A program made the position numbers and the translations under genes. The notes under the pieces were generated by a model. The model worked only from the letters and a program-made list of their open reading frames with translations. It did not search any database and was not told where the DNA came from. A stretch of DNA of 64,000 bases from Pegethrix bostrychoides GSE-TBD4-15B (lineage in GTDB: Bacteria; Cyanobacteriota; Cyanobacteriia; Elainellales; Elainellaceae). Where the stretch lies: the NCBI GenBank assembly GCA_019359155.1, contig JAHHHV010000004.1, forward strand, positions 1 through 64,000. Direction: 5' to 3'. Below, piece by piece: positions 1 through 64,000 of this stretch; positions within the stretch are counted from its first letter, which is position 1, and each line of letters opens with the position of its first letter.

Positions 1-44
1 TTGGCTTTGAATTGTGGGTTGTATTGTTTGCGTTTGTTTGCCAT
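1..44 (-). CDS. IS3-family transposase orfA, N-terminal fragment at the window edge
   Basis: Fourteen codons are visible, starting MANKRKQYNPQFKA. This start is typical of IS3-family OrfA proteins, small helix-turn-helix proteins made together with OrfB to give the active OrfAB transposase. An AGGAG ribosome site lies a few bases before the ATG at 44. The rest of the gene is beyond position 1, so intactness cannot be judged. Confidence 0.65.
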   Translation of the reverse strand, partial: MANKRKQYNPQFKA

Positions 45-124
45 GAGATACTCCTATCACAGTTGAGCAATGAGGAGCTTAGTGACCACCTTAGCCACCT
101 GTCCAGTTTTTCGGGTCCACCTCA
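1..124 (-). mobile_element. IS3-family insertion sequence, left end (runs off the window)
   Basis: Read on the minus strand, the element begins at about 124 with an outer TG and the end sequence TGAGGTGGACCCGAAAAACT, followed about 80 bases further by a ribosome site (AGGAG) and the start of a transposase orfA. The TG outer dinucleotide and the orfA start are typical of the IS3 family. The boundary at 124 is supported because the reading frame of a Uma2-type protein becomes recognisable from the next base. The other end and the target duplication lie outside the window. Confidence 0.7.
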
Positions 125-715
125 GTCGTCGCTCAGGAAAACAATATTGTCCCGCAATGGGTGCTGGAGATTGTCTCTCAGATACCGGGGGGTGAGTATG
201 ACAGTAAATTTGAAAAGTATGCCCAGATCGGGGTGCGCTACTATGTGGTCTACAACCCAGATCACTGGCGACGTGACCAGCATCAGCCGTTTGAGGTCTA
301 CCGCCTAGAGGAAGGCCATTGTGTCCCTCAGCAGGGCAATCCATTCTGGATGCCGGAACTAGGGCTGGGGATCGGCACTGAGCGGGGGCTGCATGGGGGG
401 CTGGAACGTGAGTGGCTTTACTGGTATGACGAATTGGGGCACAAATATCTACCGATTGAGAACCTCATTGCTCACCGAACGCCAATTGCATCTCCAGGAG
501 CACCTATCTTGGGAGCAGCCACAACAGCTGAGCAGGTGATACGAACCCTTGTCCGCCGTCAACTCTCTCAGCAGCTGGGACTACTACCAGCTGCTGCCCT
601 CGACTCGCTCGAACAGCTCTCTATGCCTCAACTGGATGCATTAAGTGAGGCCATCTGGGGCTTTACTTCAGCGGCAGACTTCTCGGCTTGGCTCCAGAAT
701 ACTTTGAGCCACTGA
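125..715 (+). pseudogene. Uma2-family (DUF820) endonuclease-like protein, 5' part lost to an IS
   Basis: The frame is open from the IS boundary at 125 and contains the Uma2 core (PQWVLEIVSQIPGGEYDSKF, then EKYAQIGVRYYVVYNP), which resembles the family pattern of a conserved E, a D..KF..Y stretch and a YW(v)V(y/d)P stretch. Uma2 proteins are restriction-endonuclease-like folds, very numerous in cyanobacteria and of unclear role. The N-terminal third is missing because the IS3-family element ends exactly at the start of the frame. The distal part (about residues 100-195) is an extra region often seen in cyanobacterial members. Translation from the GTG at 161 is possible, but the product would lack the front of the fold, so loss of function is inferred. 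Confidence 0.7.
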
Positions 716-721
716 TGGCCG

Positions 722-1211
722 GTGCCAATTCGACAGTCCCCTCTAGCATCGGCTTCGACAATTGCGCTCGGCTCATCTGGCGCGGGTAGCGATTGCCTTA
801 GCGTACAAGAGCCTCTTCAATCGGCACTGGCGAGGTTAATTTATCCAAGATCTTATCTATCGATAAGGATAGGTGAGGTTGGCAGGGGGACGAGATTGCG
901 ACTATCGCCGTGAAGGTCTAGCCTTTGTGCTCAGCACGACATCAGGAATGCAATGCGGTAGATCTGGATTTGGCCCAGTCGCTCTCACCAGCGCCAAAAT
1001 CGCCGGGGCAGTCCCCAGAGTTTAGCCTACGGCAGCAAGTTGAATCTGGGGCATGGGGCAATGCTCGACGACAACAGACCAGAACTGTTTCCAGATCTGC
1101 CTGACTTTGCGGGTCTGAGTCACGATATCAAGTTTTGTACTTTCCTTAGATCAATTTTCCTAATCACGCTTTAATTGACCCTCATACTTCTTGCTTTGGG
1201 GGTGAGAACCA
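722..1211. other. Gene-poor stretch, nothing recognised
   Basis: Only short frames are found (the longest about 60 codons), with no ribosome site or recognisable domain. No repeat matching the transposon left end at 4.7-5.0 kb is seen here, so the right end of the transposon is not in this stretch. The last 60 bases are T- and A-rich and may hold the promoter of the gene starting at 1212. Confidence 0.5.
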
Positions 1212-1580
1212 ATGCCTACCGTTTTGAAGTTAGCTCAGGTTCAATCTGAAACAGCGTCGGATCTTTTGAGTTCTGCTGACGTGATTGAGACCATGATCGA
1301 TTTAAAAATTCAATTGCATCAACTTGAACAAGAAATTCAAGCACTGCAACCCGCCTTCTTTGCTGCTTGCCTCATGCTCAATACTGAGAAAATCACCCGT
1401 CAGCGCGCTATTATTTCCAAACGCCTCACTCCAGGTCAATGGTGCTATTCACCTGATATTTTGGAGCAGGAGTCCCTACTCAAACAGCTTAAACAGATAT
1501 TTCAACAAGATCACGACCCCACCAAGGGCAGAGAGCTATCTTGGGTCATCAAGCTGCTACTGAGCGCGACCGTTCGCTGA
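1212..1580 (+). CDS. Hypothetical protein, 122 aa
   Basis: I do not recognise this family. The product is a small, mainly helical protein with a leucine- and glutamine-rich stretch at about residues 28-48 that could form a coiled coil; no membrane segment or signal peptide is seen. A GGGGGTGAG stretch, a fair ribosome site, lies just upstream of the ATG at 1212. The gene converges on tniQ and the two overlap by 24 bases at their 3' ends. Since it lies inside the transposon on the non-end side of tniQ, it is either cargo or a transposon-borne accessory gene. Confidence 0.55.
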   Translation: MPTVLKLAQVQSETASDLLSSADVIETMIDLKIQLHQLEQEIQALQPAFFAACLMLNTEKITRQRAIISKRLTPGQWCYSPDILEQESLLKQLKQIFQQDHDPTKGRELSWVIKLLLSATVR

Positions 1581-2069
1581 ACGCTCGTCGGTCATTTCGC
1601 TAAATCGCAGCCAGCAGTGTTCACAGATCCCACTTTCCCATAACGCTGGCAGCCGCAAGGAGGTTCCACAAGCCGGACATTGCCATCGCAACGACTGCTG
1701 GTGTCGCTCACAGCGCTCAACGCTCGCATATTGCCAAGCCCGTCGATGAATCGGCACTTCTCGATAGCAGACCGGACATAATCGAGTTCCAAGATGGAGC
1801 TGGCTGGAGTCTGGCGGCAGCATCTGGACTAGCGTCTCTCGGTTGACGCCAATCCCATTTGACAGAGATTCAAGCTCAGAACTACTAGGGGGGCGCTGTC
1901 GCGATGGCGTTTCCCAGTTTCTGACCATCACGCCACTGACGGACAGAAGTTCTGCTAACCCTAAACGACTTAAATCATTGGCTCGCCGAAACCGTCCTAG
2001 AAAATGCCCAAGGCTTTCATCAGGGTGGGGCAAGACTTGAAAGAGCCAAAAGACATCTGCTCCATTCAT
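1557..2069 (-). CDS. tniQ: TniQ, target-selection protein of a type V-K CAST-like transposon
   Basis: TniQ links target recognition to the TnsC filament in Tn7-like and CAST systems. The product (170 aa from this ATG) is about the size of the short TniQ of type V-K systems (about 167 aa) and resembles it along its length: an N-terminal helix-turn-helix with ESLGHFLGRFRRANDLS near residue 20, then two zinc-binding groups, C..C with H..C..H near residues 97-122 and C..C...C..C near residues 130-153. The ATG at 2069 overlaps the tnsC stop as ATGA, pointing to coupled translation; a GTG at 2075 is an alternative start. Cas12k, the partner expected in type V-K systems, is not in the window. Confidence 0.9.
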   Translation of the reverse strand: MNGADVFWLFQVLPHPDESLGHFLGRFRRANDLSRLGLAELLSVSGVMVRNWETPSRQRPPSSSELESLSNGIGVNRETLVQMLPPDSSQLHLGTRLCPVCYREVPIHRRAWQYASVERCERHQQSLRWQCPACGTSLRLPALWESGICEHCWLRFSEMTDERSANGRAQ

Positions 2070-2893
2070 CGGCACTCCGTGGCCACTGCTTTGAGAACAC
2101 TTAACTCAATCCGTTCAAATCCTTGTTCGAGCGATCTCACCGCTGCTTCGCGCACGATTCGGTCTAGTAAACCGATATAGCCGCCACTAGCAGGGCCTAA
2201 TACTTTTTGCATTTTGGCACTGCTCAGATGGGAGGGTTGAGGCAGTTTGAGGACATGCATCTCCCAAATGGCGCTGGTTTCAACTAATTGACTGCTGCTG
2301 AGCCGGTCATAGCGATGGCTGGCAATGAAGCGGCGCAATACCTGTTCATCTCGTCGCATCACCGCTTCGAGTCGGTCGGTTCCCACTAGCACGACCGCCA
2401 GCTGTAAACTATCCAGAATATCTTGTAGATCCGAGAACGTCTTGGGGCGCAGTCGGTGGGCTTCATCAATAATCAGCATCTCTACGCCACAGGCTTGCAG
2501 GCTGCGATAGACCCGACTGCGAATTTCTGACAGGGTGCCTCGACTCAGCTGGTATTTCAGCGCAGACAGAATTCCTTCAAACAGGTCTCGATTGCCGCTC
2601 TCTGGTGGCGACTGCCAGTAAACCACGGGGACCACGGGCGGAGACCCGGCGACTAGAGTCGGCAGATGTTTCAGCCGATAGGCATCACAGGCAATCGTTT
2701 TACCGGTGCGCGAATCTCCCATCACTCGGCAGGCCTGACGGGCTAGACGCTTGCTATCTAGCCATCGATGAAATTGCACCATCGGCTCTAGTTCGACCAC
2801 GTAACGTCGTTGAAGTCGCACAATTTCTGCGCCACGACACCAACCGACCGGAGCCTCACTCGATTCAAACTTGTCCGCTTCACCAGAGTCCAT
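2066..2893 (-). CDS. tnsC: TnsC, AAA+ regulator ATPase of a type V-K CAST-like transposon
   Basis: TnsC polymerises on DNA, connects the target complex to the transposase and enforces target immunity. From the ATG at 2893 the protein has 275 residues, nearly the length of Scytonema TnsC (276). It carries the Walker A motif GDSRTGKT followed by ACDAYR, a Walker B in CGVEMLIIDEAHRL, and the sensor-type stretch AVVLVGTDRLEAV, all very close to known V-K TnsC. The open frame extends to an upstream ATG at 2929, but the start at 2893 keeps only a 14-base overlap with tnsB, has an AGGA just before it, and gives the family's length. Order tnsB-tnsC-tniQ with overlaps indicates one operon. Confidence 0.92.
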   Translation of the reverse strand: MDSGEADKFESSEAPVGWCRGAEIVRLQRRYVVELEPMVQFHRWLDSKRLARQACRVMGDSRTGKTIACDAYRLKHLPTLVAGSPPVVPVVYWQSPPESGNRDLFEGILSALKYQLSRGTLSEIRSRVYRSLQACGVEMLIIDEAHRLRPKTFSDLQDILDSLQLAVVLVGTDRLEAVMRRDEQVLRRFIASHRYDRLSSSQLVETSAIWEMHVLKLPQPSHLSSAKMQKVLGPASGGYIGLLDRIVREAAVRSLEQGFERIELSVLKAVATECR

Positions 2894-4640
2894 ATTCCTG
2901 CTTCCACTCCTCATAGTCATGCACCACAACCTCTGGCACTGGCTGAGTCAATAAATCGCGCTCGCCCACCCCATCGTCTTTGACCGCTGCTCTCTCTTGG
3001 GTCACGGTGGGGAGAGATGCTGATGGAGCAGCTGGCGGCGGGCTTTCCTCAACAGTCTCAACAGTCTCAACAGTCTCTGGCACCCGCTTCTGCTTGCGCC
3101 CGCGTCGCAGTTGCTTGACTTCGCTATCCCGCCGTTGCACTTCTAAAAGCAATGATTGATTGCTCACAACTCGCCCTGCTGCTCTCACGCGCCGACTAAT
3201 CGCTTGCGCTTCAGCTAACGATACACACTCGGTCTCTAAGCCCTGGGCGTGGGCACGCGCCACAAATACATCCTTTGTGCCTGAGCACTGATAGACTAAG
3301 ACACTCGTGATGTCTCGCGGATTGTAGCGAATTACAATTGATTCCCCAGCATGTCCTCCTAAATGCTCTCCCCGGTAGGTTAAATTGGCAAATTGAATAT
3401 ATCCTCCCCGATATACCACTCGCCGCTCTTGTCGCATTAAACAAATATCTAATTCCCGCTCCCCTATCAGCGGTAGCTGTCTTTCACTTCCTGCTTCCCA
3501 TCGCCCAATTCGACTTTGGTTCCCCATCCGCGCATCAATACTCTGGTTGTAGCGTTCTACGATGTATCGCACCAGCAATTTCTCTAGCTCTATTAGCGTT
3601 AAACTCGCTGCTCCCTCGGCTTGCTTCGGGCGTTTCGCTACGTTACTTCCTGTATATCCAGGCAGGCTTGAAAACAACTCGCTGTTCAGCGTCCCGAATG
3701 GCCGCTCCACGATCCCGCCTTCTGACGGATACCGCCGTTGCTCACTCACTATCCCTAATTCTGTTGCTACTTGCTCTAGATGCTGGGACTGAAAGTCTTT
3801 CCCGCCATCGGTATACAAGTATTGCGGTATGCCATAGGCTCCCCAGCTTTGACTTAACTCATACCCCCCTCCATATTGTTTCGGCATTATCGCATGGCGC
3901 AACGCTAGACACACAACTACCGCACTCGGCGCTTCCATCCCCAGATGAAAGCCCATAATGCAGCGGGAATAGCTATCTACCACTATCGTTAACCACGGTC
4001 GCCCTAGTAGCTCTCCTGATTGATCTACCACCAGCAAATCGACTCGCGTGTGGTCGCACTGCCACACTTGGTTACTCTCTACGATCTCTAAATCTTGTCC
4101 GCCTTTTGTCTTTAGCCGCAAGCGCTCCCCACGCCACCCCAAACTCCGCTTCTGCTGTCGTCGCTGCCGCTGCTCGATCTCATCTCGCAATACCCGATAT
4201 ACCGTTGAACGACTCGGATATTCTGCTTCCCCAAGCTCACTCGCCCGACTCGCTACTCGCACGGCTACCTGCGCCGCACTCATCCCTCGCCCGCCTCGAT
4301 TCCCGGCTCGGTACGTCTTGATAATGAATTCCTGCCACGCCTCACCCACTCGGTGCTCTCCTCGGTCTGAACGCACCTGCCGCACTAGCCCCTTTAATCC
4401 CTGCTGCCGCCATTGCCCGACCAACCGCTTCACGCTGCTCTCACTTAGCCCTAACTGCCGCGCCACTGCTGCCTGCGCTCGTTGATACTCAACTCCTCCT
4501 CCCGCCTTCAGCAACCGAGCAATTGCTCTAACTCGCTCTACTTCTGCTCCGCTCAATTCCCCTAGCAGCTCTGCTTCGTCCTCGCCGGCTGCTGTTTCCC
4601 CACTCAAGCTCTCTGCTTCTCCTAGCCCTGCTTCTTCCAC
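2880..4640 (-). CDS. tnsB: TnsB, DDE transposase of a type V-K CAST-like transposon
   Basis: TnsB binds repeats at both transposon ends and joins the 3' ends to target DNA. The 586-residue protein has N-terminal helix-turn-helix domains (about 50-160) and an RNase H-like core with the catalytic triad D196 (WQCDHT), D278 (YTDGGKDF) and E312 (GGIVERPFG), followed by a beta-barrel and a charged linker. It ends in VHDYEEWKQEYGLW, which resembles the C-terminal hook by which V-K TnsB contacts TnsC. The start is a GTG at 4640 behind an AGGAGCGGGAGA ribosome site, with an in-frame stop shortly upstream. There is no tnsA, as expected for type V-K. The linker contains a short TVETVETVE repeat. Confidence 0.92.
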   Translation of the reverse strand: MEEAGLGEAESLSGETAAGEDEAELLGELSGAEVERVRAIARLLKAGGGVEYQRAQAAVARQLGLSESSVKRLVGQWRQQGLKGLVRQVRSDRGEHRVGEAWQEFIIKTYRAGNRGGRGMSAAQVAVRVASRASELGEAEYPSRSTVYRVLRDEIEQRQRRQQKRSLGWRGERLRLKTKGGQDLEIVESNQVWQCDHTRVDLLVVDQSGELLGRPWLTIVVDSYSRCIMGFHLGMEAPSAVVVCLALRHAIMPKQYGGGYELSQSWGAYGIPQYLYTDGGKDFQSQHLEQVATELGIVSEQRRYPSEGGIVERPFGTLNSELFSSLPGYTGSNVAKRPKQAEGAASLTLIELEKLLVRYIVERYNQSIDARMGNQSRIGRWEAGSERQLPLIGERELDICLMRQERRVVYRGGYIQFANLTYRGEHLGGHAGESIVIRYNPRDITSVLVYQCSGTKDVFVARAHAQGLETECVSLAEAQAISRRVRAAGRVVSNQSLLLEVQRRDSEVKQLRRGRKQKRVPETVETVETVEESPPPAAPSASLPTVTQERAAVKDDGVGERDLLTQPVPEVVVHDYEEWKQEYGLW

Positions 4641-4714
4641 TCTCCCGCTCCTGTTCTCTGACTAGCCCTCTCTGGCCCACTCCCGCTCAGTTTATCCTAC
4701 TCCCTATTTTTCTT

Positions 4715-4981
4715 CCTAAATAATTTGAAACTCTTTACTGACTCTAACTCCCCTCAAATCCCCTACCCTTAACCTTTTTAACCCCTCCCTCTCTACCTTC
4801 TCTGCCTATTTAATCTGACACGCCTACTCTCAAAAAGTTTTCCTATTTAATTTGACACTGCTCCCAAGTCTCATTCCCCCTGTACTACCCAGCCTCTATC
4901 CCCAGCTACATAAGCCTCTCAGCTACTTTTACCCTATCCTAAATAATTTGACATCAGTCCTATTTAATTTGACACGCGACA
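4715..4981 (-). repeat. Transposon left end with five TnsB-binding-type repeats
   Basis: Five related repeats lie upstream of tnsB, at about 4715-4731, 4805-4822, 4842-4857, 4939-4955 and 4959-4975. On the minus strand each reads like TGTCAAATTAAATAGG or TGTCAAATTATTTAGG; the innermost has TTTCAAATTA and one has TGTCAGATTA. The outermost is preceded by TGTCGCG, giving TGTCGCGTGTCAAATTA. This has the same layout as the Scytonema CAST left end, which starts TGTACAGTGACAAATTA. I therefore place the terminus at 4981. The repeats should bind TnsB, and the region probably also holds the tnsB promoter. Confidence 0.82.
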
Positions 4982-5061
4982 TCAATCCTTATGGCAAATT
5001 CCGCTTTGACCTCCCGAACCACTCCCACCACCTCGGCTTTCGTCCCCTTAATATCCCTTAA
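4982..5061 (+). pseudogene. Tn3-family transposase 3' end, remnant
   Basis: Directly outside the transposon end the plus-strand frame reads INPYGKFRFDL. This matches the conserved C-terminus of Tn3-family TnpA; the other TnpA fragment in this window has HINPYGKFELNL. Only about 25 codons remain before a stop, and the transposon end lies exactly at the histidine-isoleucine position. The remnant is too short to be certain. Confidence 0.45.
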
Positions 5062-5174
5062 TATTGCTTCGCTTTTGTTAATATGAATTTCAGCGGAGAA
5101 TAATCGATAGCACCCCTGTAACCCACACCACGCAACCATCTCAGCCTTAACGTGCGTTTCCGTCCGATTTCTAC

Positions 5175-5806
5175 CTATAGGCCTTGTGCGGGTAAAGGAC
5201 TTCTGGTTTCTTTCACCAGTTGTTTGCTGCTCTCATCAAGGCAAATCACAGGATAGCTGGGATCATCGCAACGGTGGTAGACCTCAAGTACCGCTTCCAT
5301 GCGCCAAACAAACTCAGCATTCTGCTCTGGTGGGATTACCCAACACTCTTGCTTCCACGGCTGTAGTTCGTTTTTTTAAGCGTTTGTCGCACCGTTTCAT
5401 GACTGGTTGATTCAAGATGGCCTAATTCCACCATCTGGTCTGCTAATAACCGTAAAGTCCAACGTCCTTTTCCCTTTGGGGGTTCACTACACCGTAGGGC
5501 AATCAAATGGGCTTCCTGTTCACCCTGAATCTGTCGTTTGCGTCCGGCCCCAGGACGCTGTTTGAGTGCCGCTTGCAGACCTTCTTCGACAAACCGTTGA
5601 CGAACTCGTTCAATAGTACGAACGCTAATGTCCAAAGCTTCTTGAATATCGCTATCAGACCAACTTCCACCTGTTTGATTTTGATCTGCCTTCAAGAGAA
5701 TCCGAGCATGGTTGATTTGATAAGCGGCATGTCTACCCGTTGTGGTGAACCGCTCCAGAAGCTGTAGTTCTTCTTCATTCAACGTAACAATGTATTTCTT
5801 AACCAT
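5175..5806 (-). pseudogene. IS630-family transposase, frameshifted and truncated
   Basis: The first frame (5806 to 5336) encodes the helix-turn-helix half typical of IS630 transposases in cyanobacteria (start MVKKYIVTLNEEELQLLERF). A -1 shift at a run of seven A's (plus-strand T run 5371-5377) leads into the second frame, which encodes the start of the DDE domain: NELQPWKQECWVIPPEQNAE, then VICLDESSKQLVKETR. The frame stops at 5175, far short of the rest of the catalytic domain, so the element is dead. The A run could be a natural slippage site, since some IS630 members are made by frameshifting, but the truncation makes this moot. Confidence 0.8.
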
Positions 5807-5939
5807 CAGTTTGATATAAATGCTTCCCTCCTACTATAGCTATTACCCGTCAAAATTTACCTGACAAACCACTAGTACGGTTCGTCAACAGCATCATTTG
5901 CTAGAACTACCCCGATAAAAAACGTTAATCAGCAACGCT

Positions 5940-6902
5940 TCACCAAGAATCTAAAACCGATAGATTTATTAACTCTTGAATTACATTAAGAAATTGGCGT
6001 AAGACGATCGAGGAATCATCACCTCGCCAGACCACAGCAACCTGACGAGTTAAGCCGATATCTCGGAGCGATCGATAGACGACTCCTTCTCGACTCAACG
6101 TTTGGACATGGTTAGGGAGGATCGATACACCCACACCCGCTGCTACTAAACTGAGCAGCGCTACGGCTCCACTAGCGACCACGGTTTGGACAATCTTAGG
6201 TTCAAAGCCCGCCTTCTGACACAACAGAATCACCGATTGGTAAAAGGGAAAGACATCAAAGGAGGGCAAAATAATTTGCTCATCTTTGAGGGCGGTTAGG
6301 GCGACTTGGGATTGGACAGCGAGGGGATGATTGGCGGGTACAGCCAGGATAAAATATTCCTGCAAAATGGGTTGGAAAATCAGGTCTGATTCGCTGCTGT
6401 CAAACCGCTCAGCCTGTTGAAAAGTAATATCAATCTGCTCAGTTCTTAGCATAGAAATCTGTTCTTCAACGGTCACTTCACGCATTTCCAATACCACATT
6501 CGGAAAACGCTTATGAAACGATTGAACCACTTCAGGCAGAATACTATTTGCCATGACATTAGTAATGCCAATGACTAAGCGTCCGATCTGTCCTTGACTA
6601 GCTTGCTGCGCCCGTAAGATAGCGCGATCGAGATGGGCGATCGCCTGTTGTGCTTCGGCTAGAAAGACTTCTCCGGCTTCAGTCAAAGCAATAGGGCGTT
6701 TGGTACGGTCAAGCAATTTGACTGGATAGGGATTCTGCCCATTACTCAGCAATTTTTCCAGCGCCTGGATTCTCTGCGTCAAGGGCGGCTGCTTAATTCC
6801 TAACCGTTTAGCCGCTTCCGTAAAATTGTTCTCAGATTGCACCAATGCTAGGAAGTAGCAGATTTGTCGAAGTTCAAACTGACTTAGGTATTGAAAATCC
6901 AT
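5940..6902 (-). CDS. LysR-family transcriptional regulator
   Basis: A full-length LysR-type regulator (320 aa). An N-terminal winged helix-turn-helix (about residues 9-67, with FTEAAKRLGIKQPPLTQRIQALEKLL) precedes a periplasmic-binding-protein-like effector domain (about 95-305). Such regulators usually control a neighbouring, often divergent, gene in response to a small molecule. Here the divergent gene at 7031 is a small protein of unknown role, and the nearest metabolic genes are the 5-oxoprolinase (8335) and the DUF1445 gene (18722). A link to 5-oxoproline or D-glutamate is a guess from position. The start ATG at 6902 gives the normal family N-terminus. Confidence 0.9.
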   Translation of the reverse strand: MDFQYLSQFELRQICYFLALVQSENNFTEAAKRLGIKQPPLTQRIQALEKLLSNGQNPYPVKLLDRTKRPIALTEAGEVFLAEAQQAIAHLDRAILRAQQASQGQIGRLVIGITNVMANSILPEVVQSFHKRFPNVVLEMREVTVEEQISMLRTEQIDITFQQAERFDSSESDLIFQPILQEYFILAVPANHPLAVQSQVALTALKDEQIILPSFDVFPFYQSVILLCQKAGFEPKIVQTVVASGAVALLSLVAAGVGVSILPNHVQTLSREGVVYRSLRDIGLTRQVAVVWRGDDSSIVLRQFLNVIQELINLSVLDSW

Positions 6903-7030
6903 AGGCCTCTCTACTATATCTTTTAGAATATTTTACTATTTCTAAGTTTACTTGCAAAATACATTGCAAGCCGCAGACACTTGCTGCACGCCCCTGGTTA
7001 GCTGTAGAACGATACCAAAATAAGAAGCTC

Positions 7031-7405
7031 ATGAACGACAGTGTATTTTCCCGTGCGAACTATATCGGTCGCATCAGCAGTGCTGGTGGAAGTTTACGGG
7101 TCAAAGATTCGCTGAACGCTGCTGACCCGATCGATATTTATCAATACAGGGTGCACCCTAGGTCAGCGTTTACTGCTAGGAGTTCGTTTAGCCCTGGGGG
7201 AGGTAGTTTTGATTTAGGCATCTATTACAAAGATCGTCAAACGGGTAAGGTCATTCCTTTTACAGGATCTACTATCCGAATTGAGGGCAACGACACAATT
7301 GATATTTTAACGCCTAGTCTTTCCAGAACCACTACGTTCTACCTTAAGCTCAGCAAACCTAGAGGAGCAGTTGATTACGAGTTTAAGCTTCAGGCGGTAA
7401 AGTAA
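7031..7405 (+). CDS. Small protein with a pre-peptidase-C-like beta domain
   Basis: The 124-residue product is rich in beta-strand and resembles the small bacterial pre-peptidase C-terminal (PPC) type domain found in many secreted cyanobacterial proteins: an opening segment with SVFSRANYIGRISSAGG, a DIYQYRV strand, and a closing YYLKLSK/YEFKLQ pair. No classical signal peptide is seen. It is followed by a strong hairpin terminator at 7424-7458, so it is transcribed on its own. Its upstream region is shared with the divergent LysR gene. Function unknown. Confidence 0.65.
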   Translation: MNDSVFSRANYIGRISSAGGSLRVKDSLNAADPIDIYQYRVHPRSAFTARSSFSPGGGSFDLGIYYKDRQTGKVIPFTGSTIRIEGNDTIDILTPSLSRTTTFYLKLSKPRGAVDYEFKLQAVK

Positions 7406-7423
7406 ACCTGGGCTGAAGGATAC

Positions 7424-7458
7424 CATTTTTGTGGTAGGCAATGCCCACCACAAAAATG
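7424..7458 (+). terminator. Hairpin terminator after the PPC-like gene
   Basis: The arms CATTTTTGTGGTAGGCA and TGCCCACCACAAAAATG pair over 17 positions with one mismatch and a one-base loop. A/T stretches at the base of the stem make it suitable for either strand. It lies 19 bases past the stop at 7405. Confidence 0.7.
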
Positions 7459-7637
7459 CTGATTACTGATTTTGCATAACCTCGACTCCCATTGATCTAT
7501 ATCAGTCTCTATATCAGTCCGAGATCAGTTGTTATCCCGTAGTGCAGGCTTTTAATCTACGCGGGCAAGATGCCCTCCCTATGTTCCTGATCCAAATAGG
7601 AATGAAATCAATTCAAGCACGATCGAAAGGATGAAAT

Positions 7638-8258
7638 ATGATTAAGCAATCTTTTGCGTTGGAAGAAAGTGGCGATCATCGTTTAGAAATTGTTTGGGAA
7701 AAGCTCTACAAGAACGGTGTGGTTTCAATCGACGGACAAGAGATCGGCGTTCTTCCCGATCAAAAAACGTTGTACCAGGGGCTGGAATATGATTTGCCAG
7801 ATGGCTCAATGTTGAGTTTTCGGTTGGTCAAGCAACTGACCTCTACAGAATTTCATGTCCTTCGGGACGGGAAACCGCTTCCGGGTTCGACTTCTGACCC
7901 CCAGATCCGGTTAGCAAACGCCTACACAACGGTGTATATAATTGCGGGATTTAATCTCCTCCTCGGATTGGTCTCTGTCCTGCTTAACATTCAGTTCCTA
8001 CAACAGCTTGGCATTGGGTTTAGCTCCATTTTGTTTGGTCTACTGTTCTTGGCTTTAGGCTATTTAGTCCAACGCAAGTCCTCGCTGGCACTGATAGTAG
8101 CGGTGGTGGTGTTTGTGATAAATGATTTCGCCAATTTCATTTATACGGCTGCTCAAGGTCATGGGTTGAGCAATGGAGGATTAGTGATAATGATTGGGCT
8201 ACTCGTCCCTATGTTTCAGGGATTTGGGGCGATTGAGGCGTTGAAACGGAAAATCTAG
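7638..8258 (+). CDS. Hypothetical membrane protein, 206 aa
   Basis: The N-terminal half (about 1-90) is a soluble beta-rich domain with the phrase DGQEIGVLPDQKTLYQGLEYDLPDGS, of a type I associate with cyanobacterial membrane proteins of unknown function. The second half has about four hydrophobic segments (roughly 95-117, 122-146, 150-168 and 177-197). A GAAAGGATG stretch before the ATG can serve as ribosome site. It lies between the PPC-like gene and the 5-oxoprolinase, and a role cannot be assigned. Confidence 0.7.
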   Translation: MIKQSFALEESGDHRLEIVWEKLYKNGVVSIDGQEIGVLPDQKTLYQGLEYDLPDGSMLSFRLVKQLTSTEFHVLRDGKPLPGSTSDPQIRLANAYTTVYIIAGFNLLLGLVSVLLNIQFLQQLGIGFSSILFGLLFLALGYLVQRKSSLALIVAVVVFVINDFANFIYTAAQGHGLSNGGLVIMIGLLVPMFQGFGAIEALKRKI

Positions 8259-8334
8259 AGCAATATCAGAGTTGCAAATTTAGTACGCTTCAGCAATTTC
8301 ATTTTTTAACTTAAGTCATTATAGGTCTAACCTA

Positions 8335-11300
8335 ATGAATACTGATGCACAAAATCCTCGCTGGCAATTCTGGATCGATCGCGGCGGTACGTTCACCGAT
8401 ATTGTCGCGCGTCGTGCAGATGGGCATACCGTGGTTAAGAAATTGTTGTCTGAAAATCCCGATTGCTATCAAGACGCGGCAATTCAGGGCATTAGAGAAA
8501 TCTTAGAACTGCCTGTGGGTGCAATAATTTCCACTGAGCAGATAGAAGTTGTGAAGATGGGAACAACGGTAGCGACGAATGCGCTGCTGGAACGGAAGGG
8601 CGATCAAACGGTGCTCCTGATCACAAAAGGCTTTCGGGATGCCCTGCGCATTGGCTATCAGAATCGTCCCAATATTTTTGCCCGCCAGATTATTCTGCCG
8701 GAAATGCTCTATGAGCGGGTGATCGAAGTGGAGGAACGCCACTCGGCTCAGGGGGAAGTGTTGCTACCGCTGCGAATCAATGCCACCCTGCGGCAAGCAC
8801 TCCAATCGGCTTACGAGGATGGCATCCATTCCTGTGCGATCGTGCTGCTGCATGGCTATCGCTATCCGGCTCACGAACAGCAGTTGGCCGAGCTGGCGGA
8901 AGAAATTGGCTTTACCCAGATTTCGGTGTCCCATCGGGTCAGCCCCTTGATGAAGCTGGTGAGCCGGGGGGATACAACCGTCGTGGATGCCTACCTGTCG
9001 CCGATTTTACGTCGCTATGTCGACCAGATTGCAACGGTGCTAGGGGTGAGAGATCCAGCAGCCGATCCAGCAAAGCCACCCAAGCTGATGTTTATGCAGT
9101 CGAACGGCGGGCTGACCGATGCCCGGCGATTTCAGGGCAAGGACAGTATCCTGTCAGGGCCAGCGGGCGGCATTGTCGGTGCGGTCAAAACTAGCGCCAT
9201 AGCCGGATTCGACAAAATCATTGGCTTTGATATGGGCGGCACCTCCACCGATGTTTCGCACTTCAACGGGGACTATGAACGTACCTTTGAAACTGAGGTG
9301 GCGGGTGTGCGGCTGCGGGCCCCCATGATGGCGATCCATACCGTGGCCGCAGGGGGCGGTTCGATTCTGGGGTTTGATGGTGCTCGCTATCGGGTCGGGC
9401 CAGACTCCGCCGGAGCCAATCCGGGACCCGCTTGCTACCGACGGGGTGGACCGCTGACGGTCACAGATTGCAATCTGATGGTGGGCAAAGTGCAGGCTGA
9501 CTTCTTTCCAGCGGTATTTGGTGCAACTGGAGACTTACCACTAGATCAGGCTGTCGTGCGGCAACAGTTTGCACAGTTGGCGGCTCAAATTGCTGAGACA
9601 ACTGGCAGTCTGCAAACGCCAGAACAGGTAGCCGCCGGATTTCTGGCCATTGCCATCGACAAAATGGCGAATGCGATTAAGAAGATTTCGATCCAGCGTG
9701 GCTATGACGTGACCGAATATACGCTCTGCTGCTTTGGTGGCGCAGGCGGACAACATGCCTGCCTGATTGCCGAAACCCTGGGCATGACGCAGATTTTTAT
9801 TCACCCGTTTGCTGGAGTTTTGTCAGCCTACGGCATCGGTTTAGCAGATGTGCGGACGCTGAAGGAAAAAGCCGTCGAGTTACCTTTAGGCGACGCGACG
9901 CTTCCCGACCTCAAAGCTACCCTAACGGAGCTATCCGAGGCCAGTCGAGCTGACCTAACGGCCCAGGGCGTTCTGGAATCCCAGATCCAGATGGTTCAGA
10001 AGGTGCATTTGCGCTACGCTGGCACCGACTCGGCCCTGCTGGTAGATTGGGCCGACCTAACCGCCATGCGTCAGCAGTTTGAGCAAATCTATCAGCGTCG
10101 CTATGGGTTTACCATGCCCGATAAAGCCCTGCTGATCGAAGCTGTTTCAGTGGAGGGCGTTGGACAAATCACCCCACCCCAGGCAGTGTCTAGCCAACGG
10201 AATCGCACCCGTCCCCTAGAACCCCTGGCGACCGTGCAGGTCTACACGCAGGGTAATTGGCACGATACTCCGGTTTACCAGCGGCGGGATTTGCAGCCTG
10301 GTGATCGGATTGTCGGGGCGGCCCTGATTGTCGAACCTACGGGCACCAACATGGTTGAACCGGGCTGGTGGGCCGAACTCACTGAGCAAGACCATTTGCT
10401 GCTGAAGCGATCGGCTGCCTCGCCCGTCCGCCCAACCCCTGCGGAAGCTGACCTCTCCTCGCCCACTCCCGATCCCGTGCTGCTAGAGATCTTTAACAAC
10501 CTGTTTCAAGCGGTTGCCGAAGAGATGGGCATCACGCTGCAAAATACCAGCTACTCGGTGAATATCAAGGAACGGCTAGATTTTTCCTGCGCGATTTTTG
10601 ACCAGCAAGGCCAGCTGGTTGCCAATGCGCCGCATATTCCCGTGCATCTCGGCTCCATGAGCGAGAGCGTTCGCAGTTTGATCCAGGCCAAAGCCGAACT
10701 GCTGAAACCGGGCGATGTCTATGTCTCGAATAATCCCTACAACGGCGGCACCCATTTACCCGATATCACCGTGATCACGCCCCTGTTTCTGGATTCCAGC
10801 AAGCCTTGCTTCTACGTTGCTTCGCGAGGCCACCACGCTGATGTGGGCGGGATCACCCCCGGTTCAATGCCCCCTTTCAGTACCCGCCTGGAACAGGAAG
10901 GGCTGTTGCTGGATAATTTCTTGCTGGTTGAGCAGGGGCAGTTTCGCGCTGCCGAACTGCTGGAGCTGCTGACGGGCGGCCCCTATCCGGTGCGCAATTC
11001 CACCCAAAATCTAGCCGACCTGCAAGCCCAAATTGCTGCGAATGAACGGGGCATACAGGAATTGAGACAGATGGCTGAGCATTACGGGTTGAAGAGGGTG
11101 CAATCCTATATGCAGCACGTGCAGGAGAATGCCGCTGAATCGGTGCGGCGCGTGATTGAAGTACTCAAGGATGGTCACTTTATCTACCTCACCGATGAAG
11201 GCAGCCAGATTGAGGTTGATATTCAAATTAATCACGCTAATCGCACTGCCCGCATAGACTTTACAGGCACCTCTCCCCAGCAGGAGAGCAACTTCAACGC

Positions 11301-12003
11301 GCCGCTGGCCGTCTGTCAGGCTGCCGTGCTCTATGTGTTTCGCACTCTGGTGGACGATCAGATTCCGCTCAACGCCGGATGTTTGCAGCCTTTAGAGGTC
11401 ATTGTTCCGGCTGGATCGATGCTGTCTCCCCATCCGCCTGCTGCCGTGGTGGCGGGCAATGTAGAAACGTCCCAGGCGATCGTCAATGCCCTCTATGGGG
11501 CGCTGAACGTGATGGCTGCTGCCCAGGGCACCATGAATAACTTCACCTTCGGCAACGCGCAGTACCAGTATTACGAAACGATTTGCGGTGGATCAGGAGC
11601 CGGAGCGAATTTCAACGGGACAGACGCTGTCCAGACCCACATGACCAACTCTCGCCTGACCGATCCAGAAGTGCTGGAATGGCGTTACCCAGTGCTAGTA
11701 GATGCCTTCACGATTCGCAACCAGAGCGGCGGTGCAGGACAATATCGCGGTGGCAATGGCGTGATTCGCCGGATTCGATTTCGAGAGGCGATGACGGCAG
11801 CAATTCTGTCGGGACATCGAAAAGTACCGCCGTTTGGTTTGGAGGGTGGCTTACCCGGTGCAGTCGGGCGGAATACCGTAGAACGTGAAAATGGAACGAT
11901 TGAGGAACTGGGCAGTAAGGCCGAAGTCCAAATGAATCCAAACGATGTTTTTGTGATTGAAACACCAGGCGGCGGCGGGTTCGGTCAGGATCTAGAAGAT
12001 TAG
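8335..12003 (+). CDS. 5-oxoprolinase (ATP-hydrolysing), fused HyuA-HyuB type
   Basis: The enzyme converts 5-oxoproline (pyroglutamate) to glutamate with ATP. The 1222-residue protein is the fused form: hydantoinase A/oxoprolinase half with WIDRGGTFTDIVARR near residue 13, a GFDMGGTSTDVSHF nucleotide-site motif near residue 298 and a GGAGGQHACLIAE stretch near residue 468, then a hydantoinase B half from about residue 700 (YSVNIKERLDFSCAIFD, VSNNPYNGGTHLPDITV, RGHHADVGG) to the end. Length and order match bacterial and eukaryotic 5-oxoprolinases. Related N-methylhydantoinases and acetone carboxylases share the fold, so substrate is inferred. A DUF1445 gene 7 kb downstream could make 5-oxo-D-proline. 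Confidence 0.9.
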   Translation: MNTDAQNPRWQFWIDRGGTFTDIVARRADGHTVVKKLLSENPDCYQDAAIQGIREILELPVGAIISTEQIEVVKMGTTVATNALLERKGDQTVLLITKGFRDALRIGYQNRPNIFARQIILPEMLYERVIEVEERHSAQGEVLLPLRINATLRQALQSAYEDGIHSCAIVLLHGYRYPAHEQQLAELAEEIGFTQISVSHRVSPLMKLVSRGDTTVVDAYLSPILRRYVDQIATVLGVRDPAADPAKPPKLMFMQSNGGLTDARRFQGKDSILSGPAGGIVGAVKTSAIAGFDKIIGFDMGGTSTDVSHFNGDYERTFETEVAGVRLRAPMMAIHTVAAGGGSILGFDGARYRVGPDSAGANPGPACYRRGGPLTVTDCNLMVGKVQADFFPAVFGATGDLPLDQAVVRQQFAQLAAQIAETTGSLQTPEQVAAGFLAIAIDKMANAIKKISIQRGYDVTEYTLCCFGGAGGQHACLIAETLGMTQIFIHPFAGVLSAYGIGLADVRTLKEKAVELPLGDATLPDLKATLTELSEASRADLTAQGVLESQIQMVQKVHLRYAGTDSALLVDWADLTAMRQQFEQIYQRRYGFTMPDKALLIEAVSVEGVGQITPPQAVSSQRNRTRPLEPLATVQVYTQGNWHDTPVYQRRDLQPGDRIVGAALIVEPTGTNMVEPGWWAELTEQDHLLLKRSAASPVRPTPAEADLSSPTPDPVLLEIFNNLFQAVAEEMGITLQNTSYSVNIKERLDFSCAIFDQQGQLVANAPHIPVHLGSMSESVRSLIQAKAELLKPGDVYVSNNPYNGGTHLPDITVITPLFLDSSKPCFYVASRGHHADVGGITPGSMPPFSTRLEQEGLLLDNFLLVEQGQFRAAELLELLTGGPYPVRNSTQNLADLQAQIAANERGIQELRQMAEHYGLKRVQSYMQHVQENAAESVRRVIEVLKDGHFIYLTDEGSQIEVDIQINHANRTARIDFTGTSPQQESNFNAPLAVCQAAVLYVFRTLVDDQIPLNAGCLQPLEVIVPAGSMLSPHPPAAVVAGNVETSQAIVNALYGALNVMAAAQGTMNNFTFGNAQYQYYETICGGSGAGANFNGTDAVQTHMTNSRLTDPEVLEWRYPVLVDAFTIRNQSGGAGQYRGGNGVIRRIRFREAMTAAILSGHRKVPPFGLEGGLPGAVGRNTVERENGTIEELGSKAEVQMNPNDVFVIETPGGGGFGQDLED

Positions 12004-12138
12004 CCGCAGCTTTGACGATGCATAGGCTGTCAAAGCTAGCGGATATGTGTTTAAAGCAGATGGTAATACCAGGGGACAGGGAGCAAAACTGCTGGCTGGC
12101 GGACTTTCAACGTGTTTTGTTGCAAAGGTTAATTTCCT

Positions 12139-13128
12139 ATGTTGATTTCCCGGCTATGTCGTCAATGGATCACTGTCAGTTTTACAATCTTAGCGACTGT
12201 TTTAATTGCAATTCTGCCCGCAGCTGCTGAAGCGCCGTTTTACTGGAAGGCAATTAATGTCGAAGTCAATGTCCAGCAAAACGGTGATATGTGGGTCACG
12301 GAAATCCAGGACTATGTCTTTACTGCAAATCACACCAATCAGCGCTACCGCTACATTCCGCTAGATAAAGTCGATCAAATTACAGATATTACCGTGACCG
12401 AAAAGGGCCAGCCGTTAGCAGCCACAACGGGAGTTGAAAACAATCAGCTCTGGATTCGCTGGCAGCATCCTCTGCATCCCCCTGAATCCCATACCTTTGT
12501 GCTGAAGTATCGAGTAATTGGCGGCATCCAGGTGAATGGGAACACCGCTCAGGTCTACTGGAAAGCTATTTTTGCCGACCGTCAAGCACCTGTGCAATCT
12601 GGCAAAGCGACCGTTCGTCTACCATCAGCTCTGTCAGGGCAGATTCAGGGCTACACCGCCTATGGAGTTCCCTTTAGCAGTCGAGCAGTTGACGACAGAA
12701 CTTTTGAATTTGCGGCAGTACGTCCTCTCCAGCCTGGAGAAGAACTCGAAGTTCAGGTCAGTTTTCCGAACTCAGGGCTGAATTTTGCAAAACCTCAGTT
12801 GCAGCATTCTAATCTTATAGAACAAATTTTTCTGACTGTATCTGCTATTCCATTTGTGCTGATTTTCCTCGCTATACCTCTAGCTATAGTAACCGTGGTA
12901 ATTCTGAGTAACCGTTGCCCTCAATGTGAAAAGAGGTTAACCATCAGGTCTCGTGTTATGACCCGCCCTACTCCTCAGGCAAGCGGCAAATCGTGGGTAA
13001 CGCACCACTGCGACCACTGTTCCTACCACAAAGAATTTGAACAAACTATTGCCTACAGCGATGGTGGGGATGGCGGTGGTGGCGGTGGCGGTGGCGGCGG
13101 CGGCGGCGGTGGCGGTGGCGGTGGATAA
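12139..13128 (+). CDS. DUF2207-type membrane protein with a polyglycine tail
   Basis: A signal peptide (about 1-31, ending AAAEAP) precedes an extracytoplasmic DUF2207 domain (about 32-215), a membrane segment (about 232-258), a cytoplasmic zinc-ribbon-like part with CPQC and CDHC pairs (about 262-297) and a tail of some eighteen consecutive glycines. DUF2207 proteins are common membrane proteins of unknown function. Related cyanobacterial proteins often end in glycine/serine-rich tails, but a pure glycine run is extreme. The gene ends with repeated GGC/GGT codons, so polymerase slippage may vary its length. It is transcribed alone between the oxoprolinase gene and a MITE. Confidence 0.75.
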   Translation: MLISRLCRQWITVSFTILATVLIAILPAAAEAPFYWKAINVEVNVQQNGDMWVTEIQDYVFTANHTNQRYRYIPLDKVDQITDITVTEKGQPLAATTGVENNQLWIRWQHPLHPPESHTFVLKYRVIGGIQVNGNTAQVYWKAIFADRQAPVQSGKATVRLPSALSGQIQGYTAYGVPFSSRAVDDRTFEFAAVRPLQPGEELEVQVSFPNSGLNFAKPQLQHSNLIEQIFLTVSAIPFVLIFLAIPLAIVTVVILSNRCPQCEKRLTIRSRVMTRPTPQASGKSWVTHHCDHCSYHKEFEQTIAYSDGGDGGGGGGGGGGGGGGGGGG

Positions 13129-13187
13129 TAATCTTTCTGTTTGGATGATTGCGACTACCTGCAATTTTTCATAATCGAGAAAAATTT

Positions 13188-13332
13188 GGCGTTGCTGAAT
13201 AGCGGTATGAATTCGCCCCCCAGCCCCCAATTCTGGGGGAGCCGGATTCCTCAAAGTCCCCCAGAATTGGGGGATTTAGGGGGCGAGGAGACTTGCGACT
13301 CAGGTAGATTCATACCTTAATTCAGCAACGCC
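13188..13332. repeat. MITE-like inverted-repeat element
   Basis: The ends are GGCGTTGCTGAAT on the left and its reverse complement on the right; similarity continues inward through GGTATGAAT, giving about 30-bp imperfect terminal repeats. The interior has a second inverted repeat of C-rich and G-rich arms (CCCCCAATTCTGGGGG type). The element is about 145 bp with no coding capacity, and sits between the DUF2207 gene and the TPR gene. A single related end occurs at 19659-19690. Confidence 0.75.
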
Positions 13333-13417
13333 AAAAATTTTTCAGGCGCGGTCAAGCACTGGAGAACTTGGGCTAATCGTCACTTCTAATTCGGCATTCA
13401 ACCTACCTATTTCCCCT

Positions 13418-14629
13418 ATGAAGTTACTTAAACTTAGCGTCATCGTCTCGATTACATTTGGTTTCAACATCGCTCCAGCAATTAGAACTATTGCTGTTGT
13501 TGGCCAGAATCCAATTAATGATGCAGCTCAATTTGGTGTTCTCAATTCTCAGGTCATCCGAACAGAGCTGACTCAAACCGCAAGCGCATTCGTTTCTCAG
13601 CGTCCAGACTCGGCTCAAACAATTGAGCAGAAGGCTGCTGAAGCCGACCGCTTGATGGAGCAGGGCATTCGGCAGTACCAGACAAATCGCTACCGAGAGG
13701 CAATTCAATCCTGGCAGCAGGCATTGGAGATCTGTCGAGATCCGGCTGTGCGTCGAGCCTATCCCCAAGCTAGCCGCAACGAAGAAGCAAATGCGTTGAA
13801 TAATCTAGGAGCTGCCTACCGTGCTCTAAGCCAGTATGACCAGGCAATCGAATATTGTCAGCAGGCATTGTCCATCTTTCGAGAAGTGGACGATCGCAAC
13901 GGTGAAGCAGCGACGCTGAATAATTTGGGAGCTGTCTACGATGCTTTGAGCCAGTATGACCAGGCGATTGATTATTACCAGCAGGCATTGCCCATCTACC
14001 GAGAAGTGGACGATCGCAACAGTGAGGCAGGGGCGCTGAGCAATTTGGGAATTGCCTATGCTGCTTTGAGCCAGTATGACCGGGCAATCGACTATTATCA
14101 GCAGGCATTGCCCATCTACCGAGAAGTGGCAGATCGCAATGGTGAGGCAACAGTCCTGTTGAACCTGGGGGCAGCTTACACGGCGTTGGGCCGCTTCGAT
14201 CGAGCAACTGACTACTACCAGCAGGCGCTCCCCATCTTTCGAGCAGTGGGTAATCGCAACAGCACGGCAAAGGTACTAGTTAATTTAGGAAATATTGACG
14301 CTTCATTAGGCCAATACGACCGGGCGATTGACTACTATCAGCAGGCACTTCCTATCCTGCGTCAGGTTGGAGATCGAGCCAGCGAAGCAAAGCTTCTAGC
14401 CAACATTGGCCGCCTCTATGCTGCCCAGAACAGTCCTGTATCAGCCATCCAGCAGCTTCAAAGGTCGGTAGAGGTGCGGGAGGTAATTCGCGCCGATCTG
14501 CGAGGACTGCCTGAGGCTGACCAGCAGGCTTACGCCGATAGCATTGCCGATGACTATCGGTTGCTAGCAAACCTACTCCGGCAGCAAAACCGCGACCGAG
14601 AAGCACAGATTGTACTGGATTTGCTGTAA
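13418..14629 (+). CDS. Secreted TPR-repeat protein, apparently a CHAT-type protein cut short
   Basis: A signal-peptide-like N-terminus (about 1-30) is followed by about five 40-residue TPR units of the NNLGAAYxALSQYDQAIDYYQQALPIYREV kind (residues about 125-330), nearly identical at DNA level. The last part (IRADLRGLPEADQQAYADSI..., REAQIVLDLL) is the linker that in many cyanobacterial TPR-CHAT proteins leads into the CHAT protease domain. Here the protein stops at that point (403 aa), so the CHAT domain is missing. TPR units bind other proteins. Whether this is a natural short form or a truncation cannot be told from one sequence. Confidence 0.8.
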   Translation: MKLLKLSVIVSITFGFNIAPAIRTIAVVGQNPINDAAQFGVLNSQVIRTELTQTASAFVSQRPDSAQTIEQKAAEADRLMEQGIRQYQTNRYREAIQSWQQALEICRDPAVRRAYPQASRNEEANALNNLGAAYRALSQYDQAIEYCQQALSIFREVDDRNGEAATLNNLGAVYDALSQYDQAIDYYQQALPIYREVDDRNSEAGALSNLGIAYAALSQYDRAIDYYQQALPIYREVADRNGEATVLLNLGAAYTALGRFDRATDYYQQALPIFRAVGNRNSTAKVLVNLGNIDASLGQYDRAIDYYQQALPILRQVGDRASEAKLLANIGRLYAAQNSPVSAIQQLQRSVEVREVIRADLRGLPEADQQAYADSIADDYRLLANLLRQQNRDREAQIVLDLL

Positions 14630-14694
14630 TTCGTTGCAGAGTATGCCGCTGACAATATTTAGAACATCTCGCTTTTCAAAAGGAGTTTCACCCT

Positions 14695-15504
14695 ATGCCA
14701 GCCAAAACGAGCCAGACCGAGCTAGTCACTAGCAAAACCGTGACTTGCCTATGGTGCCACCAAAAGAATCGCCTGTATCAGCAAGCTGCTCAAGGCAGTT
14801 ACACTTGTGGCAGCTGTCAAAAACAGATCCCCAATCCATTCGGCTCCTCACCCCCGCCACCCCAATCTGCTGCAAAATCTAGCAAGACTTTTGATTTTGT
14901 GATTCTGACAGGCGTTGTTCTAGCGGGTGTCGGATTATTAACGTTTTCAATTCGGATTCTATCGAGAGGAGAGCAGTTGCCGCCTGTTGCTTCAATGCCC
15001 GTCAAATCAGCCGTCACTGCTTCATCACCCAAGCCAATTCCGAGTCTATCCGTTTCAAGCCCGTCCGTTCCGAGTCCGTCTGTAGTTTTGCAAAACCGCT
15101 CTTTGCCCGCCAGCAAAGTTTTGGTCTCGCCTACGTCGAGCGGGGACGGGAAACTCAAGGTTTCCAACGGTACAGCCCGCGATGCCTACGTCAAGCTAGT
15201 CGATTCGGTTTCTCGCAAGTTGGTGACAGCATTCTACGTTAAGTCTAGCGCCAACTTCACAGTTGAGCAGATTCCCGATGGTACCTATGCAGTGTTATTC
15301 GTAACTGGTGAAGATTGGGATGCCAAAACAAAGTCCTTCACCCGTAGAGGCAGCTTCACAAAGTTCGACAAGTCTCTCAATTTCGTTACCAAGCAGGCAT
15401 CCAACGGCATTCAATACACCATCATTAAGCTGACGCTGAATCCGGTTGTTAACGGTAACGCGACGCTCAGCGGTGTGGACGAGCAGGAGTTTGGCCGGTA
15501 TTGA
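14695..15504 (+). CDS. Zinc-ribbon single-pass membrane protein, unknown function
   Basis: The 269-residue protein has an N-terminal zinc ribbon (CLWC near residue 18, CGSC near residue 39), one membrane segment (about 66-87), a serine/proline-rich linker (about 100-145) and a C-terminal beta-rich domain (about 150-260, with DAYVKLVDSVSRKL and VEQIPDGTYAVLF) that looks like a small Ig-like or carboxypeptidase-regulatory-like fold. An AAAAGGAG ribosome site precedes the ATG. It lies 33 bases before the aminopeptidase homologue. I do not recognise a named family. Confidence 0.7.
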   Translation: MPAKTSQTELVTSKTVTCLWCHQKNRLYQQAAQGSYTCGSCQKQIPNPFGSSPPPPQSAAKSSKTFDFVILTGVVLAGVGLLTFSIRILSRGEQLPPVASMPVKSAVTASSPKPIPSLSVSSPSVPSPSVVLQNRSLPASKVLVSPTSSGDGKLKVSNGTARDAYVKLVDSVSRKLVTAFYVKSSANFTVEQIPDGTYAVLFVTGEDWDAKTKSFTRRGSFTKFDKSLNFVTKQASNGIQYTIIKLTLNPVVNGNATLSGVDEQEFGRY

Positions 15505-15537
15505 TCGAGCTTTTCAAGTAAAAGAGGTTTGTTAAAA

Positions 15538-16311
15538 ATGGAAGCAGATAAGAACGCAGAAATCATCCAGATCCTCTCGAGCAGAGAACTTGAAAAAATG
15601 CGGCAATCTGGACGGATGGCGGTCGATCTCCTCTCGCACCTCGCGCCAATGATCAGGACTGGAGTCAGCACTCTTGCCCTGAATGATGCAGCAGCAGCCT
15701 GGCTTCAGGCAAGGGGCGTCAAGAGCGCCGTGCTGGGATATCACGGATATCCAAAATCAATTTGCACTAGCGTTAATGAAGCTGTATGCAATGCTATTCC
15801 CACAGTAACTCAGATTCTTCAGCAGGGAGACATCATCAACATCACGGTTGCTTTGATAGTAGGCGGCTATCATGCAAAAACTTCCCGGACTTTTTGCGTT
15901 GAGCCAGTCTCCCCACTGGCCAGAAGATTAGTGGCGGCGGCAGAGGAATGCCTCAGGTGTGGCATTGCAGAAGTAAAACCCGAAGCCAGACTGGGTGACA
16001 TTGGCGCTGCAATTCAGGAATACGCGGAGCAAGAGGGGTTCTCTGTAGTGCGCGACTATGTAGGACATGGAATTGGCAGAGTGTTTCATGCCGCTCCTCA
16101 GGTTTCCCATTACGGCACTCGCGGCAAAGGTAAAAAGCTCAGGCCCGGTATGGTATTCACAATTCAACCTATGATCAACGAAGGCACCTGGAAAGTTGAA
16201 GTCCTGCCCGATCGCTGGACTGCTGTCACCAAAGATCGCAAACTCTCGGCTCAGTTTGAACATATGGTTGCCGTCACGGAGAATGGTGTAGAGATTCTGA
16301 CGCGGTTCTAA
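15538..16311 (+). CDS. Methionine aminopeptidase homologue, probably inactive
   Basis: The whole protein (257 aa) aligns with type I methionine aminopeptidase (for example GFSVVRDYVGHGIGRVFH and SAQFEHMVAVTENGVEIL), which removes N-terminal methionine using two metal ions. Of the five metal ligands of the E. coli enzyme, only two remain: H177 (its H171) and E241 (E235). The others are changed: D97 to T103 (NITVALI), D108 to K114 (YHAKTS) and E204 to Q210 (TIQPM). The catalytic H79 is N85 (VCNAIP). A di-metal site cannot form, so I infer a pseudoenzyme or a protein with another role. The start at 15538 follows an AGAGG ribosome site. Confidence 0.88.
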   Translation: MEADKNAEIIQILSSRELEKMRQSGRMAVDLLSHLAPMIRTGVSTLALNDAAAAWLQARGVKSAVLGYHGYPKSICTSVNEAVCNAIPTVTQILQQGDIINITVALIVGGYHAKTSRTFCVEPVSPLARRLVAAAEECLRCGIAEVKPEARLGDIGAAIQEYAEQEGFSVVRDYVGHGIGRVFHAAPQVSHYGTRGKGKKLRPGMVFTIQPMINEGTWKVEVLPDRWTAVTKDRKLSAQFEHMVAVTENGVEILTRF

Positions 16312-16373
16312 AGAGAACAAACAAGTTGATTGCTAGATCCAAAAAACTTCCCTATTGATCTAAGGATTGAATC

Positions 16374-18191
16374 ATGCCCCAAATTGGTAAAACAACTAGA
16401 ATTATTCAGCTCGACGAAACGTTTGAAACGGTGAATGTGGCTCCGGTACTTTCCGCCAACGGGCGGTACTTGGCCTTTGCAACCGGTTTAAATCTGATCC
16501 CTGGTGATCCAGCTGGGGAAGGCAGCGATATCTTTCTGCTGGATCTGGCAACGCAGCAAATTCAACAGGTGTCCGTCTCTTCCCAGGGAGGCAACGGCAA
16601 TCAATTCGCCTTCTATGACTCGCTCAGCATCTCCGCCGATGGCCGCTATATAGCCTTTGCTTCTGACGCGACGAATCTAGCGCCAAATGACACCAATGGC
16701 GAAACTGATGTTTTTGTGCGAGATATCTTGACGGGCACTACGGTTCTAGCTTCGGTCAGCTCCAGTGGGGCTCAGTTGGCAGCTAACACTCTAGACTTCA
16801 ATCTCAGACCGGCCATTTCAGCTAACGGGCAGTTTGTGGTATTCCAGTCGGAGGCGAATAATCTGGTTGCGAACGACACAAATGGGGACGACCAGGATAT
16901 TTTCGTGCGGGATCTGCGGGCAGGCACAACCACTCGCGTTTCGGTCAACTCTAGAGGCGAACAGTCCAAGCCCTGGAATGTGATTGCTTCTGCCGATTCG
17001 CGCACCCCTTCAATTTCGGGCGACGGCAGATTTGTTGCCTTTGAATCCAATGCCATCAACTTGGACAGCCGCGACACGGGAGCCAATAACTTTGATATTT
17101 TTGTGCATGACCGCCAGACCGGACAAACGCGACAGGTGTCTGTCAGCTCCCAAGGCACAGCGGCAACCGGAGAAAGCTCTCAAGAGACCTCGATTGGCTT
17201 CTCAAAGACCAGCTGGTCAACCAATGCGGTGATTTCAGCCAACGGTCGCTATGTCGTCTTTCAGTCTGGCGCAACCAATCTTGTTCCTAATGATACGAAC
17301 GATCGGGTGGATATTTTTCGCCATGATCTGCAAACGAATGAAACGATCCTGATTTCGGCTGGGCTAAATGGCAGTTTGGCCAACGGGGGCAGCAGCATCA
17401 GCTTTAGTCGAAATGGCGCAATTCCCAGCGATGGCCGCTATGTGGTTTTCCAGTCGTTCGCCAGCAATTTGGTACCAAACGATAACAACAATGCTTTGGA
17501 TGTGTTCGTGCGGGATGTAGAGGGAGGGACAACCGAGCGGATCTCGGTCAACTCTACTGGACAGGAGGCAGTCGGCGGTCGGCCCGCTACGGTATCCGGC
17601 GATGGCACCGTTTCGGACGACGGGCGCTTTGTTGCATTTCTATCTCAAAGCGCGAACCTGACTGATGATGCTTTTGCTCCCTTTGGGGTGAGCATTTATC
17701 TGCGCGACCGTCTGGGAAGCAATCAATCTGGCGGTGGTAGCGGTGGTAATGGTAACGTCAATTCAGGTAAAACCCTGACTGGGAATTCTGACAATAATCG
17801 TCTGGTGGGCAGTAAAGGAGATGATCTGCTGAATGGTTTGGGCGGCAGTGATCATTTGGTGGGTGGAACTGGGAATGACCAGTTGATTGGGGGGAAGGGA
17901 CGCGATCAGTTTATCTTCAATCGCCTCTCGGATCGCCAGGATGAAATTTTAGACTTTACGCCGCGTAAAGACAAGATTATACTGCGCAGCCTGTTGGATC
18001 GTGCGGTGAGAGGCGGTTTTCGGGGTGGTAACGCGATTGCTAAAGGATATGTTCAATTGCAGCAAATTGGTAGCAGTACCCGAATCGACATTGACAGCAA
18101 TGGTAAGCTTCCCGGTGGAATTACACCGCTTGTAACGGTAGATAGCATTGCAGCTGAAAGTCTCAGACAGCCACACAACTTTGTATTTTGA
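16374..18191 (+). CDS. TolB-like beta-propeller protein with C-terminal RTX repeats
   Basis: Residues about 15-450 form six or seven repeats of about 60 residues with SADGRYIAFASDATNLAPND and DVFVRDxxTGTT phrases, the PD40/TolB-type propeller blade. After a glycine-rich spacer come calcium-binding nonapeptide repeats (GSKGDDLLNGLGGSDHLVGG, then TGNDQLIGGKGRDQFIF), and an RTX-type C-terminal region (about 515-605) of the kind used as a type I secretion signal. Secretion to the cell surface or medium is therefore likely. No type I secretion genes dedicated to it are seen nearby. The role is unknown. Confidence 0.82.
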   Translation: MPQIGKTTRIIQLDETFETVNVAPVLSANGRYLAFATGLNLIPGDPAGEGSDIFLLDLATQQIQQVSVSSQGGNGNQFAFYDSLSISADGRYIAFASDATNLAPNDTNGETDVFVRDILTGTTVLASVSSSGAQLAANTLDFNLRPAISANGQFVVFQSEANNLVANDTNGDDQDIFVRDLRAGTTTRVSVNSRGEQSKPWNVIASADSRTPSISGDGRFVAFESNAINLDSRDTGANNFDIFVHDRQTGQTRQVSVSSQGTAATGESSQETSIGFSKTSWSTNAVISANGRYVVFQSGATNLVPNDTNDRVDIFRHDLQTNETILISAGLNGSLANGGSSISFSRNGAIPSDGRYVVFQSFASNLVPNDNNNALDVFVRDVEGGTTERISVNSTGQEAVGGRPATVSGDGTVSDDGRFVAFLSQSANLTDDAFAPFGVSIYLRDRLGSNQSGGGSGGNGNVNSGKTLTGNSDNNRLVGSKGDDLLNGLGGSDHLVGGTGNDQLIGGKGRDQFIFNRLSDRQDEILDFTPRKDKIILRSLLDRAVRGGFRGGNAIAKGYVQLQQIGSSTRIDIDSNGKLPGGITPLVTVDSIAAESLRQPHNFVF

Positions 18192-18233
18192 TCAGCTTTC
18201 ATCTTTAAGAATTCACCTCAAAGCAGGACAGCT

Positions 18234-18725
18234 ATGGATCTAGATGCTCAGAGTGCTTTTGCAATGCTTTCCAGTCCGAAAACTGCGTTGAACAGGGCCA
18301 CAAGTCATAGAAGTGCCTTGGAGCCAGCCGCCAGCCGCTTTCGCCCGAGCCGTTCGCTGAACCTCGCTAGGATTGAAGGGAAATATGCAGGGATCGCTTT
18401 TGGAGTTGGCGTGCCTGATAACTATCAGATTACACTCAAGCATATAGGCGGCGCAAGATTTGTCGGCAAAGCAGAAGCCAGAAACTCCTCTAATTCAAGC
18501 CTGTTTGTGAACACATCTCTTCAGGGTAGAGTGGTTGAGGGGGCGCTCCTTTTAAAGCAAGCCAGGGTAATTCGAGATAATTTGCCAGCTGGATTTTTTC
18601 CTTGTCTCAGAGCAGGTCAATTGAATATTTCGATTGAGAAGAAAAAGCTGGCTTTGAGCGGCCTCTGGATATCTAAAAGCGCTAGTTGTGGATCTTCTCA
18701 AATTCGTTTACAGAAATTGTCATGA
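18234..18725 (+). CDS. Hypothetical protein, 163 aa
   Basis: No family is recognised. The C-terminal two thirds look beta-rich (YQITLKHIGGARFVGKAEA, SLQGRVVEGALLLKQARVI), compatible with a small beta-barrel or lipocalin-like domain; two cysteines near the end could form a disulfide. It follows the TolB/RTX gene by 42 bases, and its stop overlaps the start of the next gene as ATGA, so the two are probably translated together. That coupling is the best clue to function: a partner of the DUF1445 protein. Confidence 0.6.
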   Translation: MDLDAQSAFAMLSSPKTALNRATSHRSALEPAASRFRPSRSLNLARIEGKYAGIAFGVGVPDNYQITLKHIGGARFVGKAEARNSSNSSLFVNTSLQGRVVEGALLLKQARVIRDNLPAGFFPCLRAGQLNISIEKKKLALSGLWISKSASCGSSQIRLQKLS

Positions 18726-19516
18726 GCTTATCCCCCATGTTATCAATCCCAATGACTCCTGCTGAAGTCCGCTACCGTTGTCGAATGGGCCTACTCGACC
18801 GATCTACAGCAGGGCTGGCCCTGGGTTATGTGCAAACGAATGTAGTGATCCTGCCATCAACCTGGGCATTCGAGTTTTTGCTGTTCTGCCAGCGTAATCC
18901 CAAAGCCTGTCCCATGCTAGATGTCACGGACGTGGGCGATCCGGAGCCCAGACAGATTGCCCCCGGTGCCGATCTGCGCACCGACCTGCCGCGCTATCAA
19001 ATTTTGCAAGATGGCAAATGGACAGAGGCGACAGATATTCGCTCCATCTGGCGAGAGGATCTGGTCGGATTTCTGATCGGCTGCTCGTTTTCATTTGAGA
19101 ACGCAATGCTGAATGCAGGATTACCCGTGCGGCATATTGAAGTCGGTAGAAATGTGCCCATGTATCGCACCCATTTGACCTGTGTACCCACGCAGCGATT
19201 TTCCAGTCCCTTGGTCGTTTCCATGCGACCTCTGCCGCACCATCAGGTGGTTCGAGCCGTAGAAGTGACCAGTCGGTTTCAGCACGCCCATGGCTCTCCT
19301 GTGCAGATTGGCGATCCAGACTCAATTGGAATTCAGAACCTAGAGGCTCCAGATTATGGCGATCCGGTTCCCATCTATGCCAATGAAGTGCCGGTATTTT
19401 GGGCCTGTGGCGTCACAACCCAGACCGCACTTTTACATGCTAACCCTGAGTTTGCCATTACCCACGCACCAGGACATATGTTTGTAAGCGATTTAAGGGA
19501 TGAGTGCTTGAGTTAA
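18722..19516 (+). CDS. DUF1445 / D-glutamate cyclase family protein
   Basis: The protein (264 aa) matches the DUF1445 (YcsI/UPF0317) family along its length, with YVQTNVVILP near residue 36, the block WREDLVGFLIGCSFSFENAM near residue 109, MYRTHLTC near residue 146 and a C-terminal ITHAPGHMFVSDL. The vertebrate relative cyclises D-glutamate to 5-oxo-D-proline; bacterial members are often annotated as putative hydro-lyases and are frequently found near 5-oxoprolinase genes. The 5-oxoprolinase at 8335 fits that theme. The ATG at 18722 overlaps the previous stop; an upstream in-frame start at 18686 would overlap more and is less likely. Confidence 0.88.
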   Translation: MSLSPMLSIPMTPAEVRYRCRMGLLDRSTAGLALGYVQTNVVILPSTWAFEFLLFCQRNPKACPMLDVTDVGDPEPRQIAPGADLRTDLPRYQILQDGKWTEATDIRSIWREDLVGFLIGCSFSFENAMLNAGLPVRHIEVGRNVPMYRTHLTCVPTQRFSSPLVVSMRPLPHHQVVRAVEVTSRFQHAHGSPVQIGDPDSIGIQNLEAPDYGDPVPIYANEVPVFWACGVTTQTALLHANPEFAITHAPGHMFVSDLRDECLS

Positions 19517-19658
19517 GTCATGGAAGTTCAGCTAAATTACCTGATTGTGCTTCAAGGAAGTGTGGAGTAGGGTCATAGAAACCATCCTGATTACTGCCAT
19601 AGCCTATGGAATGCCCATTCTGCGGTCACATCAACATCACATATCAAACGAATGGGAA

Positions 19659-19690
19659 AATTTGCGGTGTTGCTGAATTGAGGTATGAAC
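19659..19690 (+). repeat. Lone MITE end related to the element at 13188
   Basis: The stretch AAAATTTG, then GTGTTGCTGAATTGAGGTAT, matches the left end of the 13188-13332 element. No matching inverted partner lies within the next few hundred bases, so it is a solo end or a remnant of a larger element. Confidence 0.55.
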
Positions 19691-19781
19691 CTGGTATGAA
19701 GTGGGACATCCCAGAATTTCAAGTAAGGGGCTTGCAAGAAAATACCCCCCCAATCAAGTCGGGACAATTGTAATATCCCAT

Positions 19782-19835
19782 AAAAGGCCGCTTATCTCAA
19801 TCGCAGCAAGCTACGGGGTATGCGCGGCCTTTTTT
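19782..19835 (+). terminator. Terminator-like hairpin with a long loop
   Basis: The arms AAAAGGCCGC and GCGGCCTTTTTT are perfect complements over ten bases with a run of T after the second arm. The loop of about 32 bases is longer than usual, so termination is possible but not certain. It lies about 265 bases after the DUF1445 stop. Confidence 0.4.
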
Positions 19836-19905
19836 AGATCAAACGGCTATGAAACTCAGCCCAGAGCACGGGGAGTTCGAGGTAGGGATTCATGCCAGGA
19901 AACGG

Positions 19906-20016
19906 GGTAGTGCTCTGAAGGTAAGGAAACCTAGGAATTAAAGGAGCCGAAGACTAGATTTTTCAAAGGTTCTAGCTCTTTGATTCAGCTTATCCCCTTA
20001 CCTTCAGGGCACTACC
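19906..20016. repeat. MITE with 21-bp terminal repeats and 8-bp target duplication
   Basis: The 111-bp element starts GGTAGTGCTCTGAAGGTAAG and ends with the inverse, one mismatch over 21 positions. It is flanked on both sides by the direct repeat GGAAACGG (19898-19905 and 20017-20024), which is the expected target duplication. There is no coding capacity. The intact duplication indicates a fairly recent insertion. I cannot assign the parent IS family. Confidence 0.85.
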
Positions 20017-20128
20017 GGAAACGGAAAAGGCATCCGTCAAACTGCCACAGCATCAAGGGTTCACCCCAGTATACAGCACTGATTTATAGGCTATTTCACT
20101 GCTTAGTCGTAGATTAGGTTATAAGCTA

Positions 20129-21213
20129 AGTACAGGACAAAAACTGTAAAGCTTTTAGTAACTCGGTTTCATGCTCTTCAAGATTCAGTATGACTCGGCG
20201 CAGATAGTCAAAGCCACAGCGAAATATACTCTTGGCCTTGCGTCCATGCTTTTTGATGACAATCGGATTCTGCTTGACCAGCCATTCTCCAGTACGAAAC
20301 GCCCAGCATAGACCAATTGCTAAGAGCGCTATCATTCGAGACAGCCAAACAAAGTCTCAATTGCCCACCGCTCCCGTATAGGGCTTCGCCCCGCCCTAGG
20401 CGTACTGCAATCGCCTGTTCAGGTCGTTCATGGGTTGCCACAACCAGCAACGTCCCGTCTTCTAGTCGCAGTGCTGCCCCAAAGCTTTCGGGGTTTGTTC
20501 AAGACCTGCTGTTCTCCAATTGCCAATGCAGAGAAAACCACCTTAGCTTTGAGACATTTCTGGCCATCGTCGAGCTTATCACTCTAGCGGGTGCGGATGC
20601 GGAAAGGCACTTTGGCATGTTTGAGTAGATATTCAAACCAATCACCGCCCAGGACATCTCGGTCTGCAGTCAGATTCGCCACTTTCACATCTGGAAAGAT
20701 CGGGAAAACCTCGCCCAACAGGTCAATGCGTTCATCAATGTTGAAATTGCCCTTTTTGTCCAGTATCCACCAAAACAAGGGAAACGCGACGCCGTTGTGG
20801 ACAATGGCCAGCATCAGAATATTGTGGCAGCAGTTGCCAAACTCCCAAGTGGTGCGGTCAACAGAGAGCGTCTAGGGTTGCGGTATATCCATCAATGCAA
20901 CGACTAATTTGGCTAGGGGGATGTAGTCCAACTCAAAGTTGGCCAAGAAGCGCTGCAAGCGTTTGTAGTGAGATGCAGGTTTAGCCTTGTCGACAAAAGC
21001 AGTGGGCAATTCGACGAGATTGACGGTTTTGACGCGAAATAGAGCCACCGGGAACAGGGCGAGGAAAGCGACCCTGGCTCCGTGCCCTGTTCTTGGTGGG
21101 GCCGCAAAGTATTGCGGATTAGAGTAACCTGATGCATGGGATTTCATGTTTAGGATGTGGTAATTCCCACAAAACCCGGCCCTGCTGCCTTTCGCAAGGT
21201 TTTGTCCTGTACT
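20129..21213 (-). mobile_element. Decayed IS4-like insertion sequence
   Basis: Inverted ends AGTACAGGACAAAA (20129-20142) and TTTTGTCCTGTACT (21200-21213) enclose about 1.1 kb containing a broken transposase on the minus strand. No clear target duplication is visible at the flanks. Size and content fit an IS4-type element of a kind widespread in cyanobacteria. Confidence 0.75.
20141..21137 (-). pseudogene. IS4-family transposase with several frameshifts
   Basis: Recognisable pieces appear in order in different frames: an N-terminal part (VALFRVKTVNLVELPTAF, HYKRLQRFLANFELDYIP), a middle part (LFWWILDKKGNFNIDERIDL, VANLTADRDVLGGDWFEYLL), a part with LLVVATHERPEQAI and NDSALSNWSMLG, and the C-terminus (HGRKAKSIFRCGFDYLRRVI, LNLEE). 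The DDE-type motifs are split between frames, so no active transposase can be made. The order and spacing match full-length IS4-type transposases of about 330 residues. Confidence 0.85.
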
Positions 21214-21353
21214 GAGGGTTATGATCTACAAATTTGTAGCTGCCTAAAATCAGAATGCAACTCAGATATATCCTTGAATTGCAGTCGCTTTCAATCTCTG
21301 TTGCCGTCGGCTGAGTCTCAGCAATTATCATCTTAAAAGCTGCATGGAATGAG

Positions 21354-22406
21354 CTAAGCAGCTTTTTGCTCAGGGTCAAGAACTTTGGACTGTAGAAGAT
21401 TGGTGCAGCTATAATAGCTCCGATACCAGCTCACAAAGCGAGGAATACCGATTTCAATTGATATCTGCGGTGCAAAGCCAATCGCCTGCTCAAGACCTTC
21501 GATATCAGCGTAGGTTTCCAGAACATCGCCAGGCTGTAGGGGCAAGAAGTTCTTTTGCGCAACAATTCCCAGACTAGCTTCCAGCACCTCGATAAAGTGG
21601 AGTAGCTCGACGGGTTGGTTGTTGCCAAGATTATAGATGCGATAGGGAGCATGGCTAAAGCTAGGATCGGCTGAGGTGACGCTTAGATTTGGCTGCGGAA
21701 TGTGATTGAGAACGCGCATAATGCCGTCAACGATATCATCAACATAGGTAAAGTCACGACGCATTTTTCCGTGGTTAAAAACGTCAATTGGTTTGCCTTC
21801 TAGGATGGCTTTGGTGAATGAGAAAAGTGCCATGTCTGGGCGACCCCAAGTACCATAGACCGTAAAGAAGCGTAGCCCGGTAGTTGGAACACCGTAGAGA
21901 TGGCTGTAGGTATGGGCCATGAGTTCGTTTGCTTTCTTGGTTGCCGCATATAAACTCAGCGGGTGATCGACTGGCTGGCTAGTTGAAAACGGAATTGTAC
22001 GATTGGCTCCGTAGACTGAGCTAGAGGAGGCGTAGACGAGATGTTGCACCTGCTGCTGGCGGCAGCCTTCTAGGATATGCAGAAATCCAGTCAGGTTGCT
22101 GTCTACATAGGCATGAGGGTTTTGCAATGAGTAGCGGACTCCAGCCTGAGCGGCAAGATGAATCACTCGGTCGAATTGATGTTGGCCAAACAGAGCTTCC
22201 ATGCCCTGTCGATCAGCCAGATCTAGCTTACAAAACTGAAAGTTATCCTGCTGTTTGAGTTGTGCTAATCGATCAAGCTTTAAATTGACATCATAGTAGT
22301 CGCTGAGGTTGTCAAGTCCAATTACAGTATTACCGCAATTAAGGAGAGCTTGACTGACATGGAATCCGATAAATCCAGCCGCTCCGGTAACTAGAATCTT
22401 AGCCAT
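21354..22406 (-). CDS. UDP-glucuronate 4-epimerase (NAD-dependent epimerase)
   Basis: A 350-residue short-chain dehydrogenase/epimerase with the NAD-binding [12 protein letters not shown] at residue 7, the phrase [18 protein letters not shown] that is characteristic of UDP-glucuronate 4-epimerases, the serine loop ASSSSVYG and the catalytic YAATK. It would interconvert UDP-glucuronate and UDP-galacturonate, using the UDP-glucuronate made by the dehydrogenase encoded at 35289-36710. It is the last gene of the minus-strand run ABC exporter, phosphatase, epimerase. The sugar specificity is inferred from the family phrase. Confidence 0.88.
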
Positions 22407-22459
22407 TCTGTGACTCCTCGTAGAGATAGATTATAAACAGGCCGTGAGAAAAAGCCTAA

Positions 22460-23629
22460 TCAGGGAAAGTTCAATGCTTGAATAACGGGTGAATAGCCCA
22501 CTGCGGGATAGTGCAAAATACTCACGGCTCCAGGCTGAATCTGTAAACGCCAGCGCTGAAGCGGATTTAGCCCAATGGCTTCGCCCAGAATTTGCTGAAT
22601 GTCAGCGCTTTGGGCAACCACTAATCCAGTAATGAGATGCGATGAGTAACTAGATTTTGCGGCAATGGTCCGCTGCCAGTTGAGCAGAAACTGATGCTCT
22701 TGGCTCTGAAGCTGCACAGTTTGAGGATGCTGTTTCAACACTTGATCGGTGAGAGCCTGAGCTGAATCAGAAGTGCTGGTAAGGCTGAAGTCAATTGCAA
22801 CTTCGCGCAGTTGGTCTGATAGAGATGCTACAGACTGAGCTGCTGATTCAGCAGGCAATAGCAGCAGGCGCAAGCCCTGTTTGCCTTCTTTGAGTTTTGG
22901 CAAGGTTTCCCCAATGGCCTTGGTCAAATTCAAGCTACTGAGATGTCCGGCATTGAGGCATCCACCCGGAAAATCGAGGATGCTGATGCCGCAGTTTGAC
23001 TGCTGGAGGCTATGAAACCTCGCAGGTGCCAGCTCGATAGCAGCGCTGATCAAAGCTCGATTGGTGCCGCCGTGGCTAGCAATCAGGACAGTCTGTCCGC
23101 AGTGACGTGGCAGAATCTCTTGCCAAAATTGCTGAGCGCGCTTGTATAGGTCGAGAACCGGATAGCAGTGAGTCTGAACCGCAACGGCGACCGAACTAAA
23201 TGGGCTAACTGGGCTAGCTAGAGGGGTTTCTAGCCTGAATTCGTGAGGGCGTTGCTTCCAGCATTGGTAAGCCTCTGGCTCAGTTTGCTGCACATCTTGA
23301 AACGAGCGGCCTTCCCAGCCCAACATTTCAATCTCCCGCAGGCTCTGGTGGATTTCCAGCCGCATTGGGAATCCAGAACCCAGATGTTCGAGCATGGCAT
23401 CAACGGTCTGCTGGACACGCTTGAGGGGGCTGGTGTAGATGGCATCAATCGGCTGATTGGTGAGAAAATTACCCACCTGACGGGCTGTATCGTAGCCTTG
23501 TTCAGTCAAGACCGAGACATCAGAACTACCCTGATAAAGCTTAAGTTGGTTGAAGGTGCTGCGTCCATGCCGGAGCAGGATAACGCGGGTGCGTTGAGTC
23601 AGCGTCGAATCACTAGATGACGAGTGCAT
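22460..23629 (-). CDS. Histidine phosphatase (phosphoglycerate-mutase-like) with a C-terminal extension
   Basis: Residues about 15-220 form a histidine-phosphatase domain with the catalytic RHG (VILLRHGRSTFNQ), YTSPLKRVQQT and the second catalytic histidine in VLIASHGGTNRALI. Residues about 225-389 are an extra region that looks like a degenerate second copy. The ATG at 23629 is preceded by a good ribosome site (CGGAGGTAA) and overlaps the end of the ABC transporter gene by 17 bases, so the longer upstream frame is rejected. It may remove a phosphate from a sugar phosphate used by the glycan pathway; the substrate is unknown. Confidence 0.85.
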   Translation of the reverse strand: MHSSSSDSTLTQRTRVILLRHGRSTFNQLKLYQGSSDVSVLTEQGYDTARQVGNFLTNQPIDAIYTSPLKRVQQTVDAMLEHLGSGFPMRLEIHQSLREIEMLGWEGRSFQDVQQTEPEAYQCWKQRPHEFRLETPLASPVSPFSSVAVAVQTHCYPVLDLYKRAQQFWQEILPRHCGQTVLIASHGGTNRALISAAIELAPARFHSLQQSNCGISILDFPGGCLNAGHLSSLNLTKAIGETLPKLKEGKQGLRLLLLPAESAAQSVASLSDQLREVAIDFSLTSTSDSAQALTDQVLKQHPQTVQLQSQEHQFLLNWQRTIAAKSSYSSHLITGLVVAQSADIQQILGEAIGLNPLQRWRLQIQPGAVSILHYPAVGYSPVIQALNFP

Positions 23630-25502
23630 TGTTACCTCCGTTATTTGGGTGGGAGTGATCTGCGCTGCGCTTGCTCTCAATCGAGTAAACGTTAGATTGA
23701 AGCTGGTAAAGTTTGGCGTATCGTCCTTTCAGGCGCATCAGATCTGGGTGGGTTCCCTGTTCCAAAATCTCGCCATCCTCAACATAGAGAATCCAATCGG
23801 CTTGCTCTGTAATCCGGAGATTGTGCGATACCGTAAATGTTGTGCAGCCTTGTGTTAAACGTTCTAACGCTTCATTGACTGTCTGTTCACTATGGTTATC
23901 TAGCCCCGTAGTCGGTTCGTCTAAAATCACGATTGGGGAATGGCGAATTGCAGCCCGAGCGATCGCGATCCGCTGGCGCTGTCCGCCAGAGAGAGTAGCT
24001 CCCCGCTCACCCAAAACGGTATCATAGCCCTGCGGCAATTTCAGGATGAACTCATGGGCGTTCGCCAATTGGGCAGCGGCTTCAATCTCCGCCTGCGTTG
24101 CGCCCAACCGTCCGTAGGCAATGTTTTCGCGCACGGTAGCTGCAAACAAGATACTCTCTTGCAGCACGACGCTAATCTGTCGGCGCAGGGAATCAACTTT
24201 ATATTCGCGTATATCATGTCCGTCAATCAGGATACGTCCTTCGATTGGGTCATAGAAGCGCAGCAGCAGGCTAATGAGCGTAGACTTGCCGCTACCTGAC
24301 GGCCCCACTAGTGCTACTCGCTGTCCAGGTGATACTGTAAAGCTGATGTTGTGCAGCCTGCCGCCCGCCTCAATTTCTGTATCGTAGGCAAAACTGACTC
24401 GTTCAAACTGCACGGCTCCTGCAAACGGCGAGGCTTCCAGCGCACCGCGTGTATCTTGAATATCAGGGATTGTATCCAGAACATCAATCACTCGTTCACC
24501 TGATGCGGTTGCTTTGGCGATTTGGCCTGTATATTTCGCCAACTGCCGAATCGGTTTAAATGCTGTTTTTAGATAGGTGATAAATATCAGCAAATCGCCG
24601 GGTGTGATTGTCCCTTGCAGCACCAACTGCACACCTTTCCACAGCACTAGCGCTACTGCCACCGTCACCAGCACTTCCATCGTCCGCTCCATCCCAGCGC
24701 TGAGCTTTTGAGCCGAGGCATCATCTTGTAAGCTTTTGCGGTTCTGTCTAGAGAACGTATCTTCTAGCAAGTTTTGCAGAGATAGCGCCTGTACGACCTT
24801 AATGGCTCCCATTGCCTCTGCGGCTGTTGCGGCCATTGCCCCTTCGCGCTTGCGCTGCCGCCGCACTACTTCGCGGATCTGACGTGAGGTGCGGGTGGTA
24901 GAAATCACAAACAACGGGAAGATGGCAATCGCAATTACCGCCATCTCCCAATGTAGCCAGAACATTACCCCCACCATACCGACCAGCGTTAGCGAACTTG
25001 CCAGCAGCGGCAGTAACGCCATGACGGTAACTTCGCGCAGCCGGGTGATATCCTGCGTGACCCGGGCAATCAGATCGCCTGTTTTCGCCTGATTATGGAA
25101 CGACATTGACAGGCGTTGCAGATGGCCGTAGAGGTCGCCTCGGATCTCTGTCATGACGTGAGAAGCAGCTACCGCCATGCCTGCGGTGCTAGAGTAGGCT
25201 GCTGCGCCGCGCAAGACGGCCAACCCAATTGAGCTAATGGTGAGCAATGTCAGCAGTAAGATAGGTGAAACTGTGCCCAGTAAGGGCAGCGTGATTGCAG
25301 TCTGGTTGACGCCGGGTAGCAAGATATAGTCAAAGATAATCTTGAGTGGCCAGGGTTCTAGCAGCCGCAGCAGGGTTTCTGCCAGTAGTGCTAGAAACGA
25401 GACAATCAGCAGCGATCGCTGTTTCTGAATTTGGGGCGCAAACCGCTTGAGAATGCGTCCCATCCCTGGCAAAGTCTCTTTTACGCTTGCAGTGTGTTTC
25501 AT
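23613..25502 (-). CDS. ABC exporter, fused permease and ATPase (MsbA-like)
   Basis: A type I half-exporter of 629 residues from the ATG at 25502. Six membrane segments (about 25-320) with the typical transmembrane-domain phrase DLIARVTQDITRLRE precede the ATPase: Walker A GPSGSGKST, signature LSGGQRQRIAIARA, Walker B VILDEPT and the H-loop SHN. Homodimers of this kind export lipids, lipid-linked glycans or drugs. Linkage with epimerase and phosphatase genes and the nearby glycosyltransferases suggests export of a glycan or glycolipid. The start at 25502 fits the family better than an in-frame ATG at 25553. Confidence 0.88.
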   Translation of the reverse strand: MKHTASVKETLPGMGRILKRFAPQIQKQRSLLIVSFLALLAETLLRLLEPWPLKIIFDYILLPGVNQTAITLPLLGTVSPILLLTLLTISSIGLAVLRGAAAYSSTAGMAVAASHVMTEIRGDLYGHLQRLSMSFHNQAKTGDLIARVTQDITRLREVTVMALLPLLASSLTLVGMVGVMFWLHWEMAVIAIAIFPLFVISTTRTSRQIREVVRRQRKREGAMAATAAEAMGAIKVVQALSLQNLLEDTFSRQNRKSLQDDASAQKLSAGMERTMEVLVTVAVALVLWKGVQLVLQGTITPGDLLIFITYLKTAFKPIRQLAKYTGQIAKATASGERVIDVLDTIPDIQDTRGALEASPFAGAVQFERVSFAYDTEIEAGGRLHNISFTVSPGQRVALVGPSGSGKSTLISLLLRFYDPIEGRILIDGHDIREYKVDSLRRQISVVLQESILFAATVRENIAYGRLGATQAEIEAAAQLANAHEFILKLPQGYDTVLGERGATLSGGQRQRIAIARAAIRHSPIVILDEPTTGLDNHSEQTVNEALERLTQGCTTFTVSHNLRITEQADWILYVEDGEILEQGTHPDLMRLKGRYAKLYQLQSNVYSIESKRSADHSHPNNGGNNALVI

Positions 25503-25565
25503 GGCTCCACGCAAAGTTGATGACCCTAGTATGCTAAGGGCGAATGAAGCCACTGTGAAACAATC

Positions 25566-25581
25566 ATGAGAGAACGCTCAT
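25566..25581. promoter_or_regulatory. Near-match to the ATGARA-N4-TYTCAT dyad
   Basis: ATGAGAGAACGCTCAT, 64 bases upstream of the ABC exporter start, matches the dyad seen at 31652, 36876, 36907 and 39288 except for one base in the second arm. It could be an operator that ties the exporter genes to the rest of the cluster. Confidence 0.4.
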
Positions 25582-25706
25582 GGAGCTTGAACAACATCCT
25601 GCAATCTGGGTTAACTTGCGTTCGCCTGCTTGTAATTTCTTCCTCAAAGGCGCAGATTCTGGCTTTCAGCATACGGCTTAGTCGATATGACTTACATCAA
25701 GTCAAC

Positions 25707-25731
25707 AGAAAAAAGCGGGCATCTTGCCCGC
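25707..25731 (-). terminator. Rho-independent terminator of the glycosyltransferase operon
   Basis: On the minus strand GCGGGCAAGATGCCCGC forms a stem of six to seven pairs followed by TTTTTT. It lies 25 bases after the stop of the GT2-reductase fusion gene and separates that operon from the ABC exporter genes. Confidence 0.8.
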
Positions 25732-25755
25732 AGCTCAACCTAGTGACTTCAACAG

Positions 25756-27846
25756 CTATTTTGCCGCCGTTAACACAAGCTGCTCAGCCTCATTCTGATT
25801 TATAGCAGTCGAAGTCTGATCAGTCTGCATGTAGCCAATTAACCGCTCACGTTCGATCTCAGTCATCACTTGCTCGCCGGCTTTGGCATTCATTGCCACC
25901 TGTTCAGGCGACTTTGCGCCCGGAATTGCTACAGGCTGCACCGGGTGAGAGATCGCAAACCGCAGGGCGGCTGTAATCAGATCCTCACCCGGTTGGATAG
26001 TTTGCTTCAGTCGTTCTACTTTTGCAAAATTAGCTGCGAGCTTGCTGCTGCTCGTTTCATCCAGGTACCATTCAGAGCGCACCGTATCCGTGAAAACGGT
26101 ATCGGGTGAATATTTGCCAGAGAGTAAGCCTTTGTGCAGTGGCCCGCGCACCAGTACAGCAATGTTATGTTCCTGGCAATAGGGGAAGAACTCGGCTTCG
26201 GGCTTGCGGTTGAGCAGCGAGTAGTCTACTTCGACAACCCGGCAGCTATTGTTGGCATTGAAGCCTTTCAGTACTTTGAGTTTATCGGTTGAGATCCCAA
26301 AGCTGCGAATATAGCCCTGCTGTTGCAGTAGCTCAAAGCCTTCTAAATAGACGCTGGGGTTTTCAATTTTGCCTTCGTGACAGAGCATCAAGTCAATGTA
26401 GTCAGTTTTGAGTCGGTAGAGCGAAGCATGGGTGCAAAGCCTCACCATATCTACGGTGGTCATGGGTACAGTCTGACCAGAGCGCCTGCCCCAGCGTCCG
26501 ATCTTGGTGGCAATGTGAACCTGATCACGAACGCCCTTGAGCGCTTTGCCTAAACGCTCTTCGGAAAGGCCCGCCGGAATACCATAGGATTCTGCGGTAT
26601 CAAATAAGTTGATGCCACTCTCTACAGCAGCTCGAAGGGTGTTTAGCGCAGTAGATTCCTCAACTTCACCCCACTGATTGCCAATATTCCAGGTGCCCAT
26701 GCCGATTGCAGAAAGATGGAGTCCAGTCGTGCCAAAAGGTCTGTAAAGCATTGTTTTGCGTAGGTAGAGTGGATGAAGCTGTTGCTCTTTGTCTGTTTCC
26801 AGCATCCGAGCGTGCTGTTGAGATAGGTAGCGGTTGAGCCGTTTTTCGAGGGCAACGAGCCGTTTTTCAAGCCACTTGCGGCCAGCGCTGTTCAGAAAGC
26901 TGAAGCGCTCGACGATAGGCTGGATCATTTCCTCGCGTCTGCGCCAGCCCAGCTTTTTCAGGCGTTTCTGGAAATATTTGTTTTCGACCAAATCCCATTT
27001 TTTCTGAAAGTGGATCAGGCTATCGCGCTCCCAATTGTCACTCCAGCGCACCATAAAGTAGGGCAGATCGGCCCATTGCAGTACGGGAGCGGGCGGATGG
27101 GTGAGGAAGGTGACAACGGAAGGCGGCTCTAGATAAACTGTGCCGCCTGCCTGCACGACCGTCATGCAGAAATCGAGGTATTCTTTGGTGCAGGAAAAGC
27201 CTTCGTCCAGTAGCCCAATTTGATCAAAGATTTCGGTGCGTACCAGCATGGCGTGAAATTCGACAAAGCCAATGGGCTGGCGTTTCAGATGTTCGCGCAC
27301 GTCTTCCACTTTGCGGTTTTGAAAATAGGTTTTTTCGTTAATCTGCCACTTGCCTGGAACGCCCGCCTCTGGGGCTACGGTCGGTTCACCCTGGATAAAC
27401 TTGGCGTAATCTTCGGCCTCCATATAGTCTCCCCCCGCACAGTGAATGATCGTATGTGCGGGGCGATATTGGCAGACCAAAGAGCCAACCACCGTTGCCC
27501 CTGTGTCCTCTGTGCAATCTACCAGGGCTTGCAGCCAGTTTGGTGCAAAAATAACGTCATTATCTACGAATACTACATACTTGCTATCAACCTGACTTAA
27601 GCCAAAGTTTCGGGCTTGATTGGGTGAAAGGAAGCGATCAGAGTGGAGTAACTGAAAGCCGTACTTTTCTGCTGCTGTCTGTAGATATACTCGCAGTTTT
27701 GCAGGCGAATTATTATCTACATATATCAGCTTAAATGAGCAAGATGTATTATCATAAAGGCTTTCGAGAGATTCTTGAGCGAACTGAAAGCGCTCACGCG
27801 GAACAACAACAATTGTTACATATGGCGTTACATCTAGAGATGACAT
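25756..27846 (-). CDS. Fusion of a GT2 glycosyltransferase and an aldo/keto reductase
   Basis: Residues 1-345 are a family 2 glycosyltransferase-like domain (FVDNDV as the DxD-type metal site near residue 95, and EFHAMLVRTEIF near 196). After a short linker, residues 366-696 are an aldo/keto reductase beginning with its own methionine (MLYRPFGTTGLHLSAIGMGT) and carrying the tetrad D416, Y421, K448 and H490. Separate homologues of each half lie in the same cluster (GT2 at 29194-30339, reductase at 31677-32648), so this looks like a local duplication and fusion. The frame is continuous through the junction. The reductase would need NAD(P)H and a keto-sugar substrate; this is inferred. Confidence 0.88.
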   Translation of the reverse strand: MSSLDVTPYVTIVVVPRERFQFAQESLESLYDNTSCSFKLIYVDNNSPAKLRVYLQTAAEKYGFQLLHSDRFLSPNQARNFGLSQVDSKYVVFVDNDVIFAPNWLQALVDCTEDTGATVVGSLVCQYRPAHTIIHCAGGDYMEAEDYAKFIQGEPTVAPEAGVPGKWQINEKTYFQNRKVEDVREHLKRQPIGFVEFHAMLVRTEIFDQIGLLDEGFSCTKEYLDFCMTVVQAGGTVYLEPPSVVTFLTHPPAPVLQWADLPYFMVRWSDNWERDSLIHFQKKWDLVENKYFQKRLKKLGWRRREEMIQPIVERFSFLNSAGRKWLEKRLVALEKRLNRYLSQQHARMLETDKEQQLHPLYLRKTMLYRPFGTTGLHLSAIGMGTWNIGNQWGEVEESTALNTLRAAVESGINLFDTAESYGIPAGLSEERLGKALKGVRDQVHIATKIGRWGRRSGQTVPMTTVDMVRLCTHASLYRLKTDYIDLMLCHEGKIENPSVYLEGFELLQQQGYIRSFGISTDKLKVLKGFNANNSCRVVEVDYSLLNRKPEAEFFPYCQEHNIAVLVRGPLHKGLLSGKYSPDTVFTDTVRSEWYLDETSSSKLAANFAKVERLKQTIQPGEDLITAALRFAISHPVQPVAIPGAKSPEQVAMNAKAGEQVMTEIERERLIGYMQTDQTSTAINQNEAEQLVLTAAK

Positions 27847-27932
27847 AAGCAGTCTCCTTAGCGTCGATGAATTTGAATTGGGTAGGCGGATAAAGCATGA
27901 TTACGGCAAAAGTTCAGCGGCTAGCTCTCGCT

Positions 27933-29138
27933 CTATCGGGGCATCATCATCGGTTGAGCAACATTGAGAGCCTGATGATAAACGCGCTCCCAGTTTTGCT
28001 GTTCCATGGCTGGGGCAAGCTGAGTCAACACCTTCTCTCTGGCGGCAATGCCGAATTGCTGGCGCAGGTTGGGCTGGGTCATGAGCTGGCGCAGAGCGAC
28101 CGCGAGTTCTTCGCTAGAGAACGGGTTGATTGCTAAACCATTCACGTTATCTTCTAGAATTTCACCAATGGCATCTACGTGAGTGCCAACAATTGCTTTG
28201 GCAGCCAACATTGCTTCGAGTAGAGCATTGGGGCAGCCGTCATGAATTGACGGAATTGTGAAAATGTCCATCTGGGGTAAATAGGCTAAAGCCTCGGCTC
28301 GGCTGATTTTGCCTGTAATCAACACCCGGTCAGCCACACCGCTGTCTCGCAGCTCTTGCTCCCAGTAGTCGCTTTCTTTGCCGACAAAATCGCCTACAAA
28401 CAGCAGGGTGAAATCTAGGTCGCGTAGGGTGCGGCAGGCATCCAACAGATACTCTACGCCTTTTTTGTCGCGGAAGCTGCCGACTGAGCCAATTACAGTA
28501 CCCTGAAGCTGATCAGATAGAGCCGGTTGGGGTAGGTGGTCAAACTCGATGGGCGTGATTGAATTCCAGAACGCAGAAGATCGGGCCGCAATTGAGGGCG
28601 CTAAAACTCTGGCGCGCTTCATTAGATCACGGCTGACAAAGGTTGTCCAGGCAGAATTCTCTAGCGTCCAGGTGATTTGGCCATGCTGGGAGGGGCTAAA
28701 AATATGCTTGTGCAGATCTGCGCCGCGAATGCTGTTAATCACCGGCACGTTACTCTCTTTGGCGAGCAGTGTCGTGAGGTAGCCCATTTCGTTGATGAAA
28801 AAAGCGTGAAACAGATCAAACTCATAGCGGCGGTGCAGGATACTGAGCTGATCATAAATATCGCTGAGGTAGTCTTGCTCTTTGGCAGCGGTGGAGCGAA
28901 TAGCAGCCTGAATCCGATGGACGGCAACTCCATCACGTTCGGAACTCTGACAGCTGGCGCGGCGATATTCACCCGATGCGGCTAGCTCACGCTCGTTGCG
29001 GAAGATGGCGCGAAAGACTGCCACATGCACCTCATAGCCAATTGCTACCAGCATTTGAGCAATCCGATAGACTGATTCACCGACTCCGCCGACATCTGGC
29101 GGAAATTCTAGAGTCGTGATGCAGATTTTCTGTTTCAT
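27933..29138 (-). CDS. Glycosyltransferase family 4 protein
   Basis: A GT-B fold glycosyltransferase of 401 residues. The N-terminal domain starts TTLEFPPDVGGVGESVYRIA, the acceptor side typical of GT4. The C-terminal donor domain contains GSVGSFRDKKGVEYLLDACR and the nucleotide-sugar motif PSIHDGCPNALLEAMLAAKA followed by the second glutamate in GEIL. Retaining transfer from a nucleotide sugar to a growing glycan at the cytoplasmic membrane is expected for the family; donor and acceptor are unknown. Confidence 0.88.
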   Translation of the reverse strand: MKQKICITTLEFPPDVGGVGESVYRIAQMLVAIGYEVHVAVFRAIFRNERELAASGEYRRASCQSSERDGVAVHRIQAAIRSTAAKEQDYLSDIYDQLSILHRRYEFDLFHAFFINEMGYLTTLLAKESNVPVINSIRGADLHKHIFSPSQHGQITWTLENSAWTTFVSRDLMKRARVLAPSIAARSSAFWNSITPIEFDHLPQPALSDQLQGTVIGSVGSFRDKKGVEYLLDACRTLRDLDFTLLFVGDFVGKESDYWEQELRDSGVADRVLITGKISRAEALAYLPQMDIFTIPSIHDGCPNALLEAMLAAKAIVGTHVDAIGEILEDNVNGLAINPFSSEELAVALRQLMTQPNLRQQFGIAAREKVLTQLAPAMEQQNWERVYHQALNVAQPMMMPR

Positions 29139-29193
29139 GATGTTTTACCGCAATATTCAAAATAGCCTAAAGGTACTCTCAAGCGTTTCAACT

Positions 29194-30339
29194 TCATCGA
29201 CTACCCGGTTCAGACAGACTGCTCATTGTCCATACCTGATCGGGCTGTATAGATCGCTGCTGCCGATCAATCTGCTGCTGCCGATCAGGCTGCTGCTGAT
29301 AGTGACGGTAGACAGCCTGATTAATCAGGCGTTCTAGCGGGATCAGCCGGTTTTCTAGCCAGATGCTGCCCTTGCCAAAGGTGAGACGGCGCACCAGCGG
29401 TTTAATTAACAGCTCATGCCGCCGCGCCCCCACTTTTTTGTAGCGCGTTTTGAAATAATTGTCTTCAGTCAGGTTCCACTTGTCCCGCAGGTGATGCAGG
29501 CTCGCCAGATCCCAGGCATCATTCCAGCGCAGCATGAAATAGTATAGATCTGACCATTTGAACTCAGGAAGCTGTGCCTTACCAAACCAGTTGGCTAGCC
29601 CCTGCTGATTCGTTTCAATGCCAATAGTGTCAGTGGTCACGATAGCCTCACGTTCGCTGTAAATGCTGCCACCTGCTTGCGTCACCACAAAGCAGAAGTC
29701 GATATGCTCACGAGTTGCCAGCATTCCTTCATCTAGCAATCCAGTTTCTTCAAAGATTTCGGTTCGCACCAACATGCAGTGAAATTCTACATAGTCGGTC
29801 TTTTTGCGAGTCAGCTTATCAGCTGCTTCGGCCACGGCTTTACCCGTCAACGCTGCGCTCTGGTAAATATAGCGGCGCGTCTGCCCATCTTTGACTTCGG
29901 TTGTAATGTAGGATTTGCCGCCCGCATTGTGAATCACCTGATGCAGAGGATTACCAATACAGGTCAGGGGGCCGACCACGGCTGCGCCCGTTTCCTCGGC
30001 ACATTGTACCAGCTTCGTCAACCAGCCTGCTTTCACCAACACGTCATTCTCGATGAACACAATATACTTATATTTATCTTCCGCCTCATTCAAGATGTAG
30101 CGAAGCCCAACATTCTTAGCCTGAGTTGGCGAGATATAGCGGTCGGTTCGCAGCAGCTTAAATTGCTTTTGCTGCGACTGTGCTTCGATATAGCGCCGAA
30201 TCAGTTCTGGGGAGAACACGTCAACGTAAATCAAATCAAAGGGATAATCTGTATCCTGATAGATACTCTCCAGTGAAGCTTGGGTTGAGCTAAATCGTTC
30301 CCTTGGGCCAACAATTAAGGCAACTTTAGGTTTTAGCAT
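29194..30339 (-). CDS. GT2-like glycosyltransferase
   Basis: A 381-residue protein close to the first half of the fusion protein at 25756-27846: same start (ALIVGPRERFSSTQASLESI versus IVVVPRERFQFAQESLESL), the metal-site stretch FIENDV near residue 95 and VEFHCMLVRTEIFEETGLLDEG near residue 195. It ends in a glutamine- and arginine-rich tail (about 350-381). It is 40 bases from the upstream GT28-like gene in the same operon. The donor sugar is unknown. Confidence 0.85.
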   Translation of the reverse strand: MLKPKVALIVGPRERFSSTQASLESIYQDTDYPFDLIYVDVFSPELIRRYIEAQSQQKQFKLLRTDRYISPTQAKNVGLRYILNEAEDKYKYIVFIENDVLVKAGWLTKLVQCAEETGAAVVGPLTCIGNPLHQVIHNAGGKSYITTEVKDGQTRRYIYQSAALTGKAVAEAADKLTRKKTDYVEFHCMLVRTEIFEETGLLDEGMLATREHIDFCFVVTQAGGSIYSEREAIVTTDTIGIETNQQGLANWFGKAQLPEFKWSDLYYFMLRWNDAWDLASLHHLRDKWNLTEDNYFKTRYKKVGARRHELLIKPLVRRLTFGKGSIWLENRLIPLERLINQAVYRHYQQQPDRQQQIDRQQRSIQPDQVWTMSSLSEPGSR

Positions 30340-30378
30340 TGTGAATTGCTCCTGATTTACTTCTAAGTCAATGCGTTA

Positions 30379-31563
30379 CTATGCTACGGCTGCGGTTTGA
30401 TACAAGAGCTTCTGAAGCTGGATCATGGACTGAGTTGCACCCTGTAAATTAAAGCCATGGGCAACGAGCGGCTGTTGCAGTGCTGCCATGATGATTTGAG
30501 TGAGTCGATTGGGTTGCAGATCGTCGCGGTATAGCACTTGCAGCACGCCCTTTTCAGCTAGTTTTTCGGCACGAATTGTTTGCTCTCCGGTCTGCTCTTC
30601 TGACGCCTCTGGAAAAATCAACGACCGCACGCCGGTTCTGAGAATATTCATCGTGGTGTTATAGCCACCCAAACTAATCGATAGATCAGCACGTTCCATA
30701 TACTCTAGCAAGTGAGATGTGTAGCGACGAATCACGACGCGGCTGCTAGCCTCGGCTTGTAGGGTCGCAAACTGATTCTCGGGCATGAACGGGCCGGTAA
30801 ACACCTGAATTTGGTGAGGAGTCTCTAGAATTCTGCTGGCCTTCACCACTGCATCAATTAACTCATATCCAAACCTGCCGCCGCCAGCGCTAACTACAAC
30901 CATCGGCGTATGCTGGTTCAGCGCCATCTCATCCTCAGCGCTGATCGGCGTGGATTCTAGCAGAGATTGAGCTACATATCCCGTGTAAGCGACCTGACAC
31001 TTGAGCTGATTGACTTTAGGAAACTGCTCTTCTAATCTCACTAGCTTTGGATCGCCATGCACCAAGACTAGATCAAAATATTGATTGACTAGATCACAAA
31101 CTTTGTCATATCGCTTTGCCCAAGCTTCAGCCGTCATGGTTTGCGTCATGATCAGGTCTCTCAAGCTGCAAACCACTTTGGGCGGTTGAGGTGAAGCTTT
31201 TACCCAGTCGAGCAGGGGAATGAGTTCAAACTTGAGCTTGTGTTTACTGAACGGAAAGCATTCGATGATTAAACAATCGGGCTGAAACCTCTCAAAAATT
31301 TCGATTAGCTGAGTTTTACGGGCTGCTTTGACAGCCTCAAGAGTTTGCAAGCCATCCACCGCCTTCAGCTCGCCTGCTTCCTCTACAATCGGCGGCAGAT
31401 GCACTACCTCAGCCTCAGTTGGAAACTCAAAGCTGGCAATTGGCTCTCCGCCGTTCACAAAGCAAACCTGAAATTCATGCACCAAGCTGCGAATAATCTC
31501 GGTGCTTCTCACCAAATGCCCCATGCCTGCTAAATATTGGCAATAGAACATAATCTTTTTCAT
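30379..31563 (-). CDS. MurG/GT28-like glycosyltransferase, paralogue C
   Basis: A GT-B fold protein of 394 residues starting MKKIMFYCQYLAGMGHLVRS, with the glycine-rich acceptor loop of MurG-like enzymes. The C-terminal part has VVVSAGGGRFGYELI and the donor-site region ADLSISLGGYNTTMNILRTG followed by E..EEQ..R. The ATG at 31563 follows an AGGAGG ribosome site nine bases upstream; a longer frame begins at 31623 but lacks such a site. It is one of three homologues in this cluster (others at 32695-33855 and 33887-35101). Confidence 0.87.
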   Translation of the reverse strand: MKKIMFYCQYLAGMGHLVRSTEIIRSLVHEFQVCFVNGGEPIASFEFPTEAEVVHLPPIVEEAGELKAVDGLQTLEAVKAARKTQLIEIFERFQPDCLIIECFPFSKHKLKFELIPLLDWVKASPQPPKVVCSLRDLIMTQTMTAEAWAKRYDKVCDLVNQYFDLVLVHGDPKLVRLEEQFPKVNQLKCQVAYTGYVAQSLLESTPISAEDEMALNQHTPMVVVSAGGGRFGYELIDAVVKASRILETPHQIQVFTGPFMPENQFATLQAEASSRVVIRRYTSHLLEYMERADLSISLGGYNTTMNILRTGVRSLIFPEASEEQTGEQTIRAEKLAEKGVLQVLYRDDLQPNRLTQIIMAALQQPLVAHGFNLQGATQSMIQLQKLLYQTAAVA

Positions 31564-31651
31564 CTCGCTTGCCCTCCTGGGATGAGTTGGATGGACTTCA
31601 CCTCGCATGTCTGAGCTTCTCAATTTGGATTAAGGCAGGGATGAAGCTTTG

Positions 31652-31667
31652 ATGAGAAGGCTTTCAT
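31652..31667. promoter_or_regulatory. ATGARA-N4-TYTCAT dyad upstream of a glycosyltransferase gene
   Basis: ATGAGAAGGCTTTCAT lies 89 bases upstream of the glycosyltransferase start at 31563, between it and the reductase stop. It fits the dyad repeated at 36876, 36907 and 39288, suggesting an internal promoter or operator within the cluster. Confidence 0.5.
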
Positions 31668-31676
31668 CCTCTGGGT

Positions 31677-32648
31677 TCACCGAACCGCAGCCGCCTCTGT
31701 ACTGCGAACCTTGTCAGACTGCGCTAGCTCGGCAACGAGCTGTAGCTGTTGCTCAGCAGTGAGGAGTTGACTACCGGCAGCGGCGTTTAGCGTAGCTTGC
31801 TGAGGCGATTTCGCGCCTGGAATGGCAACAGGCTGGACGGGATGAGAGATCACATATTGCAAGGCAGTCGCCGCCAGATCTCGATCGCTGGGCGCAACGG
31901 CTTTTAGCGCTTCGACCATGGCGAGTTGCTGCTGAAGCTTCTGTTGGCGGTTGTCTTTTTCATGCCAGCGCGCCCGAATGCTGTCTGTGAACACCGTATC
32001 AGCCGCATATTTGCCCGACAGCAAGCCTTTACCCAGCGGGCCGCGCACCAATACGGCGATACCATGTTCCTGACAGTAGGGCAAAATCTTCGATTCGGGT
32101 TTGCGATTCAGCAGCGAATAGTCCAGTTCGAGGACGCGGCAAGTCTGGTTGGCGTTAAACCGCTTCAGCACATCGTATTCGTTGGTCGAGATCCCGTAGG
32201 CACGGATTAGCCCCTGCTGCTGAAGCGCCTCAAAGCCCTCTAGATAAACGCTTGGGTCTTCGATTTCTCCCTCATGGCAGAGCATCACATCGACCCAGTC
32301 GGTTCGCAGGCGATAGAGCGACGCCTGAACGCAAAGGCGAACGTTATCCACCGAATCGAGCGGAATCGGGCTACCGTTGCGTCTCCCCCAGCTGCCAATT
32401 TTTGAGACGATGTATACCTGATCGCGCACTCCAATCAGCGCTTTACCCAACCGCTCTTCTGATAGTCCCATTGGGATACCATATCCCTCAGCAGTATCAA
32501 ATAAATTCACGCCGTGATCAAATGCAGCTCGTACCGTGCTAAACGCCGTCACGTCATCAATATCACCCCATTGGTTGCCAATATTCCAGGTGCCCATGCC
32601 AATTGCTGAAACCTGCCAGTCTAGCTGGCCAAATTGCCGATAAAGCAT
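31677..32648 (-). CDS. Aldo/keto reductase
   Basis: A stand-alone 323-residue aldo/keto reductase with the TIM-barrel tetrad D51 (NLFDTAEGYG), Y56, K83 (VSKIG) and H125 (MLCHEG). It is strongly similar to the second half of the fusion protein at 25756-27846. In a glycan cluster it may reduce a keto-sugar nucleotide, but no dehydratase making such a substrate is seen here, so the substrate may come from elsewhere or be different. It is placed between two GT28-like genes in the same direction. Confidence 0.88.
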   Translation of the reverse strand: MLYRQFGQLDWQVSAIGMGTWNIGNQWGDIDDVTAFSTVRAAFDHGVNLFDTAEGYGIPMGLSEERLGKALIGVRDQVYIVSKIGSWGRRNGSPIPLDSVDNVRLCVQASLYRLRTDWVDVMLCHEGEIEDPSVYLEGFEALQQQGLIRAYGISTNEYDVLKRFNANQTCRVLELDYSLLNRKPESKILPYCQEHGIAVLVRGPLGKGLLSGKYAADTVFTDSIRARWHEKDNRQQKLQQQLAMVEALKAVAPSDRDLAATALQYVISHPVQPVAIPGAKSPQQATLNAAAGSQLLTAEQQLQLVAELAQSDKVRSTEAAAVR

Positions 32649-32694
32649 TGATTTTCCCTCAGATAACTTTACATTGCCTTAAGCTGAATCTGCC

Positions 32695-33855
32695 TTAAGC
32701 TGCAACAGTCTGGCGTTGCACAATTGCCTTGACTAACTGCGCAGTTTTGATAACACCCTGCATATCAAACGTGACAGGCGATGGCGTTTGTTGCAGGCAG
32801 GCAATCACCTTTTGGGCAAAGCGGTCTGGCTGCAATTCTTCCTGGCGGATGACGTTGACAATACCCAGTTCCTCCAGCCGTTCTGAGCGCATCCGCTGCT
32901 CCTGATCATCGTTGCCCATAAAAGGCAGCAGCATTGATCGAACGCCCGTTGTCAGCACGTTCATAGTTGTGTTGTAGCCCGCCATGCTGATTGATAGATC
33001 GGCCTGCCGCATATACTGCAATAAATGGGGCGTGAAACGTTCTACAATCAGGTTACGCCGCTGGTTGGCAATCTGGCAAAGCCGTTCATGTAGAGCATCT
33101 GGCGCGAATGGGCCGGTAAACATGCAGATTTGGTGCTGAATTTGATCTTCCAGCAGAGCGCTGGTTTCAGCCACGCAGTCTAGCAGTTCGTGGCCAAAGC
33201 GACCGCCGCCAACGCTCGTCAAAATTAAGGGCCGGGAAGGCGGCTGGAGTCCAGGCTGGTCAGACTCTTGCTGCGCCACATAGCCCGTGTAGTGAACCTG
33301 GCAATTTAGATCCGAGACGCGCGAGAAGCTGGTTTCTAGCGGCATGAATTTGGGGTCGCCGTGGATCAGCAGCAGATCAAAATACTGGTTCATCAGCCGA
33401 CAAATTTTCTCCTCGTGCTTCACCCGATCTTGCTTAGTGACCACGATGTCGCGCAGGCTGCACACCACCTTTGTGTTGGCGGCTTTGGCGCATTCCATCA
33501 GCGGGATTAGCTCCGTCGAGAAGCGTCTGCGCCCAAATGGAAACAGCTCGACCATTAAAACCGTGGGCTGAATCTGCGCAAATAAATTCAGCAGCAAATC
33601 GCGGCGGTGTTCCAATACTTGCTCCACGTCTTGGAAGCCATCCGGAATTTGCAGTTCTCTAAACTCGCTGTCGGTCTTGATTGCCGGAATGTTAATCATC
33701 TGCACGCCTGGAGGCAGTTCAAATCCTTCGACCACCTCGCCGCCGTTGATAAAAAAGATTTCAAAATCGTTCAGCAAGCCGCGCACAATCTCCATGCTGC
33801 GGACTAAATGGCCAATACCCAAGATATGCTGACAGTAAAACATTAAGCGTTGCAT
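32695..33855 (-). CDS. MurG/GT28-like glycosyltransferase, paralogue B
   Basis: A 386-residue homologue of the proteins at 30379 and 33887. It begins MQRLMFYCQHILGIGHLVRS and has ILTSVGGGRFGHELLD and ADLSISMAGYNTTMNVLTTG in the donor half. The close similarity to paralogue C (about the same length, same motifs) indicates a duplication within the cluster with the reductase gene now between the copies. It probably adds a sugar from a UDP donor; the specificity is unknown. Confidence 0.87.
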   Translation of the reverse strand: MQRLMFYCQHILGIGHLVRSMEIVRGLLNDFEIFFINGGEVVEGFELPPGVQMINIPAIKTDSEFRELQIPDGFQDVEQVLEHRRDLLLNLFAQIQPTVLMVELFPFGRRRFSTELIPLMECAKAANTKVVCSLRDIVVTKQDRVKHEEKICRLMNQYFDLLLIHGDPKFMPLETSFSRVSDLNCQVHYTGYVAQQESDQPGLQPPSRPLILTSVGGGRFGHELLDCVAETSALLEDQIQHQICMFTGPFAPDALHERLCQIANQRRNLIVERFTPHLLQYMRQADLSISMAGYNTTMNVLTTGVRSMLLPFMGNDDQEQRMRSERLEELGIVNVIRQEELQPDRFAQKVIACLQQTPSPVTFDMQGVIKTAQLVKAIVQRQTVAA

Positions 33856-33886
33856 CGGAAAATCCTCAACTTGATTGCTTATATGA

Positions 33887-35101
33887 CTAACACCCGCTTG
33901 CCGCCAAAAGTGGTGTATCTACAGAGGAGGCATTCTGGTAGACGAGACGAGAGATATACTCAGCGATTCGGGGCAGGGCGTTCATATCAAGGCGCGGTGG
34001 GGCGATTATATCCACTGCGTCTAGCTCGGCCTGAAGCTGCTGCATCAAATGCACTGGGGTAAGTTGATCTGGGTGAATAGCGCGAAACAAGTTCATTGCC
34101 GCCATCCGCTCAGCCCGAATCCACTGTTCTTCCACCGGCTGAACTCGGGGCACAATCACCGCCCGCTTTTGCAAAGACAGGATTTCGCCCACGGTGTTGT
34201 AGCCGCCCATCGACACCACCACATCGGCTGCATCCATAAAGCCAACCAGATCGTCAGTGAACTCTAGCATTTCAACCTGGGGCAGCCGCTCAACGCGCTG
34301 CTGGATCTGGGTGCGCTGCTGGGCTGGCATCTCTGGCCCAGAGATAATCACGCTGCGGTGGGTGACATCGCGGCTCTCCAGCCCCGTCAGGTAGGCATCG
34401 ACCAGTCGGTATCCGTCCGCACCGCCTCCGGGCGTCACTAGCACCAGCTTGTCTTGGGGCTGTAGCCCCAGCTCTTGCCGCAGCGCCAGCCGTGATTTAA
34501 TTCCTGGCTCGCGGCGAATATAGCCGCAAAAGCGCGTCTTCTGGGCAATCTCAGCCGGAAACTGGTATTCGCGGCGCACATCAAAGATTTCGGGAGTGCC
34601 AACGACCCAAACCTGATCGTACCAGTCGGCAATAATGTTGTAGTAGCCGTGCCGCTGCCACTGCGCGATCGTCGCTTCCGGGCAATCGAGAATATCGCGC
34701 AGCAGCAGCACCAGCTTGGTTTCAGGCTGCTCTGCCTTCAGGTAAGCTAAGGTTGCATGCAGCTCTTGCTGTAACCCATCCGGCTTTTTGTCGACCAAGA
34801 CCAAGTCAGGCTTAAAGTTTTTCACGGTCAGGTAAATTAGATCAGAACGAAGCTGTACAGCTTCGTTCTGATCGGTATCTAGGTATTTGGTCGAAACCAC
34901 ACCTGCATCATCACGCTCTAAGCAAGGTAATTTGATATAGTCCAGCCCTTTAGGCAGGCGTAGGCTGTGCAATACAGGTGAACCCGAAACGACTAGAATC
35001 GACGCCTCTGGATATACTTTGATGACATACTGGCAGATTGCCAACATCCGGCGAATGTTCCCTAACCCAAACGCATCATGAGAATAGACAATTAGCCTCA
35101 T
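33887..35101 (-). CDS. MurG/GT28-like glycosyltransferase, paralogue A
   Basis: A 404-residue GT-B protein starting MRLIVYSHDAFGLGNIRRML, with LVTPGGGADGYRLVDAYLTG and ADVVVSMGGYNTVGEILSLQ in the donor half, followed by VPRVQPVEEQWIRAERM. It is the most diverged of the three homologues. A much longer frame exists upstream to 35416, but it overlaps the ugd gene and lacks the family sequence; the ATG at 35101 has an AAGGA site eight bases before it. The gene contains a perfect 34-bp palindrome at 34840-34873. Confidence 0.87.
   Translation of the reverse strand: MRLIVYSHDAFGLGNIRRMLAICQYVIKVYPEASILVVSGSPVLHSLRLPKGLDYIKLPCLERDDAGVVSTKYLDTDQNEAVQLRSDLIYLTVKNFKPDLVLVDKKPDGLQQELHATLAYLKAEQPETKLVLLLRDILDCPEATIAQWQRHGYYNIIADWYDQVWVVGTPEIFDVRREYQFPAEIAQKTRFCGYIRREPGIKSRLALRQELGLQPQDKLVLVTPGGGADGYRLVDAYLTGLESRDVTHRSVIISGPEMPAQQRTQIQQRVERLPQVEMLEFTDDLVGFMDAADVVVSMGGYNTVGEILSLQKRAVIVPRVQPVEEQWIRAERMAAMNLFRAIHPDQLTPVHLMQQLQAELDAVDIIAPPRLDMNALPRIAEYISRLVYQNASSVDTPLLAASGC
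34840..34873. repeat. Perfect 34-bp palindrome inside a glycosyltransferase gene
   Basis: The half GATCAGAACGAAGCTGT is followed directly by its exact reverse complement, with no spacer. It lies inside the coding frame of paralogue A and encodes DQNEAVQLRSDL. It could form a cruciform or an mRNA hairpin. It has no T run and is unlikely to be a terminator. Confidence 0.9.
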
Positions 35102-35288
35102 TTTTGAATCCTTCTGAGGCAGATGGGATGTTGGCGACTGCGAATCTGAAAATGAATGGGCTAATGAAATACCTGGGCGAGAGTATGAAGCAATCGGAAA
35201 TTTCATCTGTTTCGCCTTTTGGTGAAGGAGTTGCGGAGTCAGCATCAGAAGTGAATCAAGCCGCCAAAGGATGAGCCTGAAGCTCACG

Positions 35289-36710
35289 CTATGCCGCTGC
35301 TTGCTGGCGCAGTGAGCGCGTTGCTGTGATTGGACTGCCCGCTGAAGGACGACCGATGCCGACATAGTAGAATCCGGCAGCAACCATTTCGTCTGGGTTG
35401 AGATAGTTCCGACCATCGATTATAATTGCGGTGTTCATCCGTGCAGCTAAGCCTGTATAGTCCAGTTCGCGAAACTGCTGCCAATCTGTTACTAGCACAA
35501 CCGCATCGCAATTCTCGGCGAGTTCATCTGGCGTAGCTGTCAAAATCACCTGCTCTGGAGCTTTATGGAACCCATGAGAGCCTTCGGCATACATTGGGTC
35601 ATAGGCTTTGACTTTTGCCCCCAAGCGGCTGAGTTGTGTGATCAAATCTAGCGCAGGCGTATCGCGCATATCGTCCGTGTCAGGCTTAAAGGTGAGACCC
35701 AGCAGCCCAATCGTCTTGCCCTTAAGAATGCCGAGCACCTGCTGGAGCTTTTCGATTGCCAAAACCCGCTGCCGACTGTTGGCGCTGACTGCCGCTTTCA
35801 ACAGCTCCGCACTGTAGCCATAGTCATCTGCCGTATGCACCAACGCCGCCACGTCTTTTGGGAAGCACGAGCCACCCCAGCCAATCCCCGCCTGCAAAAA
35901 CTTGCTGCCGATGCGAGAATCGAGGCCAATGCCTTGCGCCACCTGCGTCACATCTGCCCCCACCCGGTCGCAGATATTGGCGATTTCGTTAATAAAGCTA
36001 ATCTTGGTTGCTAGAAAAGCGTTGGCAGCATACTTAATGGTTTCTGCTGAACTCAGATCGGTTGTGACGACTGGAACAGGGGGCAGATCGGGGTTTTCAG
36101 CAAAGACACGGTGGATGATGGGTGCATAGAGAGCCTGCATTTGATCGAGCGCCTTCTGACTGCTGCCGCCCAACACCATTCGATCGGGGTTGAAAGTGTC
36201 GTAGACCGCTGAGCCTTCGCGCAGGAACTCGGGATTGCTGACCACATCAAACTGAGCGGCCATGCTTACTGTACTCATTTCCTGCTGCTCAGAGATCGCA
36301 TCTAGCACAATTCGCCGCACCCAGTCGCCCGAGCCAATCGGCACAGTAGACTTGTTCACTATCACCTTATAGCCCGTCTTTAGGTGCTGCCCGATGCCGC
36401 GTGCTACTGCCTCAACGTACTGCGTATCGCTTTCGCCAGTGGGTAGTGGCGGTGTGCCCACCGCAATAAATAGAACATCACCATGCTCAACCCCTGCTCC
36501 TAAGTCAGATGTAAACTGTAAGCATCCGTTCTGCATGGCTACCTGCATAATTTCTGAAAGCCCTGGTTCGTAGATCGGCGATTTTCCAGACTGCATCAGT
36601 GTGACTTTCGCCTCATTATTATCGACGCAAATTACCTGATGTCCGGTGTGTGCCAAACATACGCCTGTCACTAAGCCAACATAGCCAGTTCCAATCACGC
36701 AAACTTTCAT
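35289..36710 (-). CDS. ugd: UDP-glucose 6-dehydrogenase
   Basis: The 473-residue protein oxidises UDP-glucose to UDP-glucuronate with NAD. It has the Rossmann motif GTGYVGLVTGVCLAHTGH at residue 7, VNKSTVPIGSGD near residue 118, EFLREGSAVYD near residue 163, and the active-site cysteine in GWGGSCFPKDV near residue 281. It is the first gene of the minus-strand glycan operon; the 400 bases upstream hold two ATGARA-N4-TYTCAT dyads and are shared with the divergent histidine kinase gene. Its product would feed the 4-epimerase at 21354 and the glycosyltransferases. Confidence 0.94.
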   Translation of the reverse strand: MKVCVIGTGYVGLVTGVCLAHTGHQVICVDNNEAKVTLMQSGKSPIYEPGLSEIMQVAMQNGCLQFTSDLGAGVEHGDVLFIAVGTPPLPTGESDTQYVEAVARGIGQHLKTGYKVIVNKSTVPIGSGDWVRRIVLDAISEQQEMSTVSMAAQFDVVSNPEFLREGSAVYDTFNPDRMVLGGSSQKALDQMQALYAPIIHRVFAENPDLPPVPVVTTDLSSAETIKYAANAFLATKISFINEIANICDRVGADVTQVAQGIGLDSRIGSKFLQAGIGWGGSCFPKDVAALVHTADDYGYSAELLKAAVSANSRQRVLAIEKLQQVLGILKGKTIGLLGLTFKPDTDDMRDTPALDLITQLSRLGAKVKAYDPMYAEGSHGFHKAPEQVILTATPDELAENCDAVVLVTDWQQFRELDYTGLAARMNTAIIIDGRNYLNPDEMVAAGFYYVGIGRPSAGSPITATRSLRQQAAA

Positions 36711-37109
36711 AGGTCTATCCTCTTGTTACAACTAAAAACTGCTGACTACCAGTTGACTGCCAGCTACGCCTCTGGAAAATCTGTTAGTCTTATTAGACTT
36801 AGCAAATTCAAAATCTGCGGTTTCTCCGTTAGCTAACAGATTGACAGCCTCAGATGAAACTTACTTAAAGCATTAATGAGAGCTATCTCATAAAGCTACG
36901 GGTTGAATGAAAGCTTTTTCATCCTGGTTCTGGCTAGATTTCAGATGCTGGGCGAGGCTATACTGGCGGGTCGCTCAAAATTACCTGTAGAACGCTGTTA
37001 GCAGTCTCGCTCAATGCAACCTTTAACTGCTGATCTCGTCAGGAATCGCATCAAGCCAATCGCATCGAGCCAACTGTATTTCTGATCAGCCCATTTTCTT
37101 AGTCCAACC
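36711..37109. promoter_or_regulatory. Divergent promoter region between ugd and the histidine kinase
   Basis: No gene lies in these 400 bases. They must hold the promoters of the glycan operon (leftward) and the two-component system (rightward). Two dyads, at 36876-36891 and 36907-36922, lie roughly in the middle. A smaller inverted pair AGTCTTATTAGACT is found near 36787. Confidence 0.7.
36876..36922. promoter_or_regulatory. Tandem ATGARA-N4-TYTCAT dyads
   Basis: ATGAGAGCTATCTCAT at 36876-36891 and ATGAAAGCTTTTTCAT at 36907-36922 each have perfect six-base arms around a four-base spacer. Their centres are 31 bases apart, about three helical turns, so a dimeric protein could bind both on one face of the DNA. 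Confidence 0.6.
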
Positions 37110-38642
37110 ATGCTAGATCGAAGCAAGGAACTGCTTACACCTAATGCCACCGCTCAGCATGTAAACTATAGTTTGAGTCAATCGTCTAACCCACGAAACT
37201 GGTGGCATCAGGTGCTGAAGCAAACTCGCACTCGAATTTTGTTGATTTACATCGTACTGATGGCCGGAGTGACAGCCGCTTCGATCCCGATGTTCATGGC
37301 TCTGTTTTTGCACAATGTCAACCAGCGAGTTCGGAGCGATTTACTGGCTGAAATGCAGAATTTTCAGCAAGCCTATACCGACTGGAAAATCTCACCTGGC
37401 TACGACGGCAACTTAAAGCATTTTGCCAGTGAGGTGTTAGGAGATATTGAGCCAGAGGATGACAATTCGCTGATTTTCTACATCAACGGCGAATACTATA
37501 AATCTAACCCTAGAGGGCTACCGCCTGAGTTGGCAGAAGGTTCAGATATTGAAGCCCACTGGCTGAAAATTACCCAGCTAAGCGAAGGGCAGTTGACTTC
37601 CAACCATCCACAGCTTGGTAATATCATTTACCTGGCTCAGCCCTTGGAAATTGAAGGAGAACAGCGGGGCATCTTTGTCGCGGCGCATACGACGGGCGGC
37701 GAACGTCAGGAAGCCCTGAATGGCATTGTGATCTTTGTGCCAATTGTAGCGAGCGTGGTGTTAATGGGGGCGGGTTTGGCCTGGTTGGCGACCGGCAAAC
37801 TCTTGCAGCCCGTGCATCAGCTTGCCATCACCGCTCGCTCAATCAGCGAAACTGATCTATCGCAGCGGATCACGGTCAGCGGTTCTGGTGAACTCTCCGA
37901 GCTAGCAAACACTTTTAACAGCATGATGAATCGACTGCAAGAGGCTTTTATGAGCCAGCGCAATTTCATCAATGACGCCGGACATGAGCTGCGCACGCCA
38001 ATTACGATCATTCAAGGACATTTGGATCTGTTGGACGACATACCGCCTGAACTGGCTGAAACGCTCGATATTGTCCAAGATGAGCTAGACCGGATGGCGC
38101 GATTAGTCAACGATATGATTCTGCTCGCCAAATCCGATCGCCCCGATTTTCTTCAGCTTGAAACTGTCGAAATTGCCCCGTTTGGCGAAGAGCTATTGCA
38201 GAAAGCGCAGACGCTAGCCGACCGCAACTGGCAGCTCAAACAGCAGGGGCAGGGAGTAATTGTGGCGGATCGGCAGCGGCTGACGGGGGCGCTGCTGAAC
38301 TTGCTCAACAACGCCGCCCAACATACCCAGCCCCAAGATTTGATTGAGTTAGGTGCAGCCGTGCAAAAGCAGCAGGTGCGGTTCTGGGTGCGCGACACCG
38401 GCGAAGGGATCGCCCTCAGCGACCAGTCCCGGATCTTTGAGCGCTTTGCCCGTACCACAAACAGCCGACGCCGCTCGGATGGCTCAGGGCTAGGTTTGGC
38501 GATTGTGCAGGCGATTGCCGAAGCGCATGGCGGTCAGGTGCAGCTAGCCAGCAAACCTGGCTATGGTTCGACGTTTACGCTACTGTTGCCCTTAGATTCC
38601 CCTAAAGAACAATCCAACCATGACTCATATTTTAATCGTTGA
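37110..38642 (+). CDS. Sensor histidine kinase (HAMP type)
   Basis: A 510-residue membrane kinase: membrane segment at about 42-67, an extracytoplasmic sensor domain (about 70-203), a second membrane segment (about 204-228), HAMP linker, HisKA domain with the phospho-histidine H292 (FINDAGHELRTPITIIQGHL), and an ATPase domain with N-box NLLNNAAQHT, G1 DTGEGI and G2 GSGLGLAI. Its last 23 bases overlap the response regulator gene. It is a close homologue of the kinase at 42301-43791. The signal is unknown; divergence from the glycan operon suggests surface or envelope sensing. Confidence 0.92.
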   Translation: MLDRSKELLTPNATAQHVNYSLSQSSNPRNWWHQVLKQTRTRILLIYIVLMAGVTAASIPMFMALFLHNVNQRVRSDLLAEMQNFQQAYTDWKISPGYDGNLKHFASEVLGDIEPEDDNSLIFYINGEYYKSNPRGLPPELAEGSDIEAHWLKITQLSEGQLTSNHPQLGNIIYLAQPLEIEGEQRGIFVAAHTTGGERQEALNGIVIFVPIVASVVLMGAGLAWLATGKLLQPVHQLAITARSISETDLSQRITVSGSGELSELANTFNSMMNRLQEAFMSQRNFINDAGHELRTPITIIQGHLDLLDDIPPELAETLDIVQDELDRMARLVNDMILLAKSDRPDFLQLETVEIAPFGEELLQKAQTLADRNWQLKQQGQGVIVADRQRLTGALLNLLNNAAQHTQPQDLIELGAAVQKQQVRFWVRDTGEGIALSDQSRIFERFARTTNSRRRSDGSGLGLAIVQAIAEAHGGQVQLASKPGYGSTFTLLLPLDSPKEQSNHDSYFNR

Positions 38643-39291
38643 AGACGAACCCCGCATCGTCACTTTCCTAGAAAAAGGGCTGCAATCCAATGGTTTTGTT
38701 ACCACGACCGTGCTAGATGGCGCAGCCGCCGTACCAATGGCGCTAGAGGGAATTTTTGATCTGATGATTTTAGATCTGGGATTACCGAAAAAAGATGGAT
38801 TGAAGGTGTTGGAAGAAATTCGCGGTCAGGGCGCACAGCTTCCGGTGCTGATTCTCACCGCCAGAGACGATATCCAGGACAAGGTATCAGGCTTTGAAAG
38901 TGGAGCGGATGATTACCTCACCAAGCCGTTTCGGTTTGAAGAGCTGCTGGTGCGGGTGCGGGCGCGGCTGCGTCCCATTATGGCAGCCGCCGCTCAATCT
39001 GCCGACCTGACGCTGCGCCAAGGCGATATCACGCTAGATTTGCGAACGCATAAAGTCAAGGTGGCCGAGCGTCCCGTTGAGCTTTCAGCCCGCGAATTCA
39101 CCATGCTAGAGGTGTTTTTGCGTCACCCTGGGCAGGTGGTCAGCCGCGAGCAGTTGCTGAATTCGGTTTGGGGCTATGACTATGATCCAGGCTCTAACGT
39201 AGTGGATGTCTATGTGGGCTACCTCCGGAAAAAAATCGGCGGCGATGCGATTGAAACAGTGCGCGGCATGGGCTACCGCTGGAAAGCATGA
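38620..39291 (+). CDS. OmpR/PhoB-family response regulator
   Basis: A receiver domain (about 1-120) with the acidic pair EDE, the phosphorylation site D52 (LDLGLP), T80 and K102, followed by a winged-helix DNA-binding domain (about 130-223, with LSAREFTMLEVFLRHPGQVV and VVDVYVGYLRKKIGG). The start overlaps the kinase gene by 23 bases, so the two are coupled. It is the likely output of the kinase and a candidate, but not proven, binder of the ATGARA-N4-TYTCAT dyads; OmpR-type proteins more often bind direct repeats. Confidence 0.93.
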   Translation: MTHILIVEDEPRIVTFLEKGLQSNGFVTTTVLDGAAAVPMALEGIFDLMILDLGLPKKDGLKVLEEIRGQGAQLPVLILTARDDIQDKVSGFESGADDYLTKPFRFEELLVRVRARLRPIMAAAAQSADLTLRQGDITLDLRTHKVKVAERPVELSAREFTMLEVFLRHPGQVVSREQLLNSVWGYDYDPGSNVVDVYVGYLRKKIGGDAIETVRGMGYRWKA

Positions 39292-39303
39292 GAGAATTCT
39301 CAT
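39288..39303. promoter_or_regulatory. ATGARA-N4-TYTCAT dyad after the response regulator gene
   Basis: ATGAGAGAATTCTCAT is a perfect 16-bp palindrome that overlaps the stop codon of the response regulator gene. It lies about 265 bases before the lone receiver gene. It has no T run, so it is unlikely to be a terminator. Confidence 0.5.
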
Positions 39304-39567
39304 AGAGGGTTCATTGGCTTCTTAGTTCGCCCATTTAGTTTAGAGCTGGTCATCCTATCATTAATCTGTCACTGCCCCCGCTGACTTCACACCAATTTCA
39401 CTCGGTGGTTCAAAAATCTTAAAAAATACCAAGCTTATTCAAGCCTGTAAGCTTTAGCAATATGATAGATGTGAAAAGGCACCGTCATTCACAGCTTCCT
39501 GTCAGACTCACCTTAAAAAACTACCAGAACCAATCGTTTATATACGATTTTGACTATGGCTTTAACC

Positions 39568-39930
39568 ATGTCCCAAATTTTAATTGTCGAAGACGAACCT
39601 CGGATTGCCGCTTTTCTGGAAAAAGGCTTGCAAAAGCACGGCTATGACACTGCCGTTGCAATCGATGGAGAAGAGGCAATCCAAATGGTGCAAAAGGACG
39701 TTTTTGATCTGCTGTTGCTCGATTTGGGACTGCCTATTAAAGACGGCTGGACGGTTTTAAAAGAGCTGCAACAGCATGATCAGCCGGTGCCTGCGGTGAT
39801 TATTCTGACGGCACGATCTGGTGATGGGGATAGAAGTCAGAGCCTGCGGTTAGGCGCTAAGGATTACCTCACGAAGCCTTTCCGCTTTAATGATTTACTA
39901 GATCGTGTCAAAGCCATTTTGCCAAGTTAG
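39568..39930 (+). CDS. Single-domain response regulator (receiver only)
   Basis: About 120 residues, a receiver domain without an output domain. It has EDE near the N-terminus, the phosphorylation site in LLLDLGLP, T in ILTARS and K in YLTKPFRF. The sequence is close to the receiver half of the regulator at 38620 (same start MxxILIVEDEPRIxxFLEKG), so it probably arose by duplication. In-frame ATGs also exist at 39550 and 39556; 39568 matches the start of its homologue. It may act as a phosphate sink or partner for the same kinase or for the kinase at 42301. Confidence 0.88.
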   Translation: MSQILIVEDEPRIAAFLEKGLQKHGYDTAVAIDGEEAIQMVQKDVFDLLLLDLGLPIKDGWTVLKELQQHDQPVPAVIILTARSGDGDRSQSLRLGAKDYLTKPFRFNDLLDRVKAILPS

Positions 39931-40026
39931 GCTTTTCAGGTTAAGCCAGATATCTAACCACCTGATATATTGAATGAGCCAGCCAATAAACGTCTACGCA
40001 GGTTAGATGTGGCTAAACGGTGCTCT

Positions 40027-40602
40027 ATGTTGAAGTTACACCGCAAACTTGTTGGGTTGAGTCTAGGTTGGATTGTCTTAACGCTGTCGCCCTTGAGTGC
40101 GCAGTCCGCTAAGCCTAAAGACCGAGGCTATTTTGTCCGGCCTCCTAGCCTTGAAGCCACGAGGGTGACGCAGGCTCAGGTCTTTGCCCAGGGAGCCACC
40201 TATTACTTCACGCTCAGCCTGCCCAATCACGACAATACGCCACTTCAGCAAATCAGCATTGCTCAGCAAGATGCTGCTAACCGTGCTCGATTCATTCAGT
40301 TTGATCCTACTCAAGCCGAGGTGTTTGTAGGGACGCCAGACCAGAAAGGCGAGCTGATTCCAGTGCGTGAAGCGCAGTTTGACCCAGACAAACAAACGCT
40401 GCTGCTCACCCTCGACTCCCCAGTACAGCCAGGTGATACGGTCACGGTAGCGCTGCATCCTAAGCGCAACCCGCGCCGAGACGGACTTTATCTGTTTGGG
40501 ATCACGGCTTTTCCGACCGGAACCACGCCCCAAGGTCAGTTTTTGGGGTTTGGCCGAATCCAATTTTATGGAGATGAAAACGCGGCTTTTGAAAGTGATT
40601 AA
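40027..40602 (+). CDS. DUF2808 secreted protein
   Basis: After a signal peptide (about 1-28, ending LSAQSA) comes a DUF2808 domain with ATYYFTLSLPNHDNTPLQQI, FIQFDPTQAEVFVGTP and GDTVTVALHPKRNPRRDGLY, almost its full length. Members are cyanobacterial secreted proteins of unknown function, often in two-component neighbourhoods. The start at 40027 gives a proper signal peptide; an in-frame start at 39970 would add a charged stretch before it. It ends two bases before the convergent porin gene. Confidence 0.82.
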   Translation: MLKLHRKLVGLSLGWIVLTLSPLSAQSAKPKDRGYFVRPPSLEATRVTQAQVFAQGATYYFTLSLPNHDNTPLQQISIAQQDAANRARFIQFDPTQAEVFVGTPDQKGELIPVREAQFDPDKQTLLLTLDSPVQPGDTVTVALHPKRNPRRDGLYLFGITAFPTGTTPQGQFLGFGRIQFYGDENAAFESD

Positions 40603-40604
40603 AC

Positions 40605-42215
40605 CTAGAAGCTAAACGTGGCTCGGACAACTCCCAACACGATATCTGCATTCTGCTCGTCATGATTGGGAGCCGTCAGCCAGATCAGTCCGGGCGTCAG
40701 CGATAAATTATCGGTGAGGCGAATCCGGTAAAACCCTTCGATATGCAGCCCCAGATCAGTATCCCGGCGCTGTCCGAGTTCTTCTCCCAAACCGGCTGTA
40801 GTTCCAGTCAGGCGGGGCTGCATTCCCACAATCAGTCCGCCCAAATTGCCCTCACCGCCCAAATCGGGAAACGCCAGCCGCAGCGCGTAGTTCCAAACCT
40901 CCGCATCGCCTGTTTCAATCACCCGCACAGACGAAAAGCCAGCCCAGCCGCCGACTTCTACCCAGTTGGTAATCCGGTAGTTAAGTTCTAGGCCGTAAGC
41001 GTTAATTATCACTGGCTTGATATTATCGCTGTTGGGATATTCAACGGCTACATTAGAAAGCAAGCTACCAGTACCCGTATCGTTACCATCATCGCTCACG
41101 TAAGAATGGGCATAGGTGAGCGACAGGGCAAAGTCTCCGGGCGTGATCACTAACTGTCCGCCAATACCGTAGCCACCGTTAAACAAGCCTTTGCCTGCTC
41201 CCGGGTCGCTGCCATCGGCGCTAATATATCCCAGGCTGAGCAAGACATCATCTCGCAAATCAAAACTTGCGCCAATGCCTGCCCCATCGTCAAATCCAGA
41301 TCCCCGCAAGATGGGATTGCGTTGGGCAAACCGGGATAATGCCCCTCGCCCACTGCTGGCTAAGGGATTGATCGACTCGACGACGCTGCCAAAATTGCCG
41401 CCCTGAGCAATCGCCACCAGATTCACCCGGTCACTGACTGGAAACTCGTAAAACAAATCGCTGAGTTCAAATTCCTGATCGGTTTTAGTGTCAAACGCCA
41501 CTCGCCCTTCGGAGCTATCGTCTGGCAGCTCAAACCGTTCAAAATTACCGGCCTCAATGCTGGCTCTGAGCCGATCTTCGCCATTAAAACTCGTGTCGAA
41601 TACCAGCGTACTGCGTCCCTGAAACACCAGATTATTCTCAGCTCCAGATGACTCGCCCCATAGATCTTGCAGGGCAAACACGACATCACCCCGCAATTGA
41701 GTTGTGGCCGAAAAGTTGTTATCTAGTGCCTGCAACCTGATCTCTAATGCCTCCACCTGCCCAGTGAGCGAGGCTAGCTCTGCGGCAAATTCAGCTTGCA
41801 GGCGCTGGAGGACAGCGAGATCGGCCTGGGTTGCGAGCGGGGAAATCGCGGCAGCAAGCTGTTGTTCGATGCTGTTCAAGCAAGCGTTCAGTCCGGCAGC
41901 AAACTCAAATCGCGTCAAACTGCGATTGCCCTGATAGACCTCGGTGGGAAACCCCACCATACAGCCATATTGCTCAACCAGCGACTGCAACGCTTTGAAC
42001 GCCCAATCTGTAGTTTGGACATCGGAGAGTTGATCAACTGAGGTAATCTGCGCCATCGAGGATGGAGCCGTTTCGGAAACGCTGGATATAGGAATATTAG
42101 ATTCAGGAATGCTGGGTGTATGAATATTAGCCTGAACCCATTGTGGCATCATTAAAGCCTTTACGAGAATCACAAAGTATGTTAAACTCGCAATCTGCAA
42201 CCTTACAATAGACAT
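40605..42215 (-). CDS. SLH-domain porin (iron-uptake-porin type)
   Basis: A 536-residue outer-membrane protein typical of cyanobacteria: signal peptide (about 1-29), one SLH domain (about 56-118, VDQLSDVQTTDWAFKALQSL), a short coiled coil (about 130-170) and a long OprB-like beta-barrel (about 175-536) ending in phenylalanine (VRATFSF), as outer-membrane barrels do. Such porins carry small ions and nutrients across the outer membrane, and the SLH part anchors to peptidoglycan. The particular substrate is not visible from sequence. Confidence 0.9.
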   Translation of the reverse strand: MSIVRLQIASLTYFVILVKALMMPQWVQANIHTPSIPESNIPISSVSETAPSSMAQITSVDQLSDVQTTDWAFKALQSLVEQYGCMVGFPTEVYQGNRSLTRFEFAAGLNACLNSIEQQLAAAISPLATQADLAVLQRLQAEFAAELASLTGQVEALEIRLQALDNNFSATTQLRGDVVFALQDLWGESSGAENNLVFQGRSTLVFDTSFNGEDRLRASIEAGNFERFELPDDSSEGRVAFDTKTDQEFELSDLFYEFPVSDRVNLVAIAQGGNFGSVVESINPLASSGRGALSRFAQRNPILRGSGFDDGAGIGASFDLRDDVLLSLGYISADGSDPGAGKGLFNGGYGIGGQLVITPGDFALSLTYAHSYVSDDGNDTGTGSLLSNVAVEYPNSDNIKPVIINAYGLELNYRITNWVEVGGWAGFSSVRVIETGDAEVWNYALRLAFPDLGGEGNLGGLIVGMQPRLTGTTAGLGEELGQRRDTDLGLHIEGFYRIRLTDNLSLTPGLIWLTAPNHDEQNADIVLGVVRATFSF

Positions 42216-42300
42216 ATCTTGATGGCAGGGATAAAGAACAATAATAGAACCACTTCTGCAACAGGATGAACAGCTAGATCCGGACTCTCAGTTGCCAATC

Positions 42301-43791
42301 TTACACCGACTTGACTGGATTACTACCCTGATAACTCGTGGCTTTATGCCCCTTACTAATCGGCAAGATCAGCGTAAACGTTGAGCCTTCGCCCTGCTTG
42401 CTTTTTACTTCAATTCTGCCGCCAGCCGCCGCCGCAATCGCCCTGACAATCGATAGCCCCAGCCCAGCCCCCTCCGAACGCCGTTGAGCCGTTGAACCTC
42501 TGGCAAACCGCTCAAATATCCGCTTTTGATCGGCGGCAGAGATTCCCTTGCCCGTATCGCGCACCCAAAAGCGAATATTCTTGCGGCTTTTGGAAGAGCC
42601 AATCGCAATTGTGCCGGTCTGGGGCGTATGCTGATTGGCATTTTCAACCAGATTGAGCACCGCCTGAGTCAGCCGCTGCCGATCGATCGAGAGATTGCCG
42701 GTGGCAACGGCATCTAGCTTGCACTGACATTGGGCAATTATTCTCGCTTTCTGGTAGAGTTCCTCCGTAAAAGATTCTAGCTCGATCAGTTCAGACCGCA
42801 TAAAGTCAGGGCGACCAGCCTTAGCCAAGGTTAGCAAATCGTTGACAAAGCGATTCATTCGGTTGAGTTCATCGTTGACGATTCCGAGTACTTCTCGCTG
42901 CTCTTGGGGATCATCTGACATCAGATCAAGATGTCCCTGGATGATTGTAATCGGCGTTCGCAATTCATGGCTGGCATCATTAATGAAATTCTGCTGGCTG
43001 AGAAATGAGGTTTGAAGCCGATCCATCATTTCATTGAACGTGGTTGCCACCTGCGCCAGCTCACCCTGCCCCGTGACCGCAATCCGCTTTGACAAATTCG
43101 CCTCGCTAATGCTCCGCGCCGTTTCGGCCATTGAGCGCAGCGGCTGCAAAATGCGTCCTGAAATAAACCAAGCCAGCACAGCCGCAATCACCAGCATCAG
43201 CAGCATCACTACCAAAACCGACCGCACAATCTGGCGAACCTGCTGCTGTTCACCGCCCGTGGTCTGGACGGCAACAAATACCCCACCCGCCTGATTTCTC
43301 AGAAAAATCGGCTCGACCCGGTAGATCACTGTTCCAATACCCGGCTCGGCAGCAGCCTGTTCACTTTGAGTCATTTGACTGAGGCTTTGCCATTTTTCCA
43401 TCAGCGGTGAATTGTTCTGGATCGAAGCGGGTAACTCAGGCGGACTGCTGCGGTAGAACTGTCCATCTGCAATGAAAATAAAGTATTGCCCCGGATCAAC
43501 TAGCTCATCGTCAAGATATTGATCGGCTAGCTGCTTAAATTCTGGAATAGTTTGAGGGGATGATTGCGCCAGCACTTCTAAAAACTCCTGCACTTCATCC
43601 ACCACATCGGCCTGTAAACGACGCTCAATATCTCGAAACAGCGCTCGATAAACTACCGGCACAGAAATGCCAATAAACAGCAGCATCAACCCCAAATAGC
43701 AGAGCAAAATTTGCGTCCGAGCCTCAGCCCAATTTAGCTTTGTGCCAATTTGCTGCAAGCGTTTCTTCAATGGTTCAGGCAAGGATCTCAT
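42301..43791 (-). CDS. Sensor histidine kinase (HAMP type), paralogue
   Basis: A 496-residue kinase built like the one at 37110: membrane segments at about 27-50 and 190-212, an extracytoplasmic domain between them, HAMP, HisKA with H275 (FINDASHELRTPITIIQGHL), and an ATPase domain with NLVENANQHT, DTGKGIS and GAGLGLSI. No response regulator gene is adjacent, so it is an orphan kinase; the lone receiver at 39568 is a candidate partner. It follows the DUF928 gene by 39 bases and may be read from the same transcript. Confidence 0.9.
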   Translation of the reverse strand: MRSLPEPLKKRLQQIGTKLNWAEARTQILLCYLGLMLLFIGISVPVVYRALFRDIERRLQADVVDEVQEFLEVLAQSSPQTIPEFKQLADQYLDDELVDPGQYFIFIADGQFYRSSPPELPASIQNNSPLMEKWQSLSQMTQSEQAAAEPGIGTVIYRVEPIFLRNQAGGVFVAVQTTGGEQQQVRQIVRSVLVVMLLMLVIAAVLAWFISGRILQPLRSMAETARSISEANLSKRIAVTGQGELAQVATTFNEMMDRLQTSFLSQQNFINDASHELRTPITIIQGHLDLMSDDPQEQREVLGIVNDELNRMNRFVNDLLTLAKAGRPDFMRSELIELESFTEELYQKARIIAQCQCKLDAVATGNLSIDRQRLTQAVLNLVENANQHTPQTGTIAIGSSKSRKNIRFWVRDTGKGISAADQKRIFERFARGSTAQRRSEGAGLGLSIVRAIAAAAGGRIEVKSKQGEGSTFTLILPISKGHKATSYQGSNPVKSV

Positions 43792-43830
43792 GGATTCAAA
43801 GCTTTTATCCTACTGCTGATCTCACAGGCA

Positions 43831-44649
43831 TTATTCCACCACACAGCATGAGAGAATCGGCTGCGATTCTAAATTCCCTAAGCCAATTGATTGGAGCAGC
43901 GTTCGCCAATTTTTGCGGACTTTATTACTAGGCGTGTCCCGAAGCCGAGTTGCCGAGCTGTCGAGTGCATCATACCAAAGGTTTTCAGCAGCATAGAGAT
44001 CGGCATGAGCGTCGAGGGTCAGCGTTGCTAACTTCTGTTGAAGTTCCGGGCGTTCTAACCGTTGAATTGCGCCATTCACAAACACAAATCGCTCTGGATT
44101 TCCGGCGTCACACTGCACCAGCAAATACCATTCGTAGGTCTGATTCATCTCTAGCACAACCGATGCAGGTAAGCGCAGATTGACAATACCCGCAGCCGTT
44201 TGATTGCCCGCGAGCGTTTTGCGATGCACCAAATTATCCTGGCCGTCTTTCAGCACAAACTCAACCGAATGGCGCTCGGTCAAATCATAGGGCAGATAGA
44301 ACCAAAAGCTGGGCGACTGCGCCAAGGTAAACCCGGTGCTGCTGTCAGGGACAAGCGCAGTTAAAGGCGGCTTATCGGCAATTAGGCAAAAGCCGCGACT
44401 GCCTCCGCCCTGCCGTCGGCGCGGTCTGCCCGCATCCGAGAACTCTGGGCTAGAGGCTTGAGCAAACCTGGGAAGTCGGGGAGCTTCAGCGGCGGGGCGA
44501 GCTAGCGTTGAGCTGGCGACTAATGAAAATCCCAGCAAGAGAACGCTAAGAACGCCTGAGTGAATGAGCAATAGTCGAGAATGCAAGAGCAGGTTTACGA
44601 ATCGCTTTTGAGTTAATTTAGAGTAATTGACTGCCATTTTGGTATCCAT
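43831..44649 (-). CDS. DUF928 protein
   Basis: A secreted 272-residue protein: signal peptide or anchor at about 22-50, then a basic low-complexity stretch, then the DUF928 domain from about residue 95 (FWFYLPYDLTERHSVEFVL, LRLPASVVLEMNQTYEWYLL and GAIQRLERPEL are family phrases). DUF928 is found in cyanobacteria next to CHAT-CHASE2 and DUF1822 genes, as here. The function is unknown. An in-frame ATG 12 bases downstream of 44649 is an equally good start. Confidence 0.85.
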   Translation of the reverse strand: MDTKMAVNYSKLTQKRFVNLLLHSRLLLIHSGVLSVLLLGFSLVASSTLARPAAEAPRLPRFAQASSPEFSDAGRPRRRQGGGSRGFCLIADKPPLTALVPDSSTGFTLAQSPSFWFYLPYDLTERHSVEFVLKDGQDNLVHRKTLAGNQTAAGIVNLRLPASVVLEMNQTYEWYLLVQCDAGNPERFVFVNGAIQRLERPELQQKLATLTLDAHADLYAAENLWYDALDSSATRLRDTPSNKVRKNWRTLLQSIGLGNLESQPILSCCVVE

Positions 44650-44714
44650 GAGCTATAAAGAATCACCGAACTGTAAGCCGCAATCAACCCGAACGCTGCC
44701 GGAACAATTGGTAG

Positions 44715-46991
44715 CTAAACACCTTGTAGCAAGCAGCCATAGCTAATGCCGCCCAAGGCAACAACCGCCCCGATCCCAGCCAGCCCCAAGCTCAGCGGCG
44801 ATCGGCAGTAGAGCAGCCCCGCGCCCACCGCACCCAGACCCGACCAGCCCCAAATCCAGAGCGCCGCGCCCCAGTTGGGCAAACTTACCAGCAGCGGGCG
44901 CTGATCGAGCACGGCGCTCAAAATCTGGCTGGTCATCTGGGCTTGAATCACCACACCCGGCATTTTCTGCATTGGGTCAGACTGGCTGTAGGGCATCAGA
45001 AAATAATCTTTGAAGCTGGGATCAACTGTGCCAATCCACACCACCCGATCGCGCACTAGCTCTGCGAGCTGAGCATCCAGCGCTCCGCTCAAAATCTCGC
45101 CCAGCGTCACCTGAGCAGACGGCGGATTCGCAGCCCGGTAGTTCAGCATCACCTGGTAGCCCAGCGCATCTAGCTGGTGATAGCTGCCGCTGTCGGGGCG
45201 CAAGGGCGGAAATGGGGTCTGGCCAATCTTCACTGTTCCGGCAGCGTCACGGCTGGTCTGGATGCCCTGAGCGCTCAGGTAGAGCTGCGCCAGCCGCAGG
45301 CTAAACGCCGTATCGGTCACGCAAAAGCCCGGAGCCGCCGCCATGCCTAGGATCTGCCGCCGCACGACGCCGTCCGGGTCAATCGGCATATCGCTAAAGC
45401 TGATCCGAGCCGCCGGAATGCCCGCTAGCGGCTTAGTGCCTGCCCCATCTCCCACTTCGCAGACGGCTACAAACTGCGGCGTCTGCTGGAGTTGTGCCAC
45501 CAGTCCAGAAGCCGGATCAACCGGGAAATCGCGGTAGAGATCTAGGCCAACCACGCGCGGCTGATGGGGGCGCAGTTTATTCAGAAGCTGCGCTAACGCC
45601 TGATCGGACAGCGAGGCTCCGCGCCGCTCTTGGGCGTCCTGCTGCTGCACATCTTGATCGGTAATGGTCACCAACAGCAGACGCGGATCAGGAGCTTCAG
45701 CCGGACGCAGGCGCATCAGTTGGTCGAATGCTCGCAGATCCCAGGTTTGGAAGCCACCCAGATGACGAATGCTGACTGCACTTCCGGCCACGAGCAGGCT
45801 AGCCAACAGCACGGGCCAGCGCGGTCGGGCAGGTGAAGCCAAGCGCACTGATGGTTTCTGAAATAATTCCTGTAATGGTTCCCGTAACGTTCGCCAGCGC
45901 ATGGGTTCCTCCGCCGGATTCTGGCAAATCAGCGGCAGCCAAGTAGCGCAGGGATACTCACCCTCAAACTGTTCCAGCTTTTCGCGGGCTTCGCGCACTG
46001 CTGCATAGAGGCTTTGGCCGCGCGAAAATTGGCTGAGAAACTCCCGAAAAAATGCCTGCGCCACCGCATCGGGCACGAGTTCTCGCATCACGATCACCTG
46101 GGGAATATGCAGATCTGCCAGCGCCTGCGCCAAGCCAAGCCCATCGCAAGAGTTGAAAATTGCCAGCTTTAAACCCTGCCGAATCGCTCGCTTCAGCCCA
46201 TTTCGCAGCTGATTTAGGGTGAGGCTATCCTCATCGCTAATATAAAGTCGTCCAGTCTCGCCGGTTGCCTGCGCTTCCGTTTGGCTATGTCCAGCAAAAA
46301 ATAAGACATCCCAGCCCTGCTGATCCCAGAGCTGTTCATGCAGCTCTGCATGGCTAGGCTGATTCAAAAACAGGGGTGCCGCGTTAGGCAATGCCTCAAT
46401 CACCTGGCGTTCGCTCTGAAGATCGATGTTGTGACTGTTGCCCAGCACCGCTAGAATTCGCACTGCGCCCGTGGACTGGGGGCGATCAAGGCGCTCATAT
46501 TCCGCTACGCTCAACGCCACTTCTGCTTGAGGAAAGTCTTCAAAAAAGTTCCACAGATGCCAGGGCAACCGTCGCAAAATCGGATCGTTCGTTTGGATCG
46601 TCACCTGAATCGAATCAGTTGGGTCAAACAAGCGGCTCAATTTACGATCAATTGAATGAAACGACTCGGCATTCAGCCAGGTATTCAAGCACCATCGCAA
46701 CTGCTGGGCTAGGTCACTAAACTCAACTTCGGAAAAGTGGGTGACGCCGCTCGATGAAATTGTGATCGCCCGCGTGGCAGAGAATCCCGAAGCTCCTCGC
46801 TCCCGGTAAAACTCTCGATAGAGCAACTGCCAGCGGCGATAGAGCTGCTCTAGCTCAGGGGCAGGCGGCAAACTGCCCACATATCGCATTGGATACTGTT
46901 TTTCAGCTTTATTTAACACCTGTGCGATTACGCTGGCACAGCCATTCTGCAAATCTCCAACGCCCAAATTAAGCACGATAAAATGACTCAT
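44715..46991 (-). CDS. CHAT protease-like and CHASE2 domain membrane protein
   Basis: The N-terminal half (about 1-360) is a CHAT domain, a caspase/separase-like fold, with the catalytic pair H235 (FFAGHSQTE) and C282 (IFNSCDGLG). A membrane segment near residue 390 leads into a CHASE2 sensor domain (about 410-690), and further hydrophobic segments at about 695-755 end the protein. So an extracytoplasmic sensor is tied to a cytoplasmic protease-like domain. The gene lies 28 bases after the DUF1822 gene, with the sigma-like gene before that. A role in signalling or regulated proteolysis is inferred. Confidence 0.88.
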   Translation of the reverse strand: MSHFIVLNLGVGDLQNGCASVIAQVLNKAEKQYPMRYVGSLPPAPELEQLYRRWQLLYREFYRERGASGFSATRAITISSSGVTHFSEVEFSDLAQQLRWCLNTWLNAESFHSIDRKLSRLFDPTDSIQVTIQTNDPILRRLPWHLWNFFEDFPQAEVALSVAEYERLDRPQSTGAVRILAVLGNSHNIDLQSERQVIEALPNAAPLFLNQPSHAELHEQLWDQQGWDVLFFAGHSQTEAQATGETGRLYISDEDSLTLNQLRNGLKRAIRQGLKLAIFNSCDGLGLAQALADLHIPQVIVMRELVPDAVAQAFFREFLSQFSRGQSLYAAVREAREKLEQFEGEYPCATWLPLICQNPAEEPMRWRTLREPLQELFQKPSVRLASPARPRWPVLLASLLVAGSAVSIRHLGGFQTWDLRAFDQLMRLRPAEAPDPRLLLVTITDQDVQQQDAQERRGASLSDQALAQLLNKLRPHQPRVVGLDLYRDFPVDPASGLVAQLQQTPQFVAVCEVGDGAGTKPLAGIPAARISFSDMPIDPDGVVRRQILGMAAAPGFCVTDTAFSLRLAQLYLSAQGIQTSRDAAGTVKIGQTPFPPLRPDSGSYHQLDALGYQVMLNYRAANPPSAQVTLGEILSGALDAQLAELVRDRVVWIGTVDPSFKDYFLMPYSQSDPMQKMPGVVIQAQMTSQILSAVLDQRPLLVSLPNWGAALWIWGWSGLGAVGAGLLYCRSPLSLGLAGIGAVVALGGISYGCLLQGV

Positions 46992-47019
46992 TTGAATATG
47001 AATTAGATATCGTTAATTA

Positions 47020-47940
47020 CTAAAGAATAAAGCTCTCGCTAATGCTGGCATGGTCAATTGTGATCTGAATATCAAAGCTATCCCCCGCCTCGCCGCGAAA
47101 ATGCCGGAGCTGAATGTAGCTGTCCTGTGCCCTAGAGCAAACTTCTTGCAGATGATCCCCCGTTTCGCTCAGCATGGTTAGCTTCAAATTGGGTGGCAAA
47201 TAGCTGCTTCCGGGCGCAGGATAAGTCTGCACCAGCACGTTCATACTGGTGTCCGGATTCAGCGTGATGGCCAAAGAGAGCACAACCGACTGCTCGCCCA
47301 GATCCATGCCCACATCAATTAGCTTGGCCTGCCGCACAGCAATCTCAAACTGCTCTGGACTGCGGACGGTTGCCATTTGCCTCTGACTGTCGCCCAATAC
47401 CTCCTCGAAAGTTTGCCAGCCCGTTTCGGCAATTCCCGTTAGCCATTTCCTTAAGCGAATAATTTGCCGGTTGCTGCCCACAGCCCGCTGGTTCTCTGGA
47501 CTAAGCCGCTGCAAATAGAGCGGAAACTGATCGAGGGGTTGCAGTTCAGTCAGCGGCAGTTCGGCGCTGGGAGTGGGGGTGAAGCCCAGCAGCGTTGCCG
47601 ATTTGAGGCTAGGGTCAAACTGCACTGCCAAATAGCCAATCCGGTCAGCCCAAGCGTCAGCCGCAACATGCAGCCGCTCAGCGCCTGGCAGCACCGTACA
47701 GCATTCCAGCTTGCCGTAGGGTTCAACCCAGAGATCGGCGACGTCAATAAATTTCGCCATCCAGGGATCGCGCCAATCGCTCTGGCCAGGGTCAGCTTCA
47801 ATGCCCAGACAGCGCAGATACAACTCAACCGCATAGACTGTCAAAGCCTTTAAATAGAGCTGCGGCGACTGCTGGGCAATGGCATGAGCTTCGTAGGAAA
47901 GCGGGACGGTAAAACCTGTTAATGCTACGGTCTGATTCAT
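47020..47940 (-). CDS. DUF1822 protein
   Basis: A soluble 306-residue protein of the cyanobacterial DUF1822 family: N-terminal helical part with AVELYLRCLGIEADPGQSDW near residue 36, then the phrase GYLAVQFDPSLKSATLLGFT near residue 107, and a beta-rich C-terminal half (about 205-306). No catalytic residues are obvious. Members nearly always sit between a sigma-like gene and a CHAT gene, as here, which suggests that they form a complex or relay. The function is unknown. Confidence 0.86.
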   Translation of the reverse strand: MNQTVALTGFTVPLSYEAHAIAQQSPQLYLKALTVYAVELYLRCLGIEADPGQSDWRDPWMAKFIDVADLWVEPYGKLECCTVLPGAERLHVAADAWADRIGYLAVQFDPSLKSATLLGFTPTPSAELPLTELQPLDQFPLYLQRLSPENQRAVGSNRQIIRLRKWLTGIAETGWQTFEEVLGDSQRQMATVRSPEQFEIAVRQAKLIDVGMDLGEQSVVLSLAITLNPDTSMNVLVQTYPAPGSSYLPPNLKLTMLSETGDHLQEVCSRAQDSYIQLRHFRGEAGDSFDIQITIDHASISESFIL

Positions 47941-47989
47941 AACTAATCTCGCTGCATATTAAAAGATAATCAACCATGAAGCACAAAAT

Positions 47990-48673
47990 CTATACTTCTA
48001 GATACTGTTTGAAATAAGGAACTAAATCTCTGAGCTGACGATTAAAGAAACTACAAAGCGTCTGGGCTGGAACATCTAAACTTTTGGCGATCTCTGGCCA
48101 GGCTTTGCCCTCAACGAATTTGGCAATTGCCAGCGCCTGGAACGTCACGTCTGGGCGCTCGCGCAACCGCAGCTTTTGGAATCGACCCTCTGGGTCTTGC
48201 CGCAAAAACTGCTGAATTTGCATGTCAGCATCTTCTACAGCCGGAGAGAACAAGGGTAAATCTTCTAGCGAGGGCAGCCGCACCGGGAACCGACTCTCTG
48301 CTTTTGGCATTTGAGTCATGCCCTGCTTCTGATAGTCTTTCACAACCTCAATGAACTGGCAGTTTAACCGAAAGTTCACCCAGGCCATTACCGGATGCTC
48401 TGGTTTGTACTGATCTATTTTTTGGCAGATTTCGATCAGCGTTTTTTGCAGGGCTTCGTTGTATAGATCTATGTATAAGCTAGGCGGGTAAGCAGAGCGC
48501 TGCGGATGTCCCAATCGACCCGATCGCAAGATACCGTTTACAAACTGGTTCAGCAACATTTGCCGCTCCGGACTGCAAGACGGACAGGCTGAAATTTGTT
48601 TCACCTGTGCTACCAACTCTGCATCAAGCTGCATCTGAGCTGATGAATTGAGAGCTTCCTCCTGGTCAACCAT
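47990..48673 (-). CDS. Sigma-70-like protein of the DUF1822/CHAT gene set
   Basis: A 227-residue protein with the layout of a small alternative sigma factor: a region 2-like part (about 30-120, with YNEALQKTLIEICQKIDQY and VNFRLNCQFIEVVKDY) and a C-terminal helix-turn-helix resembling region 4 (about 180-220, GKAWPEIAKSLDVPAQTLCS). The -10 and -35 contacts cannot be read from sequence alone. It is the first gene of the set that continues with DUF1822, CHAT-CHASE2 and DUF928. A GGAG ribosome site lies ten bases before the ATG. Confidence 0.8.
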   Translation of the reverse strand: MVDQEEALNSSAQMQLDAELVAQVKQISACPSCSPERQMLLNQFVNGILRSGRLGHPQRSAYPPSLYIDLYNEALQKTLIEICQKIDQYKPEHPVMAWVNFRLNCQFIEVVKDYQKQGMTQMPKAESRFPVRLPSLEDLPLFSPAVEDADMQIQQFLRQDPEGRFQKLRLRERPDVTFQALAIAKFVEGKAWPEIAKSLDVPAQTLCSFFNRQLRDLVPYFKQYLEV

Positions 48674-49045
48674 TTAATCACGCTCCGCCGAACTGAAGTT
48701 ATGGGCGATTCTGTCGAGATCTGCTTCAGTATGGCAGCAGCTTGAGCACTATATCCATACCTCCTCAATGACGCTTTCTATAAAACGATTCTGCCTCCAC
48801 TCACGCAGTCAACGAAATTTGTTTTAAAACTTAACATGTTTCATCTTATCGCCTTAAAGCGCCGCGAAAGAAGAAGAATCAGCGCAAAATATTGTAAATT
48901 TCTGTAAAGAAGTCCGTTGATTAGGGTGATGTTGAACTGAATAGGGGTAGTGGGCACATAGGGGCAAAAAACGGCAAAGTAGTACAAATAATCGAAAGAA
49001 CCAGCAAATTCTACTTCAAGTAGTTATACTAAATAGATTCATAAT
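48674..49045. other. Intergenic stretch with a candidate Tn3 terminal repeat
   Basis: There is no gene here. The left part should hold the promoter of the sigma-like gene. The right part contains a 38-bp stretch (48944-48981) that looks like a Tn3-type terminal repeat. Confidence 0.5.
48944..48981 (+). repeat. Candidate terminal inverted repeat of a Tn3-family transposon
   Basis: The sequence starts GGGGTAGTGGGCAC and continues to GGCAAAAAACGGCAAAGTA. Tn3-family ends are 38 bp, begin GGGG and have an A-rich inner half, and they sit shortly past the tnpA stop; this stretch lies 65 bases beyond it. The partner repeat is not in the window, so the call rests on form and position. Confidence 0.45.
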
Positions 49046-49576
49046 TTATGCCGCGAGTTGAATATTTAAGCGCTCCTCAAGATTCAACTCAAACTTCCCA
49101 TAAGGGTTAATATGGACGTACACTAATGGTGTAATTCCTCGCAAGTCCTCCGTGCTCATTAGCTGCGACCAATCTGATTCCGACAGAACCTTTTGCATCA
49201 TCAGCGTGTTAATATAGACCAAACACATCTGAAGCAGATGTAGCGATAGAAGCGATAGTTCTTGCTCTGCGCGATGATTGCTCGTAAGTTCACCACTCTT
49301 GCCATAACAGATAAAACTATTCGCGCTATTCCAATTCTCAACTACGTTCAACCCTTCCTGGATCTCTTGACGTAACTCTTCTAAGTTCAAATAGCGACAG
49401 AGAAAGCTTGTCTTGACTGCTCTGCCCAATTCGATTAAGGCTTGCAACTGGTTGCGGGTTTTGTTCAAACCGGATGCGGCATTTTGAAAGTTAGGGACAA
49501 ATTGAGCACTCAGTGAGTTGGGCGGAAGGATTTTTGATATTTTCCCCGCCATTTTTGCAATCATTCCCGGTTCCAA
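49046..49576 (-). pseudogene. Tn3-family transposase, C-terminal fragment
   Basis: About 170 residues match the last fifth of Tn3-family TnpA: LGRAVKTSFLCRYLNLEELR, a block with YGKSGELTSNHRAEQEL, and the terminal GITPLVYVHINPYGKFELNL. The full transposase has about 1000 residues, so most of the gene is gone. It is cut at its 5' side next to an IS5-family remnant. A fragment of another tnpA end is found at 4982-5061. Confidence 0.85.
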
Positions 49577-49635
49577 AGCACGACAATGTTGGGTCTCTCA
49601 GCGAGAAACCTCAAAGGAAATGGATGCAGAAGCCT

Positions 49636-50325
49636 TTAGCCTTTACAGAAATGCCTGAGATTGATCATCGTGTAGGCCAGGGTTTTCAAGGCATAGTGCA
49701 ATTTGCTGATCCGTTCGAAGCGCTTCAGCAAACGCCGAAACTTGTCCTCCCACGCGAAGACTCGCTCGATGGTGTAAAACCGTTCCTGAACAATGGCTGG
49801 GTCGAAAATGGGTTTGCGCCCCCGCTTTGGCGTCCTTCTACCGTGTAGATTTTCAGGAACATTCGGAATCATCCCACGATTGAAGATGGCTTTGCGGTTT
49901 GAGCAGCTATCGTAGACCCCATCCAAGCTGACGATGGTCTGGCTTAAATCGAGTCCGACTTGCTTGGCAATGCTGATCACTTGTGACAGTGTCCTCTTCA
50001 ACAGCGGCGATTCGTTGCGATGGCCAGGAGGCGCTATGAAAGGAGCGATGACATGGCAGTGACGGTCACAGAAGGGAGTCACTTTGTCGCCTTTCATGTG
50101 CTTGTGCCCGCTAAATCCAAGATTGTCGCCGCCCTTTTTCGCTACTGTCATCGTCCCGTCGTCCTGGATGACGCTGATGTCGAGATGCCCTTTGAGAGAC
50201 AGTAGCGACACAGAACCTGCGAAAATGGCACCGAAGCAGCCCTGGGCTTCGTAGCGCCGAAAGGCGGCATAGATCTGGGTGTAATGTCCTGCTTTACGTT
50301 GATACCCTTGGAAAGCCCAGCTCAA
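49636..50325 (-). pseudogene. IS5-family transposase, N-terminally truncated
   Basis: The frame holds most of an IS5-type DDE transposase: DNLGFSGHKHMKGDKVTPFC, NESPLLKRTLSQVISIAKQV, VSLDGVYDSCSNRKAIFNRG, RTPKRGRKPIFDPAIVQERF, and ERVFAWEDKFRRLLKRFERI with TMINLRHF at the end. The start region is short: an in-frame stop lies near 50366 and no proper start codon or ribosome site is seen, so the gene is probably inactive unless the missing first frame is rescued by a frameshift. It lies between the Tn3 fragment and the glycoside hydrolase gene. Confidence 0.78.
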
Positions 50326-50417
50326 CGCGGGTTTCTTGGTCAGGCTGAGTACACCTGCGATTTAAGCCATCAGTTCGCTAGACTTGGCCTAGAATTGCCC
50401 TTACTCGGTAAAACCTG

Positions 50418-52751
50418 ATGCTGCGCCAACACCCCTGGAAGATCTGGAGAAACCGTTCTACCCGACAATGGCTCTGGTTTATTGACTTGGTGGGTAGCAT
50501 TGCGATGCTAATGGTCGCCTGCGGCAATCTAAAGCCGTGGTCGTTTAACGCCAGCCAAGTCTCAGGAGCCATCGGCGACCATGCTCCCAATCTGGTTGAC
50601 CCAGCCCAGTCATGGGACTTTATGCCCGCAGTCGATACGTTTAGCGATGACGCTCTCCTAGACTTGCGCTATCTCAACGAATCGGTGGCAGGAGAGACGG
50701 GGTTTATTCGCCAGTCGGTGACGGGCCAGGATTTTGTGACTGGGAATGGAAGCGCCATCCGCTTTTGGCCTGTGAATACTACCATCTGGAAAGACAGTGC
50801 TGCCGCGATGGCGGATCAGGCCAGGTTTTTAGCTAAGCGAGGAGTCAATCTGGTGCGCTGGCACGGACAAATTCCCTCACTGCAAGAGCATGCCTCGCTC
50901 CAAGCCATTGATGAGACCGCCCGTGATCAGCTGTGGCAAATGGTAGCCGCTATGAAAGCAGAGGGAATTTACACAGTCATCTCACCCTATTTCGCTGCTT
51001 TTTTGCCCTTGCAACCCCAGTGGCCGGTGCCCCGCGATAGCGATAATATGATGGGTCTATTATTTTTTGATGCCACCCTACAAGATGCCTATCGTGCCTG
51101 GTGGCGGGCTTTACTAGAACCCGTCAACCCCTACACCGGCCTAGCCCTAAAAGATGACCCCGCAGTCGCCCTATTGCAGCTACAAAACGAGGACTCGCTG
51201 CTGTTTTGGACGTTGCAGGGGCTGCGTGGCGAAGATCTCAATTTGTTGACTAACCAATACGGTGACTGGCTAAAGGGCAAATATGGGGCTTTAGAGAAAG
51301 CCCTCGCCGCCTGGAACAATAGTCGCTTTGACGGCGATGACCCAACCCAGGGACAACTTGTGTTGGCCAATATTTTTGAGCTGACCCAGCCCGTCAGCGA
51401 TCCTGGTAAGGCTCGGCGACTGGCCGACCAAACCGAGTTTCTCACCCTTACCATGACCCGCTTCAACGCCGATATGGTGAGTTTTTTGCGAGAAGAGGTT
51501 GGCACTCAGTCTCTCATTAACGCCAACAACTGGAAAACAGCAGATACGTTGCGGCTCAATGATGCCGAGCGGTATTCCTATACGCCAGCCGAAGTCATGG
51601 CCGTCAACCGCTACTATGGGGGCATCCACACCGGTGAGCATAACGGCTGGGCTATTGTCGATGGCGATCGCTTTACTGACGAGTCTGTTCTCTTCCACCC
51701 TGATCAGCTGCCTACCAACCTGAAGCAGGTAACAGGGCATCCCATGCTAATCACCGAAAGTTCTTGGGTGCCACCCTTAAGCTATCAGTCGGAGGGCCCC
51801 TTCGTCGTCAGCCTCTATCAATCGCTGAACGGAGTAGATGGGGTTTTCTGGTTTAGTCTAGGGCAACCCCAGTGGCAACAGCCCGAATCGGCTAACGGGT
51901 ACTTACCTTCTTTGGGTAAATGGAACGCCGATACACCAGAACTGCTGGGTAACTTTCCAGCAGCGGCTCTCATGTACCGCAAGGGCTACATTCAATCTGG
52001 CGAGGTCGTCGTCCAGGAGCACCGCCGATTAGAAGATATCTGGCAGCGCCAGCCCCCTTCTATTGCTGAGTCGGCCACCTTTGACCCCAACCGAGATACA
52101 GAGGTACAAAGCTCTCAGTCTCAGAGAGATACACCAGTGCATCCCCTGGCGTTTTTGGTGGGGCCGGTGGAGGTCAGTTATGACAGCGATCCGGCTCAAA
52201 GTCAGGCGATGAATTTGACCCCTTACATCGACTTAAGGGGCAAGACCATCACCTCGGTTACGCAGGAAATAACCTGGGACTACGGCCGAGGGCTGTGTTG
52301 GCTAAACAGCCCTAAGGCCCAAGGTGTAACCGGCTTTTTGCAGGCTGCTGGCTCTCTGGATCTGGCTGATATAGCCGTGATCTCAGGTAACCACTACGCC
52401 ACGGTTGTAGCCGTGTCGATGGATGACCAACCCCTGGCGATCTCTGGGCAGATTTTGGTGCAGGTTGGCACGACCGCTCGCCCTACTGGTTGGGGGCAAA
52501 CTGCTGTGCAATGGCAAGACGACGACGGCAACAATCACAGCGGCTATGAAGTGACCAATTATGGTGCAGCCCCCTGGCAGGTGGCGAATGCTGACGTCAG
52601 CTTAACCTTGCGAAATTCAGCTATCACCCAGGCAATGGCGCTAGATATGAATGGTATCAGCCAGGGTGAAATAGCCCTACAGCCTCAGTCAGGTGCGGTG
52701 ACCTTCACCATGCCGGCCAATACGAAGTATGTCGTGTTAACCGCTTCGTGA
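50418..52751 (+). CDS. Putative lipoprotein glycoside hydrolase (clan GH-A-like)
   Basis: The N-terminus has a hydrophobic segment and a lipobox-like LMVAC at residue 35, so the protein is probably an envelope lipoprotein. The catalytic part (about 80-560) looks like a GH-A clan TIM barrel (cellulase-like): MADQARFLAKRGVNLVRWHG near residue 131, the acid/base glutamate in LQLQNEDS (E258) and the nucleophile candidate in HPMLITESSW (E447). The remainder (about 590-777) is beta-rich, perhaps a carbohydrate-binding domain. The substrate is unknown. An IS5 remnant ends about 90 bases upstream, so the promoter may have been changed. Confidence 0.75.
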   Translation: MLRQHPWKIWRNRSTRQWLWFIDLVGSIAMLMVACGNLKPWSFNASQVSGAIGDHAPNLVDPAQSWDFMPAVDTFSDDALLDLRYLNESVAGETGFIRQSVTGQDFVTGNGSAIRFWPVNTTIWKDSAAAMADQARFLAKRGVNLVRWHGQIPSLQEHASLQAIDETARDQLWQMVAAMKAEGIYTVISPYFAAFLPLQPQWPVPRDSDNMMGLLFFDATLQDAYRAWWRALLEPVNPYTGLALKDDPAVALLQLQNEDSLLFWTLQGLRGEDLNLLTNQYGDWLKGKYGALEKALAAWNNSRFDGDDPTQGQLVLANIFELTQPVSDPGKARRLADQTEFLTLTMTRFNADMVSFLREEVGTQSLINANNWKTADTLRLNDAERYSYTPAEVMAVNRYYGGIHTGEHNGWAIVDGDRFTDESVLFHPDQLPTNLKQVTGHPMLITESSWVPPLSYQSEGPFVVSLYQSLNGVDGVFWFSLGQPQWQQPESANGYLPSLGKWNADTPELLGNFPAAALMYRKGYIQSGEVVVQEHRRLEDIWQRQPPSIAESATFDPNRDTEVQSSQSQRDTPVHPLAFLVGPVEVSYDSDPAQSQAMNLTPYIDLRGKTITSVTQEITWDYGRGLCWLNSPKAQGVTGFLQAAGSLDLADIAVISGNHYATVVAVSMDDQPLAISGQILVQVGTTARPTGWGQTAVQWQDDDGNNHSGYEVTNYGAAPWQVANADVSLTLRNSAITQAMALDMNGISQGEIALQPQSGAVTFTMPANTKYVVLTAS

Positions 52752-52787
52752 TGCCCAGGGCAACTCAATGACCAATTCGACTCAGCC

Positions 52788-53002
52788 TGTGAAATGTCAA
52801 CTATGATTGGCTCTTCCCAGCTTTTGGTGATCTGCGGAATGACGCTAGCTTGAACCCCTAATTTTTCGTTCTATCAACAGGCAGCATAGTGCAACTTCAC
52901 CAAAAGTTGGGAAGAACCCTCTCTTCTAATCGTCGCGCAATACTCGCTATTTCTCGGCTTCACCAAAAGTTGGGAAGAACCAATCATAGTTGACATTTCA
53001 CA
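52788..53002. repeat. MITE with 43-bp terminal inverted repeats
   Basis: The left arm (52788-52830, beginning TGTGAAATGTCAACTATGAT) and right arm (52960-53002) are reverse complements over 43 positions with two mismatches. The inner half of each arm, GGTTCTTCCCAACTTTTGGT, is repeated once more inside at about 52897-52918 in the same direction as the right arm. This inner unit resembles ISL3-type ends, so the element may be an ISL3-derived non-autonomous element. There is no coding capacity. Confidence 0.85.
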
Positions 53003-53393
53003 TAGACCGAATTGAAGCCGTCTTGGAGCGGATGGCTGAGCGGCAAGATAACTCAGAAGATAACTTGACTCGCGCAAATGCTACTCTTGCTCTTCTAGGC
53101 AAGCAGCAAAAGGAGGCACAGATCCAGCTTGATCAGGGGCGTGAGCGGCAAGAGCAGATGCAGCAGGAGGTGAGAACAACTTTGAACACTTAGGCTCAGA
53201 GACAGGCAAGCTGATTAATGCTCTAGCAAAGCTGCGTCAACAGATAGGAGCCGTTGGGCAAATGATAGCTGCTCTTGGACAGGTGGTAGAACAGGATAGA
53301 AGCCAAGCGGCTATACGCGCTGAGTTTCGCTCAACGGTAGATCGGCTGCTACAAGTGCTGGCTGAACGATTTACGCGCAACGGCGATGGTTGA
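53003..53393 (+). pseudogene. Coiled-coil plasmid protein, 5' end replaced by a MITE and frameshifted
   Basis: Past the right MITE end a frame reads DRIEAVLERMAERQDNSEDN and continues as a coiled coil to a stop at 53193. The next frame then continues the same type of protein (INALAKLRQQIGAVGQMIAA, then FRSTVDRLLQVLAERF) to 53393. So the 5' end is lost and there is a +1 shift near 53185. The architecture is like the intact coiled-coil gene at 61860-62285 (RIERILEEL at the start, ALGQTV in the middle). It is probably non-functional. Confidence 0.7.
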
Positions 53394-53413
53394 ACTACTA
53401 AAGATCTCTGGGG

Positions 53414-55324
53414 CTAACTATCAGCAACTCCAAGCAATGCTTGAATTTGGGCAAGGTGTTTGGGTTGAATCGTTCGCTGACCTTTGAGCCAACGAGTCAC
53501 TAGAGAGCGATCCACTCGCAGGGCATCCGCGAGCTGTGCCTTGGTCATCCCAACTTTATCAAGGGCAGCCTGGATTGCATCAGAGCCGAATTGAGAAGGC
53601 TGGACAGGCGGACGCGCAGCTTTCAGAGCGACTGGCGCACTGCCGCCAAGCTTCTCCTGAATTTTTACTGAAGGTTTGATAATCACAATCGCAGTAAGCC
53701 ACTTTGAAAGCCAGTTGCGGGGTCGATAGCCAGTATCCATGCTGTCTTGCAATGACCAAGCCGGTCGAATGCTCTCAGGATAGCTGGGCAGATCAAAATC
53801 AATTTCCCAGCCCAATTCTTTGAGCGTCAAAAGAGCACTGTCCCACTGATTGATTAATTTAATCCGGCGCGAGCGATCCGCCTGTATCGTCTCAAGCAGC
53901 TCTTTGGGTTCTAAGCGTTCCAGCAGCGTCCGCACCTGATAGCGCCCATCGTCCCGGATGCGAGACATGATGGTGAGGAAGATAGCGAGTTTGGAAGCCA
54001 ATCGCTGACGGTAGGGATTGATCTGAAGCGTACTCTTGGCTAAATAGCCATATTGATAGAGCGACTCTTTGGCATCGATATCGCTAGCGTTGAGGAATTT
54101 TTCGGTCCAGACACCGGGGCGCACCTTAATGAAGAGTTCATCCGGCTCCCCGGCCTCATAGCGAGACGATCCAGGTTGATTCACATCCATTGTTAAGGCT
54201 AGCTGACCTGCATATCCTAGCCCTTCTAGCATCCACATCGCGCCCCGCTCGACGTTGTAGCGCTTTGTGCCAATGTTGATGTTGCTAATTAGCACAGAAA
54301 GACTGCAAACTAATTCCACCAGATGCCCAATCTTTTTGAGCTTCTGGGCAATGGTGATATCGGTGCGCTTATCCCAGCCAAATAGCCGAATTAGGTCGGT
54401 GCCCTTGAGCCGAATCTGCTCGGCCCAAGGTTCTTCCGAATCCGTTGCATAGGACGAAAAGATCAAGAACACATAAGCTGCTTCAGGGCCAAACTGCTGG
54501 ATAATCTCCCAGGCTGCCTTGCCTGGAACCAGCTCAATCTGCTGCTTTGAAGGGCTTTGCCGGACAATTTGGTGCTGGATGAATCCATCTCCCACCAGCT
54601 TCTTCCAGTGAGGATATTCGCCATCTTGCCATTGAGAGTTGATTAGCGCCTGGGCACCCGTCAAGATGGGGTACCCAGTCGCCACGCGCTCGACCTCGAC
54701 ATCTTGAAACAGCGGCTCGCGCATGGCGGGCACACCCGCCGTCTTAATGCCCAGTAGCTTATCCAACTCAGCTGCGCTATGGCCCGACAAGTCCAGATGC
54801 CGCAGCCACTGGCTAGCCGTATGACAGGCACAGGCGCTCACAACCAATGACTCACGCCACTCGTCGCTGTCGGTCAGATCAACGCCCGATTCGAGTGACA
54901 GCATACCCACAACCGAGCAGTCAGACGGCATTAACTCATCCTGCTGCCACTGCTCAAGCCGCAGCAAAATCCATCTGGCCGTCTGCTCCCAAAACTCATC
55001 TGACTTTAATATCGAGCGAAAGCGCCGCTCAAGCTGCACCATTGCCTGCTTTTGCAGTGCCCCAATCTTCTCAGTCTCCCCATAAAGATTGATTACTTCA
55101 GCACTATCCTTGGACTGAGAATGAGCCAGATGGAGTCTAAACTGATTGATGCCAGTTGCCACATTCACAAGCAGCAGGTTGAGAAATGCCCTGCCTGCTT
55201 TAAGCTTGGTCGCGTAAATCTGTATTTGGTCTAGGGAGATTGACACAAGCTCTGAATCAATCGGCCCATCTAGAACTGTGACTAAATCTAGGGCTATCGG
55301 CTTGGCCACGGGCATCACGCGCAT
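53414..55324 (-). CDS. Plasmid-type protein with a C-terminal helix-turn-helix
   Basis: A 636-residue protein without a named family that I recognise. The last 55 residues are a clear helix-turn-helix of the Xre/Cro type (MTKAQLADALRVDRSLVTRW). A central region (about 290-420, with RLKGTDLIRLFGWDKRTDIT and KKIGHLVELV) has a winged-helix look. The gene is transcribed away from the repeat array at 55494-56110, divergently from the replication protein, which suggests a role in replication or copy control. It has no RuvC or nuclease motifs, so despite a length near that of Cas12k it is not Cas12k. Confidence 0.7.
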   Translation of the reverse strand: MRVMPVAKPIALDLVTVLDGPIDSELVSISLDQIQIYATKLKAGRAFLNLLLVNVATGINQFRLHLAHSQSKDSAEVINLYGETEKIGALQKQAMVQLERRFRSILKSDEFWEQTARWILLRLEQWQQDELMPSDCSVVGMLSLESGVDLTDSDEWRESLVVSACACHTASQWLRHLDLSGHSAAELDKLLGIKTAGVPAMREPLFQDVEVERVATGYPILTGAQALINSQWQDGEYPHWKKLVGDGFIQHQIVRQSPSKQQIELVPGKAAWEIIQQFGPEAAYVFLIFSSYATDSEEPWAEQIRLKGTDLIRLFGWDKRTDITIAQKLKKIGHLVELVCSLSVLISNINIGTKRYNVERGAMWMLEGLGYAGQLALTMDVNQPGSSRYEAGEPDELFIKVRPGVWTEKFLNASDIDAKESLYQYGYLAKSTLQINPYRQRLASKLAIFLTIMSRIRDDGRYQVRTLLERLEPKELLETIQADRSRRIKLINQWDSALLTLKELGWEIDFDLPSYPESIRPAWSLQDSMDTGYRPRNWLSKWLTAIVIIKPSVKIQEKLGGSAPVALKAARPPVQPSQFGSDAIQAALDKVGMTKAQLADALRVDRSLVTRWLKGQRTIQPKHLAQIQALLGVADS

Positions 55325-55493
55325 TTACTTTCGGCCTAGTATAACGCTGAGCGTAGAGAATGGCGCTTTGACGGCCAGGTTTGGCAATAAGGAGGACATT
55401 AGAGGGAATATGATTAGGATGGTCGCAAGCTGTCAGTGCCGGTCAACTCAAAAGATACAACGCACTCAGCCCTTCTTTCTGCATGACGCAATT

Positions 55494-56110
55494 GACTAGG
55501 ATCAAGCAACTCTAGCTCTAGGATCATTCAACATTAGTTAGCCCCAGAAATCTTACAAGCTTGATCCAATGATATCCACCTTGCCGAAAAATCAAAGCAG
55601 CCAGCCAGATGTAGAAGCCAAATGGCCAGAAGAAAGCCAAAGCTAGAAATATCTTTCAAAGATTAAAAATCTTAACAATTGCCAAAATTGCCAACGCCTC
55701 TAGTATCAGGCTACGTTGCAACGAAGCTGGCCTGGGAGTAGGCTTGGTGATCTTGCTCGTGCAAACCAGAGGGCAGCTGTTGCCAAAATTGTCTGACGCA
55801 CTAGGTTCCGGCAACATCGACTCAAGCTCGCTATAAACCGCTAAATTGACAAATTGACATCAAGTTCTAGAATCCGGCTACATCGACCCTTTCGAGGCAA
55901 TTGACTAAATTGCCAGCTCGACTAGAATCCGGAAACATTGGCTTTGCTAGCTTCGGCTCCTCACGCAAAGCCGTAACCGGCGTTGACAGATTTGCCAGAT
56001 ATTCTAGAATCACGCAACAAAGCCTGCAAAAGCAACTGTTGACGCTCTAGAATGTCGCCACGAAAAAAACTGGGGTTGATTTTTGCGCTCTAGAATCAGT
56101 CAACAAAACA
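55494..56110. repeat. Degenerate repeat array, candidate plasmid origin
   Basis: At least nine related units of about 20 bases occur between the two divergent genes, at about 55494, 55516, 55698, 55801, 55865, 55921, 56002, 56044 and 56086. They share a consensus near TCTAGAATCCGGCAACATCG; the best copies are at 55865 and 55921. Several are preceded 15-20 bases earlier by an accessory TTGAC(N)AATTTGCCA-like phrase. Unequal spacing and the position just before the replication gene at 56249 fit iterons of a replication origin. CRISPR is rejected because units and spacers are irregular. Confidence 0.65.
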
Positions 56111-56248
56111 GTTGTCCAAACAAGCGCTGCCAGATGGATTGAGCTGCTGTTGCCAACTCTAAGCAACGCTGCAATCTGCGCGATTGACTAAACAAGGAAC
56201 CGAGAGAACAGGCGCTTTAATGATCGGTCTGTAGCGTTTTCCTCACCT

Positions 56249-59200
56249 TTGAGGCCGCAGGTTTATGTGCGGACAAGATCGCCAGTTGGGGCAGCGCTGC
56301 GCGTCACATTCAGACCAACAAGATCTATGCAGGCTCTATCAAGGTCAAACGCATCTTTAGCGTTAGCGTCATCCGCTCTTGCAGACTCAGAGAAAATTAC
56401 TATAGGTGCGGATTTCTACGAGCAAATCCACCGGGAGTATACGGCTGACTCCGCAATTGCACTTGAGCTGTTCGAGGCAACCGTACAGCTCACACCCGAT
56501 CTGATCTTGCTCCCCGGTGGCGAAGTCGAAACGCCTATCCACAACACTCTCAACTGGAGCTACAGCCGCTTCACCCAGCAGGCCAAACGCGGCGAACTCT
56601 GGGCAGCGCTACTGCTCAACGAAGATGGTTCCACCTGGCAAGCCAAGCTCAGCTCTCCCAGACTAGACCAATCGAAAACGCTCAGGGCACTCCAGCAGCG
56701 ATTGGAGCAGCCCGTCCTCAAGTCTCAGCTCAAGGATCTGCTCAAACAGTATCCTGATGCCACCATCTATCAGAAATACGAAACGGCAGTCGGCAACGGC
56801 TCTAGAGCTTATCTGCCGCATGTGCCACCAGAGATTCGCCAGCGCATTGCTGAGCGCTACCAGGTCGATGTCCCACTATCGGGTTCCTTCTGGAGTTGGT
56901 TAGCAAACCATCCTGAGATTCCTATCCTGTTCACCGAAGGCGGCAAGAAGGCTCTGTCACTGCTGAGTCTGGGCTACATCGCCATTGCGCTCTATGGGGT
57001 CAACGGCGGCTACCGCTCTAAAGACGATCTGGGCTACCCGGTCAAACCACATCTAGCTGCCGATGTGGAGCGCTTTGCTGCTGGTCGCTCAGTGCTGCTG
57101 GCCTTTGACCAGGATGTAAAGACATCCACTCGCCACAGTGTCGCGCTGGCAGTTCGGCGCTTCAGCTATCTGCTCATGCAAGCTGGCAGTGAGGTCAGCA
57201 TCGTCCAGTGGCAGCCTAAGCAGGGCAAAGGGGTTGATGACCTGATTGTGGCTCAAGGCGAGGCTGCATGGCATCAGGCTTACAGTGATGCCATGCCCTT
57301 TGAACACTGGCAGATTGCCCAGCGCCTAGAGAACCGCCTCACCTATCCAGCCACGCTAAAGCTGACCACAGCAGATTTATCGACGATTGCTGTGGAGCAA
57401 CTGCCTGAATCCGGCATCATTGGTCTGACCTCAGCCAAAGGAACGGGCAAAACCAAGTTCATTGCCAAGACCGTAATAGACAGCGACAAGGTGCTCAGCG
57501 CTGGGCATCGGGTCTCGCTGATGCGGAATCTCTCTCACAGGCTAGGGCTGGACTACCGAGGAGATCTCGACAAGGTAAAGGGGCAGTTCATCAACGGTGC
57601 TGGCTACTCACTGCGGGTTGGCTTTTGCGTTGACGCACTGCTTGCCATTGACCCAGAGCGCTTTGCAGGCTGTGACCTGGTACTCGACGAGTTGGTGCAG
57701 GTACTACGACACTTGCTGACCAGCTCCACCTGTGCGAAAGACGGCAAGCGGCCTGCTCTACTGACTCGCTTTCAGCAGATCGTGCAAGTATCGCGGCGGG
57801 TGATTGTCGCAGATGCTGACTTGGATAACGTCTCGCTGCATTATCTGCAAACCCTGCGTCCAGAAGACAGCGGCTTGTTCTTGATCCGCAACGACTATCA
57901 GCCAGCAGGCTATCCTGTCCGCTTCATCGACGCGCCGGATAGAGGCGGTATCACGCTGGAACTGTTGCAGGCGGTGGATCATCTGCCCTCTGGTCAGGTA
58001 CTCTACATTGCCACTGACAGCAAGGCATTCTCCAAAACGATTGCTCGCATGATTGGGCAGCAGAACCCAGAGTCAAGGGTGCTTGTGATCAACTCCGAGA
58101 CTAGCGGCGGTGACTGCGAGACTGAGTTCATGCAGCAGCCGGATGTAGTACTAGCAGTCGGGGAGTACGATGTGATTATCGCCTCTCCTTCTGTTGCCAC
58201 GGGTGTCTCAATCGAAGCACAGGGCATCATCAGCAAAGTATACGGCATCTTCACAGGTGCATCCTCAACGGACGCAGATCTAGCCCAAGCGCTAGGTCGA
58301 GTTCGAGAACCAGTCGAGCGTGTGGTCTGGTGCTCGACTGTGGGCAATAACTTCAGCAAAGTCAGCCGCAGCGCTAACCCGATTGAGCTGAAGCGCTATC
58401 TGCTCGACAAGACCAGCACCACCATCAGCCTGATTCGCTCTGGACTTAAGGCTGATGTAGCTGGAGCTGTAACAAACTGTGACTGGCAGGCAGACCCCCA
58501 CATCAATCTGTACAGCCGCATCAGCGCTGACCAAAACTTTGCCATGCAGCACTTGAGGACAGCGCTGCTGGTGCGGCTCAAGCATGAGGGCAATCAGGTC
58601 AAGCTTGAGGCTCAGGAAGCCGACCCAGTGATGCGACTGCTGCTGGCTGATGTTCGCAATGAGATTAAGCAGCAGGACGCAGAAACGCTGGTCAAGGCCG
58701 AGATCTTATCCTATCTGGATGTCGCATTGCTAGAGCAGAAGGAGCTACTGTCGCTCGATGAGCAGCGAGCTTTAGCGCGTTACTACCTGTGTGATTTCTA
58801 CTGTCTTGAGCCGCAGCTGCTCACGCCTGAGTTTGTGCTCTGGGACAGAGAGGGCAAGCGCCGATCTGATGTACTGAGCTTAGAGGCACAGATGCAGTGG
58901 GGGATAGCGCTAGAGCGAGATATCAAGGCGCTGGAGCGGCAGCTCTACTGGGGACAGGGACACTGCACCTGGGACTTCTCTCATGCTGAGCTGCGGCGAA
59001 CGCTACGGCAGAAGTTGGGACTAGAGAAGTTTCTAGATCCTGAGTTGGAATGGACAGAATACGACCTGGAGGCGGAAGCCAAAGGAGCTAGGGAGCTAGC
59101 CACACCCGTTCAGGCAGGCTTGAACTTCACGATTCCCAGCGGAGAACGAGAGAACGGCAGGCCAAAGATGAGCGATGTGCAAATTGTGCATCAGCTGTTG

Positions 59201-59611
59201 TCTCAGTTTGGCATCAAGGTGGCGTTTCGCTGGTCGCGCTTAGTGGCAGGGCATGAGGGCGAGAAACTGCGGGTGTATCGACTCGACGAGGAGCACTGGC
59301 AGACGATGACGAGCATTCTAGAGCGGCGGCAGGGCAAGCGAGTCGGCCTGGAGCAGAAGGCAGCAGCAGAAGCTGGATCATCCCCACAGTTAGATAGTCA
59401 AATTCAGCAGGGTGATCCAGCGATGGGAGGTGATGGATCTGCGTCTGAAGGGCTGGAAAGGATGGATTCAGCAGTCTTGGCTATGTCTACAGATCTTCTA
59501 TCTCTCGGTGATTCACAACCTGAAACTGATGTACTAGAATGCTCAGAGTCACTCACACCACTACTTAGCCAGGAAGCCGACTCCGATGAGCCAAACGCCA
59601 CCGATTGCTGA
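56249..59611 (+). CDS. Plasmid replication protein, CyRepA1 family (DUF3854 and helicase domains)
   Basis: A protein of up to 1120 residues with the layout of CyRepA1-type cyanobacterial replication proteins. A DUF3854/Toprim-like primase region (about 225-335) has ILFTEGGKKALSLLSLGYIA, LLAFDQDV and GKGVDDLIVA. A helicase-like region follows with Walker A GLTSAKGTGKTKF near residue 393, CDLVLDELVQVLRHLL, VIIASPSVATGVSIEAQG and the arginine-finger stretch ALGRVREP. It should start replication of the plasmid. The frame opens at TTG 56249; GTG 56267 or ATG 56327 are possible true starts. It lies just after the repeat array. Confidence 0.85.
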   Translation: MRPQVYVRTRSPVGAALRVTFRPTRSMQALSRSNASLALASSALADSEKITIGADFYEQIHREYTADSAIALELFEATVQLTPDLILLPGGEVETPIHNTLNWSYSRFTQQAKRGELWAALLLNEDGSTWQAKLSSPRLDQSKTLRALQQRLEQPVLKSQLKDLLKQYPDATIYQKYETAVGNGSRAYLPHVPPEIRQRIAERYQVDVPLSGSFWSWLANHPEIPILFTEGGKKALSLLSLGYIAIALYGVNGGYRSKDDLGYPVKPHLAADVERFAAGRSVLLAFDQDVKTSTRHSVALAVRRFSYLLMQAGSEVSIVQWQPKQGKGVDDLIVAQGEAAWHQAYSDAMPFEHWQIAQRLENRLTYPATLKLTTADLSTIAVEQLPESGIIGLTSAKGTGKTKFIAKTVIDSDKVLSAGHRVSLMRNLSHRLGLDYRGDLDKVKGQFINGAGYSLRVGFCVDALLAIDPERFAGCDLVLDELVQVLRHLLTSSTCAKDGKRPALLTRFQQIVQVSRRVIVADADLDNVSLHYLQTLRPEDSGLFLIRNDYQPAGYPVRFIDAPDRGGITLELLQAVDHLPSGQVLYIATDSKAFSKTIARMIGQQNPESRVLVINSETSGGDCETEFMQQPDVVLAVGEYDVIIASPSVATGVSIEAQGIISKVYGIFTGASSTDADLAQALGRVREPVERVVWCSTVGNNFSKVSRSANPIELKRYLLDKTSTTISLIRSGLKADVAGAVTNCDWQADPHINLYSRISADQNFAMQHLRTALLVRLKHEGNQVKLEAQEADPVMRLLLADVRNEIKQQDAETLVKAEILSYLDVALLEQKELLSLDEQRALARYYLCDFYCLEPQLLTPEFVLWDREGKRRSDVLSLEAQMQWGIALERDIKALERQLYWGQGHCTWDFSHAELRRTLRQKLGLEKFLDPELEWTEYDLEAEAKGARELATPVQAGLNFTIPSGERENGRPKMSDVQIVHQLLSQFGIKVAFRWSRLVAGHEGEKLRVYRLDEEHWQTMTSILERRQGKRVGLEQKAAAEAGSSPQLDSQIQQGDPAMGGDGSASEGLERMDSAVLAMSTDLLSLGDSQPETDVLECSESLTPLLSQEADSDEPNATDC

Positions 59612-59906
59612 AGCCTTTCTAGAGCAGAGCTGGGACGATGCTGGTGCGGCACAGGCAGCGCGGGACGACCGAGCGACTCAACTTCAGGCGGCAGGCTATG
59701 AATGCAGCTGTGCTGACCTCTGGAACGTGATGGGTTATCGGGTTTACGTCGTCAGAGCTGAGCCAGTTGTAGAGGCTAAGCGCACTATCCCAACATCTGG
59801 CTCTGGTTCAGGGCGTGATAACAACAGTAGGAGCAGCAAGCCAAGAAGGTCGGATGCCAACAAGCAGCGACCAGCACGGCGACGAGCAGCGACAGAAATT
59901 CGCTGA
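59586..59906 (+). CDS. Small plasmid protein with a basic tail, unknown function
   Basis: A 106-residue protein starting MSQTPPIAEAFLEQSWDDAG, with a conserved middle LQAAGYECSCADLWNVMGYR and a basic, arginine-rich tail (about 80-106) that could bind nucleic acid. The start overlaps the end of the replication gene by 26 bases, which suggests co-transcription. A second, damaged copy lies at 62439-62775. I do not recognise a named family. Confidence 0.65.
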   Translation: MSQTPPIAEAFLEQSWDDAGAAQAARDDRATQLQAAGYECSCADLWNVMGYRVYVVRAEPVVEAKRTIPTSGSGSGRDNNSRSSKPRRSDANKQRPARRRAATEIR

Positions 59907-60421
59907 GCTGTTAGCGTTCAATCGGCTGTTCTGGCACAGGCTTTGCTTCATTCGATGGCATTGATTGTTCAAATTGACATACTGCTTCAGGCGATTGGTG
60001 AGCTTGTGGCTCAGACATCTCCTCGCTGCTGCGCTCACAACTATCAGGAGACAAAACTGTAGTAGCAGCAATTAAAATGCGGGACAACAGGGGCTCTTGT
60101 GGTTACTCCGATCTCGATAGGTTCGACAAGCCTGCAATCCAGGATACATCTAGCTTAAGCATGTCGCAATACGTCTTAGCTTGGCGACAAAGCCTGTCTG
60201 TGTTGGTGACGTACCTGACACTGCTTGCGAGGCAATACAGAGCGATCTCTCTACTTAAAAGCTAAATTTAGTCGTAGTTTAGTCGTAGACAAGAAAACAT
60301 GCAGTTAATTTGTCTGCCAATATGGGCAAAAATCAAGTATCTATTTATCCGGTAAAAATGTCTGACTACGCCTGTCAATTTGCTATCGTTGTTGATCTGC
60401 CCAATCCAACCTGCTTAAGTC
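59907..60421. other. Gene-poor stretch between plasmid genes
   Basis: Only very short frames occur, including a 35-codon minus-strand frame (59911-60018) with a possible GAGGAG site right at its start, and a 62-codon plus-strand frame (60077-60265) with no known product. Neither is convincing. A tandem pair TTTAGTCGTAG lies near 60268-60290. Confidence 0.5.
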
Positions 60422-60652
60422 ATGTCAGCCACTCAACCTAGAGACAGCCGCTGCCCCCAATGCGGCACTGAAGCTATCGCCTTCGATAGGACATATGGTT
60501 TCTACGCCTGCTCTGACGCTCAGCACGTTTAGGCCAATGTCGAAGATGAGCCTGATTTAAACGAGGCCGAGGGCTATAGCGAAGTGATGCAGCAGATCTA
60601 CGAGGCTGATCCTGGCCACTGGGCAAAGCTGGTGGAAGGACGCAATGCCTAG
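60422..60652 (+). pseudogene. Small zinc-ribbon plasmid protein with an in-frame amber codon
   Basis: The frame starts MSATQPRDSRCPQCGTEAIA, continues to YACSDAQHV and then meets TAG at 60530-60532. The same frame goes on for 39 further codons (ANVEDEPDLNEAEGYSEVMQ, then YEADPGHWAKLVEGRNA) to a TAG at 60650-60652, where it overlaps the next gene's start by eight bases. The CPQC and the later C are parts of a zinc ribbon. The amber lies where the pattern HV-A suggests a tryptophan (TGG to TAG). The first 36 codons alone would make only the zinc ribbon. Confidence 0.6.
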
Positions 60653-61097
60653 AGCTATCAACCCACTCTGTCTGTCCTGTGCTGAACTCACCTCAGCCCA
60701 AGCGCATCTGCGTTCCTGCTGGGACGATGTTCGCTGCCACAAGCGCCGGTCATTCTATCGCGGCAAACTGGCTCAGGCTACTGCTCCAGTAGATAGCCCA
60801 GTGCCCATCATCAAAGTGCCACTGCCCAGCGTTTGCTATGCGGTGCTGGTGCAGTGGAAACAAGGCAGCAGGCTCCACGCGGTGGCGGGGGAACTGTACC
60901 GGGGCAGTGAACTGCTGGCCAAGAGCAGTCCAATTCACTGCGGGGCTTTGACTGAACGGATGCTGAAGCAATATTTAGAATCAATGCTGAAGGCATTCTC
61001 AGCCCAATGCGGCTCCAATGTAGCGCTGTTTCGAGATTCTATTGAGCTAGAGCTGAGTCGTCACCCCTGCCCCGTCGAGGGTTGCAATCTAGATTAG
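60645..61097 (+). CDS. Conserved-looking plasmid protein, 150 aa
   Basis: The product has two cysteine pairs near the ends (CLSC at residue 9; CPVEGC near residue 142) and a compact middle (PSVCYAVLVQWKQGSRLHAV). It resembles a small nucleic-acid-associated protein but I recognise no named family. It overlaps the damaged zinc-ribbon gene upstream and ends four bases before the next start, so the genes 60422-61790 look like one operon. Confidence 0.65.
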   Translation: MPRAINPLCLSCAELTSAQAHLRSCWDDVRCHKRRSFYRGKLAQATAPVDSPVPIIKVPLPSVCYAVLVQWKQGSRLHAVAGELYRGSELLAKSSPIHCGALTERMLKQYLESMLKAFSAQCGSNVALFRDSIELELSRHPCPVEGCNLD

Positions 61098-61100
61098 GCG

Positions 61101-61790
61101 ATGAACATGCACCAGCTAACTCTATGGGACTGGCTAGAGGAAGCGGCAGATCTGGCAACGGCGCTGCCAGAGCAAATTGTGCTGAGCGACGGCCTTGCTG
61201 TCTTCGAGGCAGCTTTGGCTCAGCTGCCTGCTAATGGAGTGCAGCAGCATCTCGCTTTGGGTGCTGAAGCATTGGCTCAGTTCTGTGACCTGCTAGAGCG
61301 CAAGTCTGACCTGTGGCTAATGAACTGGCAAGAGCCAGCAGGGGCAGGCATTGAGCTATCGGCTGACTGGCTGGACGGCCTAGTGCGGCAGCCTGTGAGC
61401 TTTGACTTGTCGGCACTGGTGGAGCAACCTGAACCGCTGACTCCAGCCAAACGTCAGCGGCCAACGGCGAGTAGTCCAGTTGTTCGGGCTGTGGAGCCTG
61501 AGCAGCTATTAGAGATGCTGGAATTGATGGGGCAAGAACCAGAGCTGCTTCAGCAGTCACTGGCGCTATTTGCTGGGGGTGAGACGCCGGGGCAATGGCA
61601 AGAGCAGATCGACCGGGTGCTCTATGACCAGTCAGGTGCGCTCAGCTTTGAGGTATTGCAGCAGCAGACAGGACTGGCCATCGTCGAGTTATGGCTGGGG
61701 CTGCTGCTGGGTGGCTATGTGATCGATAGTTCAGCCACCGCTGCTGACTTCTACCGCCAGCCGATTGAGCTGCTGATCCAGAAGCCGTAA
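61101..61790 (+). CDS. Hypothetical protein with a DprA-like winged-helix C-terminus
   Basis: A 229-residue acidic protein. The first 120 residues are helix-rich and unknown; a basic stretch (KRQRPT) is followed by a C-terminal segment (about 180-220, LSFEVLQQQTGLAIVELWLG, then GYVI) that looks like the small winged-helix domain seen at the end of DprA proteins. That similarity is partial, and the Rossmann part of DprA is absent. It is in the same direction as, and very close to, the gene at 60645. Confidence 0.6.
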   Translation: MNMHQLTLWDWLEEAADLATALPEQIVLSDGLAVFEAALAQLPANGVQQHLALGAEALAQFCDLLERKSDLWLMNWQEPAGAGIELSADWLDGLVRQPVSFDLSALVEQPEPLTPAKRQRPTASSPVVRAVEPEQLLEMLELMGQEPELLQQSLALFAGGETPGQWQEQIDRVLYDQSGALSFEVLQQQTGLAIVELWLGLLLGGYVIDSSATAADFYRQPIELLIQKP

Positions 61791-61859
61791 TGGGAAATGC
61801 CCCACTGGTAGCGTTGATTTGTCTAGAAGAAGTAAAATGCAAGCAGAAAGCGAGGCAGT

Positions 61860-62285
61860 ATGACGACATCACCATCGGATCGGCTAGATCGCATTGAGCG
61901 AATTTTAGAAGAGTTAGCAACGAGTCAGCAGCAGACTCAGCAGCAACAGCAGCTAACCCAGCGGCAACTCGAAACCACGCGGTCGATTGTCGAATCAAAC
62001 GCCGAACAGCAGCAGTTCATCCAGAGGCAACTGGAACTCACGCGGTCGATTGTCGAATCAAACGCAAAAGCAATCACAGCACTGGGTCAAACAGTGATTG
62101 ATGATCGAGAAGAGACGGCAGAAACTGCGTCTCGAAACATGGTGCAGGGACGTAACAACGAGCAGTTGATTGAGATTTTAATTAGCGAAGGGCAGGAGAA
62201 TATACGGCAACATCAGGCTTTTACAGAGCGCTTTGATCGTATGCTGCTGGAGATTCAGCGCATTTGGCAACGAATAGCAGGGTAG
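61860..62285 (+). CDS. Coiled-coil plasmid protein, 141 aa
   Basis: Almost the whole protein is predicted coiled coil: DRLDRIERILEELATSQQQT, a glutamine-rich part, and a 21-residue unit occurring twice (TRSIVESNA), encoded by a 27-bp exact DNA repeat at 61976-62002 and 62039-62065. The last part (about 95-141) has LISEGQENIRQHQAFTERFD. A frameshifted relative lies at 53003-53393. It has no catalytic motif. Possible roles are oligomerisation or partition scaffolding, which is a guess. Confidence 0.65.
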   Translation: MTTSPSDRLDRIERILEELATSQQQTQQQQQLTQRQLETTRSIVESNAEQQQFIQRQLELTRSIVESNAKAITALGQTVIDDREETAETASRNMVQGRNNEQLIEILISEGQENIRQHQAFTERFDRMLLEIQRIWQRIAG

Positions 62286-62438
62286 GGTGACTGGTCGCTT
62301 GCTATTGCCCCGTGCCAAAGCTCATACCCAGCCGCTTGGTTGAGGTCTTGTGCCATGGCAGGTAAAACTGGAGCCTGTCCGACTCGATGCAGGTATCATC
62401 CGCATATGGTCGCTTGTGAACTTTGCTGGAGATTTAAC

Positions 62439-62775
62439 GTGCAGCCAATTGCCGCAGCATTTCTAGAGACGAACTGAGACGATGCCGCAGCAGCGAAAGC
62501 TGAACGTGACCAGCGGACGGCTGCTTCAGTCCGCTGGCTATGACTGCACCTGCTCTGATGTATGGAACGTTGTAGGTTGTCGGGTCTATACCTTGAGCGC
62601 TGAGCCAGCAGAGACTAAACTAGCTAGGGGTGAGCGATGTAATTCTGCTTCTACTCGTTCCCGGCAGTGGCATATTGCTAATCTAGATCAGAGTGCGGTT
62701 GCGGGTGAAGCATCAGCCAGTTCGACTGCTAGCGATCGCCCATTTCAGCGGCGTGTGAGAACTGAGATTCGGTGA
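62439..62775 (+). pseudogene. Second, damaged copy of the small protein at 59586
   Basis: From a GTG at 62439 the frame reads QPIAAAFLETN, then TGA at 62475-62477 where the intact copy has the tryptophan of SWDD, then DDAAAAKAERDQRTA. A +1 shift near 62525 leads into LLQSAGYDCTCSDVWNVVGC, matching LQAAGYECSCADLWNVMGYR of the intact copy, and on to a basic tail ending RRVRTEIR (intact copy RRAATEIR). So one nonsense change and one frameshift inactivate it. A restart at the ATG 62482 could make the second part only. Confidence 0.75.
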
Positions 62776-63088
62776 GGGAAGAGAGCTAACTAGACATGTG
62801 CATCTCTGTTATATCAAAGTCTCGAAACCGCCTCTATCTCCTCATTTTACCGAAGATTCTTTTCTCGATTCATCAACATGTCTTCTGCTAAAAGCCATTG
62901 TTGGTGAAGTTTACAAACATTCTGCAAGTTTAACTATTGTGGAATAGTTAGACCTAAATAGCTACAGATTAATCTAGTATTTTTCTGAGTTGATTTTAAA
63001 TTTTGAACTACAATTCTGAATAGATTCTCATAGCCATCGCTTCACTGCATCAGCATTAAAGCAGATTACTCCATCATTTTTTTGAATT
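62776..63088. promoter_or_regulatory. AT-rich region upstream of parA
   Basis: There is no gene in these 313 bases. The stretch is A/T-rich and contains the inverted repeat at 62931-62950. It should carry the parA promoter and perhaps its operator or the centromere site. Confidence 0.5.
62931..62950. promoter_or_regulatory. Inverted repeat upstream of parA, candidate operator or centromere
   Basis: TAACTATT and AATAGTTA are perfect 8-base arms around a GTGG spacer, 139 bases before the parA start. Par operons are usually autoregulated through such sites, and plasmid centromeres often lie here. It is a single site, so the call is tentative. Confidence 0.4.
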
Positions 63089-63904
63089 ATGATGCCATCT
63101 CTTTCCACTCCACAGGCGCAAGATAAAACTCTAGAAGTAGAAGCGGAATCTTCCTCAAAGTTGCAGAAGCATACTAAATCCAAAGTAAGAAGCCGTGCTG
63201 AGCATAAGCCCGAAACGATTATGCCACCCCTTCAGGCATTGCTCGACGCAGGAAAGCAGTTGCCCAAGCTGATCGGATTTACCAATCAAAAGGGTGGAGT
63301 TGGTAAGTCCACTTGCTCTGTCCATCTTGTGGATTGGCTAATTCGGCAGGGATATCGTGCATTGCTGATTGATGCGGATGGACAGCAGTGCAGCTCACCG
63401 TGGGCAAGAGAGTTAGGACACCCATTTGAGATCATTAGTGACCCAGACCTATTGTTTACGCGATTGCTTGAGCTGCGAGAAGATCCCCAATATGAAGTAG
63501 TAGTGGTAGATGGCCCTGGCAACGCCTCTGAGACAACTAAGACAATTCTTAACTGTGTGGATCTGGCCCTGATACCAATCAAAGAATCTCTATTTGATGT
63601 GGTTTCAACAGGACGAATTCTAGACTACTTGCGACAGTCCCAGACGGTACGAGGTGGCAGTCCAAGAGCAGCATTGTTCTTTAGCAATGTTGACGAGCGA
63701 ACGCTGGCCTATCGGGATGCAAAGGCATCAATCGAGCAGTGTAGAGTAACGCTTTTAAGATCAGCAGTGTATCAACGGGCCTGTATCACTGATAGTCCAG
63801 GTCAAGCCAAAACGGTATTTGGGGTTAATCGCAAAGAGGTCCGAGACAGCGCAAAGCGGTTTGAGCAATTATTTCTTGAAGCCCTGGAGGTCTACAATGG
63901 CTAG
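63089..63904 (+). CDS. parA: ParA-family partition ATPase
   Basis: A 271-residue ParA/MinD-type ATPase. After a basic N-terminal tail (about 1-60) come the deviant Walker A FTNQKGGVGKSTC, ALLIDADGQQ (switch), the Walker B-type VVVVDGPGN and the later NxDER. It should position plasmid copies together with a DNA-binding partner. The stop overlaps the start of the next gene (ATGGCTAG), as expected for a par operon. The N-terminal tail might bind DNA. Confidence 0.88.
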   Translation: MMPSLSTPQAQDKTLEVEAESSSKLQKHTKSKVRSRAEHKPETIMPPLQALLDAGKQLPKLIGFTNQKGGVGKSTCSVHLVDWLIRQGYRALLIDADGQQCSSPWARELGHPFEIISDPDLLFTRLLELREDPQYEVVVVDGPGNASETTKTILNCVDLALIPIKESLFDVVSTGRILDYLRQSQTVRGGSPRAALFFSNVDERTLAYRDAKASIEQCRVTLLRSAVYQRACITDSPGQAKTVFGVNRKEVRDSAKRFEQLFLEALEVYNG

Positions 63905-64000
63905 ACGCAGCATCCTAACCGCAATTGAGAACGATCCCGCGCTTTCTCAAAGTTGGCAGCCTGAAGCAATGATTCAAGCTCAAGCCCACATTAAAGAGCA
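63897..64000 (+). CDS. Gene following parA, probably its partner protein (cut by the window edge)
   Basis: The frame begins MARRSILTAIENDPALSQSW eight bases before the end of the parA gene and is open to the window edge (35 codons seen). Position and overlap suggest a ParB-like partner or centromere-binding protein, but no diagnostic motif is inside the visible part. Confidence 0.55.
   Translation, partial: MARRSILTAIENDPALSQSWQPEAMIQAQAHIKE

Follow-up and report, generated by a model that had tools for sequence, protein, structure and literature searches.

The DNA analysed here (the window) comprises bases 1-64000 of contig C4 of the assembly G000 (92 contigs, 5.72 Mb, 99.97% complete by markers) and carries, close to the contig start, one transposon left end, three transposition genes and a small fourth gene (Table 1). 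A previous sequence-only reading had described V-K-type tnsB, tnsC and tniQ genes at 1557-4981, and these are real: the ShCAST proteins are the best solved-structure matches of all three products, near full-length, and the TnsB catalytic motifs (CDHT195, TDGGKD277 and GIVERPFG309), the Walker A (GDSRTGKT71) and Walker B (LIIDEAHR152) motifs of TnsC, and the zinc-ligand motifs of TniQ (CPVC/CERH/CPAC/CEHC) are all intact. The size given for TnsB (586 aa) stands, while the 275 aa given for TnsC correspond to a later start than the TTG that yields 287 aa, and TniQ has 172 aa. With TnsB, TnsC and a short TniQ of V-K type present, the transposition proteins are, judging from their homology, of type V-K ancestry. 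The fourth gene, ORF120, had been overlooked.

Table 1. Features at the start of the window (positions in the window), with strand and supporting evidence.
Feature	Position	Strand	Evidence
IS3-like multicopy element, terminal part; contig breaks inside it	1..124	.	identical 124 bp opens contig C49
Arm past ORF120: truncated Uma2/DUF4351 gene region	125..1048	+	91% to C53 14752-13850
ORF120, ~120-aa helical protein (122-aa ORF), convergent with tniQ and overlapping its 3' end	1212..1580	+	homologues in the same position
tniQ, short V-K-type, 172 aa	1557..2075	-	ShTniQ match, E 9.2e-42; motifs
tnsC, AAA+ regulator, 287 aa (TTG start)	2066..2929	-	ShTnsC match, E 1.1e-83; motifs
tnsB, DDE transposase, 586 aa, intact	2880..4640	-	ShCAST TnsB match, E 1.9e-183; motifs
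Left end: TGTCGCG tip (4975-4981) plus five TGTCAAATTAWWTAGG-type TnsB-site repeats	4714..4981	-	5 matches vs. 0.05 expected
Target: Tn3-family tnpA 3' end plus terminal repeat (about 5146-5183)	4979..5183	+	98% to the C53 copy, L064 9705-9502

The left end, previously recognized by its TGTCGCG tip and repeats, is confirmed. Its tip ends at 4981, and upstream of tnsB it has five TGTCAAATTA-type repeats; the TGTCAAATTAWWTAGG motif occurs five times in 4715-4974, on one strand only, against a chance expectation of 0.05 in 64 kb, and at least five occurrences were seen in none of 100 shuffles. The leftward search for a right end that had been proposed as a check detected neither an inverted tip nor an inverted repeat in the 1.2 kb from ORF120 to the contig edge, and no right end between 1557 and 1; a G000-wide search with the repeat motif returned the left-end copies and one lone match with two mismatches (three matches for the control). 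Since window base 1 is also the start of contig C4, this is a true contig end and not an arbitrary cut. It is important to note, however, that the smallest G000 contig seen is 10,317 bp long and shorter ones were apparently dropped from the assembly, and thus absence claims for this genome call for care.

The insertion target is a Tn3 tnpA gene, with no tRNA gene nearby (none in window 1-20000), in a rearranged, IS-rich stretch. An intact copy of this tnpA (988 aa) is found on contig C53, which also shares with the window the ~0.9-kb stretch beyond ORF120 (91%). The 5' part of tnpA is absent from the other side of the window element, and when the G000 assembly was searched with the C53 region, this 5' part matched only C53 itself, which fits the displacement of distal DNA, an argument weakened by the missing small contigs. 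Adjoining the Tn3 end lies an N-terminal fragment (156 aa) of an IS630-family transposase (5336-5806), and a 35-bp near-perfect inverted repeat is present at 7424-7458.

ORF120 adjoins tniQ at 10 out of 10 sites; that is, the gene block recurs at nine other cyanobacterial sites, some of them partly decayed, with protein identities across the ten sites of roughly 46-85%. ORF120 homologues are 50-59% identical and occupy the same position. For instance, a protein of the Gloeothece verrucosa PCC 7822 plasmid NC_014534.1 matches ORF120 at 54% over 108 residues (E 4e-45) and adjoins tnsB-tnsC-tniQ without Cas12k beside it; further copies hold this position in Pseudanabaenaceae LEGE 13415, beside a broken tniQ on a Gloeocapsopsis dulcis plasmid, and in four further genomes of the window's order. 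Among 36 genomes of this order, five contained eight ORF120 matches, all beside tniQ, seven with a full or split tnsC plus tnsB and one with a truncated tnsB. ORF120 was not found in the Cas12k-bearing loci examined or in viral contigs and phages, and searches of Pfam, PHROGs and PDB gave nothing below E 0.06. The structure predicted from two sequences comprises three helices (mean pLDDT 63) and is too poor for a fold search.

No match to the NCBIfam Cas12k model was obtained at E<=10 in the 5.7-Mb G000 assembly, from which contigs below ~10.3 kb are apparently absent, and a repeat search at E<=1 found none in G000, LEGE 13415, G393 or G409. In a control search, this model was positive in 24 of 25 other cyanobacterial genomes with a TnsC match at E<=1e-30. 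The absence of cas12k between tniQ and the window edge, noted before, is confirmed up to the contig end at position 1, and no CRISPR array is among the repeats listed for 900-5200. Cas12k is present elsewhere in G405 and G410 and on the Gloeothece plasmid, but a general role for Cas12k supplied in trans was rejected given the four genomes above in which none was found. On the Gloeothece linear plasmid, split cas12k frames (NC_014534.1, 386944-388909) lie 370 kb from the ORF120 element.

Trees with known V-K elements, which had also been proposed as a check, place the window element away from the Cas12k-linked rows. In the TnsB+TnsC tree with outgroups, the nine rows of the ORF120 block form one clade (100/100), which takes in every ORF120-linked row and also an older truncated copy from the same genome, and the window groups with G405 and this older copy (98/97); a TnsC-only tree agrees (100/99). 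When rooted with outgroups other than Tn5053, no sequence of which is in the tree, the ORF120 clade falls inside the Cas12k-linked elements (95/94). This nesting makes the loss of Cas12k in the ORF120 clade likely but unproven, since a tree keeping the Cas12k rows together was not rejected (AU p 0.13), and the ORF120 clade could possibly be sister to the Cas12k elements instead.

The ORF120 side of the element faces a replicon or contig end at all ten sites, at 0.2-12.2 kb, a proximity inflated by contig-end bias in draft genomes; as a control, none of 21 V-K-type TnsC loci on contigs >1 Mb was within 13 kb of an end. The distances are 1.2 kb in the window, 0.5 kb in G405, 3.6 kb in G393, 1.1 kb in G409, 1.7, 3.2 and 8.1 kb on G410 contigs C2, C7 and C1, 12.2 kb on the Gloeothece plasmid, which is linear, 0.2 kb in LEGE 13415, and 1.2 kb (from the palindrome centre) in Gloeocapsopsis. 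Several of these relatives' ends are hairpin telomeres. On G410 C1, two identical 14.5-kb arms, each bearing the tnsB-tnsC-tniQ-ORF120 block plus a resolvase gene, are joined at a perfect palindrome whose centre is GAATTC; the G409 contig C76 terminates in a 42-bp perfect palindrome, the Gloeocapsopsis end is a perfect palindrome of 3.5 kb, and G410 C7 stops, by alignment, about 49 bp before the hairpin centre. The telomere of the window's own replicon was not seen, as contig C4 ends in an IS copy, and no convincing palindromic telomere was found at the contig starts and some of the contig ends of G000.

In G410, G393 and Gloeothece, the DNA separating ORF120 from the end encodes a ResT/TelK-type telomere resolvase. 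G000 carries such a gene as well (PF16684 at G000:C81:1522-2037, E 1.1e-24), and the domain occurs in 5/5 ORF120-bearing genomes of the order vs. 13/31 others (one-sided Fisher p about 0.02, hand-computed for a comparison chosen after the fact). In the stretch G000:C81:1159-3258 this gene lies beside recQ, xseA and recA, which suggests a linear chromosome; C81 joins C33 through a minisatellite, and hence adjacency of this gene to a telomere is unsupported.

A mobile unit is seen in G410. There, the start of C2 and the end of C7 share 5,436 bp at 100% identity, which begin precisely at the tip of a left end and run outward, and the inboard flanks differ. Further, on C7 a younger element has its left end inside the tniQ of an older one, which it interrupts (locus L130, 4291-7406 and 7406-11371); the distal part of the older element is gone. 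Both features would be expected of a unit that moves whole, left end to telomere, and displaces the old end. The nesting on C7 is, in its own right, a natural record of one end displacing another.

Hence, we favor the hypothesis, with a probability of about 0.68, that the window element is a Tn7-like telomeric transposon with a V-K module (TnsB, TnsC and short TniQ) and no Cas12k. In the mechanism that we propose, the mobile unit would be bounded on one side by a single left end and on the other by the telomere, a hairpin, of a linear replicon, and would include tnsB-tnsC-tniQ-ORF120 as well as any DNA farther out. When the hairpin is replicated, two telomere arms would become joined into a palindrome in which two left ends face each other, a layout seen in a relative (G410 C1). 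The two left ends might then be paired by TnsB, and a target near another telomere chosen by TnsC and TniQ, with ORF120 helping in place of Cas12k. Finally, the telomere resolvase would cut the inserted palindrome so that the target replicon gains a new end and probably loses its distal DNA.

Alternatively, the block might be a compact transposon of about 4 kb that lacks Cas12k, has two ends (LE-tnsB-tnsC-tniQ-ORF120-RE) and prefers subtelomeric targets, with the telomere being outside the mobile unit. In its favor, a sequence resembling an inverted right end is present about 240 bp beyond ORF120 in the G410b and G393 copies: in G410b, a 25-bp inverted tip (92%) and the tip of the left end are 3,966 bp apart, and in G393 a similar tip occurs along with a MITE-like pair of left and right ends. 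However, G410b shows no matching 5-bp duplication (GCGGG/GTGGA), the identity between G410 C2 and C7 starts at the left-end tip and runs past the right end toward the telomere, and no right end is found within the available sequence of G405, the window or Gloeothece, where 12.6 kb up to the end of the plasmid were covered. We consider this alternative unlikely, albeit worth weighing, and some members of the clade may transpose in the ordinary way with two ends.

The sequence-only reading had offered two options, a complete CAST cut by the window or a related element without Cas12k that uses another targeting mode. The second has gained from the absence of Cas12k, the separate clade, ORF120 and the telomeric kin, and the first is unsupported. 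There is a residual chance of a complete V-K CAST that continues past the contig edge with Cas12k, a CRISPR array and a right end, because contig C4 stops 1.2 kb beyond ORF120, the assembly apparently lacks contigs below about 10 kb, and V-K elements carry cargo that separates tniQ from cas12k (tnsC and cas12k are a few to some 24 kb apart). Such an arrangement is nonetheless quite improbable given that no Cas12k was found in the assembly or in G393, G409 and LEGE 13415, that the position after tniQ is taken by ORF120, which was not found in the Cas12k loci searched, that the first 20 kb of the window hold no tRNA gene, and that the element belongs to a separate clade. Less probable still is that a V-K CAST has decayed and its Cas12k has gone through a chance deletion: broken cas12k genes are frequent in other genomes and the insertion lies in a rearranged stretch, but the four genes are open with their motifs intact and the same block, at the divergence described above, recurs at ten sites, which disfavours this explanation.

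The element resembles type V-K CASTs in its full-length homologous TnsB, TnsC and short TniQ, the same gene order and similar left-end repeats. It differs from them in the extra ORF120, its separate clade and the lack of Cas12k, a right end and a tRNA neighbour, and a CRISPR array was not seen. Likewise, it shares homologous TniB and TniQ domains with Tn5053/Tn402-type elements (TniA-TniB-TniQ-TniR), but the window proteins are far closer to V-K and no TniR resolvase gene is seen beside tniQ. Telomeric transposons reportedly have a single defined end, sit at the telomeres of linear cyanobacterial replicons and have a resolvase nearby, and the likeness extends to one specific end, the telomere location in relatives and the nearby resolvase, whereas some members of the ORF120 clade also have a right end. 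The window itself shows a left end only, up to the contig edge, and a resolvase gene in the genome. In the favored reading, the element belongs to a recently described class and represents no new category, the telomeric transposons of linear bacterial genomes having been published as a class in 2025 (Hsieh et al., Science 2025, eadp1973).

The potentially new part could be ORF120 as a Cas12k substitute. It is a candidate accessory or target-selection factor that would replace Cas12k as the selector. More specifically, it is tempting to hypothesize that ORF120 is a protein target selector, that this V-K lineage has reverted from RNA- to protein-guided targeting, and that it homes to hairpin telomeres via TniQ and TnsC, a tentative proposal to which we give somewhat less than even odds. 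V-K transposition proteins serve as programmable insertion tools, for which Cas12k-independent insertions are a drawback. A natural branch that lacks Cas12k, carries one additional small protein and has telomeres as targets provides a direct comparison for what Cas12k contributes to TniQ and TnsC, and the ORF120 branch offers a candidate protein module for target choice. Our results also flag the window strain and related cyanobacteria as probably having linear replicons.

Finally, a few other arrangements were observed. On a Trichormus variabilis plasmid (locus L183, 2998-5756), a tnsB-tnsC pair has no tniQ or Cas12k annotated alongside. In G393 (contig C78, locus L132, about 2884-3213), a ~330-bp MITE-like unit with inverted TGTCGCGTCTC ends and no genes is apparently a non-autonomous relative. 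Shared TGACCGC-type repeats are found upstream of tnsB in locus L127 (about 4700-4880) and directly beside the resolvase gene in L132 and in L130 (G410 C7), where they sit between the right-end-like sequence and that gene; these repeats may mark a second family of single-ended units without tnsBC.

Follow-up and report, generated by a model that had tools for sequence, protein, structure and literature searches.

CHAT proteases and the control of transcription

The closest described counterparts of the locus analysed here are the EACC2 systems, which were predicted, with a proposed protease-activated output, by Kaur, Burroughs, Aravind et al. (eLife, 2021; PMC8195603). Two other pathways provide precedents for coupling a CHAT protease to transcription. 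Csx29 (TPR-CHAT) cleaves Csx30, the inhibitor of CASP-sigma, thus relieving this ECF sigma factor (PMC10028731), and in Anabaena the substrate of the membrane-anchored CHAT protease HetF is PatU3, a protein that binds HetZ and limits it (reviewed in PMC12288457).

Here we analyse a four-gene set found in the window, i.e. the whole stretch of 64,000 nucleotides from contig JAHHHV010000004.1 of the filamentous cyanobacterium Pegethrix bostrychoides GSE-TBD4-15B. In common with EACC2 systems (PMC8195603), it contains a constant N-terminal domain joined to a caspase domain, with a variable C-terminus that in both cases may be CHASE2, and has an ECF-like sigma and DUF1822 as neighbours. An earlier, sequence-only reading of this DNA had considered the families to have no described function; this does not apply to the core of sigma, DUF1822 and EACC2-caspase, already described as a prediction in 2021. 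What we add are two proposals, a secreted DUF928 sensor partner and a role of DUF1822 as an inhibitor. The EACC2 paper (PMC8195603) makes no mention of DUF928, here part of the set, and CHASE2-DUF928 is proposed here as a separate sensing module. It also describes DUF1822 as a TPR protein, whereas our structural model predicts an alpha/beta domain and an Ig-like sandwich, and it names no substrate beyond auto-activation, whereas we propose DUF1822 as both anti-sigma factor and substrate.

The possible parallel with Csx29, Csx30 and CASP-sigma (PMC10028731) lies in a CHAT protease cutting a sigma inhibitor, although the trigger domain here would be a membrane CHASE2 sensor. HetF-PatU3-HetZ may likewise be analogous, as a cyanobacterial membrane-anchored CHAT protease whose target limits a transcription activator. 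However, HetF is a distinct family (the CHAT protein of the window reaches 16.3 bits against an NCBIfam HetF cut-off of 1200), and HetZ is not described as a sigma factor in that review (PMC12288457).

A four-gene operon

Four intact open reading frames, all on the reverse strand and separated by gaps of 28-65 bp, form one operon at the coordinates given by the sequence-only reading:

47990-48673, reverse strand: sigma-like gene, first of the operon (227 aa, short ECF-like; open reading frame call)
47020-47940, reverse strand: DUF1822 gene (306 aa; PF08852, E=1.2e-51)
44715-46991, reverse strand: CHAT-CHASE2 gene (758 aa; PF12770, 4.4e-17; PF05226, 1.1e-59)
43831-44649, reverse strand: DUF928 gene (272 aa; PF06051, 2.9e-49)

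The DUF1822, CHAT, CHASE2 and DUF928 matches all lie far over the Pfam cut-offs, and the families that had been named for these neighbouring genes hold. Gene order and adjacency are repeated in dozens of genomes, and the arrangement is therefore not due to chance. The same genome carries a second copy of the set on contig C89, with a CHAT protein 83% identical, and all four genes are under purifying selection. An Rfam scan of the window returned no RNA family, and the operon has neither a CRISPR effector gene nor a guide RNA gene beside it.

The sigma-like protein of the window itself matches nothing in Pfam; its NCBIfam sigma matches are weak (4e-4), and they fall in both region 2 and region 4 of sigma-70. 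Its family is diverged (mean column identity 28%), with 14 of 39 members matching sigma70-ECF (best 4.1e-10) and a family profile that reaches ECF sigmas in the PDB weakly (E about 0.07). Long counterparts occupying the same operon slot match sigma factors at 1e-27 to 1e-30. The identification of these long proteins as SigJ was considered and is not claimed, because SigJ is reported in the literature to be apparently monocistronic.

The third gene encodes a predicted protease with the following parts:

residues 1 to about 190: EACC2-like constant N-terminal region
residues 191-344: CHAT domain, with H235 and C282
residues 405-721: CHASE2 domain with hydrophobic flanks

From its layout and neighbours, we infer that the N-terminal region is the published EACC2 domain. 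The CHAT domain scores 62.9 bits (Pfam cut-off 24), and the pair H235/C282, already singled out as catalytic by the sequence-only reading, proved invariant (H in 77/77 and C in 74/74 proteins where aligned; both residues in 53/53 proteins of a second sample). An alignment of residues 1-375 spans 77 proteins whose C-termini are of several kinds, and at other loci Peripla_BP_6, PBP_like_2, nSTAND1-WD40/GUN4 or TPR takes the place of CHASE2.

Two modules linked through CHAT

About 200 loci were compared, and they indicate that the set is not indivisible, but consists of two modules, sigma-DUF1822 and CHASE2-DUF928, with the CHAT protein as the link between them. Each pairing is also seen without a CHAT gene. 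The claim that the four families occur together is thus imprecise. Independent occurrence, which the sequence-only reading had named beforehand as evidence against its view, was found for the modules.

Partial correlations of evolutionary distance, computed on 45 complete operons (jackknife standard errors 0.06-0.15), were strongest for DUF1822-CHAT (0.62), followed by CHASE2-DUF928 (0.55), sigma-DUF1822 (0.46) and CHAT-CHASE2 (0.24); values for sigma-CHAT (-0.16) and DUF928-CHAT (0.02) were close to zero or negative. These values recover a putative chain sigma - DUF1822 - CHAT - CHASE2 - DUF928. Physical linkage could feed the correlations, since gene order equals the inferred chain, though the weakest link of the chain falls within one gene and one polypeptide.

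On the sensing side, DUF928 adjoins 51 of 55 CHAT-CHASE2 genes vs 1 of 23 CHAT genes without intact CHASE2, and it is also found next to CHASE2 cyclases, kinases and one TIR protein. In a second sample it was absent beside 8 of 12 long-sigma CHAT-CHASE2 genes. The N-terminus of the protein resembles a signal peptide, and its AlphaFold2 model consists of an Ig-like sandwich followed by four C-terminal helices, for which a fold search gave generic Ig-like matches only. For DUF928 genes without CHASE2, a search for another common partner found none. We propose from this pairing that DUF928 is a periplasmic partner of CHASE2. Sensor domains of the CHASE2 type are common in bacteria, and a secreted partner dedicated to them would help in the search for their ligands.

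DUF1822 as a candidate anti-sigma factor

Of 115 DUF1822 genes, 108 have a sigma-like gene immediately upstream, also at loci where CHAT is not nearby, and in 18 loci with sigma-DUF1822 and no CHAT gene, only these two genes are conserved in all. Seven sigma-DUF1822 pairs without CHAT have a Peptidase_C14 caspase nearby, which in one case (L254) sits in the same slot of the operon, and no caspase-fold gene is nearby in about 24 of 58 long-type pairs.

The AlphaFold2 model of the DUF1822 protein (mean pLDDT 88.9, pTM 0.57) predicts an N-terminal alpha/beta domain, a less ordered linker (residues 152-156 of low confidence) and a C-terminal Ig-like beta-sandwich. A fold search matched the C-terminal domain to generic Ig-like folds and barely covered the N-terminal domain; within this coverage, the cyanobacterial fold matched no known anti-sigma factor specifically. 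The match to a domain of the anti-sigma RsgI4 (Z 6.1) did not rise above unrelated rows and was discarded. PDB sequence searches with the DUF1822 and DUF928 profiles yielded nothing useful.

Some non-photosynthetic relatives provide a clue. An HxxxCxxC zinc finger follows the DUF1822 N-terminal domain in three non-photosynthetic genomes, two of them small and melainabacteria-like. The motif occurs in 3 of 6 non-photosynthetic DUF1822 proteins examined vs 2 of 1187 background open reading frames; the L262 protein matches zf-HC2 over the cut-off (E=1.3e-6), and the L262 and L265 proteins match RsrA weakly. This is the finger type of ZAS-type (zf-HC2) anti-sigma factors such as RsrA, unlike which cyanobacterial DUF1822 proteins lack it (0/125). 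At L267, a sigma-like gene is followed after 10 bp by a finger-type DUF1822 gene, and two scanned genes upstream of DUF1822 in non-photosynthetic relatives encode radical-SAM proteins. We propose on these comparative grounds that DUF1822 is an anti-sigma factor and protease substrate.

A proposed membrane-to-sigma signalling line and its alternatives

The sequence-only reading had suggested protease-triggered signalling with a transcription-factor output; the invariance of the dyad, co-evolution along a chain, the pairing of sigma with DUF1822 and swappable sensors on the CHAT protein make this well supported by comparative evidence. The specific pathway that we propose could equally prove right or wrong. 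Exported DUF928, together with periplasmic CHASE2, would sense a cue from the envelope or a small molecule, and transmission across the membrane would activate the cytoplasmic CHAT protease (H235/C282), which would cut DUF1822, the interdomain linker being the most likely site. Uncut, DUF1822 would keep the adjoining ECF-like sigma inactive, and its cleavage would free sigma to redirect RNA polymerase. The parts that we infer are binding and inhibition of sigma by DUF1822, its role as CHAT substrate, and the DUF928-CHASE2 contact with the nature of the cue.

A broader proposal, rather more apt to fail than to hold, is that DUF1822 forms a new class of anti-sigma factors controlled by caspase-fold (CHAT, sometimes C14) cleavage, and DUF928 a dedicated periplasmic CHASE2 co-receptor whatever the output. 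If true, cyanobacteria would possess a widespread, multi-copy class of sensor-protease-sigma signalling. The roles proposed for DUF1822 and DUF928, orphan families present in most cyanobacteria examined and often multi-copy, are testable. If the protease step is true, the CRISPR case would no longer stand alone, and control of sigma factors by caspase-fold proteases would be a principle that recurs.

The same line may operate with other roles, CHAT cutting the sigma-like protein (a pro-sigma) or DUF1822 being required by sigma as a co-factor or adaptor. This is unlikely, even though it predicts identical sigma-DUF1822 pairing and chain order, and the divergence of the sigma family leaves room for an unusual sigma: the co-evolution signal is strongest between DUF1822 and CHAT and about zero or negative between sigma and CHAT, an anti-sigma-type zinc finger is fused to DUF1822, and the inhibitor is the target in both known CHAT precedents.

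We consider it improbable that the operon is a biological-conflict system (immunity or cell death), in which invasion would be the trigger and the CHAT protease or the sigma regulon would kill or protect the cell. EACC2 was framed in this way by Kaur et al. (2021; PMC8195603), some CHAT copies carry nSTAND1-WD40 sensors and one TIR-CHASE2-DUF928 pair exists. However, none of the four proteins has a PADLOC match, many sensors are of periplasmic solute-binding types, HLR1-like boxes (see below) suggest light/redox control, and all four genes are under purifying selection. Of 36 genomes of the order, 33 have DUF1822 (usually multi-copy) and 35 have DUF928, a distribution unlike the patchy one of defence islands. 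The cell-death role raised by the sequence-only reading found no evidence in the locus comparison. Under the membrane-to-sigma line, caspase-like proteases in free-living bacteria would instead have a place in ordinary signal transduction.

That the genes share only neighbourhood and regulation, CHAT acting on other substrates and DUF928 being an unrelated secreted protein, would accommodate the occurrence of DUF928 and DUF1822 apart from CHAT, but is very improbable given a CHASE2-DUF928 pairing that is too specific and survives output-domain change, and partial correlations that track expected contacts rather than mere co-inheritance.

Upstream elements

Two elements precede the sigma-like gene:

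48891..48908, reverse strand: HLR1-like (RpaB-type) box TTTACAGAAATTTACAAT, matching the consensus at 15/16 positions and located about 220-235 bp upstream of the sigma start
48806..48836, reverse strand: conserved upstream block tgttaagttttaaaacaaatttcgttgactg, candidate promoter/operator

The HLR1 consensus was taken from PMC11633204, and the paralogous operon has a 15/16 HLR1-like box at the same alignment position. Such boxes 5' of short sigma genes suggest light/redox control, and lend indirect support to the stress role envisaged by the sequence-only reading. The block tgttaagttttaaaacaaatttcgttgactg is recognisable in five upstream regions (the window, the paralogue and three relatives) that are otherwise unalignable.

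A variant of a predicted caspase system

Most TRADD-N-independent versions of the EACC2 systems, predicted to combine a constant N-terminal domain and a caspase with a variable C-terminus, have an ECF sigma gene and a DUF1822 gene as neighbors, and both auto-proteolytic activation and a transcriptional output were proposed for them (Kaur et al., PMC8195603). As this neighborhood has thus already been described, the gene set in the window counts as one case of a predicted system. The locus is a variant of it; new here are the division into modules, the pairing of DUF928 with CHASE2 and the proposal that DUF1822 is an anti-sigma factor. In the literature searched, DUF1822 is named in two papers and DUF928 in one; the latter mentions one CHASE2-DUF928 neighborhood in a single Nostoc genome and a DUF928 protein responsive to acid stress. 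All four genes are intact, with gaps of 49, 28 and 65 bp in operon order:

47990-48673, - strand, sigma-like gene, first in the operon
47020-47940, - strand, DUF1822 gene (Pfam match of high significance), second
44715-46991, - strand, CHAT-CHASE2 gene (CHAT and CHASE2 Pfam matches, both of high significance), third
43831-44649, - strand, DUF928 gene (Pfam match of high significance), fourth

The sigma-like protein is diverged and by itself gives weak sigma matches; the sigma70-ECF model is matched by 14 of 39 relatives from the same operon slot. Elainella-like and Leptolyngbyaceae/Oculatellaceae cyanobacteria are the closest named relatives.

Copies and surroundings in the host genome

The host genome (G000) holds six DUF1822 matches, the window included. 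Contig C89 carries a second copy of the full four-gene set (CHAT 83% identical); two further DUF1822 genes (L153, L154) belong to versions with a Peripla_BP_6 sensor, and another (L155) to a divergent CHAT-CHASE2 version. The DUF1822 gene L156 (G000:C64:110124-110867), 3' of a long-type sigma gene, has two in-frame stops and is a decaying copy. Between the window and its C89 paralogue, each of the four genes has a dN (0.11-0.22) well under its dS (at least 1.1, close to saturation).

DUF928 is followed after 39 bp, on the same strand, by a histidine kinase gene (42301-43791, -), whose 82% identical counterpart occupies the same position in the C89 set (L138:2418-3932). With this shared kinase, and a close homologue absent from all other operons examined, the duplicated unit comprised five genes. 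A Tn3 transposase C-terminal fragment (49046-49576, -) and a second transposase-like ORF (49636-50325, -) lie 5' of the operon, likely the scar of past mobility. Farther out, 53414-55324 (-) encodes a 636-aa protein with an Xre-like HTH at its C-terminus and no other Pfam domain. Among the closest orthologous operons, three from metagenome assemblies (L259, L260, L261) have broken or missing frames in the sigma, DUF1822 or CHAT/CHASE2 gene, reflecting either decay or assembly errors.

The sigma-DUF1822 pair

About 120 DUF1822 neighborhoods across the phylum were annotated with HMMs built from the loci. Two types were distinguished: a short DUF1822 following a short, window-like sigma, and a long one (~390 aa) following a 400-aa protein with a clear sigma-70 match (1e-27 to 1e-30). 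A sigma-like gene lies directly 5' of 108 of the 115 DUF1822 genes whose upstream sequence was long enough to judge, and in 18 loci without an adjacent CHAT gene (by these HMMs) only sigma and DUF1822 are conserved throughout; DUF1822 therefore goes with sigma first and with CHAT second. The sequence-only reading had all four families occurring together: the association of DUF1822 with sigma and of DUF928 with CHASE2 stands, but the foursome as a fixed set does not, each pair also occurring without the CHAT gene.

The DUF1822 match is limited to ~160 N-terminal residues in non-photosynthetic members of the phylum with small genomes. In one such protein, L262, zf-HC2 comes next (E=1.3e-6, above the cut-off), a zinc finger characteristic of anti-sigma factors of the ZAS type. 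RsrA is weakly matched by L262 and L265, and the HxxxCxxC motif of L262 recurs in L265 and in L267, whose DUF1822 gene follows a sigma-like gene at a distance of 10 bp. The motif occurs in none of 125 cyanobacterial DUF1822 proteins, in 2 of 1187 background ORFs and in none of three other non-photosynthetic copies. These fusions are a hint, at the sequence level, that DUF1822 may work on sigma. Beyond its zinc finger, L262 has a very acidic tail.

In its structure model, the window DUF1822 has an alpha/beta domain at the N-terminus and an Ig-like one at the C-terminus, with a linker of lower confidence; the low pTM (0.57) suggests that the domains may be mobile. DUF1822 is thus modeled as something other than a TPR protein.

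The CHASE2-DUF928 pair

Of 55 CHAT-CHASE2 genes in a first sample, 51 have DUF928 within 1.5 kb, versus 1 of 23 CHAT genes without CHASE2 (Fisher p ~2e-14, relatedness of loci ignored), and this sole case is a frame-broken CHASE2 gene (L109). In a second sample, 54 named loci picked by the CHAT-CHASE2 protein itself, DUF928 adjoins 19 of 19 short-sigma CHASE2 members with full flanks and only 4 of 12 in the long-sigma class. Around 45 DUF928 genes, taken from high-scoring matches across the class and not a random draw, a CHASE2 gene is found within 3 kb in 27 and within 500 bp in 21, with none in the region for 17. In the CHASE2 proteins near DUF928 the other domain is an adenylate cyclase, a protein kinase or TIR, or none is recognized. 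What these loci have in common is CHASE2 and not CHAT. At L221:5772-8266, for instance, a TIR-CHASE2 protein, a CHASE2 sensor with TIR output, is directly followed by DUF928. The window DUF928 protein starts with a signal-peptide-like stretch and is modeled as an Ig-like sandwich plus four helices, consistent with a periplasmic partner.

CHAT and other caspase-fold proteases

The proposed catalytic pair proved to be kept in homologues: H235 in 77/77 and C282 in 74/74 aligned CHAT proteins, and both in 53/53 proteins of the second sample. Elsewhere the same N-terminal CHAT module carries Peripla_BP_6, PBP_like_2, nSTAND1-WD40 or GUN4, or TPR sensors. Near seven sigma-DUF1822 pairs without CHAT there is a strong Peptidase_C14 caspase, in L254 directly 3' of DUF1822, the slot usual for CHAT. 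Large examples are:

L254:2168-5965
L162:2889-5273
L256:11582-16663

These few loci suggest that the sigma-DUF1822 pair can work with caspase-fold proteases of more than one kind.

A proposed signaling line

In the best-supported model, DUF928 and CHASE2 would form a sensor acting on the CHAT protease, which would cleave DUF1822 and thereby release sigma. There are two experimental precedents, the cleavage by Csx29 of Csx30, the inhibitor of CASP-sigma (PMC10028731), and the cleavage by HetF of PatU3, a protein that limits HetZ (PMC12288457); both work in the way proposed here but with other parts, and the operon is a member of neither. A role in cell death, also considered from the sequence, found no support.

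The five parts were compared post hoc by their pairwise evolutionary distances over 45 complete short-type operons, which are related loci. Only sigma-DUF1822 (0.46), DUF1822-CHAT (0.62) and CHASE2-DUF928 (0.55) show high partial correlations; CHAT-CHASE2 reaches 0.24, though a single polypeptide, and sigma-CHAT and DUF928-CHAT are about zero or slightly negative. As judged from these distances, the order is that expected for a signaling line, and the CHAT/CHASE2 junction is marked as a putative exchange point between modules. Linkage is a confounder, the gene order matching the correlation chain; alone, however, it would put the highest value inside a gene, and CHAT-CHASE2 is the weakest of the chain.

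Upstream regulation

Upstream of the operon, the closest relatives have a short block in common. With the HLR1 consensus (PMC11633204), a motif picked after the alignment had been seen, boxes of at least 14/16 lie 5' of 14 of 51 short-sigma genes versus 3.1% of other ORFs; long-sigma genes have no clear excess. The window box is:

48891-48908, HLR1-like box, 5' of the sigma-like gene

These putative boxes suggest that the short class may be under RpaB (light/redox) control.
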